IMG/VR virus record: IMGVR_UViG_3300009164_000167
Span: 1 to 38,390 of that record
Source of the DNA: a virus
Strand: one strand, 5' to 3'
DNA: 38,390 nucleotides
The notes under the pieces are model-generated. The model was not told where the DNA came from and did no database searches. It saw only the letters and a list, made by a program, of their open reading frames with translations. Positions 1 to 38,390 of the stretch are shown in pieces. Every line of letters starts with the position of its first letter. Positions within the stretch are counted from its first letter, which is position 1. The translations under genes and the position numbers were made by a program.

Positions 1-17
1 GCGGTAAATATACTACT

Positions 18-1298
18 ATGCCAAGACTCAGCTTATACCGCCCAGAAAAGGGCAATGATTATAAATTTATTGACAAAACCATTTGGGAAATGTTCCAAGT
101 TGGCGGTACTGATGTGCTGGTTCACAAGTATATTGGACCCGGTGCTGCCACACAAGGTGATACACCAAGTACTCCAGACTACGGAACTTCCAACGAAACA
201 CAAATTCAAGACCTGTTGTTTTTAGAAAACCGTGATCGCAAGTACGATCCCGACATTTATCTATTGCGTGGTGTTTACAATCTAGCAGACATTGATTTTA
301 ACCTAAGTCAATTTGGCTTATTTTTACAAAACGACACAATCTTTATGACTTTCCATATTAACGATACTGTGGAAAAAATAGGTCGTAAGATTATGAGTGG
401 CGATGTTATTGAACTTCCGCACCTAAAAGACGAACACGCTTTAAACAATTTGCAATTTGCTCTCAAACGATTCTATGTTGTTGAAGAAGTTAATAGGGCA
501 GCAGAAGGATTTTCAGTAACTTGGTACCCACATTTATATCGTGCAAAATGTAAACCACTGGTTGACAGTCAAGAATTTAAACAGATACTTGACGGTGTTG
601 CAGAAGAAGGCAGTAATACCACACTGCGCGATATCATGTCAACCTATGAAAAAGAAATGCAGATCACTGCTGCGGTATTGGATCAAGCAGAAGCGGATGC
701 GCCGAAGAGTGGATTTGATACTACACAGTTTTATCATTTACAAAAAGGTCCAGATGGTAATCCTCAACTGATCAGTGCTGACCTAGAAACAACTTTCATT
801 ACAAACAACCAGCCGCAGGCCACAGATGAAAACGGTGCTCCACTATTTGACACTGAAGGTAATCCAATATATGCTGGGGTTACTGCTGATCAAACTTATA
901 GAAGTATTGAGCGTGGCGGGTATGGGGAAATAAACGGCAATACAGATACTTGGTTGGCTGACGCCATTCCGGCCAACGGTGCTAGATTTACCGCTGGTAT
1001 TGCTTTCCCAACAACACCTCAAGAAGGCCAATTCTGTTTGCGAACAGATTACTTGCCTACTCGCTTGTTTAGGTACAGTGGCACACGCTGGATCAAGATT
1101 GAGGACAATGTAAGAATGACCATGAACAATCTGGGTGAAAGCGATGTAGGAACTGGTGACAGATTTGTTGGTAAAGATGTTAGACAAACACAAAAAGCAG
1201 ATTTTGTCAATAATACAAAAGCTACTACTATTAATGGTAAGACAGTTAAAGAGCGCCAGAGTTTGTCAAAAGCTCTTAGACCAGAGGCAGACGAATAA
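18..1298 (+). CDS. 14: Neck protein, T4 gp14-like
   Basis: Probable gp14-type neck protein, which in T4 joins the DNA-filled head to the tail. Residues about 65-195 resemble the T4 gp14 core: an aspartate-rich start with YDPDIYLLRG, then SQFGLFLQNDTIFMTFHIN, a segment giving GDVIELPHL, and a W-containing strand leading to a region rich in Lys and Pro. The C-terminal part (about 330-385) carries LRTDYLPTRLFRYSG..W.KIED, a segment I associate with gp14 homologues of marine T4-like phages. At 426 aa it is much longer than T4 gp14 (256 aa); the extra length is a middle insert and the C-terminal tail. The stop overlaps the next start (TAATG), and the next gene is gp15-like, which matches the T4 order 13-14-15. 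The call rests on remembered family patterns and not on an alignment. Confidence 0.75.
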   Translation: MPRLSLYRPEKGNDYKFIDKTIWEMFQVGGTDVLVHKYIGPGAATQGDTPSTPDYGTSNETQIQDLLFLENRDRKYDPDIYLLRGVYNLADIDFNLSQFGLFLQNDTIFMTFHINDTVEKIGRKIMSGDVIELPHLKDEHALNNLQFALKRFYVVEEVNRAAEGFSVTWYPHLYRAKCKPLVDSQEFKQILDGVAEEGSNTTLRDIMSTYEKEMQITAAVLDQAEADAPKSGFDTTQFYHLQKGPDGNPQLISADLETTFITNNQPQATDENGAPLFDTEGNPIYAGVTADQTYRSIERGGYGEINGNTDTWLADAIPANGARFTAGIAFPTTPQEGQFCLRTDYLPTRLFRYSGTRWIKIEDNVRMTMNNLGESDVGTGDRFVGKDVRQTQKADFVNNTKATTINGKTVKERQSLSKALRPEADE

Positions 1299-3178
1299 TG
1301 GATTTCTTTTATGATGGACAGATACGCCGGTATGTAACACAGTTCATGCGGGTGTTTATTGGATTTAAATATCAGGCTGGGGACAAAGAAGAACGCCTGG
1401 TGCCTGTTATGTATGGTGACCTAACTAGGCAAGTTGCTAGTATCATTAAAGATAATAGCGAAAACAAAATGCCTACAGTTCCTAGAATTTCCTGTTATAT
1501 TACGGGGTTAGAATTAGACACTAGTAGATTAGCAGACAGCACATTTGTCAGCAAGGTGAATATACGAGAGCGCACCTATGAAGATGTTGCAGGGCAACGA
1601 GTATATGGTACTGAACAAGGTGCAGGCTATACTGTTGAAAGATTGATGCCTACTCCTTTTAAACTCAAGGTCAAGGCAGATGTATGGACATCTAACACTG
1701 ATCAAAAATTGCAATTGCTTGAGCAAATATTAATCCTATTCAATCCTAGTCTTGAAGTGCAGACTACAGACAACTATGTTGATTGGACCAGTCTTAGTGT
1801 TATCTATCTTACTAGTACAAATTTTAGTTCTAGGTCAATACCACAAGGTACAGACACCGATATAGACATTGCCAGTTTAGAATTTGAAATGCCTATATAC
1901 ATTAGTCCTCCGACTAAAGTCAAGAAACTGGGTGTTGTTCGTGCAGTTATCAACAATATGTTTACTAATACAGGCGATGCAGTTAACATCAACAACTTGA
2001 TTTACAACGACGGAGATCTGCAAACTGCTGTTGAATACAAACGCTATGGCATTGTTATGCTAAAGGCAGATAACGGAGTAGCTGGAGATTATAATATCAG
2101 TATTGTGGATGTTGGACAGGCTGTGCTTGATGCTGGACTAGATTTACCTCCTGAAAAAATTGGCAAAAAATTAGATTGGCAATTGGTGCTAGATCAATAT
2201 GGTGGTTATAAAGAAGGTGTTAGCAGAATTACATTTAAACAGCCTAACGGTGGCGAACTTGTTGGCTCCATTACTGTCAACCCTGTAGATCCTACACTAT
2301 TGGTTGTGTCTATGGACATGGACACCGTTCCGGGCAATACATTGATTGCCACAGGAAGATATCCTGACAACACAGTTTATACCAGTGTGCGTTCAGCCAG
2401 CAAGGGCACAATAGATGCTATCATTAATCCCTATAACTTCAATCCGTTGTCGACCTACGGAACAAAGGCAAACTATCCTGTTGGATTAAGATATCTAATG
2501 TTAGATGATCTAAACATGTTTCTTGCACCAACTCGAGCAGCCAGCATTGCTACCAATATTATTGACACTGACATAGATTACTACAGAATTGTTAGACCCG
2601 ATCAAAAGCAAAAGGCCAGCGCCTCTAACTTGCCAAGGTCGTATAGCAACATTTTTCAAACCAAAGTGTATGTCAACGGTGTTGAAGTGGGATTTACAGA
2701 AGTTGAAGACGGCGGTGTATTTGAAACTTTTGCATCAACAAGTTACAGAACAGTGTCAGGCAAATACAAAATACGACTGAATGAGTTTCCTCCACTAGAA
2801 GACGGCAATGGCGTTGCCAGTGTTATAAAGTACACCATTGAAAAATATACCTATCCAGATTGGTTCTCAGAAGGCGACGATCCCGATACCCTACTCGTTG
2901 AAACTGATGTTTACTTACCAGGTAAACCAGAGCGTAGTTCGGGACCAACTGCTTGGAAAAATCTAGACGATTCAGATGTATTCATTAAAGCCAACAGCAT
3001 TATTGAGTGGAATGGAAGTCGTTGGGTTAGTGTTTTTGATCCTGAAGAAGTTACTACCAACATCTACATTACCAACCTACGAACAGGTATACAATACAAG
3101 TGGGACGGTGTCCAATGGTTGAAATCGTTTGAGGGTGAATACTTGCCAGGATCTTGGAGATTGACTCTAAATCCTTAA
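1298..3178 (+). CDS. 15: Tail sheath terminator/stabiliser, T4 gp15-like, with long C-terminal extension
   Basis: The N-terminal 220 residues match T4 gp15, the hexameric ring that caps the tail tube and sheath and connects to the neck. Matching points are FFYDGQIRRYVTQFMRVF (3-20; T4 has a similar FY...RRY), MPTVPRIS (58-65), TPFKLKV (119-125) and LEQILILFNP (141-150; T4 has VEQILPYFQP), followed by a strand ending in MPIYISPP. T4 gp15 is 272 aa. This protein has 626 aa, so about 390 residues are added. The added part looks beta-rich and ends in two W-centred strands (IEWNGSRWVSVFD and YKWDGVQWLKSF) like those in fibre plug motifs. It starts one base inside the gp14 stop. The extension could be a surface decoration at the neck; that is inference. 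Confidence 0.8.
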   Translation: MDFFYDGQIRRYVTQFMRVFIGFKYQAGDKEERLVPVMYGDLTRQVASIIKDNSENKMPTVPRISCYITGLELDTSRLADSTFVSKVNIRERTYEDVAGQRVYGTEQGAGYTVERLMPTPFKLKVKADVWTSNTDQKLQLLEQILILFNPSLEVQTTDNYVDWTSLSVIYLTSTNFSSRSIPQGTDTDIDIASLEFEMPIYISPPTKVKKLGVVRAVINNMFTNTGDAVNINNLIYNDGDLQTAVEYKRYGIVMLKADNGVAGDYNISIVDVGQAVLDAGLDLPPEKIGKKLDWQLVLDQYGGYKEGVSRITFKQPNGGELVGSITVNPVDPTLLVVSMDMDTVPGNTLIATGRYPDNTVYTSVRSASKGTIDAIINPYNFNPLSTYGTKANYPVGLRYLMLDDLNMFLAPTRAASIATNIIDTDIDYYRIVRPDQKQKASASNLPRSYSNIFQTKVYVNGVEVGFTEVEDGGVFETFASTSYRTVSGKYKIRLNEFPPLEDGNGVASVIKYTIEKYTYPDWFSEGDDPDTLLVETDVYLPGKPERSSGPTAWKNLDDSDVFIKANSIIEWNGSRWVSVFDPEEVTTNIYITNLRTGIQYKWDGVQWLKSFEGEYLPGSWRLTLNP

Positions 3179-3188
3179 TAAGTACTGG

Positions 3189-3584
3189 ATGCAACAACGA
3201 GCCGGCTTATTATTTCTAGCAAAAACTACGGGTAGAATCCTACTCATTCTTCAAGATGAGAAATGGACTGTGCCCACATTTGCTAGATCTGCATCACTGT
3301 TAGAAGATGCCGATGTGCTACTTAAAGATTATCACTCGGGAAGAATACTGCCCATTGAGTTGTATCTCAGCGAAGACCGTGGGTTTGAATACGGTACCTA
3401 TGTGTGTTTGGTCTCTAACGAATTTTTAACGCAGGCTGTGCCCACACTAGCGTGGTGCGGTCTAGATTATCTTCCTAAACAATTGCATGGTGGTCTTAAG
3501 GTCACATTAAATAATCAGCTGATACGCACAAAAATTGATACTATAATGGAGTTAGAAAATGCTGCCAACTTTGGAAAACAGTGA
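3189..3584 (+). CDS. Nudix-fold-like protein without a recognisable Nudix box
   Basis: A 131-residue protein whose overall layout resembles a Nudix domain: an opening strand RAGLLFLAKTTGRILLILQD, then W-TVP where a Nudix protein usually has W.lPGG, a middle strand TYVCLVSNEF, and a C-terminal W-CGLDYLPKQLHGGLK resembling the usual W....lp.lplh.g. The catalytic box (G-x5-E-x7-RE-x2-EE-x-G) is not visible; where it should be there is only LLEDADVLLKDYHSG. It would therefore be inactive as a hydrolase or have taken a structural role. It follows gp15 after 10 bases with only a weak ribosome-binding site. The assignment is a weak pattern match, and an unrelated small protein is possible. Confidence 0.55.
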   Translation: MQQRAGLLFLAKTTGRILLILQDEKWTVPTFARSASLLEDADVLLKDYHSGRILPIELYLSEDRGFEYGTYVCLVSNEFLTQAVPTLAWCGLDYLPKQLHGGLKVTLNNQLIRTKIDTIMELENAANFGKQ

Positions 3585-3837
3585 AAGATTTAAAACTGAA
3601 TTTAACGATTGGAGATCACGGATTAACAATGTTACCAATGATCGAGTTAAAACTGAACTTAACGAAAAACTAAATCAGTTATTGCGAGAAGTTAGAGCTG
3701 TTGATCAACAGCATAGAGATGTGCTAATGGCTAAACAGTTGCCTAATATGATTTCCGATAGTCGCAATACACTATCTGAGATTCGTCAAAGTATAGCTAG
3801 GCAATTAGAAGATTACGAAAAAGTTAAATCCAACTAA
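3559..3837 (+). CDS. Small coiled-coil protein of unknown function
   Basis: A 92-residue, charged, almost wholly helical protein with heptad-like spacing of Leu, Val and Ile; no enzyme motif is visible. The ATG at 3559 has a good GGAG site seven bases upstream and overlaps the last 26 bases of the preceding gene. It ends at the strand switch, overlapping the end of the convergent gene at 3824-4072 by 14 bases. Its pattern (F..F..WR.R.....T.D, then a later H and a terminal EI..I....E.YEK) resembles the small protein encoded at 37584-37853 at the other edge of the - strand block. The two may be distant paralogues. Function unknown. Confidence 0.75.
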   Translation: MLPTLENSERFKTEFNDWRSRINNVTNDRVKTELNEKLNQLLREVRAVDQQHRDVLMAKQLPNMISDSRNTLSEIRQSIARQLEDYEKVKSN

Positions 3838-4072
3838 CTTTATCTTCGTAGCAGCAGTTAGGTTCGCCATTTAAAAATCTAACTGCACCGTCAAATATTT
3901 CTTGAATAAAATTCTCTCTTTCAAAAAATTCAACCATCTGTATGACCAATATTCTTTGATTGGTTTGTGTATTAAAGATCACAACATCATATAACGGCTT
4001 GGTGATTTCTGGAGTAACTTGGCGGACTCCATTCTCGGTCTTCGACCATTGATAAATTCCAGTAGTATTCAT
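3824..4072 (-). CDS. Small hypothetical protein
   Basis: An 82-residue protein that I do not recognise. It has a beta-like N-terminal half (YDVVIFNTQTNQRILVIQMV) followed by a helix (FFERENFIQEIFDGAVRFL) and ends with a CC pair near the C-terminus. It lies one base downstream of the fibre gene at 4074-4934 and is probably translated from the same message, although no clear Shine-Dalgarno sequence precedes its ATG. Its end overlaps that of the + strand gene by 14 bases, and no terminator hairpin is visible between the converging units. Confidence 0.65.
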   Translation of the reverse strand: MNTTGIYQWSKTENGVRQVTPEITKPLYDVVIFNTQTNQRILVIQMVEFFERENFIQEIFDGAVRFLNGEPNCCYEDKVSWI

Positions 4073-4073
4073 T

Positions 4074-4934
4074 TTATAAGCTCACGATGTTTTTAACTGT
4101 AATAGCGCCGACCATGATTGGATGCAGTGTACATTGATACCTGTATCCTCCAGAAATAGATGCAGGAACTTTCCAGTATAGTGTTCCATTTACCTGTCCT
4201 TGTGCATTTGATCCGGTACTAACCGCTCCATTAAGTGCTACATGGAATAATCCAGTATTGTAATTTGTACCTGTTCCGTCTTGAATCACAAACGGGTGGC
4301 CTGCACATTGTAATTTAAATGCTATAGTAGTTCCGCCTATGGCATAGATAGTCGGATTGCTTCCTGAATATTGATCAAACAAATAAGAAACCGCTCCACT
4401 ATTGCTAACAGTGAGCATGGTAATAGCAGGCATGTAAACTTGATCTATACTAAAACTTCCAAGAGCTACTTCAGTAAGTCCTGCAAAAGTACTGGCTGCT
4501 GAACTAGTAAATGTAATTGTATCAGTACCTGCATTGGTAGTAATAGTAATACCACTACCTACCAAGGTAAGTGTATCAGTATCACTGTCTGCCGCTACCG
4601 TAGTTTGTCCAGCAACCGCTATATTTGCAAATGAATTGCTAGTGCCGCCGCCACCGCCACCTGCTGTAGAATTAATAGTGATACTGTCGGATGAGGGATC
4701 GGTAGTTAGCGTGACATTGCTACCGGCAATTAATGTAAGGGTATCGGTTGAAGTATCTGCAACCACATTACTCTGTCCAGCAACCGCTACTGTTGAAAAA
4801 GTATTAGGGGTAGAAATTACCACTTGGCTGCTAGCAGTTAACAAGTCCCAAACTGTTCCGTCAAAGATCCAGGTAGCATCTCCTGACGAGTATGTTGCAT
4901 TTGCAGCGGGCGATGATGGAAAATTAATTGCCAT
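4074..4934 (-). CDS. Tail fibre protein with C-terminal cupredoxin-like domain
   Basis: A 286-residue probable fibre or virion surface protein. It begins with a short plug motif (MAINFPSSPAANATY...W.FDGTVWDLL), common at the start of T4-like marine phage fibres. Two tandem repeats of about 45 residues follow (about 46-90 and 102-145; each V/I AVAGQ...AD..TDTLTL....ITITT), separated by a Gly6 linker. The C-terminal third (about 185-286) resembles a cupredoxin barrel, with GHPF (His213), then YRYQCTLHPIM giving Cys268, His271 and Met274 in C-x2-H-x2-M order. Those are potential type 1 copper ligands, but copper binding is not shown. A CATAAATA late promoter motif lies 16 bases before the ATG. 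Confidence 0.75.
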   Translation of the reverse strand: MAINFPSSPAANATYSSGDATWIFDGTVWDLLTASSQVVISTPNTFSTVAVAGQSNVVADTSTDTLTLIAGSNVTLTTDPSSDSITINSTAGGGGGGTSNSFANIAVAGQTTVAADSDTDTLTLVGSGITITTNAGTDTITFTSSAASTFAGLTEVALGSFSIDQVYMPAITMLTVSNSGAVSYLFDQYSGSNPTIYAIGGTTIAFKLQCAGHPFVIQDGTGTNYNTGLFHVALNGAVSTGSNAQGQVNGTLYWKVPASISGGYRYQCTLHPIMVGAITVKNIVSL

Positions 4935-4949
4935 AGTTGTTCCTAAAAT

Positions 4950-4957
4950 TATTTATG
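4950..4957 (-). promoter_or_regulatory. T4-type late promoter motif CATAAATA
   Basis: The - strand reads CATAAATA, one base off the T4 late consensus TATAAATA that is recognised by the gp55 late sigma factor. It lies 16 bases before the ATG of the cupredoxin-containing fibre gene (4074-4934) and just after the stop of the upstream gene. The short leader of a few bases plus the ribosome-binding site is tight but workable. Confidence 0.55.
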
Positions 4958-6025
4958 TTATGCAAATCTATAAATCGCCACAGTATTTCCATCTGTTTCT
5001 AATGTATACGGATCTGGTGGGGTAATCATTGTAGAAGTTCCGTATCTATTGATATTGCTAATTCGAACAGTGTGATAGTCAACATAGGTTAATCCGTCGT
5101 AGAATGTATTAGAATAGGTTGCAGGTGGTGCAATAAAGTTAAGTCGATTCCAGGAGGTTCTTGAGGTAACGTTGATTGCTTGATCAAGACCTGTTGCATT
5201 TCTATAACCCCACTTTCTTGTACCGTTTTCGGTGTATAGTTGCAAATGATAATAACGAGGAACCCAGCTTGCATCAATGGTTATTACATGCCAAGTCCAA
5301 ATATCTGTAGCTGCGGTTACATCGAATCCGCCGTCGGGTCGTACATTAATACCACCCTGGTGCGTATACGGAAATACCTGTGGCTTATACATCAGGCCAA
5401 CAAACTGATCTGTTGCTGAATTAGATACGCTTAGATATGTTGCTAGATCAGATGATCCTGTATTAATACCGTTTAATCTTCCATAGAATTCAATCGTGCA
5501 AGGAATTGATAAAGTACTAGGTAATGTTAATGTTAGTCTACCGGTACTCTGATTAGCTGAAAGATATTTGCGCCATCCTGTTGTTGTTATGGTTGCATTA
5601 TTGATGCCGCCTAGACTACCCGATGTAATATTAGTTCCTGTAGAATAAGTTGGTACGCCTAATTGTGTCCCAGCTTCGGTAATAGGAACGGTTATTGTTC
5701 CGTCTTGAATTGTCATAGTCACTGACTTGGATGTTGCATTTTGATGATCGTTCAGTGTTTTTAATTCTATTTTATCAACAACGCTGCCTAGGACATAACT
5801 CAATGTAGAAGTTCCCGGAACTGGTAGATACTCTAGAGATTCACCAGCTGCTGCATTACCAGAAAGGGTATATGGTGATACACTGACGTAGCCTGGAGGA
5901 TTAGAGGCTGTTAATGTAAAGGTGTTTCCTTCCGCAACCGGATTTGCACTAGAAGTTATTAGCCACGGTCTACTGGTTGCTAGCCCGCTAAGTTGTCTAC
6001 TCTGAACACTAGTTAATCGTGGCAT
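4958..6025 (-). CDS. Fibre/adhesin with LamG-like C-terminal domain
   Basis: A 355-residue secondary fibre or adhesin. The first 125 residues look like an Ig-like beta domain (a run of T/S/V strands around NPVAEGNTFTLTASNPPGY). From about 150 the pattern fits a concanavalin A/LamG-like sandwich: TIEFYGRL, then W.WHVITID, YHLQLYTENG, and a closing strand YHTVRISNINRYG, the usual end of such domains in phage fibres. These folds often bind glycans; host receptor binding is an inference. The start lies one base after the stop of the upstream fibre gene (6027-7502), so the pair is probably co-translated. Confidence 0.7.
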   Translation of the reverse strand: MPRLTSVQSRQLSGLATSRPWLITSSANPVAEGNTFTLTASNPPGYVSVSPYTLSGNAAAGESLEYLPVPGTSTLSYVLGSVVDKIELKTLNDHQNATSKSVTMTIQDGTITVPITEAGTQLGVPTYSTGTNITSGSLGGINNATITTTGWRKYLSANQSTGRLTLTLPSTLSIPCTIEFYGRLNGINTGSSDLATYLSVSNSATDQFVGLMYKPQVFPYTHQGGINVRPDGGFDVTAATDIWTWHVITIDASWVPRYYHLQLYTENGTRKWGYRNATGLDQAINVTSRTSWNRLNFIAPPATYSNTFYDGLTYVDYHTVRISNINRYGTSTMITPPDPYTLETDGNTVAIYRFA

Positions 6026-6026
6026 A

Positions 6027-7502
6027 TTATGTTCCGAATGAGCTTAAACTGCCAAAAACTGTCCAACTCGATGCTATTCTAGTAAATGTAAAACTAACAA
6101 TGTCTTTTTTGCTGGCGTTTCCGGATGGTGTTAATCCAGCTAGCCAATTAATAGTTACAGGTGTACCGTCTATCTGTAATACATTTGGAACATACGGGGT
6201 AGCTCCTTGTATTAATACAAGAACAATTGAGATAGCTCGACTAGCAGTGGTAGGCACATTGGTAAAATTAGCTGTGAAATTATCAGCTAAACTAGTATGA
6301 TACCAAATGGCTCCTGTAGAATAATCGTGATCAACAGTTCCTGTTGCCCCTGTTTTAGTATTCAATACTTCGACAGATTGTTGGAATGTAGAAGTTCCGG
6401 TAAATGTTGGACTAGTGAACATTGTAGCTTTTGATTCGTTAGTTACATTGCCTAATCCAACAGTTGAAGCATTTATTGAAAGTGCTTCAACAACCACTTG
6501 TTCAAGTGCTGTGCTAACATATGACTCTGTGGCTAATTTTTCGTTTCCGTATACAATATTGCCTGCAATAATTAAATCATTTTCAATGCGTATATCTGAA
6601 TTGAAAGTCACCGCAGGTGTAAATGATATCGAACTAGAGTCAACTGAATCTATAACTGTGCCAGTAAATGATATACTGCCTAAGCTAGGCATAGGCACAC
6701 TTGGCTGCATCCACTGTGTAGATGTACCGTCATCTATGTAAACATATAATCTACCATTGTCAGTATTAAGCCATAAATTTCCACTTATTGGATCTTCTGG
6801 TAGTGTATTGCCAACTGAAACTGTTGCACCACCTGCACCACTGCCTGGATCTGCTACGGCAATTTCTTCTCCCATAGCAAGGTGATTATAACACCAATAA
6901 TATAGTGTTGTTGGGGTAGCGTTAGTTACTGTAATCTGTACCGTACGAGTGTCGGCATTATCAAATGCCACACTGTTATAAGTTGCGTATGTTACAATTT
7001 CGCCATCTAATTTATATACTACATTTGAAGTATAGGCGGTACCGCCACCTCGAACACCGCTTAGATTATCTGATGAAAAATTCAATGGGTGTCTATTTTG
7101 TGTAGTGCCGTTGGCATTAGGCCAGTAGACATTGGTGTCATCGCTTTGATCAAATATATAGGTATAGCCGGTTACAAAATTTGGCTTGGGTCTGTACTCG
7201 CCATTTAATGCATATTTGTTTCCTGTATCAGGACTCTGTGGACCTACAATAGTTGTAGTATAGTAGACTGTGGCGGATCTGCTGATAATCAAAGCATCCC
7301 GCATAGATGCTGCTGACACCCCAATGAGGTCGTTTCGGGCTAACTTAATACCAGCAGTATCAGCACCGTTATAAATTCTAAGGGTATCGTTATCTTGATC
7401 ATAGAAAACTTCCCCTCGCGAACCTAGCTTTCTATTAAGGAAGTCTTCATCATTCGGTGTAAATCTTACTAAATTTACAACTGGATTTCTATTGGATGGC
7501 AT
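6027..7502 (-). CDS. Tail fibre protein with internal cupredoxin-like domain
   Basis: A 491-residue fibre protein. The N-terminus (VNLVRFTPNDEDFLNRKL, then RGEVFYDQDNDTLRIYNG at 29-46) is a plug motif frequent in T4-like marine phage fibres. Residues about 110-216 look like a cupredoxin: YTYIFDQSDDTNVYW, RHPL (His138), and LYYWCYNHLAMG giving Cys204, His207 and Met210. A second plug-like motif follows (G..LPEDPISGNLWLNTDNGRLYVY). The rest is Thr/Ser/Val-rich, as in trimeric fibre shafts, and ends in a compact beta domain (about 385-491). A CATAAATA late promoter motif is 25 bases upstream of the ATG, separating it from the accessory cassette. Confidence 0.75.
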   Translation of the reverse strand: MPSNRNPVVNLVRFTPNDEDFLNRKLGSRGEVFYDQDNDTLRIYNGADTAGIKLARNDLIGVSAASMRDALIISRSATVYYTTTIVGPQSPDTGNKYALNGEYRPKPNFVTGYTYIFDQSDDTNVYWPNANGTTQNRHPLNFSSDNLSGVRGGGTAYTSNVVYKLDGEIVTYATYNSVAFDNADTRTVQITVTNATPTTLYYWCYNHLAMGEEIAVADPGSGAGGATVSVGNTLPEDPISGNLWLNTDNGRLYVYIDDGTSTQWMQPSVPMPSLGSISFTGTVIDSVDSSSISFTPAVTFNSDIRIENDLIIAGNIVYGNEKLATESYVSTALEQVVVEALSINASTVGLGNVTNESKATMFTSPTFTGTSTFQQSVEVLNTKTGATGTVDHDYSTGAIWYHTSLADNFTANFTNVPTTASRAISIVLVLIQGATPYVPNVLQIDGTPVTINWLAGLTPSGNASKKDIVSFTFTRIASSWTVFGSLSSFGT

Positions 7503-7525
7503 AATGTAATTTGCTCAGTATTACA

Positions 7526-7855
7526 CTATTTATGTTTCTGTTGTTCATTGTATTCTTTGATTGTTTGTTGTACTAGTTCAAAAGATCGGCCACTAAATCC
7601 GCCAACTCGCCAGTAATACGGAGCATAGTTTGTGGTTTTTTGACGATCGTCGTATACGATTGCCACAGTGCCGTCTTCATACCGCAGCCGCCACTGACAA
7701 GTGACTCTAGCTAACATTCCGTCCGTAGGTGGGTTGTCTTCTTCGCCGGGCCCGAAATAGGGGCGCCCAAATATCTTTTCAAGAGCTCGATATGTTGTGT
7801 ATATTTGCCCTTGCTCGGTAAATCTTGTAGTAAACGAAATCTTTGTAAATTTCAT
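7526..7855 (-). CDS. Conserved small phage protein of unknown function
   Basis: A 109-residue protein with a pattern I have seen in marine phage genomes: a short helix with FGRPYFGPGEED, a strand pair around W.LRYEDGTVAIVYDDR, and a WRVGGFSGRS motif before a C-terminal helix. No function is known to me for this family. Its start overlaps the previous stop by four bases (ATGA), so it is translationally coupled as the last gene of the cassette that begins at 12182. A late promoter motif for the following fibre gene overlaps its stop codon. Confidence 0.7.
   Translation of the reverse strand: MKFTKISFTTRFTEQGQIYTTYRALEKIFGRPYFGPGEEDNPPTDGMLARVTCQWRLRYEDGTVAIVYDDRQKTTNYAPYYWRVGGFSGRSFELVQQTIKEYNEQQKHK
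7527..7534 (-). promoter_or_regulatory. T4-type late promoter motif CATAAATA
   Basis: The - strand reads CATAAATA, overlapping the stop of the last cassette gene and 25 bases upstream of the ATG of the fibre gene at 6027-7502. It gives the downstream fibre genes a late start independent of the halogenase cassette. Confidence 0.6.
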
Positions 7856-8586
7856 TTTTTAAAATGCTTGTGATAGAAATCTTTTAGCAGATTTCTGTTC
7901 TGTCTAAAAAATACACTCATAAACAAGTTTCGTTTTTCTATCCACATTTTATCGTTATCGGACATTTCTCTTACAACTAAATCGTAGTTTTTTTCGGATA
8001 GTGGAATTAAATGTCCGATTGGCGTGCCTGCTTTGATAAGTGTTTCTCCTTGTAGTACATTCCAATGAATTTGTAAATTTATTTCTGTACTAACTGCAGG
8101 GTCTAAAATGCCTGCGGCATTTTCAAATGTAAATTCGTCGGGATATGCAATAGGCAACATTAAGAACTTTACACCCTTTGGTGCTATTATATTCCAAGGA
8201 GTATCTAATTTTATAACCTGTTGGTGACTCCAAGGACGCTTAGGGATAAATTTATCAAGACCGGGTTTATGCGTTCCCACAACTTCTTTTCCTCGATAGG
8301 AATTTAATGCTCCCGAAGGTATACTCCACGAAAATGGGCGGGTGGGTCCGTCTGTTCGAATTATTAGATCATGCCATAAAGGAATAATGTACCCGTGATT
8401 GAACATGTCAAATATTCCAGGACATTGAAATATATGTGTCTGTCGAGACTTAGTAAATTTATCTTTGTTGGCGACCCAGTCGTTCTTGGCCGCGGCCATC
8501 CAGTTAGCTCTATATTGGCTGGCTGGTATGATTGGAAATAGATCCGAAAGACCCGGTGCTGCTGTAAAAAATTCAATAGTGTCCAT
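7852..8586 (-). CDS. Unassigned protein of halogenase cassette, possibly DUF6065-like
   Basis: A 244-residue protein with a distinctive pattern: an N-terminal P.IPASQYRANWM, then CPGIFDMFNHGYIIPLW, SWSIPSG, a central DTPWNIIAPKGVKFLMLP, a GILDP turn, and a late TPIGHLIPL. The layout suggests a beta-rich, possibly jelly-roll domain. I tentatively relate it to the DUF6065-type proteins of phages and bacteria, from memory only. No catalytic residues can be named with confidence. It overlaps its upstream neighbour by 14 bases and its downstream neighbour by 4, and lies two genes after the halogenase, which suggests a shared pathway. Confidence 0.65.
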   Translation of the reverse strand: MDTIEFFTAAPGLSDLFPIIPASQYRANWMAAAKNDWVANKDKFTKSRQTHIFQCPGIFDMFNHGYIIPLWHDLIIRTDGPTRPFSWSIPSGALNSYRGKEVVGTHKPGLDKFIPKRPWSHQQVIKLDTPWNIIAPKGVKFLMLPIAYPDEFTFENAAGILDPAVSTEINLQIHWNVLQGETLIKAGTPIGHLIPLSEKNYDLVVREMSDNDKMWIEKRNLFMSVFFRQNRNLLKDFYHKHFKK

Positions 8587-8986
8587 ATGAATACCACTGT
8601 ACAGTTCTGCTAAGTTCTGTTATACCTTCTGCTTTGCACATAAATTTTGTAATGTCGTTGGCATGAATTGCTATTGCAAATGTACTTGGCAGCTCATAAC
8701 CCAATACATAATCTAAAACAAGATATGTCTGAGGACCAACTGTTTCCCAAGAAAGAGGTGCATCGGCAAATATTATATTATTAGTTTTTCTTGTTACCAC
8801 TGACATCTTTTCGTTGCCGTTTTCTTTATGAAATACTATAAGATCTCTATCTTCTAATAATGCATTCATCCAAGTTTTTAATTTCTTTTTGTCTTTTTGT
8901 ACTTTTCTAGCAGTGTAAGCATCTTTAGCTTGTCGTATTGTATTTGTATACAGTACATATTCGCCTAGTGTTGTCTCAGTTAACAT
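8573..8986 (-). CDS. Hypothetical protein in halogenase cassette
   Basis: A 137-residue protein that I do not recognise. It has a basic helical N-terminal half (a KKLKTWMNALLED segment around 35-47) and a beta-containing C-terminal half with FADAPLSWETVGPQTYLVLDY. The end is Tyr/His-rich. An AAGGA ribosome-binding site lies just before its ATG, nine bases after the halogenase stop, and its stop lies inside the next gene. It could be a partner or regulator of the halogenase system; nothing in the sequence decides this. Confidence 0.65.
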   Translation of the reverse strand: MLTETTLGEYVLYTNTIRQAKDAYTARKVQKDKKKLKTWMNALLEDRDLIVFHKENGNEKMSVVTRKTNNIIFADAPLSWETVGPQTYLVLDYVLGYELPSTFAIAIHANDITKFMCKAEGITELSRTVQWYSYGHY

Positions 8987-8995
8987 GTTAAATCC

Positions 8996-10510
8996 TTAAG
9001 AATTATTTTTATACCATTGATCTAAGTAAGCGTAATGATTCGGAAATCGTTTTTTTGCTTGCTCTACTCTATAGTTTTGAACATCAATAAAATATTCTGC
9101 ATATTCGTTTTCGTTTGGTCTGTCAATTTTTTCTAGATTGTCGTAGGCCCCGCCGGCATGTAACACACTGAACCACTGAACAATATTAAACATAGAGCTT
9201 TTACTAAAGTATAGGAATCTTCCCGGACGAGGATAGAAATGACCTAGTATGAATTGTACATCTTCAGGCAGATCTTTGATATCTTGTTGTCTAATGCTTT
9301 GCCAGAATGGTGTATCTGACCTCTTTGAGAAATGATAGTGCGCCCAAACAAATGCTAGAATTTCCATGTTCATTTCATAGAAGCCTCGATTAATTAAATC
9401 TTTGATTGGTTGATTCCATATATTTCTATTCATATTCAGCAAATCGGTTACTGATTTAATCACTGCGGTAGTAAAGGTGATACCTGTTGCTTCTAATGGC
9501 TCTACAAATCCTGCACTGAGTCCTACTGCTACCACATTCTTAACTGCAATTTCTTTATGATACCCGCACTTCATTTTTAAGAATTTTGCCGGGGCCTCAA
9601 ATTCTCCAATTGTTTCTCTTAGTTCTTTTTCAGCGTCTTCGTCGCTGATAAATTTACTGCTGTAAACATAGCCGTTGCCTGTTCTTGTATAGATAGGGAT
9701 AGTAAATCTCCATCCGGCAGTCATTGTAGTTGCTTTTGTATATGGGAAGCATTCAGTTTCCGGGTCTTTAAATTGCGTAGGCATTACTACAGCACGATCA
9801 TTAGGCAACCATTTATCGTAAGATGTAAATGCAACTCCTAGTGTTTTTTCCAATAGTATAGAATTGAATCCACTACAGTCAATATAAAGATCTGCAGAAT
9901 AACTCTGTCCGTTGTCGTCAATTAGTTTAGTGATGCCGTGTATGTCTTTTTCAACCTTGGCAATTCTAGTATCAATATGTTTGACCTTATTGCCTATCAG
10001 TTCTTTAAGAGCATCTAAAATTTCGTATGCAGAAAAATGTACGGCACCGTAGCCTTCGTTGTTTGCGCCAAAGCTAGTGTCTAAATGATCAAACATTTTT
10101 GGACTTAGGTTAGCCTTAGCTAGTTGATAGGCGGGATGAAACTTTGCAAATTCGCTATAGGGTTTTTTAATGAAATAGTCGCTGGTATATAAATCTTCAG
10201 CTATGAACGAACTTTGTAATCCGTCATTGTCTACAAAATAAGGCTCGTCGTTCCATCCGCTGAGTTCTACACCTAATTTAAATGCTGCATTACTGGGTTT
10301 CATCCATTGGGCCGGATTAAGTCCACATTGAAACAAGAACTGAGCTGTCAGTGGTTGTGTTCCTTCGCCGACTCCGATAGGGCCTAATGTAGTATCTTCA
10401 ATTAAAGTGATTTCACAGGGCACTTGTAAATTGTGTGTAAGGTATGCTGCTGACAGCCAACCACTTGTACCACCGCCAAATATAATTATTTTTTGTGTTC
10501 TATTAATCAT
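8996..10510 (-). CDS. Flavin-dependent tryptophan-type halogenase
   Basis: A 504-residue, apparently complete member of the PrnA/RebH-type FAD-dependent halogenases, which use reduced FAD, O2 and halide to make hypohalous acid that halogenates an aromatic substrate. Visible motifs: the FAD-binding GGGTSGW (12-18); GVGEGTQP (46-53); FKLG with Lys78 where PrnA has its essential Lys79; DCSGF (211-215); the WxWxIP-type motif as GWRFTIP (266-272, first Trp followed by Phe); GNGYVYSS (278-285); and GFVEPLEATGI (334-344) with Glu340 where PrnA has Glu346. Length is normal for the family (about 510-540). The start overlaps the upstream methyltransferase gene by 8 bases. A phage homologue, VirX1 of a cyanophage, is reported to iodinate diverse substrates. 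Substrate here is unknown; free Trp, a peptide or another aromatic are all possible. A separate flavin reductase would be needed, and none is seen here. Confidence 0.93.
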   Translation of the reverse strand: MINRTQKIIIFGGGTSGWLSAAYLTHNLQVPCEITLIEDTTLGPIGVGEGTQPLTAQFLFQCGLNPAQWMKPSNAAFKLGVELSGWNDEPYFVDNDGLQSSFIAEDLYTSDYFIKKPYSEFAKFHPAYQLAKANLSPKMFDHLDTSFGANNEGYGAVHFSAYEILDALKELIGNKVKHIDTRIAKVEKDIHGITKLIDDNGQSYSADLYIDCSGFNSILLEKTLGVAFTSYDKWLPNDRAVVMPTQFKDPETECFPYTKATTMTAGWRFTIPIYTRTGNGYVYSSKFISDEDAEKELRETIGEFEAPAKFLKMKCGYHKEIAVKNVVAVGLSAGFVEPLEATGITFTTAVIKSVTDLLNMNRNIWNQPIKDLINRGFYEMNMEILAFVWAHYHFSKRSDTPFWQSIRQQDIKDLPEDVQFILGHFYPRPGRFLYFSKSSMFNIVQWFSVLHAGGAYDNLEKIDRPNENEYAEYFIDVQNYRVEQAKKRFPNHYAYLDQWYKNNS

Positions 10511-12182
10511 TTTTTCTAATTACAACAATGTATAGCCCATTCCACCATTCGTTTGGGCTTTCTAGGGAGTTCAACATCATCTTTTCAAAAGTAACTCGAG
10601 CGCCTACACTGTTAATGCCGGCCTGCGCACCTTCAACAACTGATTGCCAATTTGCATCATCAAATACAATAATACACTCATTGGCTAGAATTGGATAGTA
10701 ATGCTCAACCGCTCGCTTTGTACTTTCAAAATCATGAGGGCCGTCATAAAAAAACATCTCAATGTTGGATGAGAATTGAGAAACATCTGCTTTAAATAAG
10801 TCGCCGTTTAAAATATCTACTTCAGCTAGTCCTTTATGCTTCTTAACATTTTCAATAAATGTTTGAACATTGTTCCTAGGAAGCTGATTTAAATCATTTC
10901 TTGCAGGTTGAATTTGTTCTTTCCAATTGTCAACAGCAATTGCATGTATTGGATTGCCTTTAATAGCGGCACAAAAGGTTGCACCCATTGCGGCGCCCAC
11001 TTCTAAATAGGTGTTTACACCCTTAGCTAGAGAATTTAACAGCGTCTGTACTCTAGGACTGGTAAGACCGGGGATATCTAATCGCATTGTTGGTATTCCG
11101 GAATCTGAAATACATTGTGCTGTATGTTGAACTAATTCAGAATATACCAACTTGGATTTTTTATCGTAAATTTTATCGCAGTATTGGCATGACCAACATT
11201 CGAACTGACAAGTTTTAATTTTTTCACGCCAAATGTTTATTGGCTTTTCTGTTAGGTTTGTTTCTTCTAGATAATTTTCGAATCCTTGAAACAATATGTC
11301 TTTGCCTTCTGCATAGTTTTTAATAATGTCCATAGTTTCATACAGACGAGTGATTGCTTCACGGCCATGCATTTTGATACTATCAATGCCTAGCTCGTCG
11401 ATAAATTGATCCCAGTCTGCTCTCCATGGCGGAAAGTTTGCAGTTTTTAAAAATATTGCAGGGTCTTCAACTTCCCATTTTTTACAACTGGTTCTGCTAA
11501 TAGCATCGTTGAAGTATTGCGGCGTATCCCCGGATCGATTGTTATTGAATTGAAAATGCTCAACCATCATGCTGCAACCACCTACACATCCTTCGTTACC
11601 TAATAGGCTAATTGCAATATCTCTGCCTGTGGTTTCTTTGATGTATGCTTTTGCTTTTTTAATTGTTCGAAGGAGGACATGATCTCGCATCATGTCTCTA
11701 TCAAGATTAATATAATCAAACCCGTAATTAGCAAGATTAACTACTTCCTGTGCAGTGTGTACTTCACGAAGTATGGTATTTTTTACATACAACTCAGGAA
11801 AGGCAGCTTTGATCTGGCCAGTTGCCATCCAATGTGTGTGCGGAATTGTAGCACTACGGATCCCTGCATCATACAATGGTTTAAAATTTTTAATAAACAA
11901 ATCTAAATTTTGTTGTGTGGCAGGGATTTCGATATTATTAAATGTTGCGCTTACTGAAATTCCTAGGGTTTTTTGTATATTCAATGCTGCTTCAATAGCA
12001 CTGAAGTGATACTCCTCTAGTAGAAATACATCTCCCATAGCATCTTGCACAAAAGGTTTGATGCGAGATGTAAAATACACATCTCTAATATAATCTTTGT
12101 ATTGTGAAAGAAAACTAAGGAACTCTGAGTACTGCTCTGGATTTAGTTTGGGATTAAGTGGTACGCTGAATATTTTTCGCAT
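10503..12182 (-). CDS. Fusion: U32/UbiU-V-like domain, Cys cluster and class I SAM methyltransferase
   Basis: A 559-residue two-domain protein. Residues about 1-240 resemble the peptidase U32 TIM barrel (which includes UbiU/UbiV O2-independent hydroxylases and RlhA): alternating strands and helices with AGIRSATIPHTHW, FPELYVKNTILREVHTAQEV, FDYINLDRDMM and the glycine/cysteine turn NEGCVGGCSMMVEH. Cys199, Cys203 and Cys233, plus C-x3-C-x2-C-x2-C at 325-335, could hold an Fe-S cluster as in UbiU/V or bind zinc. Residues about 385-559 are a Methyltransf_24-like SAM methyltransferase: LEVGAAMG (393-400) is motif I, AVDNW (416-420) the acidic loop, FFYDGPHDF (477-485), and IVFDDANW (505-512). It is the first gene after a sigma70-like promoter and overlaps the halogenase start. 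I cannot name the substrate, and I do not know this fusion as a described enzyme. Confidence 0.8.
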   Translation of the reverse strand: MRKIFSVPLNPKLNPEQYSEFLSFLSQYKDYIRDVYFTSRIKPFVQDAMGDVFLLEEYHFSAIEAALNIQKTLGISVSATFNNIEIPATQQNLDLFIKNFKPLYDAGIRSATIPHTHWMATGQIKAAFPELYVKNTILREVHTAQEVVNLANYGFDYINLDRDMMRDHVLLRTIKKAKAYIKETTGRDIAISLLGNEGCVGGCSMMVEHFQFNNNRSGDTPQYFNDAISRTSCKKWEVEDPAIFLKTANFPPWRADWDQFIDELGIDSIKMHGREAITRLYETMDIIKNYAEGKDILFQGFENYLEETNLTEKPINIWREKIKTCQFECWSCQYCDKIYDKKSKLVYSELVQHTAQCISDSGIPTMRLDIPGLTSPRVQTLLNSLAKGVNTYLEVGAAMGATFCAAIKGNPIHAIAVDNWKEQIQPARNDLNQLPRNNVQTFIENVKKHKGLAEVDILNGDLFKADVSQFSSNIEMFFYDGPHDFESTKRAVEHYYPILANECIIVFDDANWQSVVEGAQAGINSVGARVTFEKMMLNSLESPNEWWNGLYIVVIRKND

Positions 12183-12192
12183 AGTCGTAAAT

Positions 12193-12223
12193 AAAGGTGT
12201 ATACTACTTAGTATAACACCTTT
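12193..12223 (-). promoter_or_regulatory. Palindrome/hairpin overlapping the cassette promoter
   Basis: A perfect inverted repeat TATACTA-AG-TAGTATA (12200-12215) covers the -10 box, and outer arms extend it (AAAGGTGT against ACACCTTT, with one unpaired base) to 12193-12223. It could be an operator for a repressor, or an RNA hairpin acting as terminator or stability element for the gene at 12246-12791, although the downstream T-run is short. Both uses fit the position. Confidence 0.6.
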
Positions 12224-12238
12224 AGTTGGACTTCGCAA
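12210..12238 (-). promoter_or_regulatory. Sigma70-like promoter of the halogenase cassette
   Basis: The - strand has TTGCGA (12233-12238; four of six matches to the -35 consensus), an exact 17-base spacer, and TATACT (12210-12215; five of six matches to the -10 consensus). The predicted start of transcription is near 12203, about 20 bases before the ATG of the fusion methyltransferase gene. No T4-type late motif is found in this gap, unlike at the other gene groups, so this cassette may be read by host RNA polymerase without the late sigma factor. Confidence 0.55.
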
Positions 12239-12245
12239 TGTGATA

Positions 12246-12791
12246 TTACCATTTCACAACAAACTTGGGATCCCTTGGTCGATTTATAGTATAGGCACTG
12301 CAATCCATTTCAAAATAATTCCTCATCAATATATGCATTTGGTTGACATCATATGCATTATCAATTTCTTCATTTAACTTAACATCTGTACCAACGGGAT
12401 TTTTTGTTCCGTCACAGACTAGGTGATTTTTGATATGTATTTTACAAACTTTTTGCAAGAAAGTTTTAGTATAAGTTTTATCAACATCAGTTAAGAAATA
12501 AGTTTGTTTGGTATAGCCTAGATTGCCACCACTGCTAGGATAAGAAATATCAGCATACGAACTAATGTTTGCATTTACAACAGTGATTTCACCGTCTACT
12601 GAAGTTGCCAACTTGTGAGCCATGGCAATTTGTTCTGTGGTTACATCACCCTTAAGCCAGTCAACTTGAACTCCGTTGGCGACACTTGGATCTACTCTGG
12701 CTATCGTATAATGCCAAAATGAACCGATATCTTGTATCCGGCTGTCACGCCTTGGATCATTACTGGCTATCGTTTCGTAAATTATAAACAT
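12246..12791 (-). CDS. Hypothetical protein
   Basis: A 181-residue protein that I do not recognise. It has an opening strand (MFIIYETIA), a D/N-rich region with WHYTIARVDPS, a helix around TTEQIAMAHKLATS, and a C-terminal part with CKIHIKNHLVCDGTKNP. The N-terminus (YETIASNDPRRDSRIQDIG) might suggest a virion accessory protein, but this is not firm. I choose the ATG at 12791, because an AAGGAG site lies at ideal spacing; the TTG at 12794 is too close to it. The start is inside the upstream gene (32-base overlap). The stop lies 7 bases before the -35 box of the next promoter. Confidence 0.7.
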   Translation of the reverse strand: MFIIYETIASNDPRRDSRIQDIGSFWHYTIARVDPSVANGVQVDWLKGDVTTEQIAMAHKLATSVDGEITVVNANISSYADISYPSSGGNLGYTKQTYFLTDVDKTYTKTFLQKVCKIHIKNHLVCDGTKNPVGTDVKLNEEIDNAYDVNQMHILMRNYFEMDCSAYTINRPRDPKFVVKW

Positions 12792-13605
12792 CAAATATCT
12801 CCTTTTCTTGCGCTAATCCTAGCGAATTATCTTGTATTAATTCTTTTGGTGTGGTAAGGGCGTCGGTGTTAAATGTTCCAACTCCTAGTTGTTTGTCTGC
12901 CGCACTTTGTAATTGTCCTTGATATGCTTGTAATTTGGTTGCAAAATTAACAGTTAATGCTAGAGTCTCAGACTGTTGATCTGGGCTTAACATTAAGATA
13001 GCATCCATGTTACCGCTGTTGATTCTACCATAAAAAATCATATCACATGCAGCCTGCTTGGCTAATCTATTAGTCCAATATTGGCTTTCGTAGACATCTT
13101 CTTCGGCAGTATTCATGATGTCCATGTAAGTTCTGCCAGAGCCGTCTGGGAGCTTTGCTTCTTCAGAAGCCATGAATTCGGTGCATAAGTCAATTAGATG
13201 CTGGCGTTCTAGATACCAGTCTTGCAGTCTGCGCTTGCTGGTATAGCTTAGGCGTTCTCTATTCCATAATTCAAGCTCGGCAAGGCGACGATCTAAGTCG
13301 TCAATGGCTTCTGCAGCCATTCTTCTAAAACGCTCGCACTCTACTTCGTGCTTGGCAATTTCATATTCCATGTTTTCAATGGATTCTTCCTTTGCTTTAA
13401 TTTCAAGAAGCCATTGACGGAACTTGGCAAATGGAGTAATTTGTGCCTGGCCAACAAACCATCTTAGTTTGAATTTTGGGTTGGTCCATTCTTTGTTCAT
13501 TGCAATTTTGATCAAACTCTGATCTTCTTCTGATAGCATACTAACATCGCTGTTAATTTCGCTATTAAAACGACTAGAGTTATATTGCATTCTACGGTCA
13601 GTCAT
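12760..13605 (-). CDS. Coiled-coil protein of unknown function under a late promoter
   Basis: A 281-residue, mostly helical protein. Residues about 65-135 are rich in E, R, L and A with heptad-like spacing (around EYEIAKHEVECERFRRMAAE), indicating a long coiled coil, followed by W-containing helices (LQDWYLERQHL) and a less ordered, Gln/Asn-rich C-terminus. I do not recognise the family. It has an AAAGGA ribosome-binding site and a perfect TATAAATA late promoter motif about 23 bases upstream, so it should be made late, as expected for a virion or assembly factor. It overlaps the next gene by 32 bases. Confidence 0.75.
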   Translation of the reverse strand: MTDRRMQYNSSRFNSEINSDVSMLSEEDQSLIKIAMNKEWTNPKFKLRWFVGQAQITPFAKFRQWLLEIKAKEESIENMEYEIAKHEVECERFRRMAAEAIDDLDRRLAELELWNRERLSYTSKRRLQDWYLERQHLIDLCTEFMASEEAKLPDGSGRTYMDIMNTAEEDVYESQYWTNRLAKQAACDMIFYGRINSGNMDAILMLSPDQQSETLALTVNFATKLQAYQGQLQSAADKQLGVGTFNTDALTTPKELIQDNSLGLAQEKEIFDVYNLRNDSQ

Positions 13606-13627
13606 AGTGTTTCCTTTATTGTGTGTC

Positions 13628-13635
13628 TATTTATA
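13628..13635 (-). promoter_or_regulatory. T4-type late promoter, perfect TATAAATA
   Basis: An exact match to the T4 late promoter core on the - strand, with AAAGGA and the ATG of 12760-13605 about 23 bases downstream. It lies in the 35-base gap after the fibre-tip gene. The strongest late promoter candidate in the window. Confidence 0.75.
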
Positions 13636-13640
13636 AAGGG

Positions 13641-14678
13641 TCATGGACGCCATGACATAGTTCCGGAACTGTTACCACTTTTGCCTTTTGGTTCCATTGA
13701 GCTTGACCCAACAAATCCTCCCCAAGTTGCAAATTGAACTTTGTAGGTTGTATTAACGTGACTTCCGTTGTAAAAACCTTGGCAATATCCCCAATCTCTT
13801 GCACTGACCATATTTTCTTCACCGCTATATGCAGGTTTAGCACCTATAGCATTATAGCTGGCATTGTTTTGATAGTTAGTAATACGCCAATTGGTGCTTG
13901 GATTACCTTCGCGGCCTGCAATGGTTGTTGCCTGTCTAGTCTGTATGTTATGTTGATAAGGATCTCCGGCTATTGCAGTAGATGCTGAACGATCATATGG
14001 TGTTCTTGTGGCAAAATTGAAAATTCTTTCTGTACCACCATAAAAAATACCAAAGTGTTCAGTCCAAGCACCCCAACTGGTGGTGTTGTTACCTGTGCCG
14101 TAGGTTGTGCCCAGTGTTTGAGTAGTCAAGTTGAATTCGTAAATTTGTCCGCTGAGGTAGCTTGACGGTGCAATATAGGCAAAATAGTGTTCTTGTTGAA
14201 TAGTACCAGTGTTAATAGTACTGCCTGGCATGTTGCGAGTATATCCTGTAGTAATCGATACTTCAGTGACCATGTCAAAACAGATGATATTGCTGGCTGC
14301 AACACAGTGAGAACCGCTGGCACCCCATGTATAGTTTCTTGTTAGACTAAATCCGCTGCTTTGATAGTTGTGTCCAGCTTCTTGATTATCACCAAGGTTA
14401 ACAGATGTGTCTGTGGCGAATGTTAATCTGTTGGTATTATTCCATACAACGCTGGCAGCATAACCACCGTGTAGATATCCGGCAACCTGAACATCTCGTG
14501 CTTGGAAAGGTATGCCTACAAACTCCCAGCTGCTGTTTATTGAGCCACCGTAACTTTCAATCATGTTACTTCTAGGATTAAATCTAAGTTGTCCAGCTGT
14601 ACCGCTAGTAGAATTATCTGACGGTAGCTGTAAAAAGCCTGTTGAATTTATTGATGAGTTAGCTGCTAAAATTGCCAT
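13641..14678 (-). CDS. Fibre/adhesin tip protein, paralogue of the glycine-rich adhesin
   Basis: A 345-residue fibre-tip protein. The start is the ATG at 14678 (MAILAANSSINSTGFLQLP), because it matches the N-termini of the two neighbouring fibre genes and sits in a TAATG overlap with the upstream stop; a longer reading frame upstream lies in the other gene. Residues 1-45 are the shared plug (LQLPSDNSTSGTAGQLRFNP). From about 65 to the end the protein is a paralogue of the C-terminal half of its upstream neighbour, with GYLHGGY, WNNTNRL, DTSVNLGD, EHYF, GEEN and a terminal GSSSMEPKGKSG. The repeated GY..GG and W-turns suggest a beta-propeller-like or galactose-oxidase-like fold; this is inference. 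A receptor-binding role is likely. Confidence 0.75.
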   Translation of the reverse strand: MAILAANSSINSTGFLQLPSDNSTSGTAGQLRFNPRSNMIESYGGSINSSWEFVGIPFQARDVQVAGYLHGGYAASVVWNNTNRLTFATDTSVNLGDNQEAGHNYQSSGFSLTRNYTWGASGSHCVAASNIICFDMVTEVSITTGYTRNMPGSTINTGTIQQEHYFAYIAPSSYLSGQIYEFNLTTQTLGTTYGTGNNTTSWGAWTEHFGIFYGGTERIFNFATRTPYDRSASTAIAGDPYQHNIQTRQATTIAGREGNPSTNWRITNYQNNASYNAIGAKPAYSGEENMVSARDWGYCQGFYNGSHVNTTYKVQFATWGGFVGSSSMEPKGKSGNSSGTMSWRP

Positions 14679-16567
14679 TATGATCTCCAGAAGCAAACGC
14701 CAGAACTTGAGCCGGCATGCCCTTTTGGCTCCATGCTGCTGCTGCCAGCAAAACCAGATTCGGTTGAATAATAGAACTTCCAACTATTGTTGTTTTGAGC
14801 GCCATTATATTCGCCTAGTAGGTATTGCCAGTCTTGCCCTAAGCTATAGTTTTCTTCTCCGTTGTTGGTTCTAGGTTTGGCCACAGTACCGCTACTTGTT
14901 CTAGTATACATATTGGTTCTACGAAGATTGTATCCACCGTTATAGCTGCCTTCGTTACCTGCATAGTTATTTGAGTATTTACTTTGTACAGATTTCTGTT
15001 GATGGTATGCACTAGGCTGTCCGCCAAATTGTGCTGTAACTGTTCTTGCAGCATAGTGGAAGTTTCTTGAATCTTCTTCCCAATACCAAGTACCGTAGGT
15101 TTCGTGACTCATACCCCATTGACCTGTAGAGGAAAAGCCGCCTGCTGGGGAAGTTTGTTTGACTTCGTTGGTCAAATTGTATTCTTCAATTTCAGCTGCC
15201 CCGCCGCCCGAAGTGAAAGAAAAATAATGTTCGTTGAATATTGTACCAGAGTTGTATCTATTGTTGGTCAACGCAGTAATCGGCGGATTATATGCAGTTT
15301 CAGTTCGCATGTTAAACCCTTGTACATAATTACTTGCTACCGCATGGCCGTTTCCGCTGCCCCATATGTAGCCAATGTTTAGACCGCAGGAGCCGCTTTG
15401 ATAGTTAAAGGTTCTTGCAATTGCGCCGTCGCCTAGGTTAACCGATACATCTGTTGAATGATAAATTCTATTAACGTTGTTCCACGGACTTGAATCTTTA
15501 TATCCACCGGCCATATAACCAGTGGTAATAACTGTTCTGTATGGGAATGGCATCGACAAGTTCAACCAGCGGCCTTCACCGCGATAGAACTCAAGTCCTT
15601 TTTGTGTGTTTAAGCGGATTGCGCCTTGTCTTAGGTTAACTGCGTCGCCTGTAGTGTATCTAATGATAATAACACCACTGCCGCCCGCGCCACCATAACT
15701 AGGTGATCCACCACCGTTGCCACCGCCACCTCCACCGCCACCGCTGTTTGCTCGTGCAGTTTGATGTGCTGCTAGTGTTGTTGACGGGCCATTGCCGTCA
15801 CCACCGCCACCGATACCACCAAATCCCGGACGGGCATCACTGCTACTTCCGTGGATGCCACCACCACCACCACCACCATAAAAGGTCATTGTGCCGGAAA
15901 TGTTAAATCCTAGTCCAGGACCACCGTCTCCACTTTTACCATTTTGACCCCAAGGCCCTGTGGTAAGTTCCCCACTTCCTGCTTCACGCCAATTACCGCC
16001 GGGGCCGCCTGCACCACCGCCACCACCTGTTGGGTAGCCGTTAGTGCTATCACCTCGTCCTGTACCGCCTCGAAATCCCTGTCCAGCTGTGCCGGCTGCG
16101 CCAACCGTTGAATATCCGTTACCACCGCCACTAGCTCCTGTTGTTGCAGGATATGTGTCCCAGCTGCCGCCACGGCCGCCACCTAGTGCTGTAATAGCAC
16201 CAAAGGTTGATGCACCACCGTTGGTTGCTCTAGGCATCCCACTGTAGCCTCCCGGATTATATTCACCAGTTCCGCCTACACCTACTGTATATGCTATGGT
16301 GCTGCCTGCTGTAACCGCGTAGCCTTCACGATAAAGAACGCCACCACCACCACCACCACCACCTACCCAGCAGCCACCACCACCACCACCACCAACTACA
16401 AGTACATCGACTTGTGTAACGCCTGCTGGAACTGTCCAGTTACCGCTGCCTGTTGCGGTCAACGATACTACAGTCCAAGCTGGCTCTGTTGGGCGGGCGG
16501 CACTGGTTCCAACTGGTAGTTGTAGATAACCAGTTCCTCCAATTGTTGTACTTTGTAAAATCGCCAT
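14678..16567 (-). CDS. Glycine-rich adhesin/fibre tip protein
   Basis: A 629-residue protein in three parts: a short plug (MAILQSTTIGGTGYLQLP), a glycine-rich domain (about 30-310) with many Gly runs of 6-9 and the flanking strands WTVPAGVTQVDVLVVGGG and GSGVIIIRY, and a C-terminal domain (about 315-629) paralogous to the protein at 13641-14678. The glycine-rich architecture resembles known Gly-rich domains of phage adhesins, including the polyglycine stacks of T-even-like gp38 tips, although it is not the same protein. It probably contacts host surface receptors. The coding strand contains several (GGT)n tracts. Its stop overlaps the next start by one base. Confidence 0.8.
   Translation of the reverse strand: MAILQSTTIGGTGYLQLPVGTSAARPTEPAWTVVSLTATGSGNWTVPAGVTQVDVLVVGGGGGGGCWVGGGGGGGGVLYREGYAVTAGSTIAYTVGVGGTGEYNPGGYSGMPRATNGGASTFGAITALGGGRGGSWDTYPATTGASGGGNGYSTVGAAGTAGQGFRGGTGRGDSTNGYPTGGGGGAGGPGGNWREAGSGELTTGPWGQNGKSGDGGPGLGFNISGTMTFYGGGGGGGIHGSSSDARPGFGGIGGGGDGNGPSTTLAAHQTARANSGGGGGGGGNGGGSPSYGGAGGSGVIIIRYTTGDAVNLRQGAIRLNTQKGLEFYRGEGRWLNLSMPFPYRTVITTGYMAGGYKDSSPWNNVNRIYHSTDVSVNLGDGAIARTFNYQSGSCGLNIGYIWGSGNGHAVASNYVQGFNMRTETAYNPPITALTNNRYNSGTIFNEHYFSFTSGGGAAEIEEYNLTNEVKQTSPAGGFSSTGQWGMSHETYGTWYWEEDSRNFHYAARTVTAQFGGQPSAYHQQKSVQSKYSNNYAGNEGSYNGGYNLRRTNMYTRTSSGTVAKPRTNNGEENYSLGQDWQYLLGEYNGAQNNNSWKFYYSTESGFAGSSSMEPKGHAGSSSGVCFWRS
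16341..16393 (-). repeat. (GGT)n trinucleotide tracts in adhesin gene
   Basis: Two uninterrupted tracts, 16341-16363 and 16374-16393, encode the Gly runs of the adhesin. A third, shorter tract lies at 15858-15879. Each is a multiple of three in repeat unit, so slippage would change Gly number without breaking the frame. Confidence 0.85.
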
Positions 16568-16579
16568 TTATTTCTTACC

Positions 16580-17389
16580 TTATAAAGGATATACTGAAGA
16601 TGAAGTAAAGTTTGCTAGATATCTTGCGCTGTTACTTACCTTGAATTTTCTAAATGTTCCGTTGGTATACTGACCACTAGTGTGACTTGAACGGCCGATG
16701 CGACACAAATCATGTCCACCTGTGGTTATCGGATCAGCAAATCTTGAAACTCCCACGGCATTCATGGTGTCGGCTACCTGTGTTCCGTTTTTAAATACTT
16801 TGATGTTTGCTCCATAGCCAACTACAGCATGATGAACCCATGCGTTACTAGTAGTTGTACCTAAGTTAATAGATGTACCTCTCCAATAGTTGTTGGTTCC
16901 GTCACTGTCGTTTGCTCTATATAGCAATCCACGAGTGTAGTGACATAGTTCAACCATGGTTTCTGCTGAGCTGCCAACGCCGCCGGTTTTGTACAACCAG
17001 AATTCAATGGTCCAAAAAGGGTTACCGTCTAGTTTTCTAAGCTCTGTGGTCATGATATCTAGGTAAGCATCAGATTCGAGTCTAAGTCCATTGTATCCGC
17101 TTTGCAGATAATTTCTTGTGCCGCCACTTAATGTTCCTACAACACCGCTGGTTGTGTCAGTGATGTCTCCGTCGGCTGTTCCAAACAACGGAAGATAACA
17201 TTTTGTGTTGGCTATGGGAGATGTCATGTTTTCCCAAGCATTGTTCATGAACACTTCGTTTATTCCTATTGTGGAATTGAAACGAATCATGCCTTCTATA
17301 GGACTTGCTGGGCGTTGGGCTGTGGTTCCAGAAGGCAGTTGCAACGTGTTCGTTGTTCCTCTAAAACTGGTATTCTGTAATATCGCCAT
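16580..17389 (-). CDS. Fibre protein with LamG-like domain
   Basis: A 269-residue protein with the shared plug at the N-terminus (LQLPSGTTAQRPASPIEGMIRFN, about 17-39) and a C-terminal concanavalin A/LamG-like sandwich from about 60: FWTIEFWLYK, W..HAVVGYGANIKVFKNGT, GGHDLCRIGRSS and the closing strand FRKFKVSNSARYLANF. The last element is typical of LamG domains in marine phage fibres. It lies 12 bases upstream of the adhesin gene, with an AGGA site before its own ATG. Glycan binding is likely but not shown. Confidence 0.8.
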   Translation of the reverse strand: MAILQNTSFRGTTNTLQLPSGTTAQRPASPIEGMIRFNSTIGINEVFMNNAWENMTSPIANTKCYLPLFGTADGDITDTTSGVVGTLSGGTRNYLQSGYNGLRLESDAYLDIMTTELRKLDGNPFWTIEFWLYKTGGVGSSAETMVELCHYTRGLLYRANDSDGTNNYWRGTSINLGTTTSNAWVHHAVVGYGANIKVFKNGTQVADTMNAVGVSRFADPITTGGHDLCRIGRSSHTSGQYTNGTFRKFKVSNSARYLANFTSSSVYPL

Positions 17390-17393
17390 CTTT

Positions 17394-18326
17394 TTATCCT
17401 AGTTTTGCTTTTAATTCTTTAACTTCTTGATTGAGTGTTTTGATTGCTTCAACCAAGTAGGCAGTTAATTTTGAATACTGAATACCGTTGGCTTGACCAT
17501 TTTCATCTTTGTTTACAATACCGGGCAAAATGTCATTGACATATTCAGCAATAAATCCTGCTTCATTTTTTGTTTTGATATCTGTTCTATCATAGGTGTA
17601 ACCAGTCAACTGCATGATTTTATCTAGTGCATCACTGATAGGATTGATATTTTCTTTGATAGCAATACTTGATGTTTCAACTAGACTGGCCACATACAAT
17701 GTGCCACTGATACCAACGCCACCGCCAACACGCAAAGCACCTGTAGTTACACTTGAGCTTACTGTGGTTTCGTCAATGTAGACTTGTCCTTTTGTAGCAT
17801 TGCTTGTGCTTCTCAGCACAAGGTTTGCTCCAGAGCCTGTACTTCCTGTTAGAATAGGAAATGTCATTGTACCAGTGCTTGGCTGAAAGGCTAGTTTTGT
17901 ACTTGATGCGTATAGTGTTGCGGCAGTTCCGCTGGTTGCAGTCTGCAACAAGGGATAATGAGTGGATGCTGAAGCAGTTTCATCTCCAAGTGCAACTGCA
18001 ATTGCAGCCCAACCTAGAGCTGCACTGCCGTCAGTTTTTAATACTTGGTTAGCAGAACCGTCAGCAGCAGGCAGTGTCCAGACTTTGTTGGCTGCAACGG
18101 TCCCTGGACTTTTGAAACCAACCCAGTTTGACGAGTCAGTGTCTGCTAGTCGCAGTTCACCAGCTGCTGTCAGCAACATGTCGTTGGTAATTCTAACAAT
18201 ACCTGTTCCGTTAGGATCAATGGTAAGGTCGGTGTTGGCTTGTGTTGTTGAAATGGTACTAGCGCCGATGGTAACCTTACCAAATCCAGCCTGCCCTCCT
18301 ACACCATTACGTACGGTTCTTCCCAT
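17394..18326 (-). CDS. Tail fibre with C-terminal Peptidase_S74 intramolecular chaperone
   Basis: A 310-residue fibre protein. The first 210 residues are repetitive beta-rich shaft sequence with DPNGTGIVRITNDM and two G-rich turns. The last 90 residues are an intramolecular chaperone of the Peptidase_S74/endosialidase type: SSIAIKENINPISDALDKI (219-237), LTGYTYDRTD, EAGFIAEYVNDILPGIV (255-271), and a terminal helical YLVEAIKTLNQEVKELKAKL. In this family the chaperone trimerises the fibre and then cuts itself off. Ser219 and Lys224 keep the S-x4-K spacing of the endoNF dyad, so self-cleavage just before Ser219 is predicted. It has an AAGGAA ribosome-binding site. Confidence 0.88.
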   Translation of the reverse strand: MGRTVRNGVGGQAGFGKVTIGASTISTTQANTDLTIDPNGTGIVRITNDMLLTAAGELRLADTDSSNWVGFKSPGTVAANKVWTLPAADGSANQVLKTDGSAALGWAAIAVALGDETASASTHYPLLQTATSGTAATLYASSTKLAFQPSTGTMTFPILTGSTGSGANLVLRSTSNATKGQVYIDETTVSSSVTTGALRVGGGVGISGTLYVASLVETSSIAIKENINPISDALDKIMQLTGYTYDRTDIKTKNEAGFIAEYVNDILPGIVNKDENGQANGIQYSKLTAYLVEAIKTLNQEVKELKAKLG

Positions 18327-18341
18327 GATTTATTCCTTAAA

Positions 18342-18662
18342 TTAAGCTGTTGAGGTTTCGATACCCATTACAACTGCGCTAACGCTTGCTGCGCTTGAGC
18401 GTACTACTAGAATCTTGCCAGCGTCCATAACAATGCCTGTTCTTTCTAGAACACCGTTTGCTACCAATTCTGAATCGTATTCTAGATATTCGCCAGTAGC
18501 AGGTGTTGCCGCACTACTAACTGAAATTCTAACGTTAGAGGATGTTGCACCTCTGTTACATAACGAAACAGACACCACTGCAAAATAACCTACTGGTACT
18601 GTGTACACAGAATAGTTTGTTGTTGCTGCGCAGTCCTGAATTCCTAATCTTCCTGTTGCCAT
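18342..18662 (-). CDS. Small beta-rich virion protein
   Basis: A 106-residue beta-sandwich-like protein, MATGRLG... with strands around VYTVPVGYFAVVSVSLCNRG, VRISVSS and KILVVRSS. Its pattern (early C-N motif, an alternating strand, then a late strand in front of a V-rich tail) resembles the proteins at 32483-32815 and 35689-36069, so the three may be one family. It follows the 2637-aa gene after 19 bases, with a GGAG site before its ATG. Such small proteins occur as structural components in marine T4-like phages; the precise role is unknown. Confidence 0.75.
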   Translation of the reverse strand: MATGRLGIQDCAATTNYSVYTVPVGYFAVVSVSLCNRGATSSNVRISVSSAATPATGEYLEYDSELVANGVLERTGIVMDAGKILVVRSSAASVSAVVMGIETSTA

Positions 18663-18681
18663 AATGTTTTCTCCAATGTAT

Positions 18682-21600
18682 TTAGTTTAAGAAATAGCTT
18701 AATGCAAGTGGCGAGCCAGTTAGGCCGCCGGTGAAGTTTACTGTTGCATTAAAGTTGATAGTTCCACCTGTCACGTTAGTAATTTGGTTTGTTCCTATCA
18801 AAATGTCGCCAGCTGTTACGCTGTTAACAATCAAGCTCGCACCGCCGCCGCCAATTTGGCTTGCAATGTAGGCTTTAATAGCTCGTTGTGTCGGTACTAC
18901 CGAATCGCTGTCCGCTGTAAAGAACGGATCTGTTGAGAATTCAGTAATCGCTGCACTTGCTCCGCCTAGTGACAAGTTGCCCAAGCTAAGTTCTTGCAGT
19001 CCTGAAATATTAAATGCATCAGCATTCAATGTAGCAATACCAGTTGACTGTTCAATAGTAAACAAGTCGCCGACTCGGAAGTTACCGTCTTGGTCCGTTG
19101 ATGTAAAGAACACTCGTCCACCGTTGCTTTCAACTGCCTCGTTTGCCTGGACTGGGGCCTGCGTAGGATGGTCAGGGTAATTTGTTGTCCCAACTCCGCC
19201 TGTCCCAATGTCTAAGAAGTCGTGTCCAGTTAATCGAACTTGACTGTATCGAATTCTAGTTGTGATTGCTGTTCCATTTGCAAGATTGTCTGAAACTTTT
19301 AGAATTGGACTTACTTGGAAGAACGCAGTATATGCACCGTCGTATTCGCCTCTAAAGCTGACCACGCTAACAACTTTGTAGGTTATATCGCTGCCTGCAA
19401 ATACCAAGTTAGCACCAGGTGCTGGTCTTGAACTAATTCTTCTAACAGCAACATATGCACCGTCTTGGAAGAAGTCAGCATAGCCGTCTCCTGTATCAAT
19501 TTCAGCACTACATGTTTGATACCCAGTACCACGGTTAACAAACGATGGGTTAGCCAATACTCCGTCACCTAATCTTACTGTGGTTGGTGCTTCATAGATG
19601 TTGTTAGGGTCTGTGATTGTAATTGTTGGTGCGCTGGCGTAACCAGATCCTGGTTCAACAATACGAATTATTGCAATTTTCTCACTTGAAACATATGCAC
19701 GAGCCTTTGTTGTAGCGCCACAGAATACTTGACCTGCTACAGTACCAGTACCGGCACCAACAGCAGCAAATGATCCTATTCGCTGCGGGTTACCATGCGT
19801 AATGGCAGCAAATCCGCTTGCGGCTGCGCCTGTGGTTCTTGAAGTCCAATGTACACCGTCTGGGCTGCTTGCAGCCTGTGTAGTTGTACTAACTGCGTAG
19901 AACATACCTTGACCGTAGGCAATTTTTGTCCAAGTTGCAGAAGCTGGCAATGTACTTGCAGTCCAACTAGTTCCGTTTAAGCTGTAGGCTGCTACTGTAG
20001 ATCCTGCGGTGTTGGAAATTGCTACGAATCTACCATTGCCCCATGATACAGCATTCCATGCACTGCTACTTGGCAATGTTCTAGAAATCCATGTAACACC
20101 ATCAACTGAACTTGCGGCTGCTGTTCCGCCTGACTTAACAGCAACAAACAATCCCATACCGTAGGTAATTGCAGTGAATCCTGTTGCAGGTAATGCACCT
20201 GTTAGATCCCAGGTTTCGCCGTCTAAGCTGATTCTAACAGTGGTAGTGTCGCTGGCAATTGCTACAAATCTGCCTTCACCGTAGGCCACATCAACCCAGG
20301 TCGCGCTGGTTACCATAGTTGATGATGACCATGTTATACCGTCTTCAGAATATGCACCAGTTGTATTTGCACTAGTTCCTGCTACTGCAACAAATCTAGT
20401 ACTGCGATTTACAGACGATCCATCTTCAAACTGTCCAAATGCCAGGGCCTTCCATGCTGCTCCGCTTGGCATCAAACTAGTTCTTGTGGTCCAACTTGTT
20501 CCATCTTCACTGGTTGCTCCAATAATGCTACCGCTTCTTACGGCAACAAATCTACCGCCGAGTCCGTAACCTTCAAAATCAACTGCTTGAATTGCTCCAG
20601 TTACTGAGTTTACGCTGGTTATTGTAACTGTGATATTGTTGGTCGGTGCTAGGCCTCCAACACTTGTACCAAGAATTGTAATAGTTTCAAGTCTTGTGTA
20701 ACCAGTTCCACCGGCCTGTACTGTTACTTGATATTTGCTACCGTTTCTAACCACCATAAAACTAGCACTTAGACCAGCTCCAGAATAGGTTCCAGTAACG
20801 CTGGTATAGGTAGTTGCAGTGTTTCCGTATGCAACGGCTGTCCATGCACCGCTGGTTGGCAATGTTGTAGCTGCCGCAGAGTATGTAGGGCTTGTAAAAC
20901 TGATTCTTGGTTCAATTAAGTATGAACTTGAAGAGTCAGGAGAAACAATTGTTGTTCCAGGTACTTGGTGATCCCAACCACCTGCACCTGTTGTTTCTTT
21001 AATTACTGCTGCAATTTTAGTACCAGCATCGTAGGTGTTGATAATTGCATATTGACCAATACCATTACCTGAAGTGATATGCAGTACCATTCCAATATAA
21101 GCTGTGCTTAGTTGGTTGTCGGTGGCTGACAGTGTAATAGTAGTAGAAGATCCGTTTTGCGCAGTACCTGTATTTGTTACATAACCAAAGCCACCTTGAT
21201 TTCCGTCAGCTTCGGGCGCTGCTGTACTATCATCAACGTTGTCAATCATACGCACTTGATATACCGCATCGTCACGGAATTCATCTTGATAAGCTATGGC
21301 GTTGTTACCTGGGCCAATCAATAACCAAGCTGCTTCAGTATATTCGTTACCAGCATGGTCAAATTCGTATCTATAAATTGCATCACTGTCGGTGGTCACT
21401 GTACCAACTACTGATTTGTATTGATATCTATTGTCAACAATCGCTGTCTTGGTTGTTTCAGTTGCGTCAAAACCTTCTGCTACAGATCCAAAGTCACCAT
21501 AACTGTTGTTGCCGTTGGTACCACGAATACGACCACCGTTTTCTGACAGGTAACCAATGTGTGAATAATACGAGAATACCGAAACAAGTTCTGCTCTAGC

Positions 21601-24600
21601 ATTATTTGTAACCCATGCGCCAATACCATCACTGATCAATTGTGTGAAGTCGTTGGATACAAAGGACTTGTTACCACCATTGTGTAAAGAGCCGTCGATC
21701 TTTTGACCAATCGCAGCATTACCAAATGTAGCACAGTTCTGAATGTATGGTGAACGAGCAGTAATCCATGTGCGGAAGTCTGCTGGGCCCCAACCTGGAT
21801 CCAAACTTGCATATGCTCCTGAGGTTACACGACTTGTACCGTATGCGTTAGGAGGTGTTAGATCTCCTTCTAGACCTCGCAATGTCATATTACGAAGACC
21901 AGTGCCGTTGCGTAGATAGTACATGTCTTCTTCTTGACTGCCTGTTACTGCATTTGCATAGTATCGTGCAACAAACATAGATTTGTAATTTGAAGTGTAT
22001 TTTAAATCCCACTTCAATGCGTCAATGTATGTTCCAACATCTCTTGCACACAATTCAGTATTATAATACAATGCCACAGTCATTGAACCGCTAGCATTAG
22101 CTGAAATATCTAATGCTGTTGCAGTGTTTCGTGTAGTTGCAATTTTGAATGTTGTAGAACTCACAACATCTTGTATATAGTATGTTGTTCCAGCAGTTAC
22201 GCCACCAAATGTTGTTCCAGTAAATCTTACAGCAACATTTCTCTTCATCCAACTTGTATCGCTGCAAGTGAATACATCAGTTGCGGCTGTGGCTGCTGTA
22301 ACTGTATCGGTATATGTGTCTGCAATGTATGCACTAACTTCAGCAACAATAAAATCTCTGTTGCGTTCTAGTTGTAGTGCAGCATAGTCTTTGTTTCTTT
22401 CAACAGTTTGACACATGTCACCTTCTCTACTTCCACTGTAGACAATAGCGTAGACATCGTCCATTAGAGTATTGATTCTAGCAATAGCTGTTGCATTACT
22501 TCCAACATTGGCAATTGCTTGAGTGCGTGTATATTCTAATGATGCAAGAGTCACTTGTTTGATAATTGTTGATTGATCAAACAACTCAGAAGCAGTTAGT
22601 CTTAGGTAGGCATGCGCTGCTTTAATTGATTGATAATTTGTGTTGAACATGAAGTCATATCCAACTGCTTTCAATACAATTGTTGCATCTCTTTCTGCTT
22701 TAGCATGATTGTAAGTAAAATCGCTGTAGTTGTCAGAGATATATTGTAGCGTATCCTTAACAATATCAGTTTTGTCAGTTGCAAGAGTACCTAGAGCTGT
22801 TTGAATACCAGCTGATGCCCAAGTAATGCTTGGAAGGCTTTCTGCAACTAATCCACTTAGGTTACCTGCTGTGGCCACTGTGGAAATATTGCCGCACAAT
22901 GTTGTCATGCGTGTTGCCTCAGTAGCACTTGCTGCTGTACCGCTGGTATCTTGACCAGCATAAGTTTCACGAACAATCTGCGCTGTGATTACACCTAGTT
23001 GTGTGTAAGTAGTTCCGCTGTTAACTGATTCAATTCCAACGCCTGTGATGTTATTGAACAATGAGCGACAGAAGTTACGGGTAGCAATGTTGCCACCGTA
23101 GTTAACATCGTAGGCCAATGCATCAATTGCGTAGCCTAGGTCACGCTGGCAAAGTAATTTTTTAGCTGCTGATAGGGCAACATATCCAGGAACGTTAGCA
23201 GTTAGCCATGTTACCATAGTACTGATAATGAATGCACGGTTGGTAACCAATTGTGCTCTAGCGTTGGTAAAGTTAGCTGTGCCTGTACTGGTGTAGACTA
23301 ATGCATCAGCATTGGCTACTCCGTTTTCGATGATATCAACAATTTCAACATAAGCAGCGTTGGCTCTTGATACTGCTGTTGCATCGCTGGCCACTGATGC
23401 AGCTACTCGACCTTTAATATAATTAATTGAACCAATCTCTTGGTCAAGTTGGTTAGCTGTTACTTCACCTGCTTGACTGCGTAGATAAGACAGTCCGTTT
23501 TGCACTGCCCAGAAGTTAGAGCCAAACGCTGCATCGTAGTATGCTGCATCTACCAAGTAACCACTGTCTCTGCGGCAAAATGCACTATTGTATCTAAAGC
23601 TGCCAAAGTTTGTATTTAGATAGTCAACAACATTGGTAACTATAGTTTCGTTGGCTGAACTCAATGTACTATATGCACTGATTAGTGCAGTTGTAGAGTT
23701 AACACCGTTTGCGGGAGTTGGATCAGTTAATGTAACTGTGGTTCCTACAGCAGAAGGTCCAGTATTAATAATAGTAATAATTTCGTCTAGTCTTGCGCCA
23801 ACAAATGTTGCTGTTCCAGCTGCACCTGCTGTTCCTCTAAATTGAACTACTGTTGTTTGAAGAGGAGTTACTGGTGTATTAACCGCAATGGCCTGCAGTC
23901 TATCTTTCAAGAATGCTAGTGCTGCCAGTGTAGGTGCTTTAATAGAAGTTGGTAATTGTGGTTGTGTATTGTCATCACCGTCATAATAAGCAAGACCGGC
24001 TTTAACGCTTAATGCATTTCCGCCATAGGTCAAGTCATAGATTACTGCATCTACGATATATCCAGCATCTCTTCGAGTTTTTACTTTACCATAACTCAAA
24101 GTAGGATAAGTTGCCACCATGTAAGCAACAACTTCTTCTTGGAAAAACTTTTTGTTTTCTTTGATTAGTTTTCTAGCATTACCGTAACCTGCTAGATAGC
24201 TGACATTGTATCCAGTTGGGTCAGTTAAACTGGCAAGATGCATAGTACCTAGTTTAAAATCTGCCTGTTGCTTCATTAGCTTGACTAGTCTTCCAGTTAC
24301 AGTAGCTTGTGTAGCATCAGAGAACGGAGCATTAATGCTTTGGTCTAGACTATTTCCGGTAGTTCGAGTAATTGTAGTTCCTGTAACAATGTCTTCAACA
24401 ATTGATTGAACATGATTGAAAGTGTCAACAGTATAGTATGCATCGGATATGTCAATTAAGCTGCCTGCTGCGGAAACTGTTACTGCTCGTTTTTCGTCGC
24501 CTAGTACACAAACATCAGTTGGAACAATCATTGGCAATGTTTCAGAATAAGATCCTGTTTTAACATTCAACAAGGATGCTGGTACAGTACGATCCGGTAG

Positions 24601-26595
24601 ATTAGTTGTATTGCCATCTGTTAGTGCAGTTGTTACTATGCCAACTAAATCCGTAATAGTTGCTAGAACTCCTGTTTCTGCAACTAAGTCAGCGTCAATG
24701 AATTGAGGAACAATAGCAGTAGAATTATCGCCGTTTAATACTTGATAGTTTACCTGTGGTGCTTGGTTATTTAGAACATTTCCAATCACGGTTAACATGT
24801 AATTGTAGGCTGCTACATCTTCATCTTTTTGTTCTGCAAGGCGTGAGTATGTGCCGGTACCGTTTTCGTCAAAGGCTGTGGCAAATAGTATACCGCCATC
24901 TAAGGCATTAATGTATGATAATGCTGCTGCAAGAGTTTTTAAATTTCCACCGTGGCCGATATCGTGTATGATTCTGTCAACAACAAATCCTACATCGCGC
25001 TCGCATTTAAATTCGTCATAGACAAAAGAAGTAGTAAATGGCGATGCATTAGAAATTATCTGTCTTGCAATCCATTCTGTTACTTCTCGTTGAATGAATA
25101 CGCGATTCATTTCTAGTAGGCGCTGAGCGGCAGGGTTGCGAGGACCTTTTTCGATTTGCTCTAAGGCATAACGAACAGTCTTCCATGGCTTGTCTGAAGT
25201 TCTTCCGTGGATTGGAGCTGGTAAATCAACTCCGTGATTGCCAACATAATAATTTTGATCAACAACTCCTAGATAATCCCAGTCAGGATTGCCACTGGAA
25301 GTAACTTTTAGAACCTGTCCTTCAATACCAATTGGCAGTCTTGCAGGGCCTTGATCACCGTTATAATAGACCATATCACCTGGATTGGTCATAACAGCAT
25401 ATTCATTACCTACATTAAAGATATTCCAATAAACACCTTCGGTGTCTCCTGAAGGGCTGCGGGTTGAATCTGTAAATGTTGTGCTGTCGTCATCGTTGCT
25501 GGTATGGTTCTGAACGCAGATGTAGACGTTGGACATGTATCTAACTGCGTCGCCTAGATAATAAGCGGTACTGTTTGCCCATTCACCTTTCCAAAGAACA
25601 CCACTGTTTAATCTTGTCCAGTAGGTTGCACTAGGCGGAGTTTGTCCACTGTGGTCTAATATGCATAGATAGGTATAGCCGTTTAATCTAACAACTTCAC
25701 CTACTTTATAAGATGTTGCATTGCTCCAGTCAGTTGTAAAGCTAAATCCTTTGCTGAATAAATCCCAGTTTGCAGTAGATGTAGATGGAACTGCGGCAAG
25801 ATTGACTGTGGTTGCAACATATTGGTTACCACCGTAGCGTACAATATCGCCTGGCTGGTATGATGTTGCACTGCTCCAAGTATTTTCAAATTGCAGGCCT
25901 TCAACAAAAGAAGACCAATTGTTAATATCTACACCAAAGTTCGATGTAGAAGTATGTAATAGAGTACAGATGTATAATGTTCCGCCATACTTAACAACAT
26001 CGTTAACACGATAGCGTGTTAGAGCTGTCCAGGCATCGCGATATTCAATACCGCGATTGAATACATCCCATTTTCCTAGGTCAGTTTCTAGACCCAGCGA
26101 AATAGACGCTGCTGAAGTGTGGTAAGTGTTACAGATATAGTTGATACCACCATACTTAACAACATCATTAACTTTGTAGCGAGTAGACACAGTCCATGTG
26201 CCTTTCCAATCAATACCGTCGGCAACATTATCCCACTTAGAAAGTGTGCTGTCTGCTAGATTTAGATCTGCTTCCAAGCCTGATGCTAAGGTTGCTGCGG
26301 ATGTGTGAGGAATACGGCAAACATATAAGCGGCCACCGTACTTGACCATGTCGTTGGTCTTATAAGTTGTGCCAACTGCCCAGTCGTTTTCCCATGTAAA
26401 GCCGTCGCTTAGTTGATTCCACTTAGAAGGAATTGCATCTAAGTCTGTGTAGAAGTCGGCAGATGCTGCGTGACCTGTAATACAGATAAACACTTTACCG
26501 CCATACTTGACAACGTCATCTTTGTAGTATGTGGTGCCAGTCGCCCAGTCACTTTTCCATACAAATCTAATTCTACCTAATTTAAATTCTGCCAT
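18682..26595 (-). CDS. Giant tail structural protein with W-repeats, six RD repeats and Asp-box propeller
   Basis: A 2637-residue protein, a paralogue of the adjacent 1816-aa protein. Residues 1-410 hold seven repeats of about 50-60 aa (W...T.Y...D.V.YGG..Y.C...H), similar in look to CBM5/12 carbohydrate-binding modules. At about 468 a pectate-lyase-like beta-helix start (KPWKTVRYALEQ) is followed by long insertions. The RD repeat (C.RD.GY.vDA..YD..yGgN) occurs six times, near residues 531, 841, 1007, 1149, 1299 and 1516. About 1610-1700 is the strongly conserved SLHNGGNKS..SNDFTQ..SDG segment. Six Asp-box-like turns (S.DG..W) at about 2029-2251 suggest a propeller. About 2490-2520 carries FTSTDQDGNFRVGDLF, a hallmark of T4-like marine phage tail proteins. 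A late promoter motif lies 29 bases upstream. Probably a large tail or baseplate-attached fibre. Confidence 0.85.
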   Translation of the reverse strand: MAEFKLGRIRFVWKSDWATGTTYYKDDVVKYGGKVFICITGHAASADFYTDLDAIPSKWNQLSDGFTWENDWAVGTTYKTNDMVKYGGRLYVCRIPHTSAATLASGLEADLNLADSTLSKWDNVADGIDWKGTWTVSTRYKVNDVVKYGGINYICNTYHTSAASISLGLETDLGKWDVFNRGIEYRDAWTALTRYRVNDVVKYGGTLYICTLLHTSTSNFGVDINNWSSFVEGLQFENTWSSATSYQPGDIVRYGGNQYVATTVNLAAVPSTSTANWDLFSKGFSFTTDWSNATSYKVGEVVRLNGYTYLCILDHSGQTPPSATYWTRLNSGVLWKGEWANSTAYYLGDAVRYMSNVYICVQNHTSNDDDSTTFTDSTRSPSGDTEGVYWNIFNVGNEYAVMTNPGDMVYYNGDQGPARLPIGIEGQVLKVTSSGNPDWDYLGVVDQNYYVGNHGVDLPAPIHGRTSDKPWKTVRYALEQIEKGPRNPAAQRLLEMNRVFIQREVTEWIARQIISNASPFTTSFVYDEFKCERDVGFVVDRIIHDIGHGGNLKTLAAALSYINALDGGILFATAFDENGTGTYSRLAEQKDEDVAAYNYMLTVIGNVLNNQAPQVNYQVLNGDNSTAIVPQFIDADLVAETGVLATITDLVGIVTTALTDGNTTNLPDRTVPASLLNVKTGSYSETLPMIVPTDVCVLGDEKRAVTVSAAGSLIDISDAYYTVDTFNHVQSIVEDIVTGTTITRTTGNSLDQSINAPFSDATQATVTGRLVKLMKQQADFKLGTMHLASLTDPTGYNVSYLAGYGNARKLIKENKKFFQEEVVAYMVATYPTLSYGKVKTRRDAGYIVDAVIYDLTYGGNALSVKAGLAYYDGDDNTQPQLPTSIKAPTLAALAFLKDRLQAIAVNTPVTPLQTTVVQFRGTAGAAGTATFVGARLDEIITIINTGPSAVGTTVTLTDPTPANGVNSTTALISAYSTLSSANETIVTNVVDYLNTNFGSFRYNSAFCRRDSGYLVDAAYYDAAFGSNFWAVQNGLSYLRSQAGEVTANQLDQEIGSINYIKGRVAASVASDATAVSRANAAYVEIVDIIENGVANADALVYTSTGTANFTNARAQLVTNRAFIISTMVTWLTANVPGYVALSAAKKLLCQRDLGYAIDALAYDVNYGGNIATRNFCRSLFNNITGVGIESVNSGTTYTQLGVITAQIVRETYAGQDTSGTAASATEATRMTTLCGNISTVATAGNLSGLVAESLPSITWASAGIQTALGTLATDKTDIVKDTLQYISDNYSDFTYNHAKAERDATIVLKAVGYDFMFNTNYQSIKAAHAYLRLTASELFDQSTIIKQVTLASLEYTRTQAIANVGSNATAIARINTLMDDVYAIVYSGSREGDMCQTVERNKDYAALQLERNRDFIVAEVSAYIADTYTDTVTAATAATDVFTCSDTSWMKRNVAVRFTGTTFGGVTAGTTYYIQDVVSSTTFKIATTRNTATALDISANASGSMTVALYYNTELCARDVGTYIDALKWDLKYTSNYKSMFVARYYANAVTGSQEEDMYYLRNGTGLRNMTLRGLEGDLTPPNAYGTSRVTSGAYASLDPGWGPADFRTWITARSPYIQNCATFGNAAIGQKIDGSLHNGGNKSFVSNDFTQLISDGIGAWVTNNARAELVSVFSYYSHIGYLSENGGRIRGTNGNNSYGDFGSVAEGFDATETTKTAIVDNRYQYKSVVGTVTTDSDAIYRYEFDHAGNEYTEAAWLLIGPGNNAIAYQDEFRDDAVYQVRMIDNVDDSTAAPEADGNQGGFGYVTNTGTAQNGSSTTITLSATDNQLSTAYIGMVLHITSGNGIGQYAIINTYDAGTKIAAVIKETTGAGGWDHQVPGTTIVSPDSSSSYLIEPRISFTSPTYSAAATTLPTSGAWTAVAYGNTATTYTSVTGTYSGAGLSASFMVVRNGSKYQVTVQAGGTGYTRLETITILGTSVGGLAPTNNITVTITSVNSVTGAIQAVDFEGYGLGGRFVAVRSGSIIGATSEDGTSWTTRTSLMPSGAAWKALAFGQFEDGSSVNRSTRFVAVAGTSANTTGAYSEDGITWSSSTMVTSATWVDVAYGEGRFVAIASDTTTVRISLDGETWDLTGALPATGFTAITYGMGLFVAVKSGGTAAASSVDGVTWISRTLPSSSAWNAVSWGNGRFVAISNTAGSTVAAYSLNGTSWTASTLPASATWTKIAYGQGMFYAVSTTTQAASSPDGVHWTSRTTGAAASGFAAITHGNPQRIGSFAAVGAGTGTVAGQVFCGATTKARAYVSSEKIAIIRIVEPGSGYASAPTITITDPNNIYEAPTTVRLGDGVLANPSFVNRGTGYQTCSAEIDTGDGYADFFQDGAYVAVRRISSRPAPGANLVFAGSDITYKVVSVVSFRGEYDGAYTAFFQVSPILKVSDNLANGTAITTRIRYSQVRLTGHDFLDIGTGGVGTTNYPDHPTQAPVQANEAVESNGGRVFFTSTDQDGNFRVGDLFTIEQSTGIATLNADAFNISGLQELSLGNLSLGGASAAITEFSTDPFFTADSDSVVPTQRAIKAYIASQIGGGGASLIVNSVTAGDILIGTNQITNVTGGTINFNATVNFTGGLTGSPLALSYFLN

Positions 26596-26624
26596 TATTC
26601 ACTCCGCGTTTGTTGAAGTTAGTG

Positions 26625-26631
26625 TATTTAT
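26625..26631 (-). promoter_or_regulatory. T4-type late promoter motif ATAAATA
   Basis: The - strand reads AATAAATA in the 45-base gap between the two giant genes, 29 bases before the ATG of the 2637-aa gene. Seven of eight positions match the T4 late consensus. It would allow the larger giant gene to be expressed separately. Confidence 0.6.
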
Positions 26632-26640
26632 TCATTCTCA

Positions 26641-29600
26641 TTATCGCCCTTCGTCATCTTTAAATGATCGATAAAACATTGCCATTGCCAACATCATTCC
26701 TGTTACTCCTGCATTTGGTCCAGAAAAATCTACCTTAACAGGGATAGTAATATCGTTTAACAAGACATTGGTAAATTCTTGTCCGCCTACAGATACTTCA
26801 CCAGCTTGGAATGCATTGGCAATCAAGTCTGATCCTGCAACACTTAGTCTACTTGCAAGGTAAGTTTTAATTGCTCGCTGTGTTGGAACAATGTTATTGC
26901 TATCTTCACTGAATAGAGGATCTGTTGAAAATTCTCTAATAACAACTGCTGATCCGCCTAGTCGAACTCCACCTAGTTTTAGTTCACTTAGACCTTGAAG
27001 ATCGAAGAAATCTGCACTAATAGTAACAATACCAGTTGCTTGTTCAACCGCAAACAATTCGCCGGTTCTAAAATTACCGTTTTGATCAGTTGAGGTGTAG
27101 AATACTCGACCACCGTTGCCTTCGACTACTTCATTCTCTGGAGAAGACTGAAAAGTTGCTTGCGAATATAGTTCGGGATAATTTGTGTTTAAAACATTTC
27201 CAGTTCCAATATCTAAAAAGTCGTGTCCAGTAATTCGACAAGAACTGTATCGTGTTCTAACAGCAACTTGTAGGCCGTGTTCAATCAAATCATCTACATC
27301 AAGAGTTGGACTGATTTGTGCTTGGATGCTAAGTGTCCCGTCACCTAAGTCTCCTAGATTAGCAATAGTAACTAGTCTATATCGAGTAGGCTTGCCATTA
27401 AAGATGACTTGTGCTCCTGGGCCAGGAATTTCTGTAAATCCAGTTAATGTAATAAACTTGCCCGTCGGTATAACATCTGCAAATCCGTCGCCGTTTAATG
27501 TAACTGTTGTGGTACTGCTTCTGTAACCAATACCTCTATTTAAGAATGTTGGTTGTCCTAAAACTCCGCTGCCTAGTCTATTCCAAGTAAATGCCTCGCT
27601 GGTATTATTAGGATCAGTTACCGTCATTGTGGGCTCGATAGTATAACCAGAACCCGGATCCCATAACCTAATATTTGTCAATCTACCACTGGTAATAATT
27701 GCACGACCTTTGGCTCTTGCTCCGGTGTAGAATCTTGTTGCGGCTGTTCCTGTTTCCGATCCAACAGCTACCCAAGTTCCTAAGTTATTAAGAATTGTTG
27801 AGTCGCCTAGTGTAACATTTGGGTTTCCAAATGCAAGATCGGTCCACGACAGTGCTGATGAAAGATTTACACCTTCCCATAGTATGCCGTCTTCAGTCTT
27901 GGCAGCATAAACTGTTGGTCCTGTAGTTGGGTCACCGCCCATAACTGCGCTTCCAGTGTCGCAAACTGCTACAAACACGCCTTGAGCAAACCTAATTTTC
28001 TTCCAGTTCATTACGGTAGAACCGTCTTGCTTTGGCAATGCTGTACCTGCGTACCAAGTGTTACCGTCAAAACTGTAACCTAGGTTTCCTTGACTTGATA
28101 AAACTACAAAGCGTCCATTACCATAGGCACAGCTTACCCAGTCTACTTGACTAGAGTCATCTGTTGCATCAACTAGTGCTCCAGTCCATGTTATACCGTT
28201 AGAGCTAAATGCTCCTGTGTTTAACGTGTTAGCAATTGCAAAGAATTTATTTTGTCCGTAGCAAACATCGACCCAAGTATTGAATGACGAGTCACCAAAT
28301 GATGGCATTGCTGTTGCATTCCACGATGTTCCACCGTTAGTGCTATATACTGCGCTGTCTAAGTTATTGCTGATTGCTACAAATGTCCCACCGCCGTAAG
28401 CAGCACCTACCCAATTTCTTGACAAAGGAAGGGTGACCGCAGTCCAGGTAATACCGTCTATTGATACTGCGGCATTGGTTGATCCGGTTGCAATAGCAAT
28501 AAATCGTTGACCACCTGAGGCTGCTACAGTCCAGTTGCCAGAAGTTGGCAAAAAGCCCGGGCTCCAAGTAATACCGTCCGCAGAATATGCAAATGCATTG
28601 CTAGCTGACGCAAATGCTACAAAGTTTCCGCTGGCTGCTTGCCCGTCGTATCTAAATCCTGTGATAGAATTTGTACTATCGTCTGATATAGCTGTTACAT
28701 ATATTGTAATATCGTTGTCATCATCTATGCCGCCAACATCAGAACCATCAATAGTAATAGCCTGTCCGACTGCATATCCAGCACCTGCTGAAGATAGGGT
28801 AACACTATAACTTCTGCCAGTTTTTACAACATCCCAGATTGCGGCTACCGGTGTGACTTCTTCATCAACTACTCCGGTACCAGCAGAACCAGTAATGTCG
28901 TTGTAAGTTGAAGAAGTTTCGCCCCATATAACTTTTGACCACACGCTGTTGCTAGGCAGAGTTATTGGATAGGTATTAAAATCTGGTGCTGTAAATGTAA
29001 CTCTTGGTTCGATCTGATATCTAGTACTTGCCAATAGAACATCATTGATAGGATATCCTGGAATTATATGGTCCCAACCCGGTGTGCCGTCACTTTCTTT
29101 TCTAACAGATACATATTTGGAAGTTGGATTATAAGCAGAAATATAACCATACTGGCCGGTACCTGCACCACTGATAATAATAATTCTTAATCCTAGATAT
29201 TCTGCTTCTACTCCGTTATCGGTTCCTGCTAGTTTAATTGTTGTTGTAGTACCGGTCTGAGCATTGGCAGTTCTAAATGTAAAACCAGTTCCGCCGGGGC
29301 CTGTTGAATCGTAAGGATTGACCAGCAATGCTTCAAACACCGCTTGATCTCTAATTTCTTCTTGTATAACCGAAGCACCTGCACCGGCTCCGGTGATTCC
29401 ATAAGATGCTGTGGTATAGTTTTGACCGCAGTTTTCAAATTCAAAAGCAATAATTTTATCAGAGTCGCCGCCTAACAATCCAGCAAAGGCAGCTTCAACA
29501 CTGGCTTGATGATTATAGTTGTTAACTGTAACACTGATCGGCGTTTCAGTATCGTCAACTCCTAGCGCCATTGCTCCGTATTTGCCGTAGCTGTTGTTAC

Positions 29601-32091
29601 CGTTGGTAGCACGGATGATACCACCATTTTCTGCTAGGTATCCAACTTGACTGTAATATGTAAACACTGAAACCAGTTCTGCGCGACCACCGTTTAAAAC
29701 ATAAGCGCCAATACCATCTGAGATAATCTGTGTAAAGTCATTGCTAACTATAGATTTATTTCCGCCGTTGTGCAATGAACCATCAATAACTTGGCCGTAG
29801 GCTGCATATCCAAATGTTGCTACGTTCTGAATGTATGGGCTTCGAGTAATAATCCATGTGCGGTTGTCGTCTGGGCCCCAGCCTGGATCAAGACTTACAT
29901 AAGCGCCGCCTGTTGGTCGTTGATAAAAATCAAAAACTCCAAAGGGATTCAAAGTTCCACTAAGGCCGGAAACGGTCATATTTCGAAGACCGCAGGCATC
30001 TCGTATATAGAACATGTCTTCGCTGGCTGACCCAAGTACTGCATTTCTATAGTATCTAGCGGCCAGCAATGATTTATAATTTCCAGTGTATCTTAGATCG
30101 TAGCAAATTGCGTCAATATAACTGGCCACATCTCGTTTACAACCGTCAGGATCAAAACTATATTCGGGGTGTGTTGATTGGTTATAGGCCACAGCCTCAG
30201 CAGCCAAGAAATTTTTATTTGCTGTTAACGCAGCAATTGCATCGGCTGTAGCAGGGTTGGCAGTATTGGTACCAACCATAACTGGATCTGTACTAGTACT
30301 ATTAATGTAGAAGTTAATGTAGTCAATGATGTTGTCATACAATGCATTAATCTGAGTTACATCGGCAGGCGTGCCTGCGTTTCTAATATCTTGTATTTCA
30401 TTGTTGCCAGGGTATATCACTGTTACTGGAATGCCTCTAACAATATTATCTGTTAGTGTTTTTAAGTGTTCCAATACTTCAATACTATAGTTACTGTCTC
30501 CTGCTAGTGCTGCAATGGGTTCATTGGCTTTTACTGTAACTGCTCTTACTTCTAGACCCTTAACTGCTGTTCCTGCTGGAATAATAATAGGCAATATTTC
30601 TTCGTAAACACCAGGGTATACCGTAATGTCAACATTGCCCTCGATGGCTTCTGCCTGTTCACAAGCATATCTAACAGTTTTATAAGGAGTGTAAGGACTT
30701 GCACCATAATCTGGTCGATCAGTTCCGTTGGGTGCAACAAATCGACCAGTAACTAGTGTTCCATATTTTTCATAATAGGTTTTTAGATTAGTGTCGTCAA
30801 CCTTTAACAACTGATCTTCGATACCAATTGGAATGCTAGTAGGACCAAACGAACTTCCGTCGCCGACGTTAGTTCTTGATAAGCCGTAATAAACTAGATC
30901 ACCTGGATTAGTTAATCCAAGTATGTCTCCGCCATTAACATATATTTCCCAAAGTCCTAATACTGAACCGTTGTCACCTGGGAAATTAATACTGTCAGAA
31001 TAGTGTGGAGCCGCGCATCGATAGGTTACACCAGTGTATATGACTAGGTCTCCAATGGCATAAGAGTTTTCGGTTCCCCAACGACCTCTCCAATTAAATC
31101 CTGGAACTAATTTTTCCCAGTCGCTGTCACTTAGATAATCTAAGCTACTTAGGTCATTGTCTGATTCTCTTAGAGCTACATAAAGGTCGCCGCCTCGACG
31201 AACTAGGTCACCGGGCCTGTACAATTCTGTATGAGTCCAATCGCCTCTAGGATTGTAACCTTGGGCAAGTTTTGTCCAAGCAATAGTACTATCTTCAAAA
31301 TCTCTTGGATTTAAATCGTTGTTGTTGATATTGCTGTAAAATAAATCGCCGCCATATCGTACAATGTCACCAATTTGATAAAGGGTAAATGATGCCCAGT
31401 CGCCACCAAATTGATAGCCGTATAATTCTACTTGCCAATTAGTTGGAGTAAATGCTAATTCTCCAGTATGCGCTGTAACGCACTTCCAAATGCTACCACC
31501 ATACTTAACTAAATCGTTGACTTTATAATTTGTTAATGCTGTCCATGTATTAAAGGTGTCAACATTCTGATAGTAGATGGTCCAATTAGCTTGATTAGTT
31601 TCTAATCTAGTTCCTGAAGTGTGCTCTACTACGCATTCATAGACTGTTGCACCGTAACGAACAATGTCGCCTTTGCCGTATCTTGTTACCGGTAAAAATG
31701 TTCCTTTCCAACTTGCTGAAATAATATAGTCAACCCATTTCGTGCTATTAGTTGCAAATGTTGCGCCCGACAAGTGTCCATCAACACACAGGTAAGTGTA
31801 GCCACCATACTGTACAACATCGCCTATATTGTATTGCGTAACAGTTACCCAGTCGCTTCTCCATGCAGAGCCTTCGGTCATTGTGACCCAAGCAGGACTT
31901 GACACTGCTGGATTAGATCCAGGTACAGTATAGTCTACATCAGTGTAGAAATCAGAGGAAGCTGTGTGCCCTCTAACGCAAACATATGATCCACCTCCAT
32001 ACTTGACTACGTCATCTCTGACATAGGCAGTACCGGTAGTCCATTGACCTTTCCAAGTATACCTAAATCTACTGATCTTAAAATCTGCCAT
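26641..32091 (-). CDS. Giant tail structural protein, 1816 aa paralogue
   Basis: A paralogue of the downstream 2637-aa protein with the same order of modules: seven W/GD.V.YGG repeats (1-400), beta-helix start PYKTVRYACEQAE (about 467) leading directly to ITVYPGVYEEILPIIIP, one RD repeat (CKRDVASYIDAICYDLRY, about 650), the SLHNGGNKS..SNDFTQ..SDG segment (about 748-835), six Asp-box turns (about 1169-1405), and FYTSTDQNGNFRTGELF (about 1655-1690). It lacks five of the six RD repeats found in its neighbour, so it probably represents the simpler layout. It starts 12 bases after the previous stop, with a weak CGGAA site, and so belongs to the operon from 37514. Confidence 0.85.
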   Translation of the reverse strand: MADFKISRFRYTWKGQWTTGTAYVRDDVVKYGGGSYVCVRGHTASSDFYTDVDYTVPGSNPAVSSPAWVTMTEGSAWRSDWVTVTQYNIGDVVQYGGYTYLCVDGHLSGATFATNSTKWVDYIISASWKGTFLPVTRYGKGDIVRYGATVYECVVEHTSGTRLETNQANWTIYYQNVDTFNTWTALTNYKVNDLVKYGGSIWKCVTAHTGELAFTPTNWQVELYGYQFGGDWASFTLYQIGDIVRYGGDLFYSNINNNDLNPRDFEDSTIAWTKLAQGYNPRGDWTHTELYRPGDLVRRGGDLYVALRESDNDLSSLDYLSDSDWEKLVPGFNWRGRWGTENSYAIGDLVIYTGVTYRCAAPHYSDSINFPGDNGSVLGLWEIYVNGGDILGLTNPGDLVYYGLSRTNVGDGSSFGPTSIPIGIEDQLLKVDDTNLKTYYEKYGTLVTGRFVAPNGTDRPDYGASPYTPYKTVRYACEQAEAIEGNVDITVYPGVYEEILPIIIPAGTAVKGLEVRAVTVKANEPIAALAGDSNYSIEVLEHLKTLTDNIVRGIPVTVIYPGNNEIQDIRNAGTPADVTQINALYDNIIDYINFYINSTSTDPVMVGTNTANPATADAIAALTANKNFLAAEAVAYNQSTHPEYSFDPDGCKRDVASYIDAICYDLRYTGNYKSLLAARYYRNAVLGSASEDMFYIRDACGLRNMTVSGLSGTLNPFGVFDFYQRPTGGAYVSLDPGWGPDDNRTWIITRSPYIQNVATFGYAAYGQVIDGSLHNGGNKSIVSNDFTQIISDGIGAYVLNGGRAELVSVFTYYSQVGYLAENGGIIRATNGNNSYGKYGAMALGVDDTETPISVTVNNYNHQASVEAAFAGLLGGDSDKIIAFEFENCGQNYTTASYGITGAGAGASVIQEEIRDQAVFEALLVNPYDSTGPGGTGFTFRTANAQTGTTTTIKLAGTDNGVEAEYLGLRIIIISGAGTGQYGYISAYNPTSKYVSVRKESDGTPGWDHIIPGYPINDVLLASTRYQIEPRVTFTAPDFNTYPITLPSNSVWSKVIWGETSSTYNDITGSAGTGVVDEEVTPVAAIWDVVKTGRSYSVTLSSAGAGYAVGQAITIDGSDVGGIDDDNDITIYVTAISDDSTNSITGFRYDGQAASGNFVAFASASNAFAYSADGITWSPGFLPTSGNWTVAASGGQRFIAIATGSTNAAVSIDGITWTAVTLPLSRNWVGAAYGGGTFVAISNNLDSAVYSTNGGTSWNATAMPSFGDSSFNTWVDVCYGQNKFFAIANTLNTGAFSSNGITWTGALVDATDDSSQVDWVSCAYGNGRFVVLSSQGNLGYSFDGNTWYAGTALPKQDGSTVMNWKKIRFAQGVFVAVCDTGSAVMGGDPTTGPTVYAAKTEDGILWEGVNLSSALSWTDLAFGNPNVTLGDSTILNNLGTWVAVGSETGTAATRFYTGARAKGRAIITSGRLTNIRLWDPGSGYTIEPTMTVTDPNNTSEAFTWNRLGSGVLGQPTFLNRGIGYRSSTTTVTLNGDGFADVIPTGKFITLTGFTEIPGPGAQVIFNGKPTRYRLVTIANLGDLGDGTLSIQAQISPTLDVDDLIEHGLQVAVRTRYSSCRITGHDFLDIGTGNVLNTNYPELYSQATFQSSPENEVVEGNGGRVFYTSTDQNGNFRTGELFAVEQATGIVTISADFFDLQGLSELKLGGVRLGGSAVVIREFSTDPLFSEDSNNIVPTQRAIKTYLASRLSVAGSDLIANAFQAGEVSVGGQEFTNVLLNDITIPVKVDFSGPNAGVTGMMLAMAMFYRSFKDDEGR

Positions 32092-32103
32092 GTTCTATTC
32101 CGT

Positions 32104-32472
32104 TTATGATGAAATTCCGTTAGGATATGCATATCCTTGGAAAATTCTTTGTACTAATTGACCGCTTGAATCTACATAATAGAATATACTTCTATCGTCC
32201 CAACGATACTGAGTATATTTCATATTATCAAATACTTTGTTGTGACTCTCATCTACACCTTCAAAATGGTCAATCCCCGGTTCAAAGTCTTCAAAGTTTT
32301 CAGTAGGGTTGCCAACTTCGTTGATAGTATATGCTTCTTTATCAGTAACCTGATCGCTTCTTACAATATAAAGCTCACCGTCGTCATTTCTTCTTAGAGC
32401 ATACCAATATCTAGGACTATCGCCTAGTGTTTCTACAGGATCTCTTCCGATGTAATAATTGCTATTGCTCAT
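32104..32472 (-). CDS. Conserved virion protein of marine T4-like phages
   Basis: A 122-residue acidic protein, MSNSNYYIGRDPVETLGDSPRYWYALRR..., with a repeated Tyr/Asp/Glu-rich character and a C-terminal W-DDRSIFYYVDSSGQLVQRIFQGYAYP. I recall similar small genes beside fibre genes in marine T4-like phages, without a known function. It has an AAGGAATA ribosome-binding site and sits between the small beta protein and the giant gene with gaps of about 10 bases, so it is an operon member. A structural or assembly role is likely. Confidence 0.7.
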   Translation of the reverse strand: MSNSNYYIGRDPVETLGDSPRYWYALRRNDDGELYIVRSDQVTDKEAYTINEVGNPTENFEDFEPGIDHFEGVDESHNKVFDNMKYTQYRWDDRSIFYYVDSSGQLVQRIFQGYAYPNGISS

Positions 32473-32482
32473 TATATATTCC

Positions 32483-32815
32483 TTACGATATCTCTACATA
32501 ACTTATTGTTGTATCGATGCTGTCTTCTGTATCGCTAACAATGCGAATACCAGATGTTTCTGGTAAAATTAACTTTTCACCGTTGGTAATAACTTTAACA
32601 CTGGTGTTTGGTGGGATAGGTAATCCCTTAACATAGTGAGCCTGTGTTGAATTTTCGTCAACAACAAACACATTCACTGATACTGTATCGTACTCAGTAA
32701 CATTTGCAATGTTGCATCCTATCACTGTTGCTCTAACACCTGCAGGAATTTGTAACACATCCACTGGATCTGTTCCTATTCCGGTATTAACTGCATGTTT
32801 AAAAACTGTTGGCAT
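32483..32815 (-). CDS. Small beta-rich virion protein
   Basis: A 110-residue beta-rich protein. Strands are visible at VDVLQIPAGVRATVIGCNIAN, YDTVSVNVFVVD and SGIRIVSDTEDSIDTTISYVEI. Its layout resembles the proteins at 18342-18662 and 35689-36069. It follows the fibre gene at 32820-33872 after four bases, with a TAGGATAA site before the ATG. Likely a small structural component of the tail or fibre attachment; no motif identifies a more precise role. Confidence 0.72.
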   Translation of the reverse strand: MPTVFKHAVNTGIGTDPVDVLQIPAGVRATVIGCNIANVTEYDTVSVNVFVVDENSTQAHYVKGLPIPPNTSVKVITNGEKLILPETSGIRIVSDTEDSIDTTISYVEIS

Positions 32816-32819
32816 GTTG

Positions 32820-33872
32820 TTATCCTAATGTGAGCGCAAACGCTATAGATATATCTTCAGCTTGGCTACCAGTTACTGCTCCTGAGCTACCTGCGGGGCT
32901 AGCCCAACCAAATCCGTCCCAAACTTCCAAGGCCCTTGAATCAGTATTGAATCTAGTCATACCGAGAACTGCATAGGCTGTTGGTCGTGTTCCGTTGCCT
33001 CCTCGAGGCATTACAACACCGTTGGTACCTGCAATTTTAAAATAGCCTGTGCCTGTTGCAAGTATCTGACTGATTGCATTGTTAGCAATGTTTGTTATTG
33101 TATTATCTTTGAATCTAAAATTACCTAGATCGACACCACCTGTACCGTTGCCAAATATCGATAGGTTCATACTGGTAGTAGTCGTGATTTCGTTGTCTCT
33201 AAACTGTAGGTTTCCTATATCTAGAGAATCTAAACTCAACATGTCTGTAAAGAAATTCTGTGCGTAGACATTTCTCCAATAGAAGCTAGGGCTTCCTAGA
33301 TCATATGCATTGTCTGTTTGAGGCACTAGGTCACTGTTGATACTGGCATTGATAGTAATACTATCAGTTAGTGCATCACCTATGGTGATATTTCCACCAA
33401 TGGTAACATTTCCAGTAACATTAGTATTACCAGTTACTATTAGATTTCCGTTAACTGTGGTATTAGAGTAGATATCTACTATACCTATACCGTTTGGTCG
33501 TAACTCAATGTTTGAGTTTGATACAATTGTAGAAATTGTATTACCTTGAATTTCAAAGTCGTTGACCTGCAGGCGTGCTTGATAAACTGTGGCAGTTCCG
33601 CCCGTTGGAATAAAATTAATTGTGTTGTTAGAACTAGCGATTGTGTTACCGCTAATGGTAAACTGTGCAATATTTGCTTGTGTGTCAACTACAAGGTTTG
33701 TAGTTCTTGTGGTACCAACGATGTCTAAATCGTATTGAGGGCTGGCGGTCTTAACACCTATGCGAGAGTTGTTAACATCAAGATAGAGTAGGTCGGTCTC
33801 AAATGCTAAATTTACACCTTCTCGGTTTAAATTTGCCTTTAAGAGCGGCCCCGAAATTCGTCCAATAGCCAT
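32820..33872 (-). CDS. Fibre-like structural protein, paralogue of 33996-35099
   Basis: A 350-residue protein. I place the start at the ATG at 33872 (MAIGRISGPLLKANLNREGVNL), nine codons inside the longest frame, because a strong AAAGGAG site precedes it and because it then aligns with the N-terminus of the next gene upstream. The shaft is made of parallel beta-type repeats with N and T at turns (NLVVDTQANIAQFTISGNT, then NGNLIVTGNTNVTGNVTIGG). The pattern DLGSPSFYWRNVYAQNF and the plug motif VMPRGGNGTRP...LGMTRFN....LEVWDGFGW are both shared with its paralogue. It is probably a tail fibre or baseplate-associated spike. Confidence 0.8.
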   Translation of the reverse strand: MAIGRISGPLLKANLNREGVNLAFETDLLYLDVNNSRIGVKTASPQYDLDIVGTTRTTNLVVDTQANIAQFTISGNTIASSNNTINFIPTGGTATVYQARLQVNDFEIQGNTISTIVSNSNIELRPNGIGIVDIYSNTTVNGNLIVTGNTNVTGNVTIGGNITIGDALTDSITINASINSDLVPQTDNAYDLGSPSFYWRNVYAQNFFTDMLSLDSLDIGNLQFRDNEITTTTSMNLSIFGNGTGGVDLGNFRFKDNTITNIANNAISQILATGTGYFKIAGTNGVVMPRGGNGTRPTAYAVLGMTRFNTDSRALEVWDGFGWASPAGSSGAVTGSQAEDISIAFALTLG

Positions 33873-33995
33873 AGCTCTCCTTTGTACCCCGTGTTTCACG
33901 GTTAACCAAATTCTCAGCTTGCGCTCTTTGCTGGTTTACCACAGTAATAGACCGCGGGTGGACACCGCAGTATTATTATTTAGCTCAAAGGAGAT
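33873..33995 (-). other. 123-base gene-free leader with hairpins
   Basis: The longest gap in the fibre operon. On the - strand it begins with a late-promoter-like CTAAATA (33977-33983), followed by a GC-rich imperfect hairpin around GCGGTG..CACCCGC. A longer inverted repeat, GGTAAACCA against TGGTTAACC (one mismatch), encloses an inner CAGC/GCTG stem. The strong AAAGGAG site for the gene at 32820-33872 follows. No reading frame or tRNA is seen. It could be a promoter plus structured leader, or an RNA processing site. Confidence 0.45.
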
Positions 33996-35099
33996 TTAAC
34001 CTAGTATAAGGATGTAAACATTACTCAAGTCTTCCATCCCTGCCTGAGTAACTGTGGCTCCGGGTCCTGTTGAAGTGTTCCAAACTGTGCCGTCAAAACA
34101 TTCTAGGTATTGGCTCAACGGCACTTGAGTATTCCATCTAGTTTCACCTACTTCTGGTGACACAGCGCGAGTAGCATCAGTACCGGATGGTATCACTAGT
34201 CCGTTGTCTCCTACAAATCGAACATAGCCAATACCAGTAGATTCCAGTGTGAATGCTGTGGGGTCTAGATTTGTAATAGTGTTATCGTTGAATCTAATTC
34301 GTTCGATATCAATATTGCCTGTTGCAGAATTTAATATCACACTGTCGTTTGATAATGGTGTGCTAATTGACGGAGCACTGCTTTCAATAGTTAGTTGATT
34401 ACCAATGGTAAGGTCGTTGAACTGTAAATTACCAATATCAGTATTAAAATGTGCATAAATTTTTCGCCATCTGCCTGTAGTAGAGTCGCCTAGTTCTTTG
34501 CCTAGATCGTATGTTAGGTGTGCTCCTGGGATTAGACTTTGAGTAAAATCAGGAACCACGGTAACTGTATCATAAATTGTATCGCCTACAATGATATTAC
34601 CGTTTTTTTGGAGATTGCCGTCTATGCGAAAATTACCAGTTACCCCAAGATTGCCGTTAATTGTAGTACTGCTTTGAATATCAGTTATACCTGTTCCATT
34701 GGGGTCAAGGGTAATGCTACCGTTAACTGAAGCATTTTTAATAATGTTATCTTTAAAATCTAAGTTGCCAGCAATCATGTTGTCCATAGTTACTAACGGA
34801 CTAGTTTGATTTGGACGAATTATAATTGTGCTTACAATATCTGTAGAAAATGTATTTCCATTCAAGGTAATAGTTGCAATATCACCGGACGTTGTTGCAA
34901 TTAAATTTGTGGTATGAGTTGTGCCGTTGATCTCTGCACGATGAGACGCTGGAGTTTTATTAACGCCAATTCTGTTGTTGTTTACATCGAGGTATAATAA
35001 ATCGTCGCTAGCACTGTAGTTTCTAAAGGTAAGATTAACACCTAGTCTATTTAGGTTAGCTTCTAGTAGTGGACCACTGATACGACCCAACTGTGACAT
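33996..35099 (-). CDS. Fibre-like structural protein, paralogue of 32820-33872
   Basis: A 367-residue paralogue of its downstream neighbour. Both begin with GRISGPLL.ANLNR.GVNL and LLYLDVNN.RIGV, contain a beta-repeat shaft with DPNGTGITDIQSSTTINGNL-type turns, the DLG-K-L-D..W..IYAHFNTDIGN segment, and end with a plug motif (LVIPSGTDATRAVSPEVGETRWN...LECFDGTVW) and a short acidic L-G terminus. A CGGAAAC site precedes the start. It is followed by a 123-base gene-free stretch that holds a structured leader for the next gene. Likely a fibre or baseplate spike protein. Confidence 0.8.
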   Translation of the reverse strand: MSQLGRISGPLLEANLNRLGVNLTFRNYSASDDLLYLDVNNNRIGVNKTPASHRAEINGTTHTTNLIATTSGDIATITLNGNTFSTDIVSTIIIRPNQTSPLVTMDNMIAGNLDFKDNIIKNASVNGSITLDPNGTGITDIQSSTTINGNLGVTGNFRIDGNLQKNGNIIVGDTIYDTVTVVPDFTQSLIPGAHLTYDLGKELGDSTTGRWRKIYAHFNTDIGNLQFNDLTIGNQLTIESSAPSISTPLSNDSVILNSATGNIDIERIRFNDNTITNLDPTAFTLESTGIGYVRFVGDNGLVIPSGTDATRAVSPEVGETRWNTQVPLSQYLECFDGTVWNTSTGPGATVTQAGMEDLSNVYILILG

Positions 35100-35101
35100 A
35101 A

Positions 35102-35692
35102 TTAGTTTCCGTAACCGTAAAACACAGTTACATAGATAGGATCACCAGTTCCGCCTAACGCAGGTACAGCTGTCGGAAACTGGATATAATATTCGTCGTT
35201 GGTATAAGTGCCAGGACCCGATGCGCTGAACGGACTATAATTTACACTAACAAAACTGCCTGCTTGTCTTTTAACCACAGTGTAGTTTACCTTTGCGCCA
35301 ATCTGTATGACATTATCAATTAATATCATTACATTATAATCACTGGCTGTGTAGTTTGTTACATAGGCAGTATTCAACGGCCCAAATGTTGTTTCTGTAC
35401 CGTTGGCAGCAAATCTGCTGACTTGAATAGCGGTTGCACCGCTAGCTCTAACTACTTCCCAAACTCCATTAATATATGCTTCTACGGCATTAGTAGTTGT
35501 GTTATATCTAATATATCCGTTAGGGCCATTAGGTGTTCGAACATTACTAAGTTGGGGACGCTCTGATGTAGTTCCTTTAGGAATTCTTAATCCGCCCGTT
35601 AGATCCATAACAGCTCGGCCATAGTGATTGGCAAACAGTGTGTTGTCACTGATACTGAATCTGCTGATATTTTTCTGTTTTAGGAATTTCAT
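35102..35692 (-). CDS. Small fibre/virion protein with plug motif
   Basis: A 196-residue beta-rich protein. Residues about 35-80 carry the plug motif GGLRIPKGTTSERPQLSN...GYIRYNTTTNAVEAYINGVWEVV. The C-terminal half (about 90-196) is a beta domain with YNVMILIDNVIQIGAKVNYTVV and a terminal VTVFYGYGN. The start overlaps the previous stop by four bases (ATGA), showing translational coupling. Its short length and lack of a shaft suggest a connector or tip component; function not shown. Confidence 0.75.
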   Translation of the reverse strand: MKFLKQKNISRFSISDNTLFANHYGRAVMDLTGGLRIPKGTTSERPQLSNVRTPNGPNGYIRYNTTTNAVEAYINGVWEVVRASGATAIQVSRFAANGTETTFGPLNTAYVTNYTASDYNVMILIDNVIQIGAKVNYTVVKRQAGSFVSVNYSPFSASGPGTYTNDEYYIQFPTAVPALGGTGDPIYVTVFYGYGN

Positions 35693-36069
35693 ACTGTCAA
35701 TGTGCTCACTGTCACTGTTAACAAACTACCTACTGTAGCAGCACCAGTGCTGGGACTGTAACCTACTGAAACATAATCAGTGTTTGATAGTACAATTCTT
35801 TCTTCGCTAAGAAATACAGTTTCTCCAGCCGGCACTGTTAATTTACTCACAATCAAACTGCCATTGCCAACTGTACGATTATCTGCGTAGGTGCCGTTTG
35901 GTGCTACTAGATATACATTAACATCTATTGAATTAACAGTTTCGTCGGCTAAGTTTGGAGCGCCGGTATTGCACAATGCTATTGTGGTAATAGCGTTATC
36001 TCCGACACTGGTATAAATTAGAGTAGGGGATGTTGCTGTTGTTCCTGTGACTATTCTTCCTGTGATCAT
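35689..36069 (-). CDS. Small beta-rich virion protein
   Basis: A 126-residue beta-rich protein (MITGRIVTG..., ITTIALCNTGAPN, VNVYLVAPNG, then LTVPAGETVFLSEERIVL and a V/T-rich end). The CN motif and strand order resemble the proteins at 18342-18662 and 32483-32815. It has an AAGAGAAC ribosome-binding site, starts 12 bases after the gene at 36082-37104, and is coupled by ATGA to the next gene. Likely a virion component. Confidence 0.72.
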   Translation of the reverse strand: MITGRIVTGTTATSPTLIYTSVGDNAITTIALCNTGAPNLADETVNSIDVNVYLVAPNGTYADNRTVGNGSLIVSKLTVPAGETVFLSEERIVLSNTDYVSVGYSPSTGAATVGSLLTVTVSTLTV

Positions 36070-36081
36070 ATTTGTGTTCTC

Positions 36082-37104
36082 TTAAAATAACATGCTGAAC
36101 AGCAATGCTCTGTTTTTACTAACTAGTTCGTCTCTGTTGTTTTCAGTATTTACAAAATAAATTCCCGACTTACCAACACTTTCTGCTCTAGAATATATGA
36201 CATGACTACCCGAAACAATTCCAGGACTTCCAACGTCATTGTTTAACTGCAAGGATGCATTAATTTCAACCTTGCCAGTTCCGTAGGTTGTAAACTTTAT
36301 ATTGTCGTTTCCAGATCCAACTGTTAAAATTTCAGTTTGATCAAACTCTAATCGTTGTAGCTGTACTCTATCCGCATAGATATTTGCTGCCAATACTCCG
36401 TCAATAAAGAATCCAACAGTACTTTCAGTTGTTGGGTAACCTGTCTGTGCATAGTAATAAGCCGGACTTCCGCCAGTTGATGCATTATTTGGTGTTACTT
36501 GTGTATCTGCAATGATCACACGAGTATCTTGAGCCTGTGGGGCTCTAATCTGGAAAGTGGGATTGTTCAAAATAGAATAATCCACATAATCTTTATTTGG
36601 AATATCGTCGTTGTCGGTTACCTGTAGACGATAATTTGCTGTGCCTGCAACTTTAACTACACCAGTACCAGTACCAATTAAAGTAAGGTCACCACTGTCT
36701 TCACCTGCATCGGTCAAAATTCTTTTTAATTTTAAATTACTATCACCAAAAGCGTAGGTAGTTCCTGGAACTGTTGCAGATGCAATAACCCATGTTCCTA
36801 CAGAACTGCCTATGCCTGTTGGATTCACTTCATCAAAGATCAAGGCAGCTCTTGAAGAACTACCCCGATCAATTTCCAGACCCGAATATCTTAGAGATAC
36901 TCCAGAACTAGCCTCTCCTTTATTTAAGGTGATAATATTGTCTTCAATGTCAGTGTTAGTTGTAGAAATTGAAGTTGTAGAACCTGCAACGGTTAGGTTG
37001 CCTGGAATATATACTAATCCAGAAGTTCCAGGATCCAAGACGATGGTACCACCGTCTTTAGATTTAATATTATAATCACCATTAACTCGGAAATACTGTC
37101 CCAT
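36082..37104 (-). CDS. Structural, fibre-like protein
   Basis: A 340-residue protein beginning MGQYFRVNGDYNIKSKDGGTI, with repeated beta-strand and turn sequence (IVLDPGTSGLVYIPGNLTVAG; NTDIEDNIITLNKGE), a G.S.SR.ALIFDE segment and DDIPNKDYVDY around 165-175, which resembles a fibre trimerisation or hinge region. The C-terminal part (YADRVQLQRLEFDQTEILTVG, then TTYGTGKVEINASL) continues the fibre-like pattern. A TAGGAT site precedes its ATG. It resembles tail-fibre-like proteins of marine T4-like phages; its place in the virion is not shown. Confidence 0.72.
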   Translation of the reverse strand: MGQYFRVNGDYNIKSKDGGTIVLDPGTSGLVYIPGNLTVAGSTTSISTTNTDIEDNIITLNKGEASSGVSLRYSGLEIDRGSSSRAALIFDEVNPTGIGSSVGTWVIASATVPGTTYAFGDSNLKLKRILTDAGEDSGDLTLIGTGTGVVKVAGTANYRLQVTDNDDIPNKDYVDYSILNNPTFQIRAPQAQDTRVIIADTQVTPNNASTGGSPAYYYAQTGYPTTESTVGFFIDGVLAANIYADRVQLQRLEFDQTEILTVGSGNDNIKFTTYGTGKVEINASLQLNNDVGSPGIVSGSHVIYSRAESVGKSGIYFVNTENNRDELVSKNRALLFSMLF

Positions 37105-37118
37105 TGCGTAATCCTAGA

Positions 37119-37514
37119 TTATAGTGCTACTAATAAAATATCGTCAGATCCAGAATCATCAGCCATTTGCCACTTGTATCGAGCACCGTTAAAATCTGTA
37201 GCTATACGCTTGTTTAACTTCATAATGTTACGACCGTTGGTTGCTTGATTAACATCAGCAGTCACACGACCTGTCATTACCATTTCGCCTGTTAATAAGT
37301 TTGCGCCTTCTTTGTTGACTAATCTACATTGTGCTGTGGCACTGTCTGATACATCAAATACTCTGTATGATCTTGCACCTTTTTGTTTAAGGATGTATAC
37401 ATCATCTCTAATTGTACCGCCAATGTTAGCAATAACTCTAATGCCTACATTAGTTGATGCGTATGTGCCGAAAACTTGAATACCGTTTACATCTTTGTTA
37501 ATTGGACGTCCCAT
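37119..37514 (-). CDS. Conserved small virion protein, first gene of the late fibre operon
   Basis: A 131-residue protein, MGRPINKDVNGIQVFG..., with beta-strand-like IGGTIRDDVYILKQKGARSYRVFD and ending W-QMADDSGSDDILLVAL. Small proteins starting MGRP.NK near fibre genes are familiar from marine T4-like phages and are thought to be virion components. It is the first gene after a GATAAATA late promoter motif (about 67 bases upstream) and has a strong AAAGGAGA site, so it should lead the operon that reaches the giant tail genes. Confidence 0.75.
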   Translation of the reverse strand: MGRPINKDVNGIQVFGTYASTNVGIRVIANIGGTIRDDVYILKQKGARSYRVFDVSDSATAQCRLVNKEGANLLTGEMVMTGRVTADVNQATNGRNIMKLNKRIATDFNGARYKWQMADDSGSDDILLVAL

Positions 37515-37580
37515 TTGTTTCTCCTTTGTTGACGTTCTAGGTCTACGCAGAGGGATTCTGCATAATATACTTAGATACTT

Positions 37581-37588
37581 TATTTATC
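37581..37588 (-). promoter_or_regulatory. T4-type late promoter motif GATAAATA
   Basis: The - strand reads GATAAATA, overlapping the stop of the small gene at 37584-37853. It is about 67 bases upstream of the first gene of the fibre operon (37119-37514). It lies downstream of the gp23 terminator, so it probably restarts transcription. Confidence 0.65.
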
Positions 37589-37853
37589 CGCGGCTCAGCA
37601 TAGCCATCAGTTCCATTTTTTCCACAGTATCTATTATTTTATTGATGGCATCTATCTCAAGTTGCGCTTTTTCTAAATAACTTCTGCTATGAGTTTGTCT
37701 ATGCAAGACCATAATTTTACTATGTTCTTGTATGTGTTCGTTGATCATTTTTTCAATCAGTTTCACATCATGTGTGAACATAGGAAAGCGTCGACGCCAT
37801 CCGGTAAACTGAGCGCGAAGTTGTTCAAAGTCTTTGTCTGATTCTATTTTCAC
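37584..37853 (-). CDS. Small coiled-coil protein, possible paralogue of 3559-3837
   Basis: An 89-residue helical protein with a GTG start, which is the only candidate near the 5' end because a stop lies just upstream. Its pattern FEQLRAQFTGWRRRFPMFTHD, then a helix rich in I, L, E and H, resembles the protein at 3559-3837. It stands alone between the gp23 terminator and the next late promoter, whose motif overlaps its stop. The ribosome-binding site is weak, so it may be translated poorly. Function unknown. Confidence 0.65.
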   Translation of the reverse strand: MKIESDKDFEQLRAQFTGWRRRFPMFTHDVKLIEKMINEHIQEHSKIMVLHRQTHSRSYLEKAQLEIDAINKIIDTVEKMELMAMLSRG

Positions 37854-37871
37854 TTGATATTTAAGTCAAAC

Positions 37872-37895
37872 AAAAAGGCTCCGAAGAGCCTTTTT
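37872..37895 (-). terminator. Rho-independent terminator after gp23
   Basis: A perfect 10-bp stem AAAAAGGCTC/GAGCCTTTTT with a TTCG tetraloop on the - strand, followed by T residues from the arm and a further TTTG. It lies 26 bases after the gp23 stop. A UUCG loop on a GC-containing stem with a U-tract is a classic strong terminator; the A/T arms make it symmetrical. Confidence 0.9.
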
Positions 37896-37921
37896 GGGTT
37901 TGCAAAAATACAATTCGCGGA

Positions 37922-38390
37922 TTAAGCGAAGCGTAGGTTAGCGGAAGTTACTGCAACTTTTGCTAGGTAGTCAGCTGCGTTACCTAGAGAAGAAGCTGTA
38001 TTTGTCAACTCAACATAACCATAACGTGTCATGAATGATACGACTGGTTCGAAAGTTGCTGGGTCAAGAACAACACCACTGCTCATCAATGGAATGTATG
38101 GGCAATAGAATGCTGGAGCATCAGATTCGCTAGAACCTTTGTAACCGATAAGAACATCATCAGTAGTTGCGTAACCGTTAACATAAACTTTCATTGCGCT
38201 GTTCAATGTACCAACAAACTTGGTGTTTGTAGGAGCTTCAAAAGTGCCTTCTGTAGTGCGAGCAAAAGCAGAAGTTGTTGCGCTTTGTAGCAATGTCAAT
38301 ACTGTTGGAGATACAACAGCGTAGTTACCAGCACCACGACGTGTACGCTGAGCGATCAAGTTAGCTGCACGATTGATTTGAACAGCTAGA
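37922..38390 (-). CDS. 23: Major capsid protein, T4 gp23-like (C-terminal part, continues beyond window)
   Basis: The last 155 or so residues of a gp23-type major capsid protein. The reading frame continues past the window edge (upstream residues read LAVQINRAANLIAQ). Matching points to T4 gp23 are RTRRGAGNY (T4 TRRGKGNF), KVYVNGYATTDDVLIGYKG (T4 KVYIDPYA...VVGYKG), APAFYCPYIPLM (T4 FYCPYVPLQ) and FMTRYGYV (T4 FKTRYGMV). Ends at a TAA and is followed after about 27 bases by a strong terminator hairpin. The protein forms the hexameric shell of the head. Confidence 0.93.
   Translation of the reverse strand, partial: LAVQINRAANLIAQRTRRGAGNYAVVSPTVLTLLQSATTSAFARTTEGTFEAPTNTKFVGTLNSAMKVYVNGYATTDDVLIGYKGSSESDAPAFYCPYIPLMSSGVVLDPATFEPVVSFMTRYGYVELTNTASSLGNAADYLAKVAVTSANLRFA

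Follow-up and report, generated by a model that had tools for sequence, protein, structure and literature searches.

The tail-fibre region of a marine T4-like phage, represented by IMG/VR virus record IMGVR_UViG_3300009164_000167 (all 38,390 nucleotides of the stretch analysed are referred to here as the window), contains a cassette of five genes that, on sequence grounds, has a promoter of its own, distinct from those of the flanking late genes. Conservation of this promoter in related phages is the main new result of the analysis, and it is a regulatory one. This suggests an autonomous operon, comparable to a moron, whose genes encode tailoring enzymes, and we propose tentatively, at somewhat short of an even chance, that such an operon acts on a polypeptide made by the phage, above all on the neighbouring fibre proteins.

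Organization and promoters of the cassette

Genes A (10503-12182), B (8996-10510), C (8573-8986), D (7852-8586) and E (7526-7855) all lie on the - strand. Neighbouring genes either share 4-14 bases or leave a gap of 9, with C placed between B and D. On either side are genes assigned by family matches to tail sheath stabilisers, virion structural proteins and tail fibres, and coordinates and families thus agree with the first-pass annotation, which had described five contiguous, overlapping or nearly touching genes inside a fibre region.

Just upstream of A is a sigma70-type promoter (12210-12238, - strand) composed of TTGCGA (12238-12233), a 17-base spacer and TATACT (12215-12210) with an extended -10 TG. 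When 23 loci were scored, with dinucleotide shuffles as the control, the region upstream of A reached the cut-off of at least 10 in 16 of them, versus 4.5% of the shuffles, and other gene starts did so in 0-2 loci; the promoter noted earlier ahead of the cassette is therefore real and conserved in relatives. A terminator-like hairpin (12192-12224, - strand; fold -16.7 kcal/mol, z -4.33) overlaps the -10 box and is followed by a T-run in several relatives and by a weak one in the window; it was absent from the first-pass annotation. An origin of the promoter as an artefact of this palindrome was rejected, since the -35/-10 pair is kept even in lineages that have no strong hairpin (L014 and L017).

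Late-promoter-like motifs, also on the - strand, flank the cassette: TATAAATA (13628-13635) precedes the upstream late genes, the first of which starts at 13605, and CATAAATA (7527-7534) precedes the downstream fibre gene, which starts at 7502, and overlaps the stop codon of E. In relatives, 12 of 15 loci have a T4-type late motif ahead of the gene for the downstream fibre, and none has one ahead of A, B or D, in line with the earlier reading that the late promoters belong to the structural genes. This assignment is based on motif position and conservation, because TATAAATA by itself occurs in the window no more often than chance would give (1 copy versus 3.6 expected).

Morons of tailed phages are autonomously transcribed accessory genes. 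The cassette resembles them in having its own sigma70 promoter and a terminator-like hairpin between co-oriented late genes, but differs in that its third-position GC is like that of the rest of the genome and that no 3' terminator was found, the 23-base interval from E to the gene that follows holding the late-promoter motif and no evident hairpin. We infer that this accessory operon was inserted among late fibre genes and would be transcribed by the host RNA polymerase from the sigma70 promoter, either ahead of the late fibre genes or without regard to them, and that its products would act jointly. The overlapping hairpin would block read-through from upstream, and the cassette transcript would start inside it. 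With an early-type promoter, the cassette would be expressed apart from the late fibre genes, which counts against a fibre acceptor.

Linkage of the genes in relatives

At least three of the five genes occur together in 20 of 24 distinct lineages, and this co-occurrence, along with the conserved promoters, bears out the proposal of a linked, virus-encoded modification cassette. A and B are linked in 20 of the 21 distinct lineages with B, down to about 55% identity, with D present in 18 of those 20, and the order of the genes is conserved. The A-B-D core, often accompanied by C and by 2OG-Fe(II) oxygenases, is thus found in 18 of the 21 distinct uncultured lineages having a close B homologue, with the oxygenase genes inserted between A, B and D, and throughout this clade the locus adjoins fibre genes. 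The correlation of pairwise distances is 0.96 between B and D and 0.89 between B and the flanking up_281.

The five genes do not form a fixed set. C is near B in 18 lineages and E is found in only 3; A and D occur without B in three lineages (L042-L044), and among cultured cyanophages A is mostly without B (123 cultured phage records) and B-D is found without A. The first-pass annotation had held that unlinked homologues in related phages would speak against a pathway, and this is in part what the cultured cyanophages and the rarity of E show, whereas the uncultured lineages are linked. Separate accessory genes gathered at a tolerated insertion site, sharing one promoter and no joint pathway, would account for the unlinked cases, and T4-like phages do have hyperplastic regions between their structural modules (PMC2984593). 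However, we consider this explanation quite unlikely given the A-B linkage, the correlated B-D distances, the conserved order and the single conserved promoter.

Predicted functions of the encoded proteins

B was assigned to the flavin-dependent halogenases in the first-pass annotation, and both its Pfam match and its catalytic residues uphold this. It matches Trp_halogenase (PF04820, E 6.4e-96) over residues 7-454, most of its length, and has the GxGxxG motif (GGGTSG at 12-17), Lys78 and Glu340, the latter within LEATG. The WxWxIP position reads WRFTIP in the window and has the Trp in the relatives L008, L029 and L031. Judged by its GxGxxG motif and catalytic residues, B looks like an intact halogenase; a search of an antiphage library returned one weak, chance-like match to it. 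B would convert reduced flavin, oxygen and halide into hypohalous acid, which Lys78 and Glu340 may steer towards an aromatic ring belonging to a large acceptor and not to free tryptophan, and in relatives the 2OG-Fe(II) oxygenases would hydroxylate the same acceptor.

A (phrog_1458) joins a Methyltransf_24 domain to what is predicted to be a (beta/alpha)8 barrel. The Methyltransf_24 domain had been recognized before and is secure (Pfam E 1e-10; profile match in 16 of 16 A-family members), with the SAM motif conserved in the family as ExGxxxGAT and DGPHD...DD. The U32 label that A had also been given was not supported: no member of the 16 has a Pfam match to U32, NCBIfam gave none, and hhalign against the E. 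coli U32 proteins UbiU, UbiV, RlhA and TrhP reached a probability of 9% with an alignment that misses the Cys motifs. The U32 family combines a TIM barrel with Fe-S cysteines; the non-methyltransferase part of A is a predicted eight-strand barrel, with low model confidence in the Cys regions, and seven Cys are invariant in the family (C199, C203, C233, C325, C329, C332 and C335). Small-molecule O-methyltransferases such as MycF and SafC are among the structural matches of the methyltransferase domain, as are RNA-modifying enzymes. This domain would methylate the acceptor, possibly where the barrel domain has introduced or exposed a group.

C (137 aa), D and E (109 aa) had been listed as unassigned, which still applies to C and E but not to D, since D is a phrog_7084 protein with a dUTPase fold (beta-clip) that is paired with VirX1, a halogenase of cyanophage Syn10. 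The relation is distant: Foldseek against PDB dUTPases gave E 5e-4 with low TM-scores, and the Pfam dUTPase profile matched 2 of 18 D-family members (best 3e-4). Of the dUTPase catalytic motifs, inspection of D revealed just two, a GILDP that resembles motif III and an AGTPLAQLIP that resembles motif IV; the Ser-rich phosphate motif and the glycine-rich motif of the C-terminus are absent. Kinship of D with DUF6065 was considered and dropped as a weak hint (E 0.08), and conservation along the D profile was too low in every stretch for scanning genomes. A halogenase is encoded in each of the 14 phage records that have D, and it is adjacent to D in all five regions read. We infer that D, without a phosphate-binding catalytic motif, could partner the halogenase, as a binding protein or as a scaffold.

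The fold of D and the RNA-modifying enzymes among the matches of A would suit a pathway for hydroxylating, halogenating and methylating RNA or nucleotides, with D binding a nucleotide. This is highly improbable, as D is devoid of the phosphate and C-terminal glycine-rich motifs, A does not match the U32 RNA hydroxylases, and no DNA-modification genes were recognized among the family matches of the cassette and its flanks.

Comparison with known loci and the likely acceptor

The set as a whole had not been recognized as a described system. It is not wholly unknown, because clusters with halogenases and 2OG oxygenases in marine T4-like phages have been described (PMC7824862). A close comparison is with VirX1 (PDB 6QGM), whose active site is described as large and accessible (PMC8407142) and whose gene is immediately before the D homologue of Syn10. 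VirX1 belongs to the same Pfam family as B and has its catalytic residues, and its locus also follows fibre genes and has 2OG oxygenases nearby, but the protein identity with B is only about 31%, and Syn10 differs from the window in having two halogenases and no A. Syn10 also has no dedicated promoter of the window's kind, since only about 17 bases lie upstream of its first halogenase. The halogenase-D pair of Syn10, S-RIM44, P-TIM40, S-CREM1 and Sf-FP1 comes after genes that encode fibres or probably do so, and the gene run behind it includes 2OG oxygenases.

The variable clusters of the jumbo cyanophages S-SSM6a and S-SSM7 resemble the cassette in combining a halogenase with a 2OG oxygenase, and that of S-SSM7 lies just before the neck gene gp13, at the same fibre-neck junction (PMC7824862). 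For the comparable S-SSM6a cluster of halogenase, 2OG oxygenase, carbamoyltransferase and sugar enzymes, a small-molecule product has been predicted (PMC7824862). By analogy, the cassette could be an auxiliary metabolic module acting by halogenation, methylation and hydroxylation on a small molecule of host or phage or on a surface glycan (a signal, a toxin or a capsule decoration), unrelated to fibres, as would be consistent with the early-type promoter and with the likeness of A to MycF and SafC. We judge this somewhat unlikely, because the ORFs and Pfam matches of the cassette reveal no enzyme for building a scaffold or for transferring sugar or carbamoyl groups, and the A-B-D clade keeps the locus beside fibre genes. 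The window also differs in having A, C, D and E and the conserved sigma70 promoter where the published cluster has carbamoyltransferases and sugar enzymes.

A ready-made acceptor is favoured because neither the cassette nor the Syn10 version of the locus was found to encode a scaffold-building enzyme, and fibre polypeptides are the leading guess because the enzymes present are all of the tailoring kind and the locus stays beside fibres throughout the clade. Position alone is weak evidence, since in other phages the fibre-neck junction also carries sugar and carbon-metabolism genes. The early-type promoter, the published small-molecule prediction and a B homologue (55% identical) that adjoins DNA polymerase in another phage make the acceptor uncertain. 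In its fullest form, the fibre proposal would have the phage halogenate, hydroxylate and methylate its own receptor-binding fibres post-translationally, with enzymes made early and ready for the late fibre genes and with VirX1 of Syn10 as part of the same system; taken whole, this is unlikely. Trp content of the adjacent fibres is not clearly higher with a halogenase (1.9%) than without (1.7%) and is uninformative, and the conserved C-terminal Trp of phrog_1417 fibre paralogues was set aside as a signal confounded by phylogeny. Nothing usable was found in the literature on fibre hydroxylation, on a halogenase-SapC operon or on the timing of Syn9 transcription.

The review consulted gives no natural substrate for viral halogenases, including the biochemically characterized VirX1. 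The VirX1 locus has genes in common with the conserved operon, D is a constant partner, and one clade has a defined promoter; together these make the substrate question specific and testable, and modification of fibres, if true, would supply the missing substrate. If fibres are the substrate, their modification would, to our knowledge, be of a kind not reported so far for virion proteins.

Relatives outside the clade

Halogenases are found at other genome positions in S-B64 and HTVC008M, which counts against a fibre acceptor. Cyanophage proteins of phrog_1458 (T4-GC 354) have the same two domains as A at 41-45% identity, and their gene follows homologous fibre-region genes in P-HM2 and Syn33, but unlike in the window no halogenase B or D is nearby. 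A cyanobacterial host for the clade was considered and not retained, as ten related contigs (one of 245 kb), perhaps incomplete, have no psbA-family gene. Bacterial relatives of A come from three contigs only, labelled as bacterial or archaeal MAGs and possibly representing phage contamination.

Results

Our results bear out the layout proposed in the first-pass annotation, which read this part of the tail-fibre region as a modification cassette made up of a U32-methyltransferase fusion, a halogenase and three unassigned genes. Five tightly packed ORFs occupy the - strand between 12182 and 7526: A (10503-12182, 559 aa), B (8996-10510, 504 aa), C (8573-8986, 137 aa), D (7852-8586, 244 aa) and E (7526-7855, 109 aa). 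Adjacent ORFs either overlap, by 4-14 bases, or leave a gap of 9 bases. The remaining genes of the window, a virus record of 38,390 bases, match T4-type tail sheath stabiliser, virion structural and many tail-fibre families, and no tRNA gene was found in the window. The cassette has a GC content of 37.6% and its flanks 41.8%, but the main genes are alike in third-position GC, so by that measure the cassette was not acquired recently. The fibre region also holds two giant ORFs, 18682-26595 (2637 aa) and 26641-32091 (1816 aa), and the late-type motif AATAAATA lies directly upstream of the former, which starts at 26595.

The promoters described for the cassette and its flanks were recovered as well. 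TTGCGA-N17-TATACT, with an extended -10, lies directly upstream of A, and relatives carry versions at the same place, up to a perfect TTGACA-N17-TATAAT (locus L011). Within the 110 bases upstream of A, 16 of 23 loci (the set includes a few near-duplicates) reached a promoter score of at least 10, compared with 4.5% of dinucleotide shuffles. Since the scoring rule was set after the pattern had been seen, a fairer control is to compare gene starts: the score was reached at 1/21 starts of up_281 (a gene flanking the cassette), 2/19 of B, 0/17 of D and 1/15 of the fibre gene downstream of the cassette. No instance of the T4-type late motif ATAAATA was found ahead of A, B or D, but 12 of 15 loci have it before this fibre gene and 8 of 21 before up_281. 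Many lineages have a hairpin that overlaps the promoter, with a T-run after it in several; because the cassette transcript would begin within this hairpin, the hairpin would block only read-through from upstream.

Searching IMG/VR with B returned 35 loci and with D 8 loci, 5 of them on contigs shared with B loci; collapsing near-identical contigs left 24 lineages, 21 with a close B homologue. In 20 of these 21, a same-strand A precedes B; D accompanies the pair in 18 of the 20 and C occurs in 18, but E is confined to three lineages. Three lineages (L042-L044) have A and D without B within the stretch compared. Pairwise protein distances correlate at 0.96 for B-D and 0.89 for B-up_281. The A-B gap is of two kinds, one short (about 0-45 bases) and one about 600 bases long, and the gene sampled from the longer kind is a 2OG-Fe(II) oxygenase; further such oxygenases lie between B and D in relatives. 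None was found in the window, and PF13759 had no match in an overlapping 68.6-kb sister record. In another uncultured phage (L029:7995-12191), a 55%-identical halogenase adjoins DNA polymerase, near cytidylyltransferase and heptose adenylyltransferase-like genes, with no A, C, D or E homologue detected within the stretch compared.

A (phrog_1458) has a Methyltransf_24 domain on its C-terminal side and a predicted N-terminal eight-stranded beta/alpha barrel (AlphaFold2, pLDDT 75; Cys loops low). Seven cysteines are invariant throughout the family, even in cultured cyanophages with 41-45% identity. The U32 name was not supported: no family member had a U32 match, and hhalign against E. coli UbiU, UbiV, RlhA and TrhP gave a probability of 9%.

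B is, as annotated, a full-length flavin-dependent halogenase (PF04820, E 6e-96; phrog_2928) that retains the FAD motif, Lys78 and Glu340, the latter two catalytic; in its WxWxIP motif Phe replaces the second Trp, as in most close relatives. Alignments to several tryptophan halogenases of known structure (e.g. PyrH, RebH) stop near residue 413-429 and leave the free-tryptophan binding region of those enzymes unaligned, which suggests that free tryptophan would not be the acceptor. A second, divergent halogenase (~21-22% identical to B) adjoins the cassette at L009:9965-11149 and L031:4514-5710, resembling the tandem halogenases of Syn10, S-RIM44 and P-TIM40.

C and E had no match to any characterised family. 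D belongs to phrog_7084, and its predicted structure (pLDDT 84) resembles dUTPases (Foldseek E 5e-4 against PDB; viral library similar). The D family profile matches dUTPase weakly, and Pfam dUTPase is hit by two of the 18 members, with a best value of 3e-4. Since D keeps only motif-III-like and motif-IV-like stretches, dUTPase activity seems unlikely on its sequence. A nucleic acid as the acceptor, a reading that the fold of D would suit, is given very little weight.

Discussion

Cyanophage halogenases, VirX1 (the characterised halogenase of Syn10) and a halogenase/2OG cluster are already known; for the A-B-D operon, its promoter, the D-VirX1 pairing and the dUTPase-like fold of D we found no description in open-access literature, which does not prove absence. 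In cultured phages the parts occur apart. A homologues occur in 123 phage records (40-44% identity in those listed). In P-HM2, Syn33 and S-CAM4 they come after counterparts of fibre-region genes from the window, with no halogenase, and in S-RIM14 the location is near plastocyanin and gnd, not by fibres. This separation of the parts would suit genes that are unconnected cargo, a reading we think unlikely beside the linkage in uncultured relatives. Some halogenases are placed among recombination genes (S-B64) or between terminase genes (HTVC008M). D homologues occur in 14 phage records, all 14 with a halogenase, and directly follow one in 5/5 regions read; in Syn10, VirX1 (full-length match to PDB 6QGM) immediately precedes the D homologue. 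In S-CAM4 the product of the gene after A (L050:7703-8413) is a DUF6445 protein (E 3e-12), a further partner candidate.

All identifiable proteins of the cassette and its variants are tailoring enzymes, and no scaffold-building enzyme was found among them, so the acceptor is likely ready-made. The fibre-gene neighbourhood, the pairing with VirX1 and, in S-CREM1, a series of oxygenase genes behind a collagen-like gene favour a polypeptide, and a fibre protein is our tentative choice. The early-type promoter, the halogenases sited elsewhere and the small-molecule/capsule prediction published for the S-SSM6a cluster (PMC7824862) count against a polypeptide; a small molecule or glycan is the acceptor we hold to be possible, if rather doubtful.

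In most of the window's clade the phrog_1417 fibre paralogues (13641-14783 and 14678-16567 in the window, others in L003-L044) terminate in a GxSSGxxxWR-type sequence; the P-HM2, Syn33 and S-CAM4 homologues, which no halogenase adjoins, lack the terminal Trp, a comparison confounded by phylogeny. Genes annotated denV (DNA endonuclease V, T4-GC 100) in S-SSM7 (L065:5450-6004) and Syn33 (L052:7695-8195) have 2OG-Fe(II) oxygenase as their Pfam match (5e-9 and a weak 0.0015, respectively) rather than an endonuclease, and the label is probably a propagated misannotation. S-SSM7 also carries a copy of the S-SSM6a-type halogenase/carbamoyltransferase cluster (L065:6001-13206) directly before the neck gene gp13, the same junction as that of halogenase-D loci in several cyanophages.

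Follow-up and report, generated by a model that had tools for sequence, protein, structure and literature searches.

A viral DNA stretch of 38,390 nt (the window) carries a gene in which a U32-type barrel is joined to a methyltransferase, and this raises the question of what a phage does with such a two-domain protein. The gene is the following.

Positions 10503-12182, minus strand: fusion gene, U32-type barrel plus Methyltransf_24 domain; 559 amino acids, ATG start; PHROG 1458/T4-GC 354.

The reading frame, which is as originally predicted, is not a product of chance. Sixty-three aligned relatives are 42–83% identical to the window protein, and PHROG 1458 matches it over residues 49–557 (E = 2.5e-163). 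Among relatives, dN is 0.11–0.46 and silent change is saturated, so that a dN/dS ratio is not computable for the gene; the low dN together with the saturated silent change points to selection on both halves, the barrel showing the stronger conservation of the two.

PHROG 1458/T4-GC 354 is the fusion family itself, and neither resource assigns it a function or domains. It is found in 123 cyanophage records as a ‘hypothetical protein’ and in at least 539 IMG/VR stretches. The carriers are hundreds of T4-like phages, cyanophages included, from marine and other environments, and the orthologues in P-HM2, P-SSM4 and S-ShM2 are labelled T4-GC 354 hypothetical protein. The suggestion that the fusion may be new therefore stands only in part: the gene is widespread, and databases have listed it as hypothetical for years, but no paper was found that recognizes its domains or function. 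Literature on U32 or UbiU in cyanophages, phages and auxiliary metabolic genes did not reveal the family.

The AlphaFold2 (AF2) model of the 559-residue protein (pLDDT 91, pTM 0.84) has eight barrel strands within residues 1–345, followed by a Rossmann-type domain. The two domains map as follows.

Positions 11148-12182, minus strand: N-terminal TIM barrel assigned to a seven-cysteine U32 branch, residues 1–345 (AF2, 5d88, hhalign).
Positions 10506-11087, minus strand: class I SAM methyltransferase (Methyltransf_24), residues 366–559 (Pfam E = 1.2e-10).

The proposed union of a U32-type barrel with a class I SAM methyltransferase is thus borne out by the AF2 model, a structural match, a profile bridge and Pfam. 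The N-terminal half does have a TIM-barrel fold, but the extent first given, residues 1–240, is too short; the domain continues to about residue 345 and includes a cysteine knot.

When the full model is compared with the PDB, the cleanest compact barrel match is 5d88, a U32 structure (TM 0.71 on the target, 283 columns). This is the U32 ‘peptidase’ domain of Mk0906, which differs from the phage fusion in being a single domain without the four-cysteine knot or a methyltransferase, and is about 10% identical. A barrel-only fold search is ambiguous, with MTHFR structures first and 5d88 fourth. An MTHFR identity was rejected, because the phage profile gives an MTHFR sequence a score of 0.09%.

Homology of the phage barrel to U32 runs solely via cellular seven-cysteine intermediates. 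In hhalign, the phage barrel profile aligns with the profile of these cellular proteins at 98.75% (E = 1.5e-16, 308 columns), and the latter aligns with canonical U32 at 98.65% (E = 4.9e-16); controls for the phage barrel gave 0.4% when reversed and at most 4.5% in 30 shuffles. Direct alignment with the UbiU, UbiV or canonical U32 profile gave an insignificant 2–3%, which was rejected as evidence. Among 29 cellular proteins scored against the phage barrel profile, the top five are U32 proteins. Searched as a single sequence, the barrel has no match in Pfam, in NCBIfam or by phmmer in the PDB, and the U32 model PF01136 has no match in the window protein, although it matches one of 53 relatives (E = 0.0087). 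Serine acetyltransferase matches of the fusion protein (E = 0.1) are due to chance. A fold other than U32, which had been named as an outcome that would count against the original prediction, was not encountered, given the 5d88 match and the profile bridge.

Characterized U32 hydroxylases have a CX6CX15CX3/4C motif (PMC6747719, PMC11574389), and an essential Glu lies eight residues ahead of the first Cys, E162 in TrhP and E161 in RlhA (PMC6599085). The four-Cys motif of UbiU, UbiV, TrhP and RlhA is absent from the phage barrel. The essential Glu of TrhP and RlhA is also missing; the phage proteins have a nearly invariant serine at about position 192, and an invariant E197 two residues before C199. 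The cysteines that are present are arranged as follows.

Positions 11574-11588, minus strand: C199-x3-C203 (NEGC..GC), invariant; aligns with the C-x3-C(P) of cellular seven-cysteine proteins.
Positions 11484-11486, minus strand: C233, invariant; 29 residues past C203, a spacing as in the archaeal proteins.
Positions 11178-11210, minus strand: knot C325-x3-C329-x2-C332-x2-C335, C-terminal of the barrel; also in cellular seven-cysteine U32 proteins.

All seven of these cysteines, which had been singled out beforehand, are invariant in 63 of 63 relatives; the protein has three more, at 357, 404 and 503. Alignment of the relatives shows that the barrel also keeps E208, H209, K270, H272 and R274 along with E197. 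The knot has the form C-x3/4-C-x2-C-x2-C in the cellular proteins, and the full pattern of the branch, C-x3-C ... C ... C-x3/4-C-x2-C-x2-C, is found on the phage barrel. A radical-SAM reading of C-x3-C-x2-C was rejected: the motif lies past the barrel, is actually C-x3-C-x2-C-x2-C, and forms a knot that is C-terminal in cellular U32 proteins.

UbiU and UbiV share with the phage barrel the U32 TIM barrel and a conserved Cys that ends the seventh strand. Their cysteines, however, follow CX6CX16CX38C and CXnCX12CX3C, as against C-x3-C-x29-C plus a C-terminal four-Cys knot in the phage, and they form a heterodimer without a fused methyltransferase, the product being O-methylated later by a separate enzyme. 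Of the description ‘U32/UbiU-V-like’, the U32 part is supported at the superfamily level, but the likeness to UbiU/V in particular is not. Judged from its sequence, the phage barrel is a separate seven-cysteine branch of U32, apart from UbiU, UbiV, TrhP and RlhA.

The cellular U32-like proteins with seven cysteines are archaeal (L242, L243, L252, L254) or come from Chloroflexota (L259–L261) and Cloacimonadota (L267). Nearly all have the cysteine arrangement of the phage barrel, L260 lacking the strict pattern; they differ from the phage fusion in having no methyltransferase domain and other gene neighbours, and are about 17–20% identical. The archaeal profile has 5d88 as its sole significant match in the PDB (E = 3.5e-5), and in one MAG it finds canonical U32 proteins as well as a phage N-terminal domain (G002:C231, E = 1.1e-4). 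Plasmids gave no match to an archaeal seven-cysteine protein, and a DNA motif scan for NEGC-x3-CP in 125 + 194 genomes returned the known phage contig and chance matches only.

The barrel is also found in phages without the methyltransferase (L167 and L194), which indicates that the methyltransferase is not indispensable. The counterpart of the lone barrel is PHROG 36869, to which no function or domain is assigned in PHROG. Close homologues in genome contigs amount to three matches, L165 (a 3 kb fragment), L166 and L167. The two whose neighbours were compared, L166 and L167, lie among phage-type genes, which suggests that they are phage contigs placed in MAGs by binning.

In the C-terminal domain, the Methyltransf_24 match scores 42.6 bits against a cut-off of 26.3, and is seen in 27 of 27 relatives at E ≤ 0.1. 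SAM motif I (LEVGAAMG, residues 393–400, with E394) and the DD pair (508–509) are both present, as had been noted, and G396, G400, D418, D480, D508 and D509 are invariant among the relatives. The best solved match of the domain profile in the PDB is YrrM/TrmR (5zw3, E = 1.4e-4), and the putative metal triad D480/D508/D509 aligns with D, D and N of YrrM. Asp-Asp-Asn/Asp positions of this kind bind metal in the catechol-O-methyltransferase/TrmR-type family. A YrrM/TrmR relative, S. aureus MW1564, matches at E = 0.0035, but evident chance matches (viral nsp3) occur in the same list at E = 0.001, and the TrmR link is therefore moderate.

The gene lies downstream of fibre genes, within the virion/fibre region and away from the phage metabolic genes. 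Its neighbours in the window are listed here.

Positions 8996-10510, minus strand: tryptophan halogenase (PF04820, E = 6.4e-96); its first 8 nt are shared with the end of the fusion gene.
Positions 12246-12794, minus strand: unannotated ORF, the immediate upstream neighbour; relatives in 44 loci.
Positions 12760-13605, minus strand: PHROG 1409, a conserved upstream neighbour (79 of 89 non-redundant loci).
Positions 13641-16567, minus strand: two PHROG 1417 proteins, the tail-fibre end of the module (73 of 89 loci).

In isolates, the PHROG 1417 position is occupied by the ‘sericin 1 precursor-like’ T4-GC 351. A tryptophan halogenase gene is directly downstream in 29 of 86 non-redundant loci, and a halogenase or a 2OG oxygenase gene in 60 of the 86, mostly with 4-nt-type overlaps. 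The cyanophage halogenase (prnA) was reported in 2010 and earlier, its role being a guess (PMC2984593). Since the fusion gene overlaps or adjoins these genes beside tail-fibre genes, it is probably part of a phage chemical tailoring kit.

UbiU and UbiV bind 4Fe-4S clusters and hydroxylate ahead of O-methylation (PMC6747719), and in Bacillus TrmR methylates ho5U34 and shares an operon with the U32 proteins TrhP1/P2 (PMC6599085). The best-supported mechanism that we infer for the phage protein is likewise hydroxylation followed by O-methylation. The seven-cysteine barrel would hold an iron-sulfur cluster with C199, C203 and C233 as ligands together with one of the knot cysteines (325–335), or the knot might carry a second metal. 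The barrel would then add a hydroxyl group to the substrate without O2, and the C-terminal domain, presumably Mg-dependent and SAM-using as in the catechol-O-methyltransferase/TrmR type, would methylate the new hydroxyl. Translation is probably coupled to that of the tryptophan halogenase or 2OG-Fe(II) oxygenase, and this, with the place behind the tail-fibre genes, makes a product of the phage module the most likely target, a fibre or other virion protein ranking before RNA or quinone. As a whole, a bifunctional tailoring enzyme acting in this way is a tentative reading, its chances falling a little short of even. The bolder version, an operon whose products, an Fe-S U32 hydroxylase-methyltransferase, a tryptophan halogenase and 2OG oxygenases, jointly alter side chains on proteins of the tail fibre or of other parts of the virion, is improbable on present grounds.

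It is also unlikely that the protein is a one-chain TrhP1/P2 plus TrmR pathway, which would hydroxylate and O-methylate a base in host tRNA or rRNA or in phage tRNAs (e.g. U34 to mo5U). The U32 proteins TrhP and RlhA do hydroxylate RNA, TrmR acts on ho5U34 from the same operon, and a YceA(TrhO)-TrmR fusion in oomycetes and one diatom provides a precedent (PMC6599085); TrmR/YrrM is also the best solved sequence match of the methyltransferase. The B. subtilis TrhP (YrrN/YrrO) and TrmR (YrrM) resemble the phage fusion as a U32 hydroxylase and a catechol-type O-methyltransferase that act in sequence. However, they are separate proteins, and the TrhP catalytic Glu and CX6C pattern are lost in the phage. 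There is no tRNA gene within the window and no identified tRNA-binding domain in the protein, and the gene sits between fibre and halogenase/2OG oxygenase genes rather than with tRNAs.

A quinone, pigment or other metabolite, hydroxylated and methylated during infection much as UbiU/UbiV and UbiG act on ubiquinone, is a doubtful substrate as well. UbiU/V offer the precedent (PMC6747719), and some cellular seven-cysteine genes adjoin acyl-CoA ligase, FabG or ketosynthase-type genes; three have acyl-CoA ligase or FabG-type neighbours, which points to small molecules over protein or RNA. Among the annotated phage neighbours, however, none was identified as a UbiT-like partner for lipid binding or as a gene for lipid or quinone biosynthesis, and the fusion is conserved in the virion/fibre region. 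Least probable is a barrel without hydroxylase activity, whose cysteines hold zinc or a structural cluster and which merely positions the substrate for the methyltransferase: the loss of the Glu and the usual Cys spacing would fit, as would a zinc site at the knot, but the conservation of the barrel above the methyltransferase, its invariant cysteines and six other retained residues, and its stand-alone occurrence in L167 and L194 argue for a function in its own right.

The seven-cysteine U32 branch spans archaea, bacteria and phages, and no functional work on it was found. A natural single-chain hydroxylase-O-methyltransferase would be well suited to the study of O2-free C–O bond formation by U32 enzymes. 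If the fibre-tailoring operon proves true, it would represent a system of virion modification, by hydroxylation, methoxylation and halogenation, without earlier description. The coupling of fusion and halogenase genes could help trace the substrate of the cyanophage halogenase, and a widespread ‘hypothetical protein’ of T4-like cyanophages now has a testable identity.

The 38,390-base window, a virus record, carries T4-type genes on both strands.

Plus strand: virion structural protein and tail sheath
Minus strand: tail fibres and baseplate-like proteins
10503–12182, minus strand: fusion gene, an ORF of 559 aa
8996–10510, minus strand: tryptophan halogenase
8573–8986, minus strand: 137-aa protein, in a mini-operon with the halogenase
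7852–8586, minus strand: PHROG 7084 protein, in the same mini-operon

The minus-strand fibre region has two giant ORFs, 18682–26595 (2637 aa) and 26641–32091 (1816 aa), as well as two consecutive PHROG 1417 paralogues, 13641–14783 and 14678–16567 (minus strand), whose frames overlap by ~100 nt. The first paralogue has a TTG start, and thus its true start may be later.

The seven cysteines, SAM motif I and DD motif of the 559-aa protein lie exactly where the original prediction put them. All seven cysteines are invariant in a 63-row alignment of relatives (A4), as are E197, E208, H209, K270, H272, G273 and R274 of the barrel and G396, G400, D418, D480, D508, D509 and N511 of the methyltransferase half; E394 is replaced by D in three rows. 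Close relatives show amino-acid distances of 0.11–0.46, with silent sites saturated, and the barrel is more conserved than the methyltransferase.

The AlphaFold2 model built from the 63-row alignment (pLDDT 91, pTM 0.84) bears out the proposed two-part fold. Its best compact barrel match in the PDB is the U32 protein Mk0906 (5d88; TM 0.71 on target, rmsd 3.9, 283 columns), and the O-methyltransferases 5x7f and SafC match the C-terminal half. Among viral models the top matches are four unnamed proteins (25–52% identity), three of which probably belong to the fusion family, being at least 40% identical; these are followed by a 'Peptidase' of Escherichia phage OLB35 (TM 0.72) and, further down, by macrocin O-methyltransferase-like proteins. 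The barrel used as sole query gives an ambiguous ranking (MTHFR at the top, 5d88 in fourth place), and therefore fold alone is insufficient for a U32 assignment.

Pfam PF01136 does not match the window protein, and the phage barrel shows no significant similarity to UbiU/UbiV or canonical U32 proteins in direct profile comparison. The bridge is provided by cellular proteins. PF01136 weakly matches (E 4e-9 and 2e-6) archaeal proteins of ~400 aa that have C-x3-C-P, a third cysteine 29 residues later, 'FK.SGR' and a C-terminal C-x4-C-x2-C-x2-C, which is the pattern of the phage protein. Further seven-cysteine members are present in archaeal, Chloroflexota and Cloacimonadota genomes, phylum labels that rest on the titles of contigs L165–L167, the route to these groups.

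L242, 745–1947, minus strand: seven-cysteine U32-like protein, archaeal
L243, 1249–2400, plus strand: the same, archaeal
L252, L254: the same, archaeal
L259, L261: the same, Chloroflexota
L267: the same, Cloacimonadota

By hhalign, the phage profile matches the archaeal profile (97.4%, E 1.5e-11) and that of all cellular members (98.75%, E 1.5e-16, 308 columns, cysteines in register); canonical U32 also matches the latter (98.65%, E 4.9e-16). Controls on the archaeal profile give 0.4% (reversed), 4.5% (best of 30 column shuffles) and 0.09% (MTHFR sequence). The only significant PDB match of the archaeal profile is 5d88 (E 3.5e-5); in one MAG this profile detects a phage N-domain (E 1.1e-4). 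When 29 arbitrary cellular proteins are compared with the phage profile, U32 proteins also take the top five places. The conclusion from these comparisons is that the N-terminal domain belongs to the U32 homologues, within a seven-cysteine branch on which a literature search found no functional work. The proposed 'U32/UbiU-V-like' character thus holds for U32 homology and fails for the subfamily: the domain is placed outside UbiU, UbiV, TrhP and RlhA because it lacks their Cys motif (PMC6747719) and essential Glu (PMC6599085).

The fusion, suggested to be possibly new, is an established phage gene family. By tblastn it is found in 123 of 50,697 phage records, all Synechococcus or Prochlorococcus cyanophages, with at least 80% of its length covered in 121; at least 539 IMG/VR stretches from many samples encode relatives, and PHROG 1458, of unknown function, covers both domains. 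It is labelled T4-GC 354 in P-HM2, P-SSM4 and S-ShM2, and 'hypothetical protein' in 60 of 60 records among the matches listed. What appears unreported is the domain identity, the seven-cysteine branch and the coupling to halogenase or 2OG oxygenase; a literature search, with most subscription journals outside it, found no paper linking U32 proteins with this family, already known as sequence. Matches in genome_contigs are confined to L165–L167, contigs from MAGs that bear the labels Euryarchaeota, Dehalococcoidia and Cloacimonadota. Phage-type genes are present on L166 and L167, which therefore resemble prophage contigs or contamination introduced by binning. The halves of the fusion are separable, as stand-alone barrels without methyltransferase show:

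L167, 91–1203: 370 aa, adjoining ORFs that read like dCTP deaminase and homing endonuclease
L194, 5001–6104: 368 aa

Residues 393–509 (METHYLTRANSFERASE) match Methyltransf_24 above its cut-off, as do 27 of 27 relatives tested. In the PDB this domain's profile matches YrrM/TrmR (5zw3, E 1.4e-4), with D480, D508 and D509 aligned to its D, D and N, and the S. aureus relative MW1564 (E 0.0035); evidence for the YrrM link is moderate, since the matches also include coronavirus nsp3 at E 0.001. YrrM methylates a hydroxyl that the U32 proteins YrrN/YrrO, of the same operon, help install, and in oomycetes and a diatom it is fused to the unrelated hydroxylase YceA (PMC6599085). This makes the resemblance suggestive all the same.

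Across 89 loci non-redundant at 90% identity, the neighbours include PHROG 1409 (79), PHROG 1604 (72) and the fibre-region PHROG 1417 (73). A downstream gene is present in 86 loci: 29 have a tryptophan halogenase at that position and 31 have a 2OG-Fe(II) oxygenase, commonly overlapping the fusion gene by 4 nt or slightly more; the overlap with the window halogenase is 8 nt. This enzyme, known in cyanophages as prnA (PMC2984593), is probably active, since it has GxGxxG, an F-K site, EPLEATG and WRFTIP (replacing WxWxIP). The halogenase also accompanies PHROG 7084 in 51 of its 60 loci and the 137-aa family in all 40 of its loci, and both proteins are possible halogenase partners.

Beyond the observed domain make-up, motif integrity, homology and gene order, the best reading is that the protein would be a single-chain Fe-S hydroxylase and O-methyltransferase, transferring a hydroxyl and methylating it, and would be co-expressed with a further oxidative tailoring enzyme. 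Its location among fibre genes favours a virion protein as candidate substrate, the likeness to TrmR favours RNA, and the acyl-CoA ligase and/or FabG-type genes that, as read from sequence, adjoin the Chloroflexota proteins favour a small molecule.
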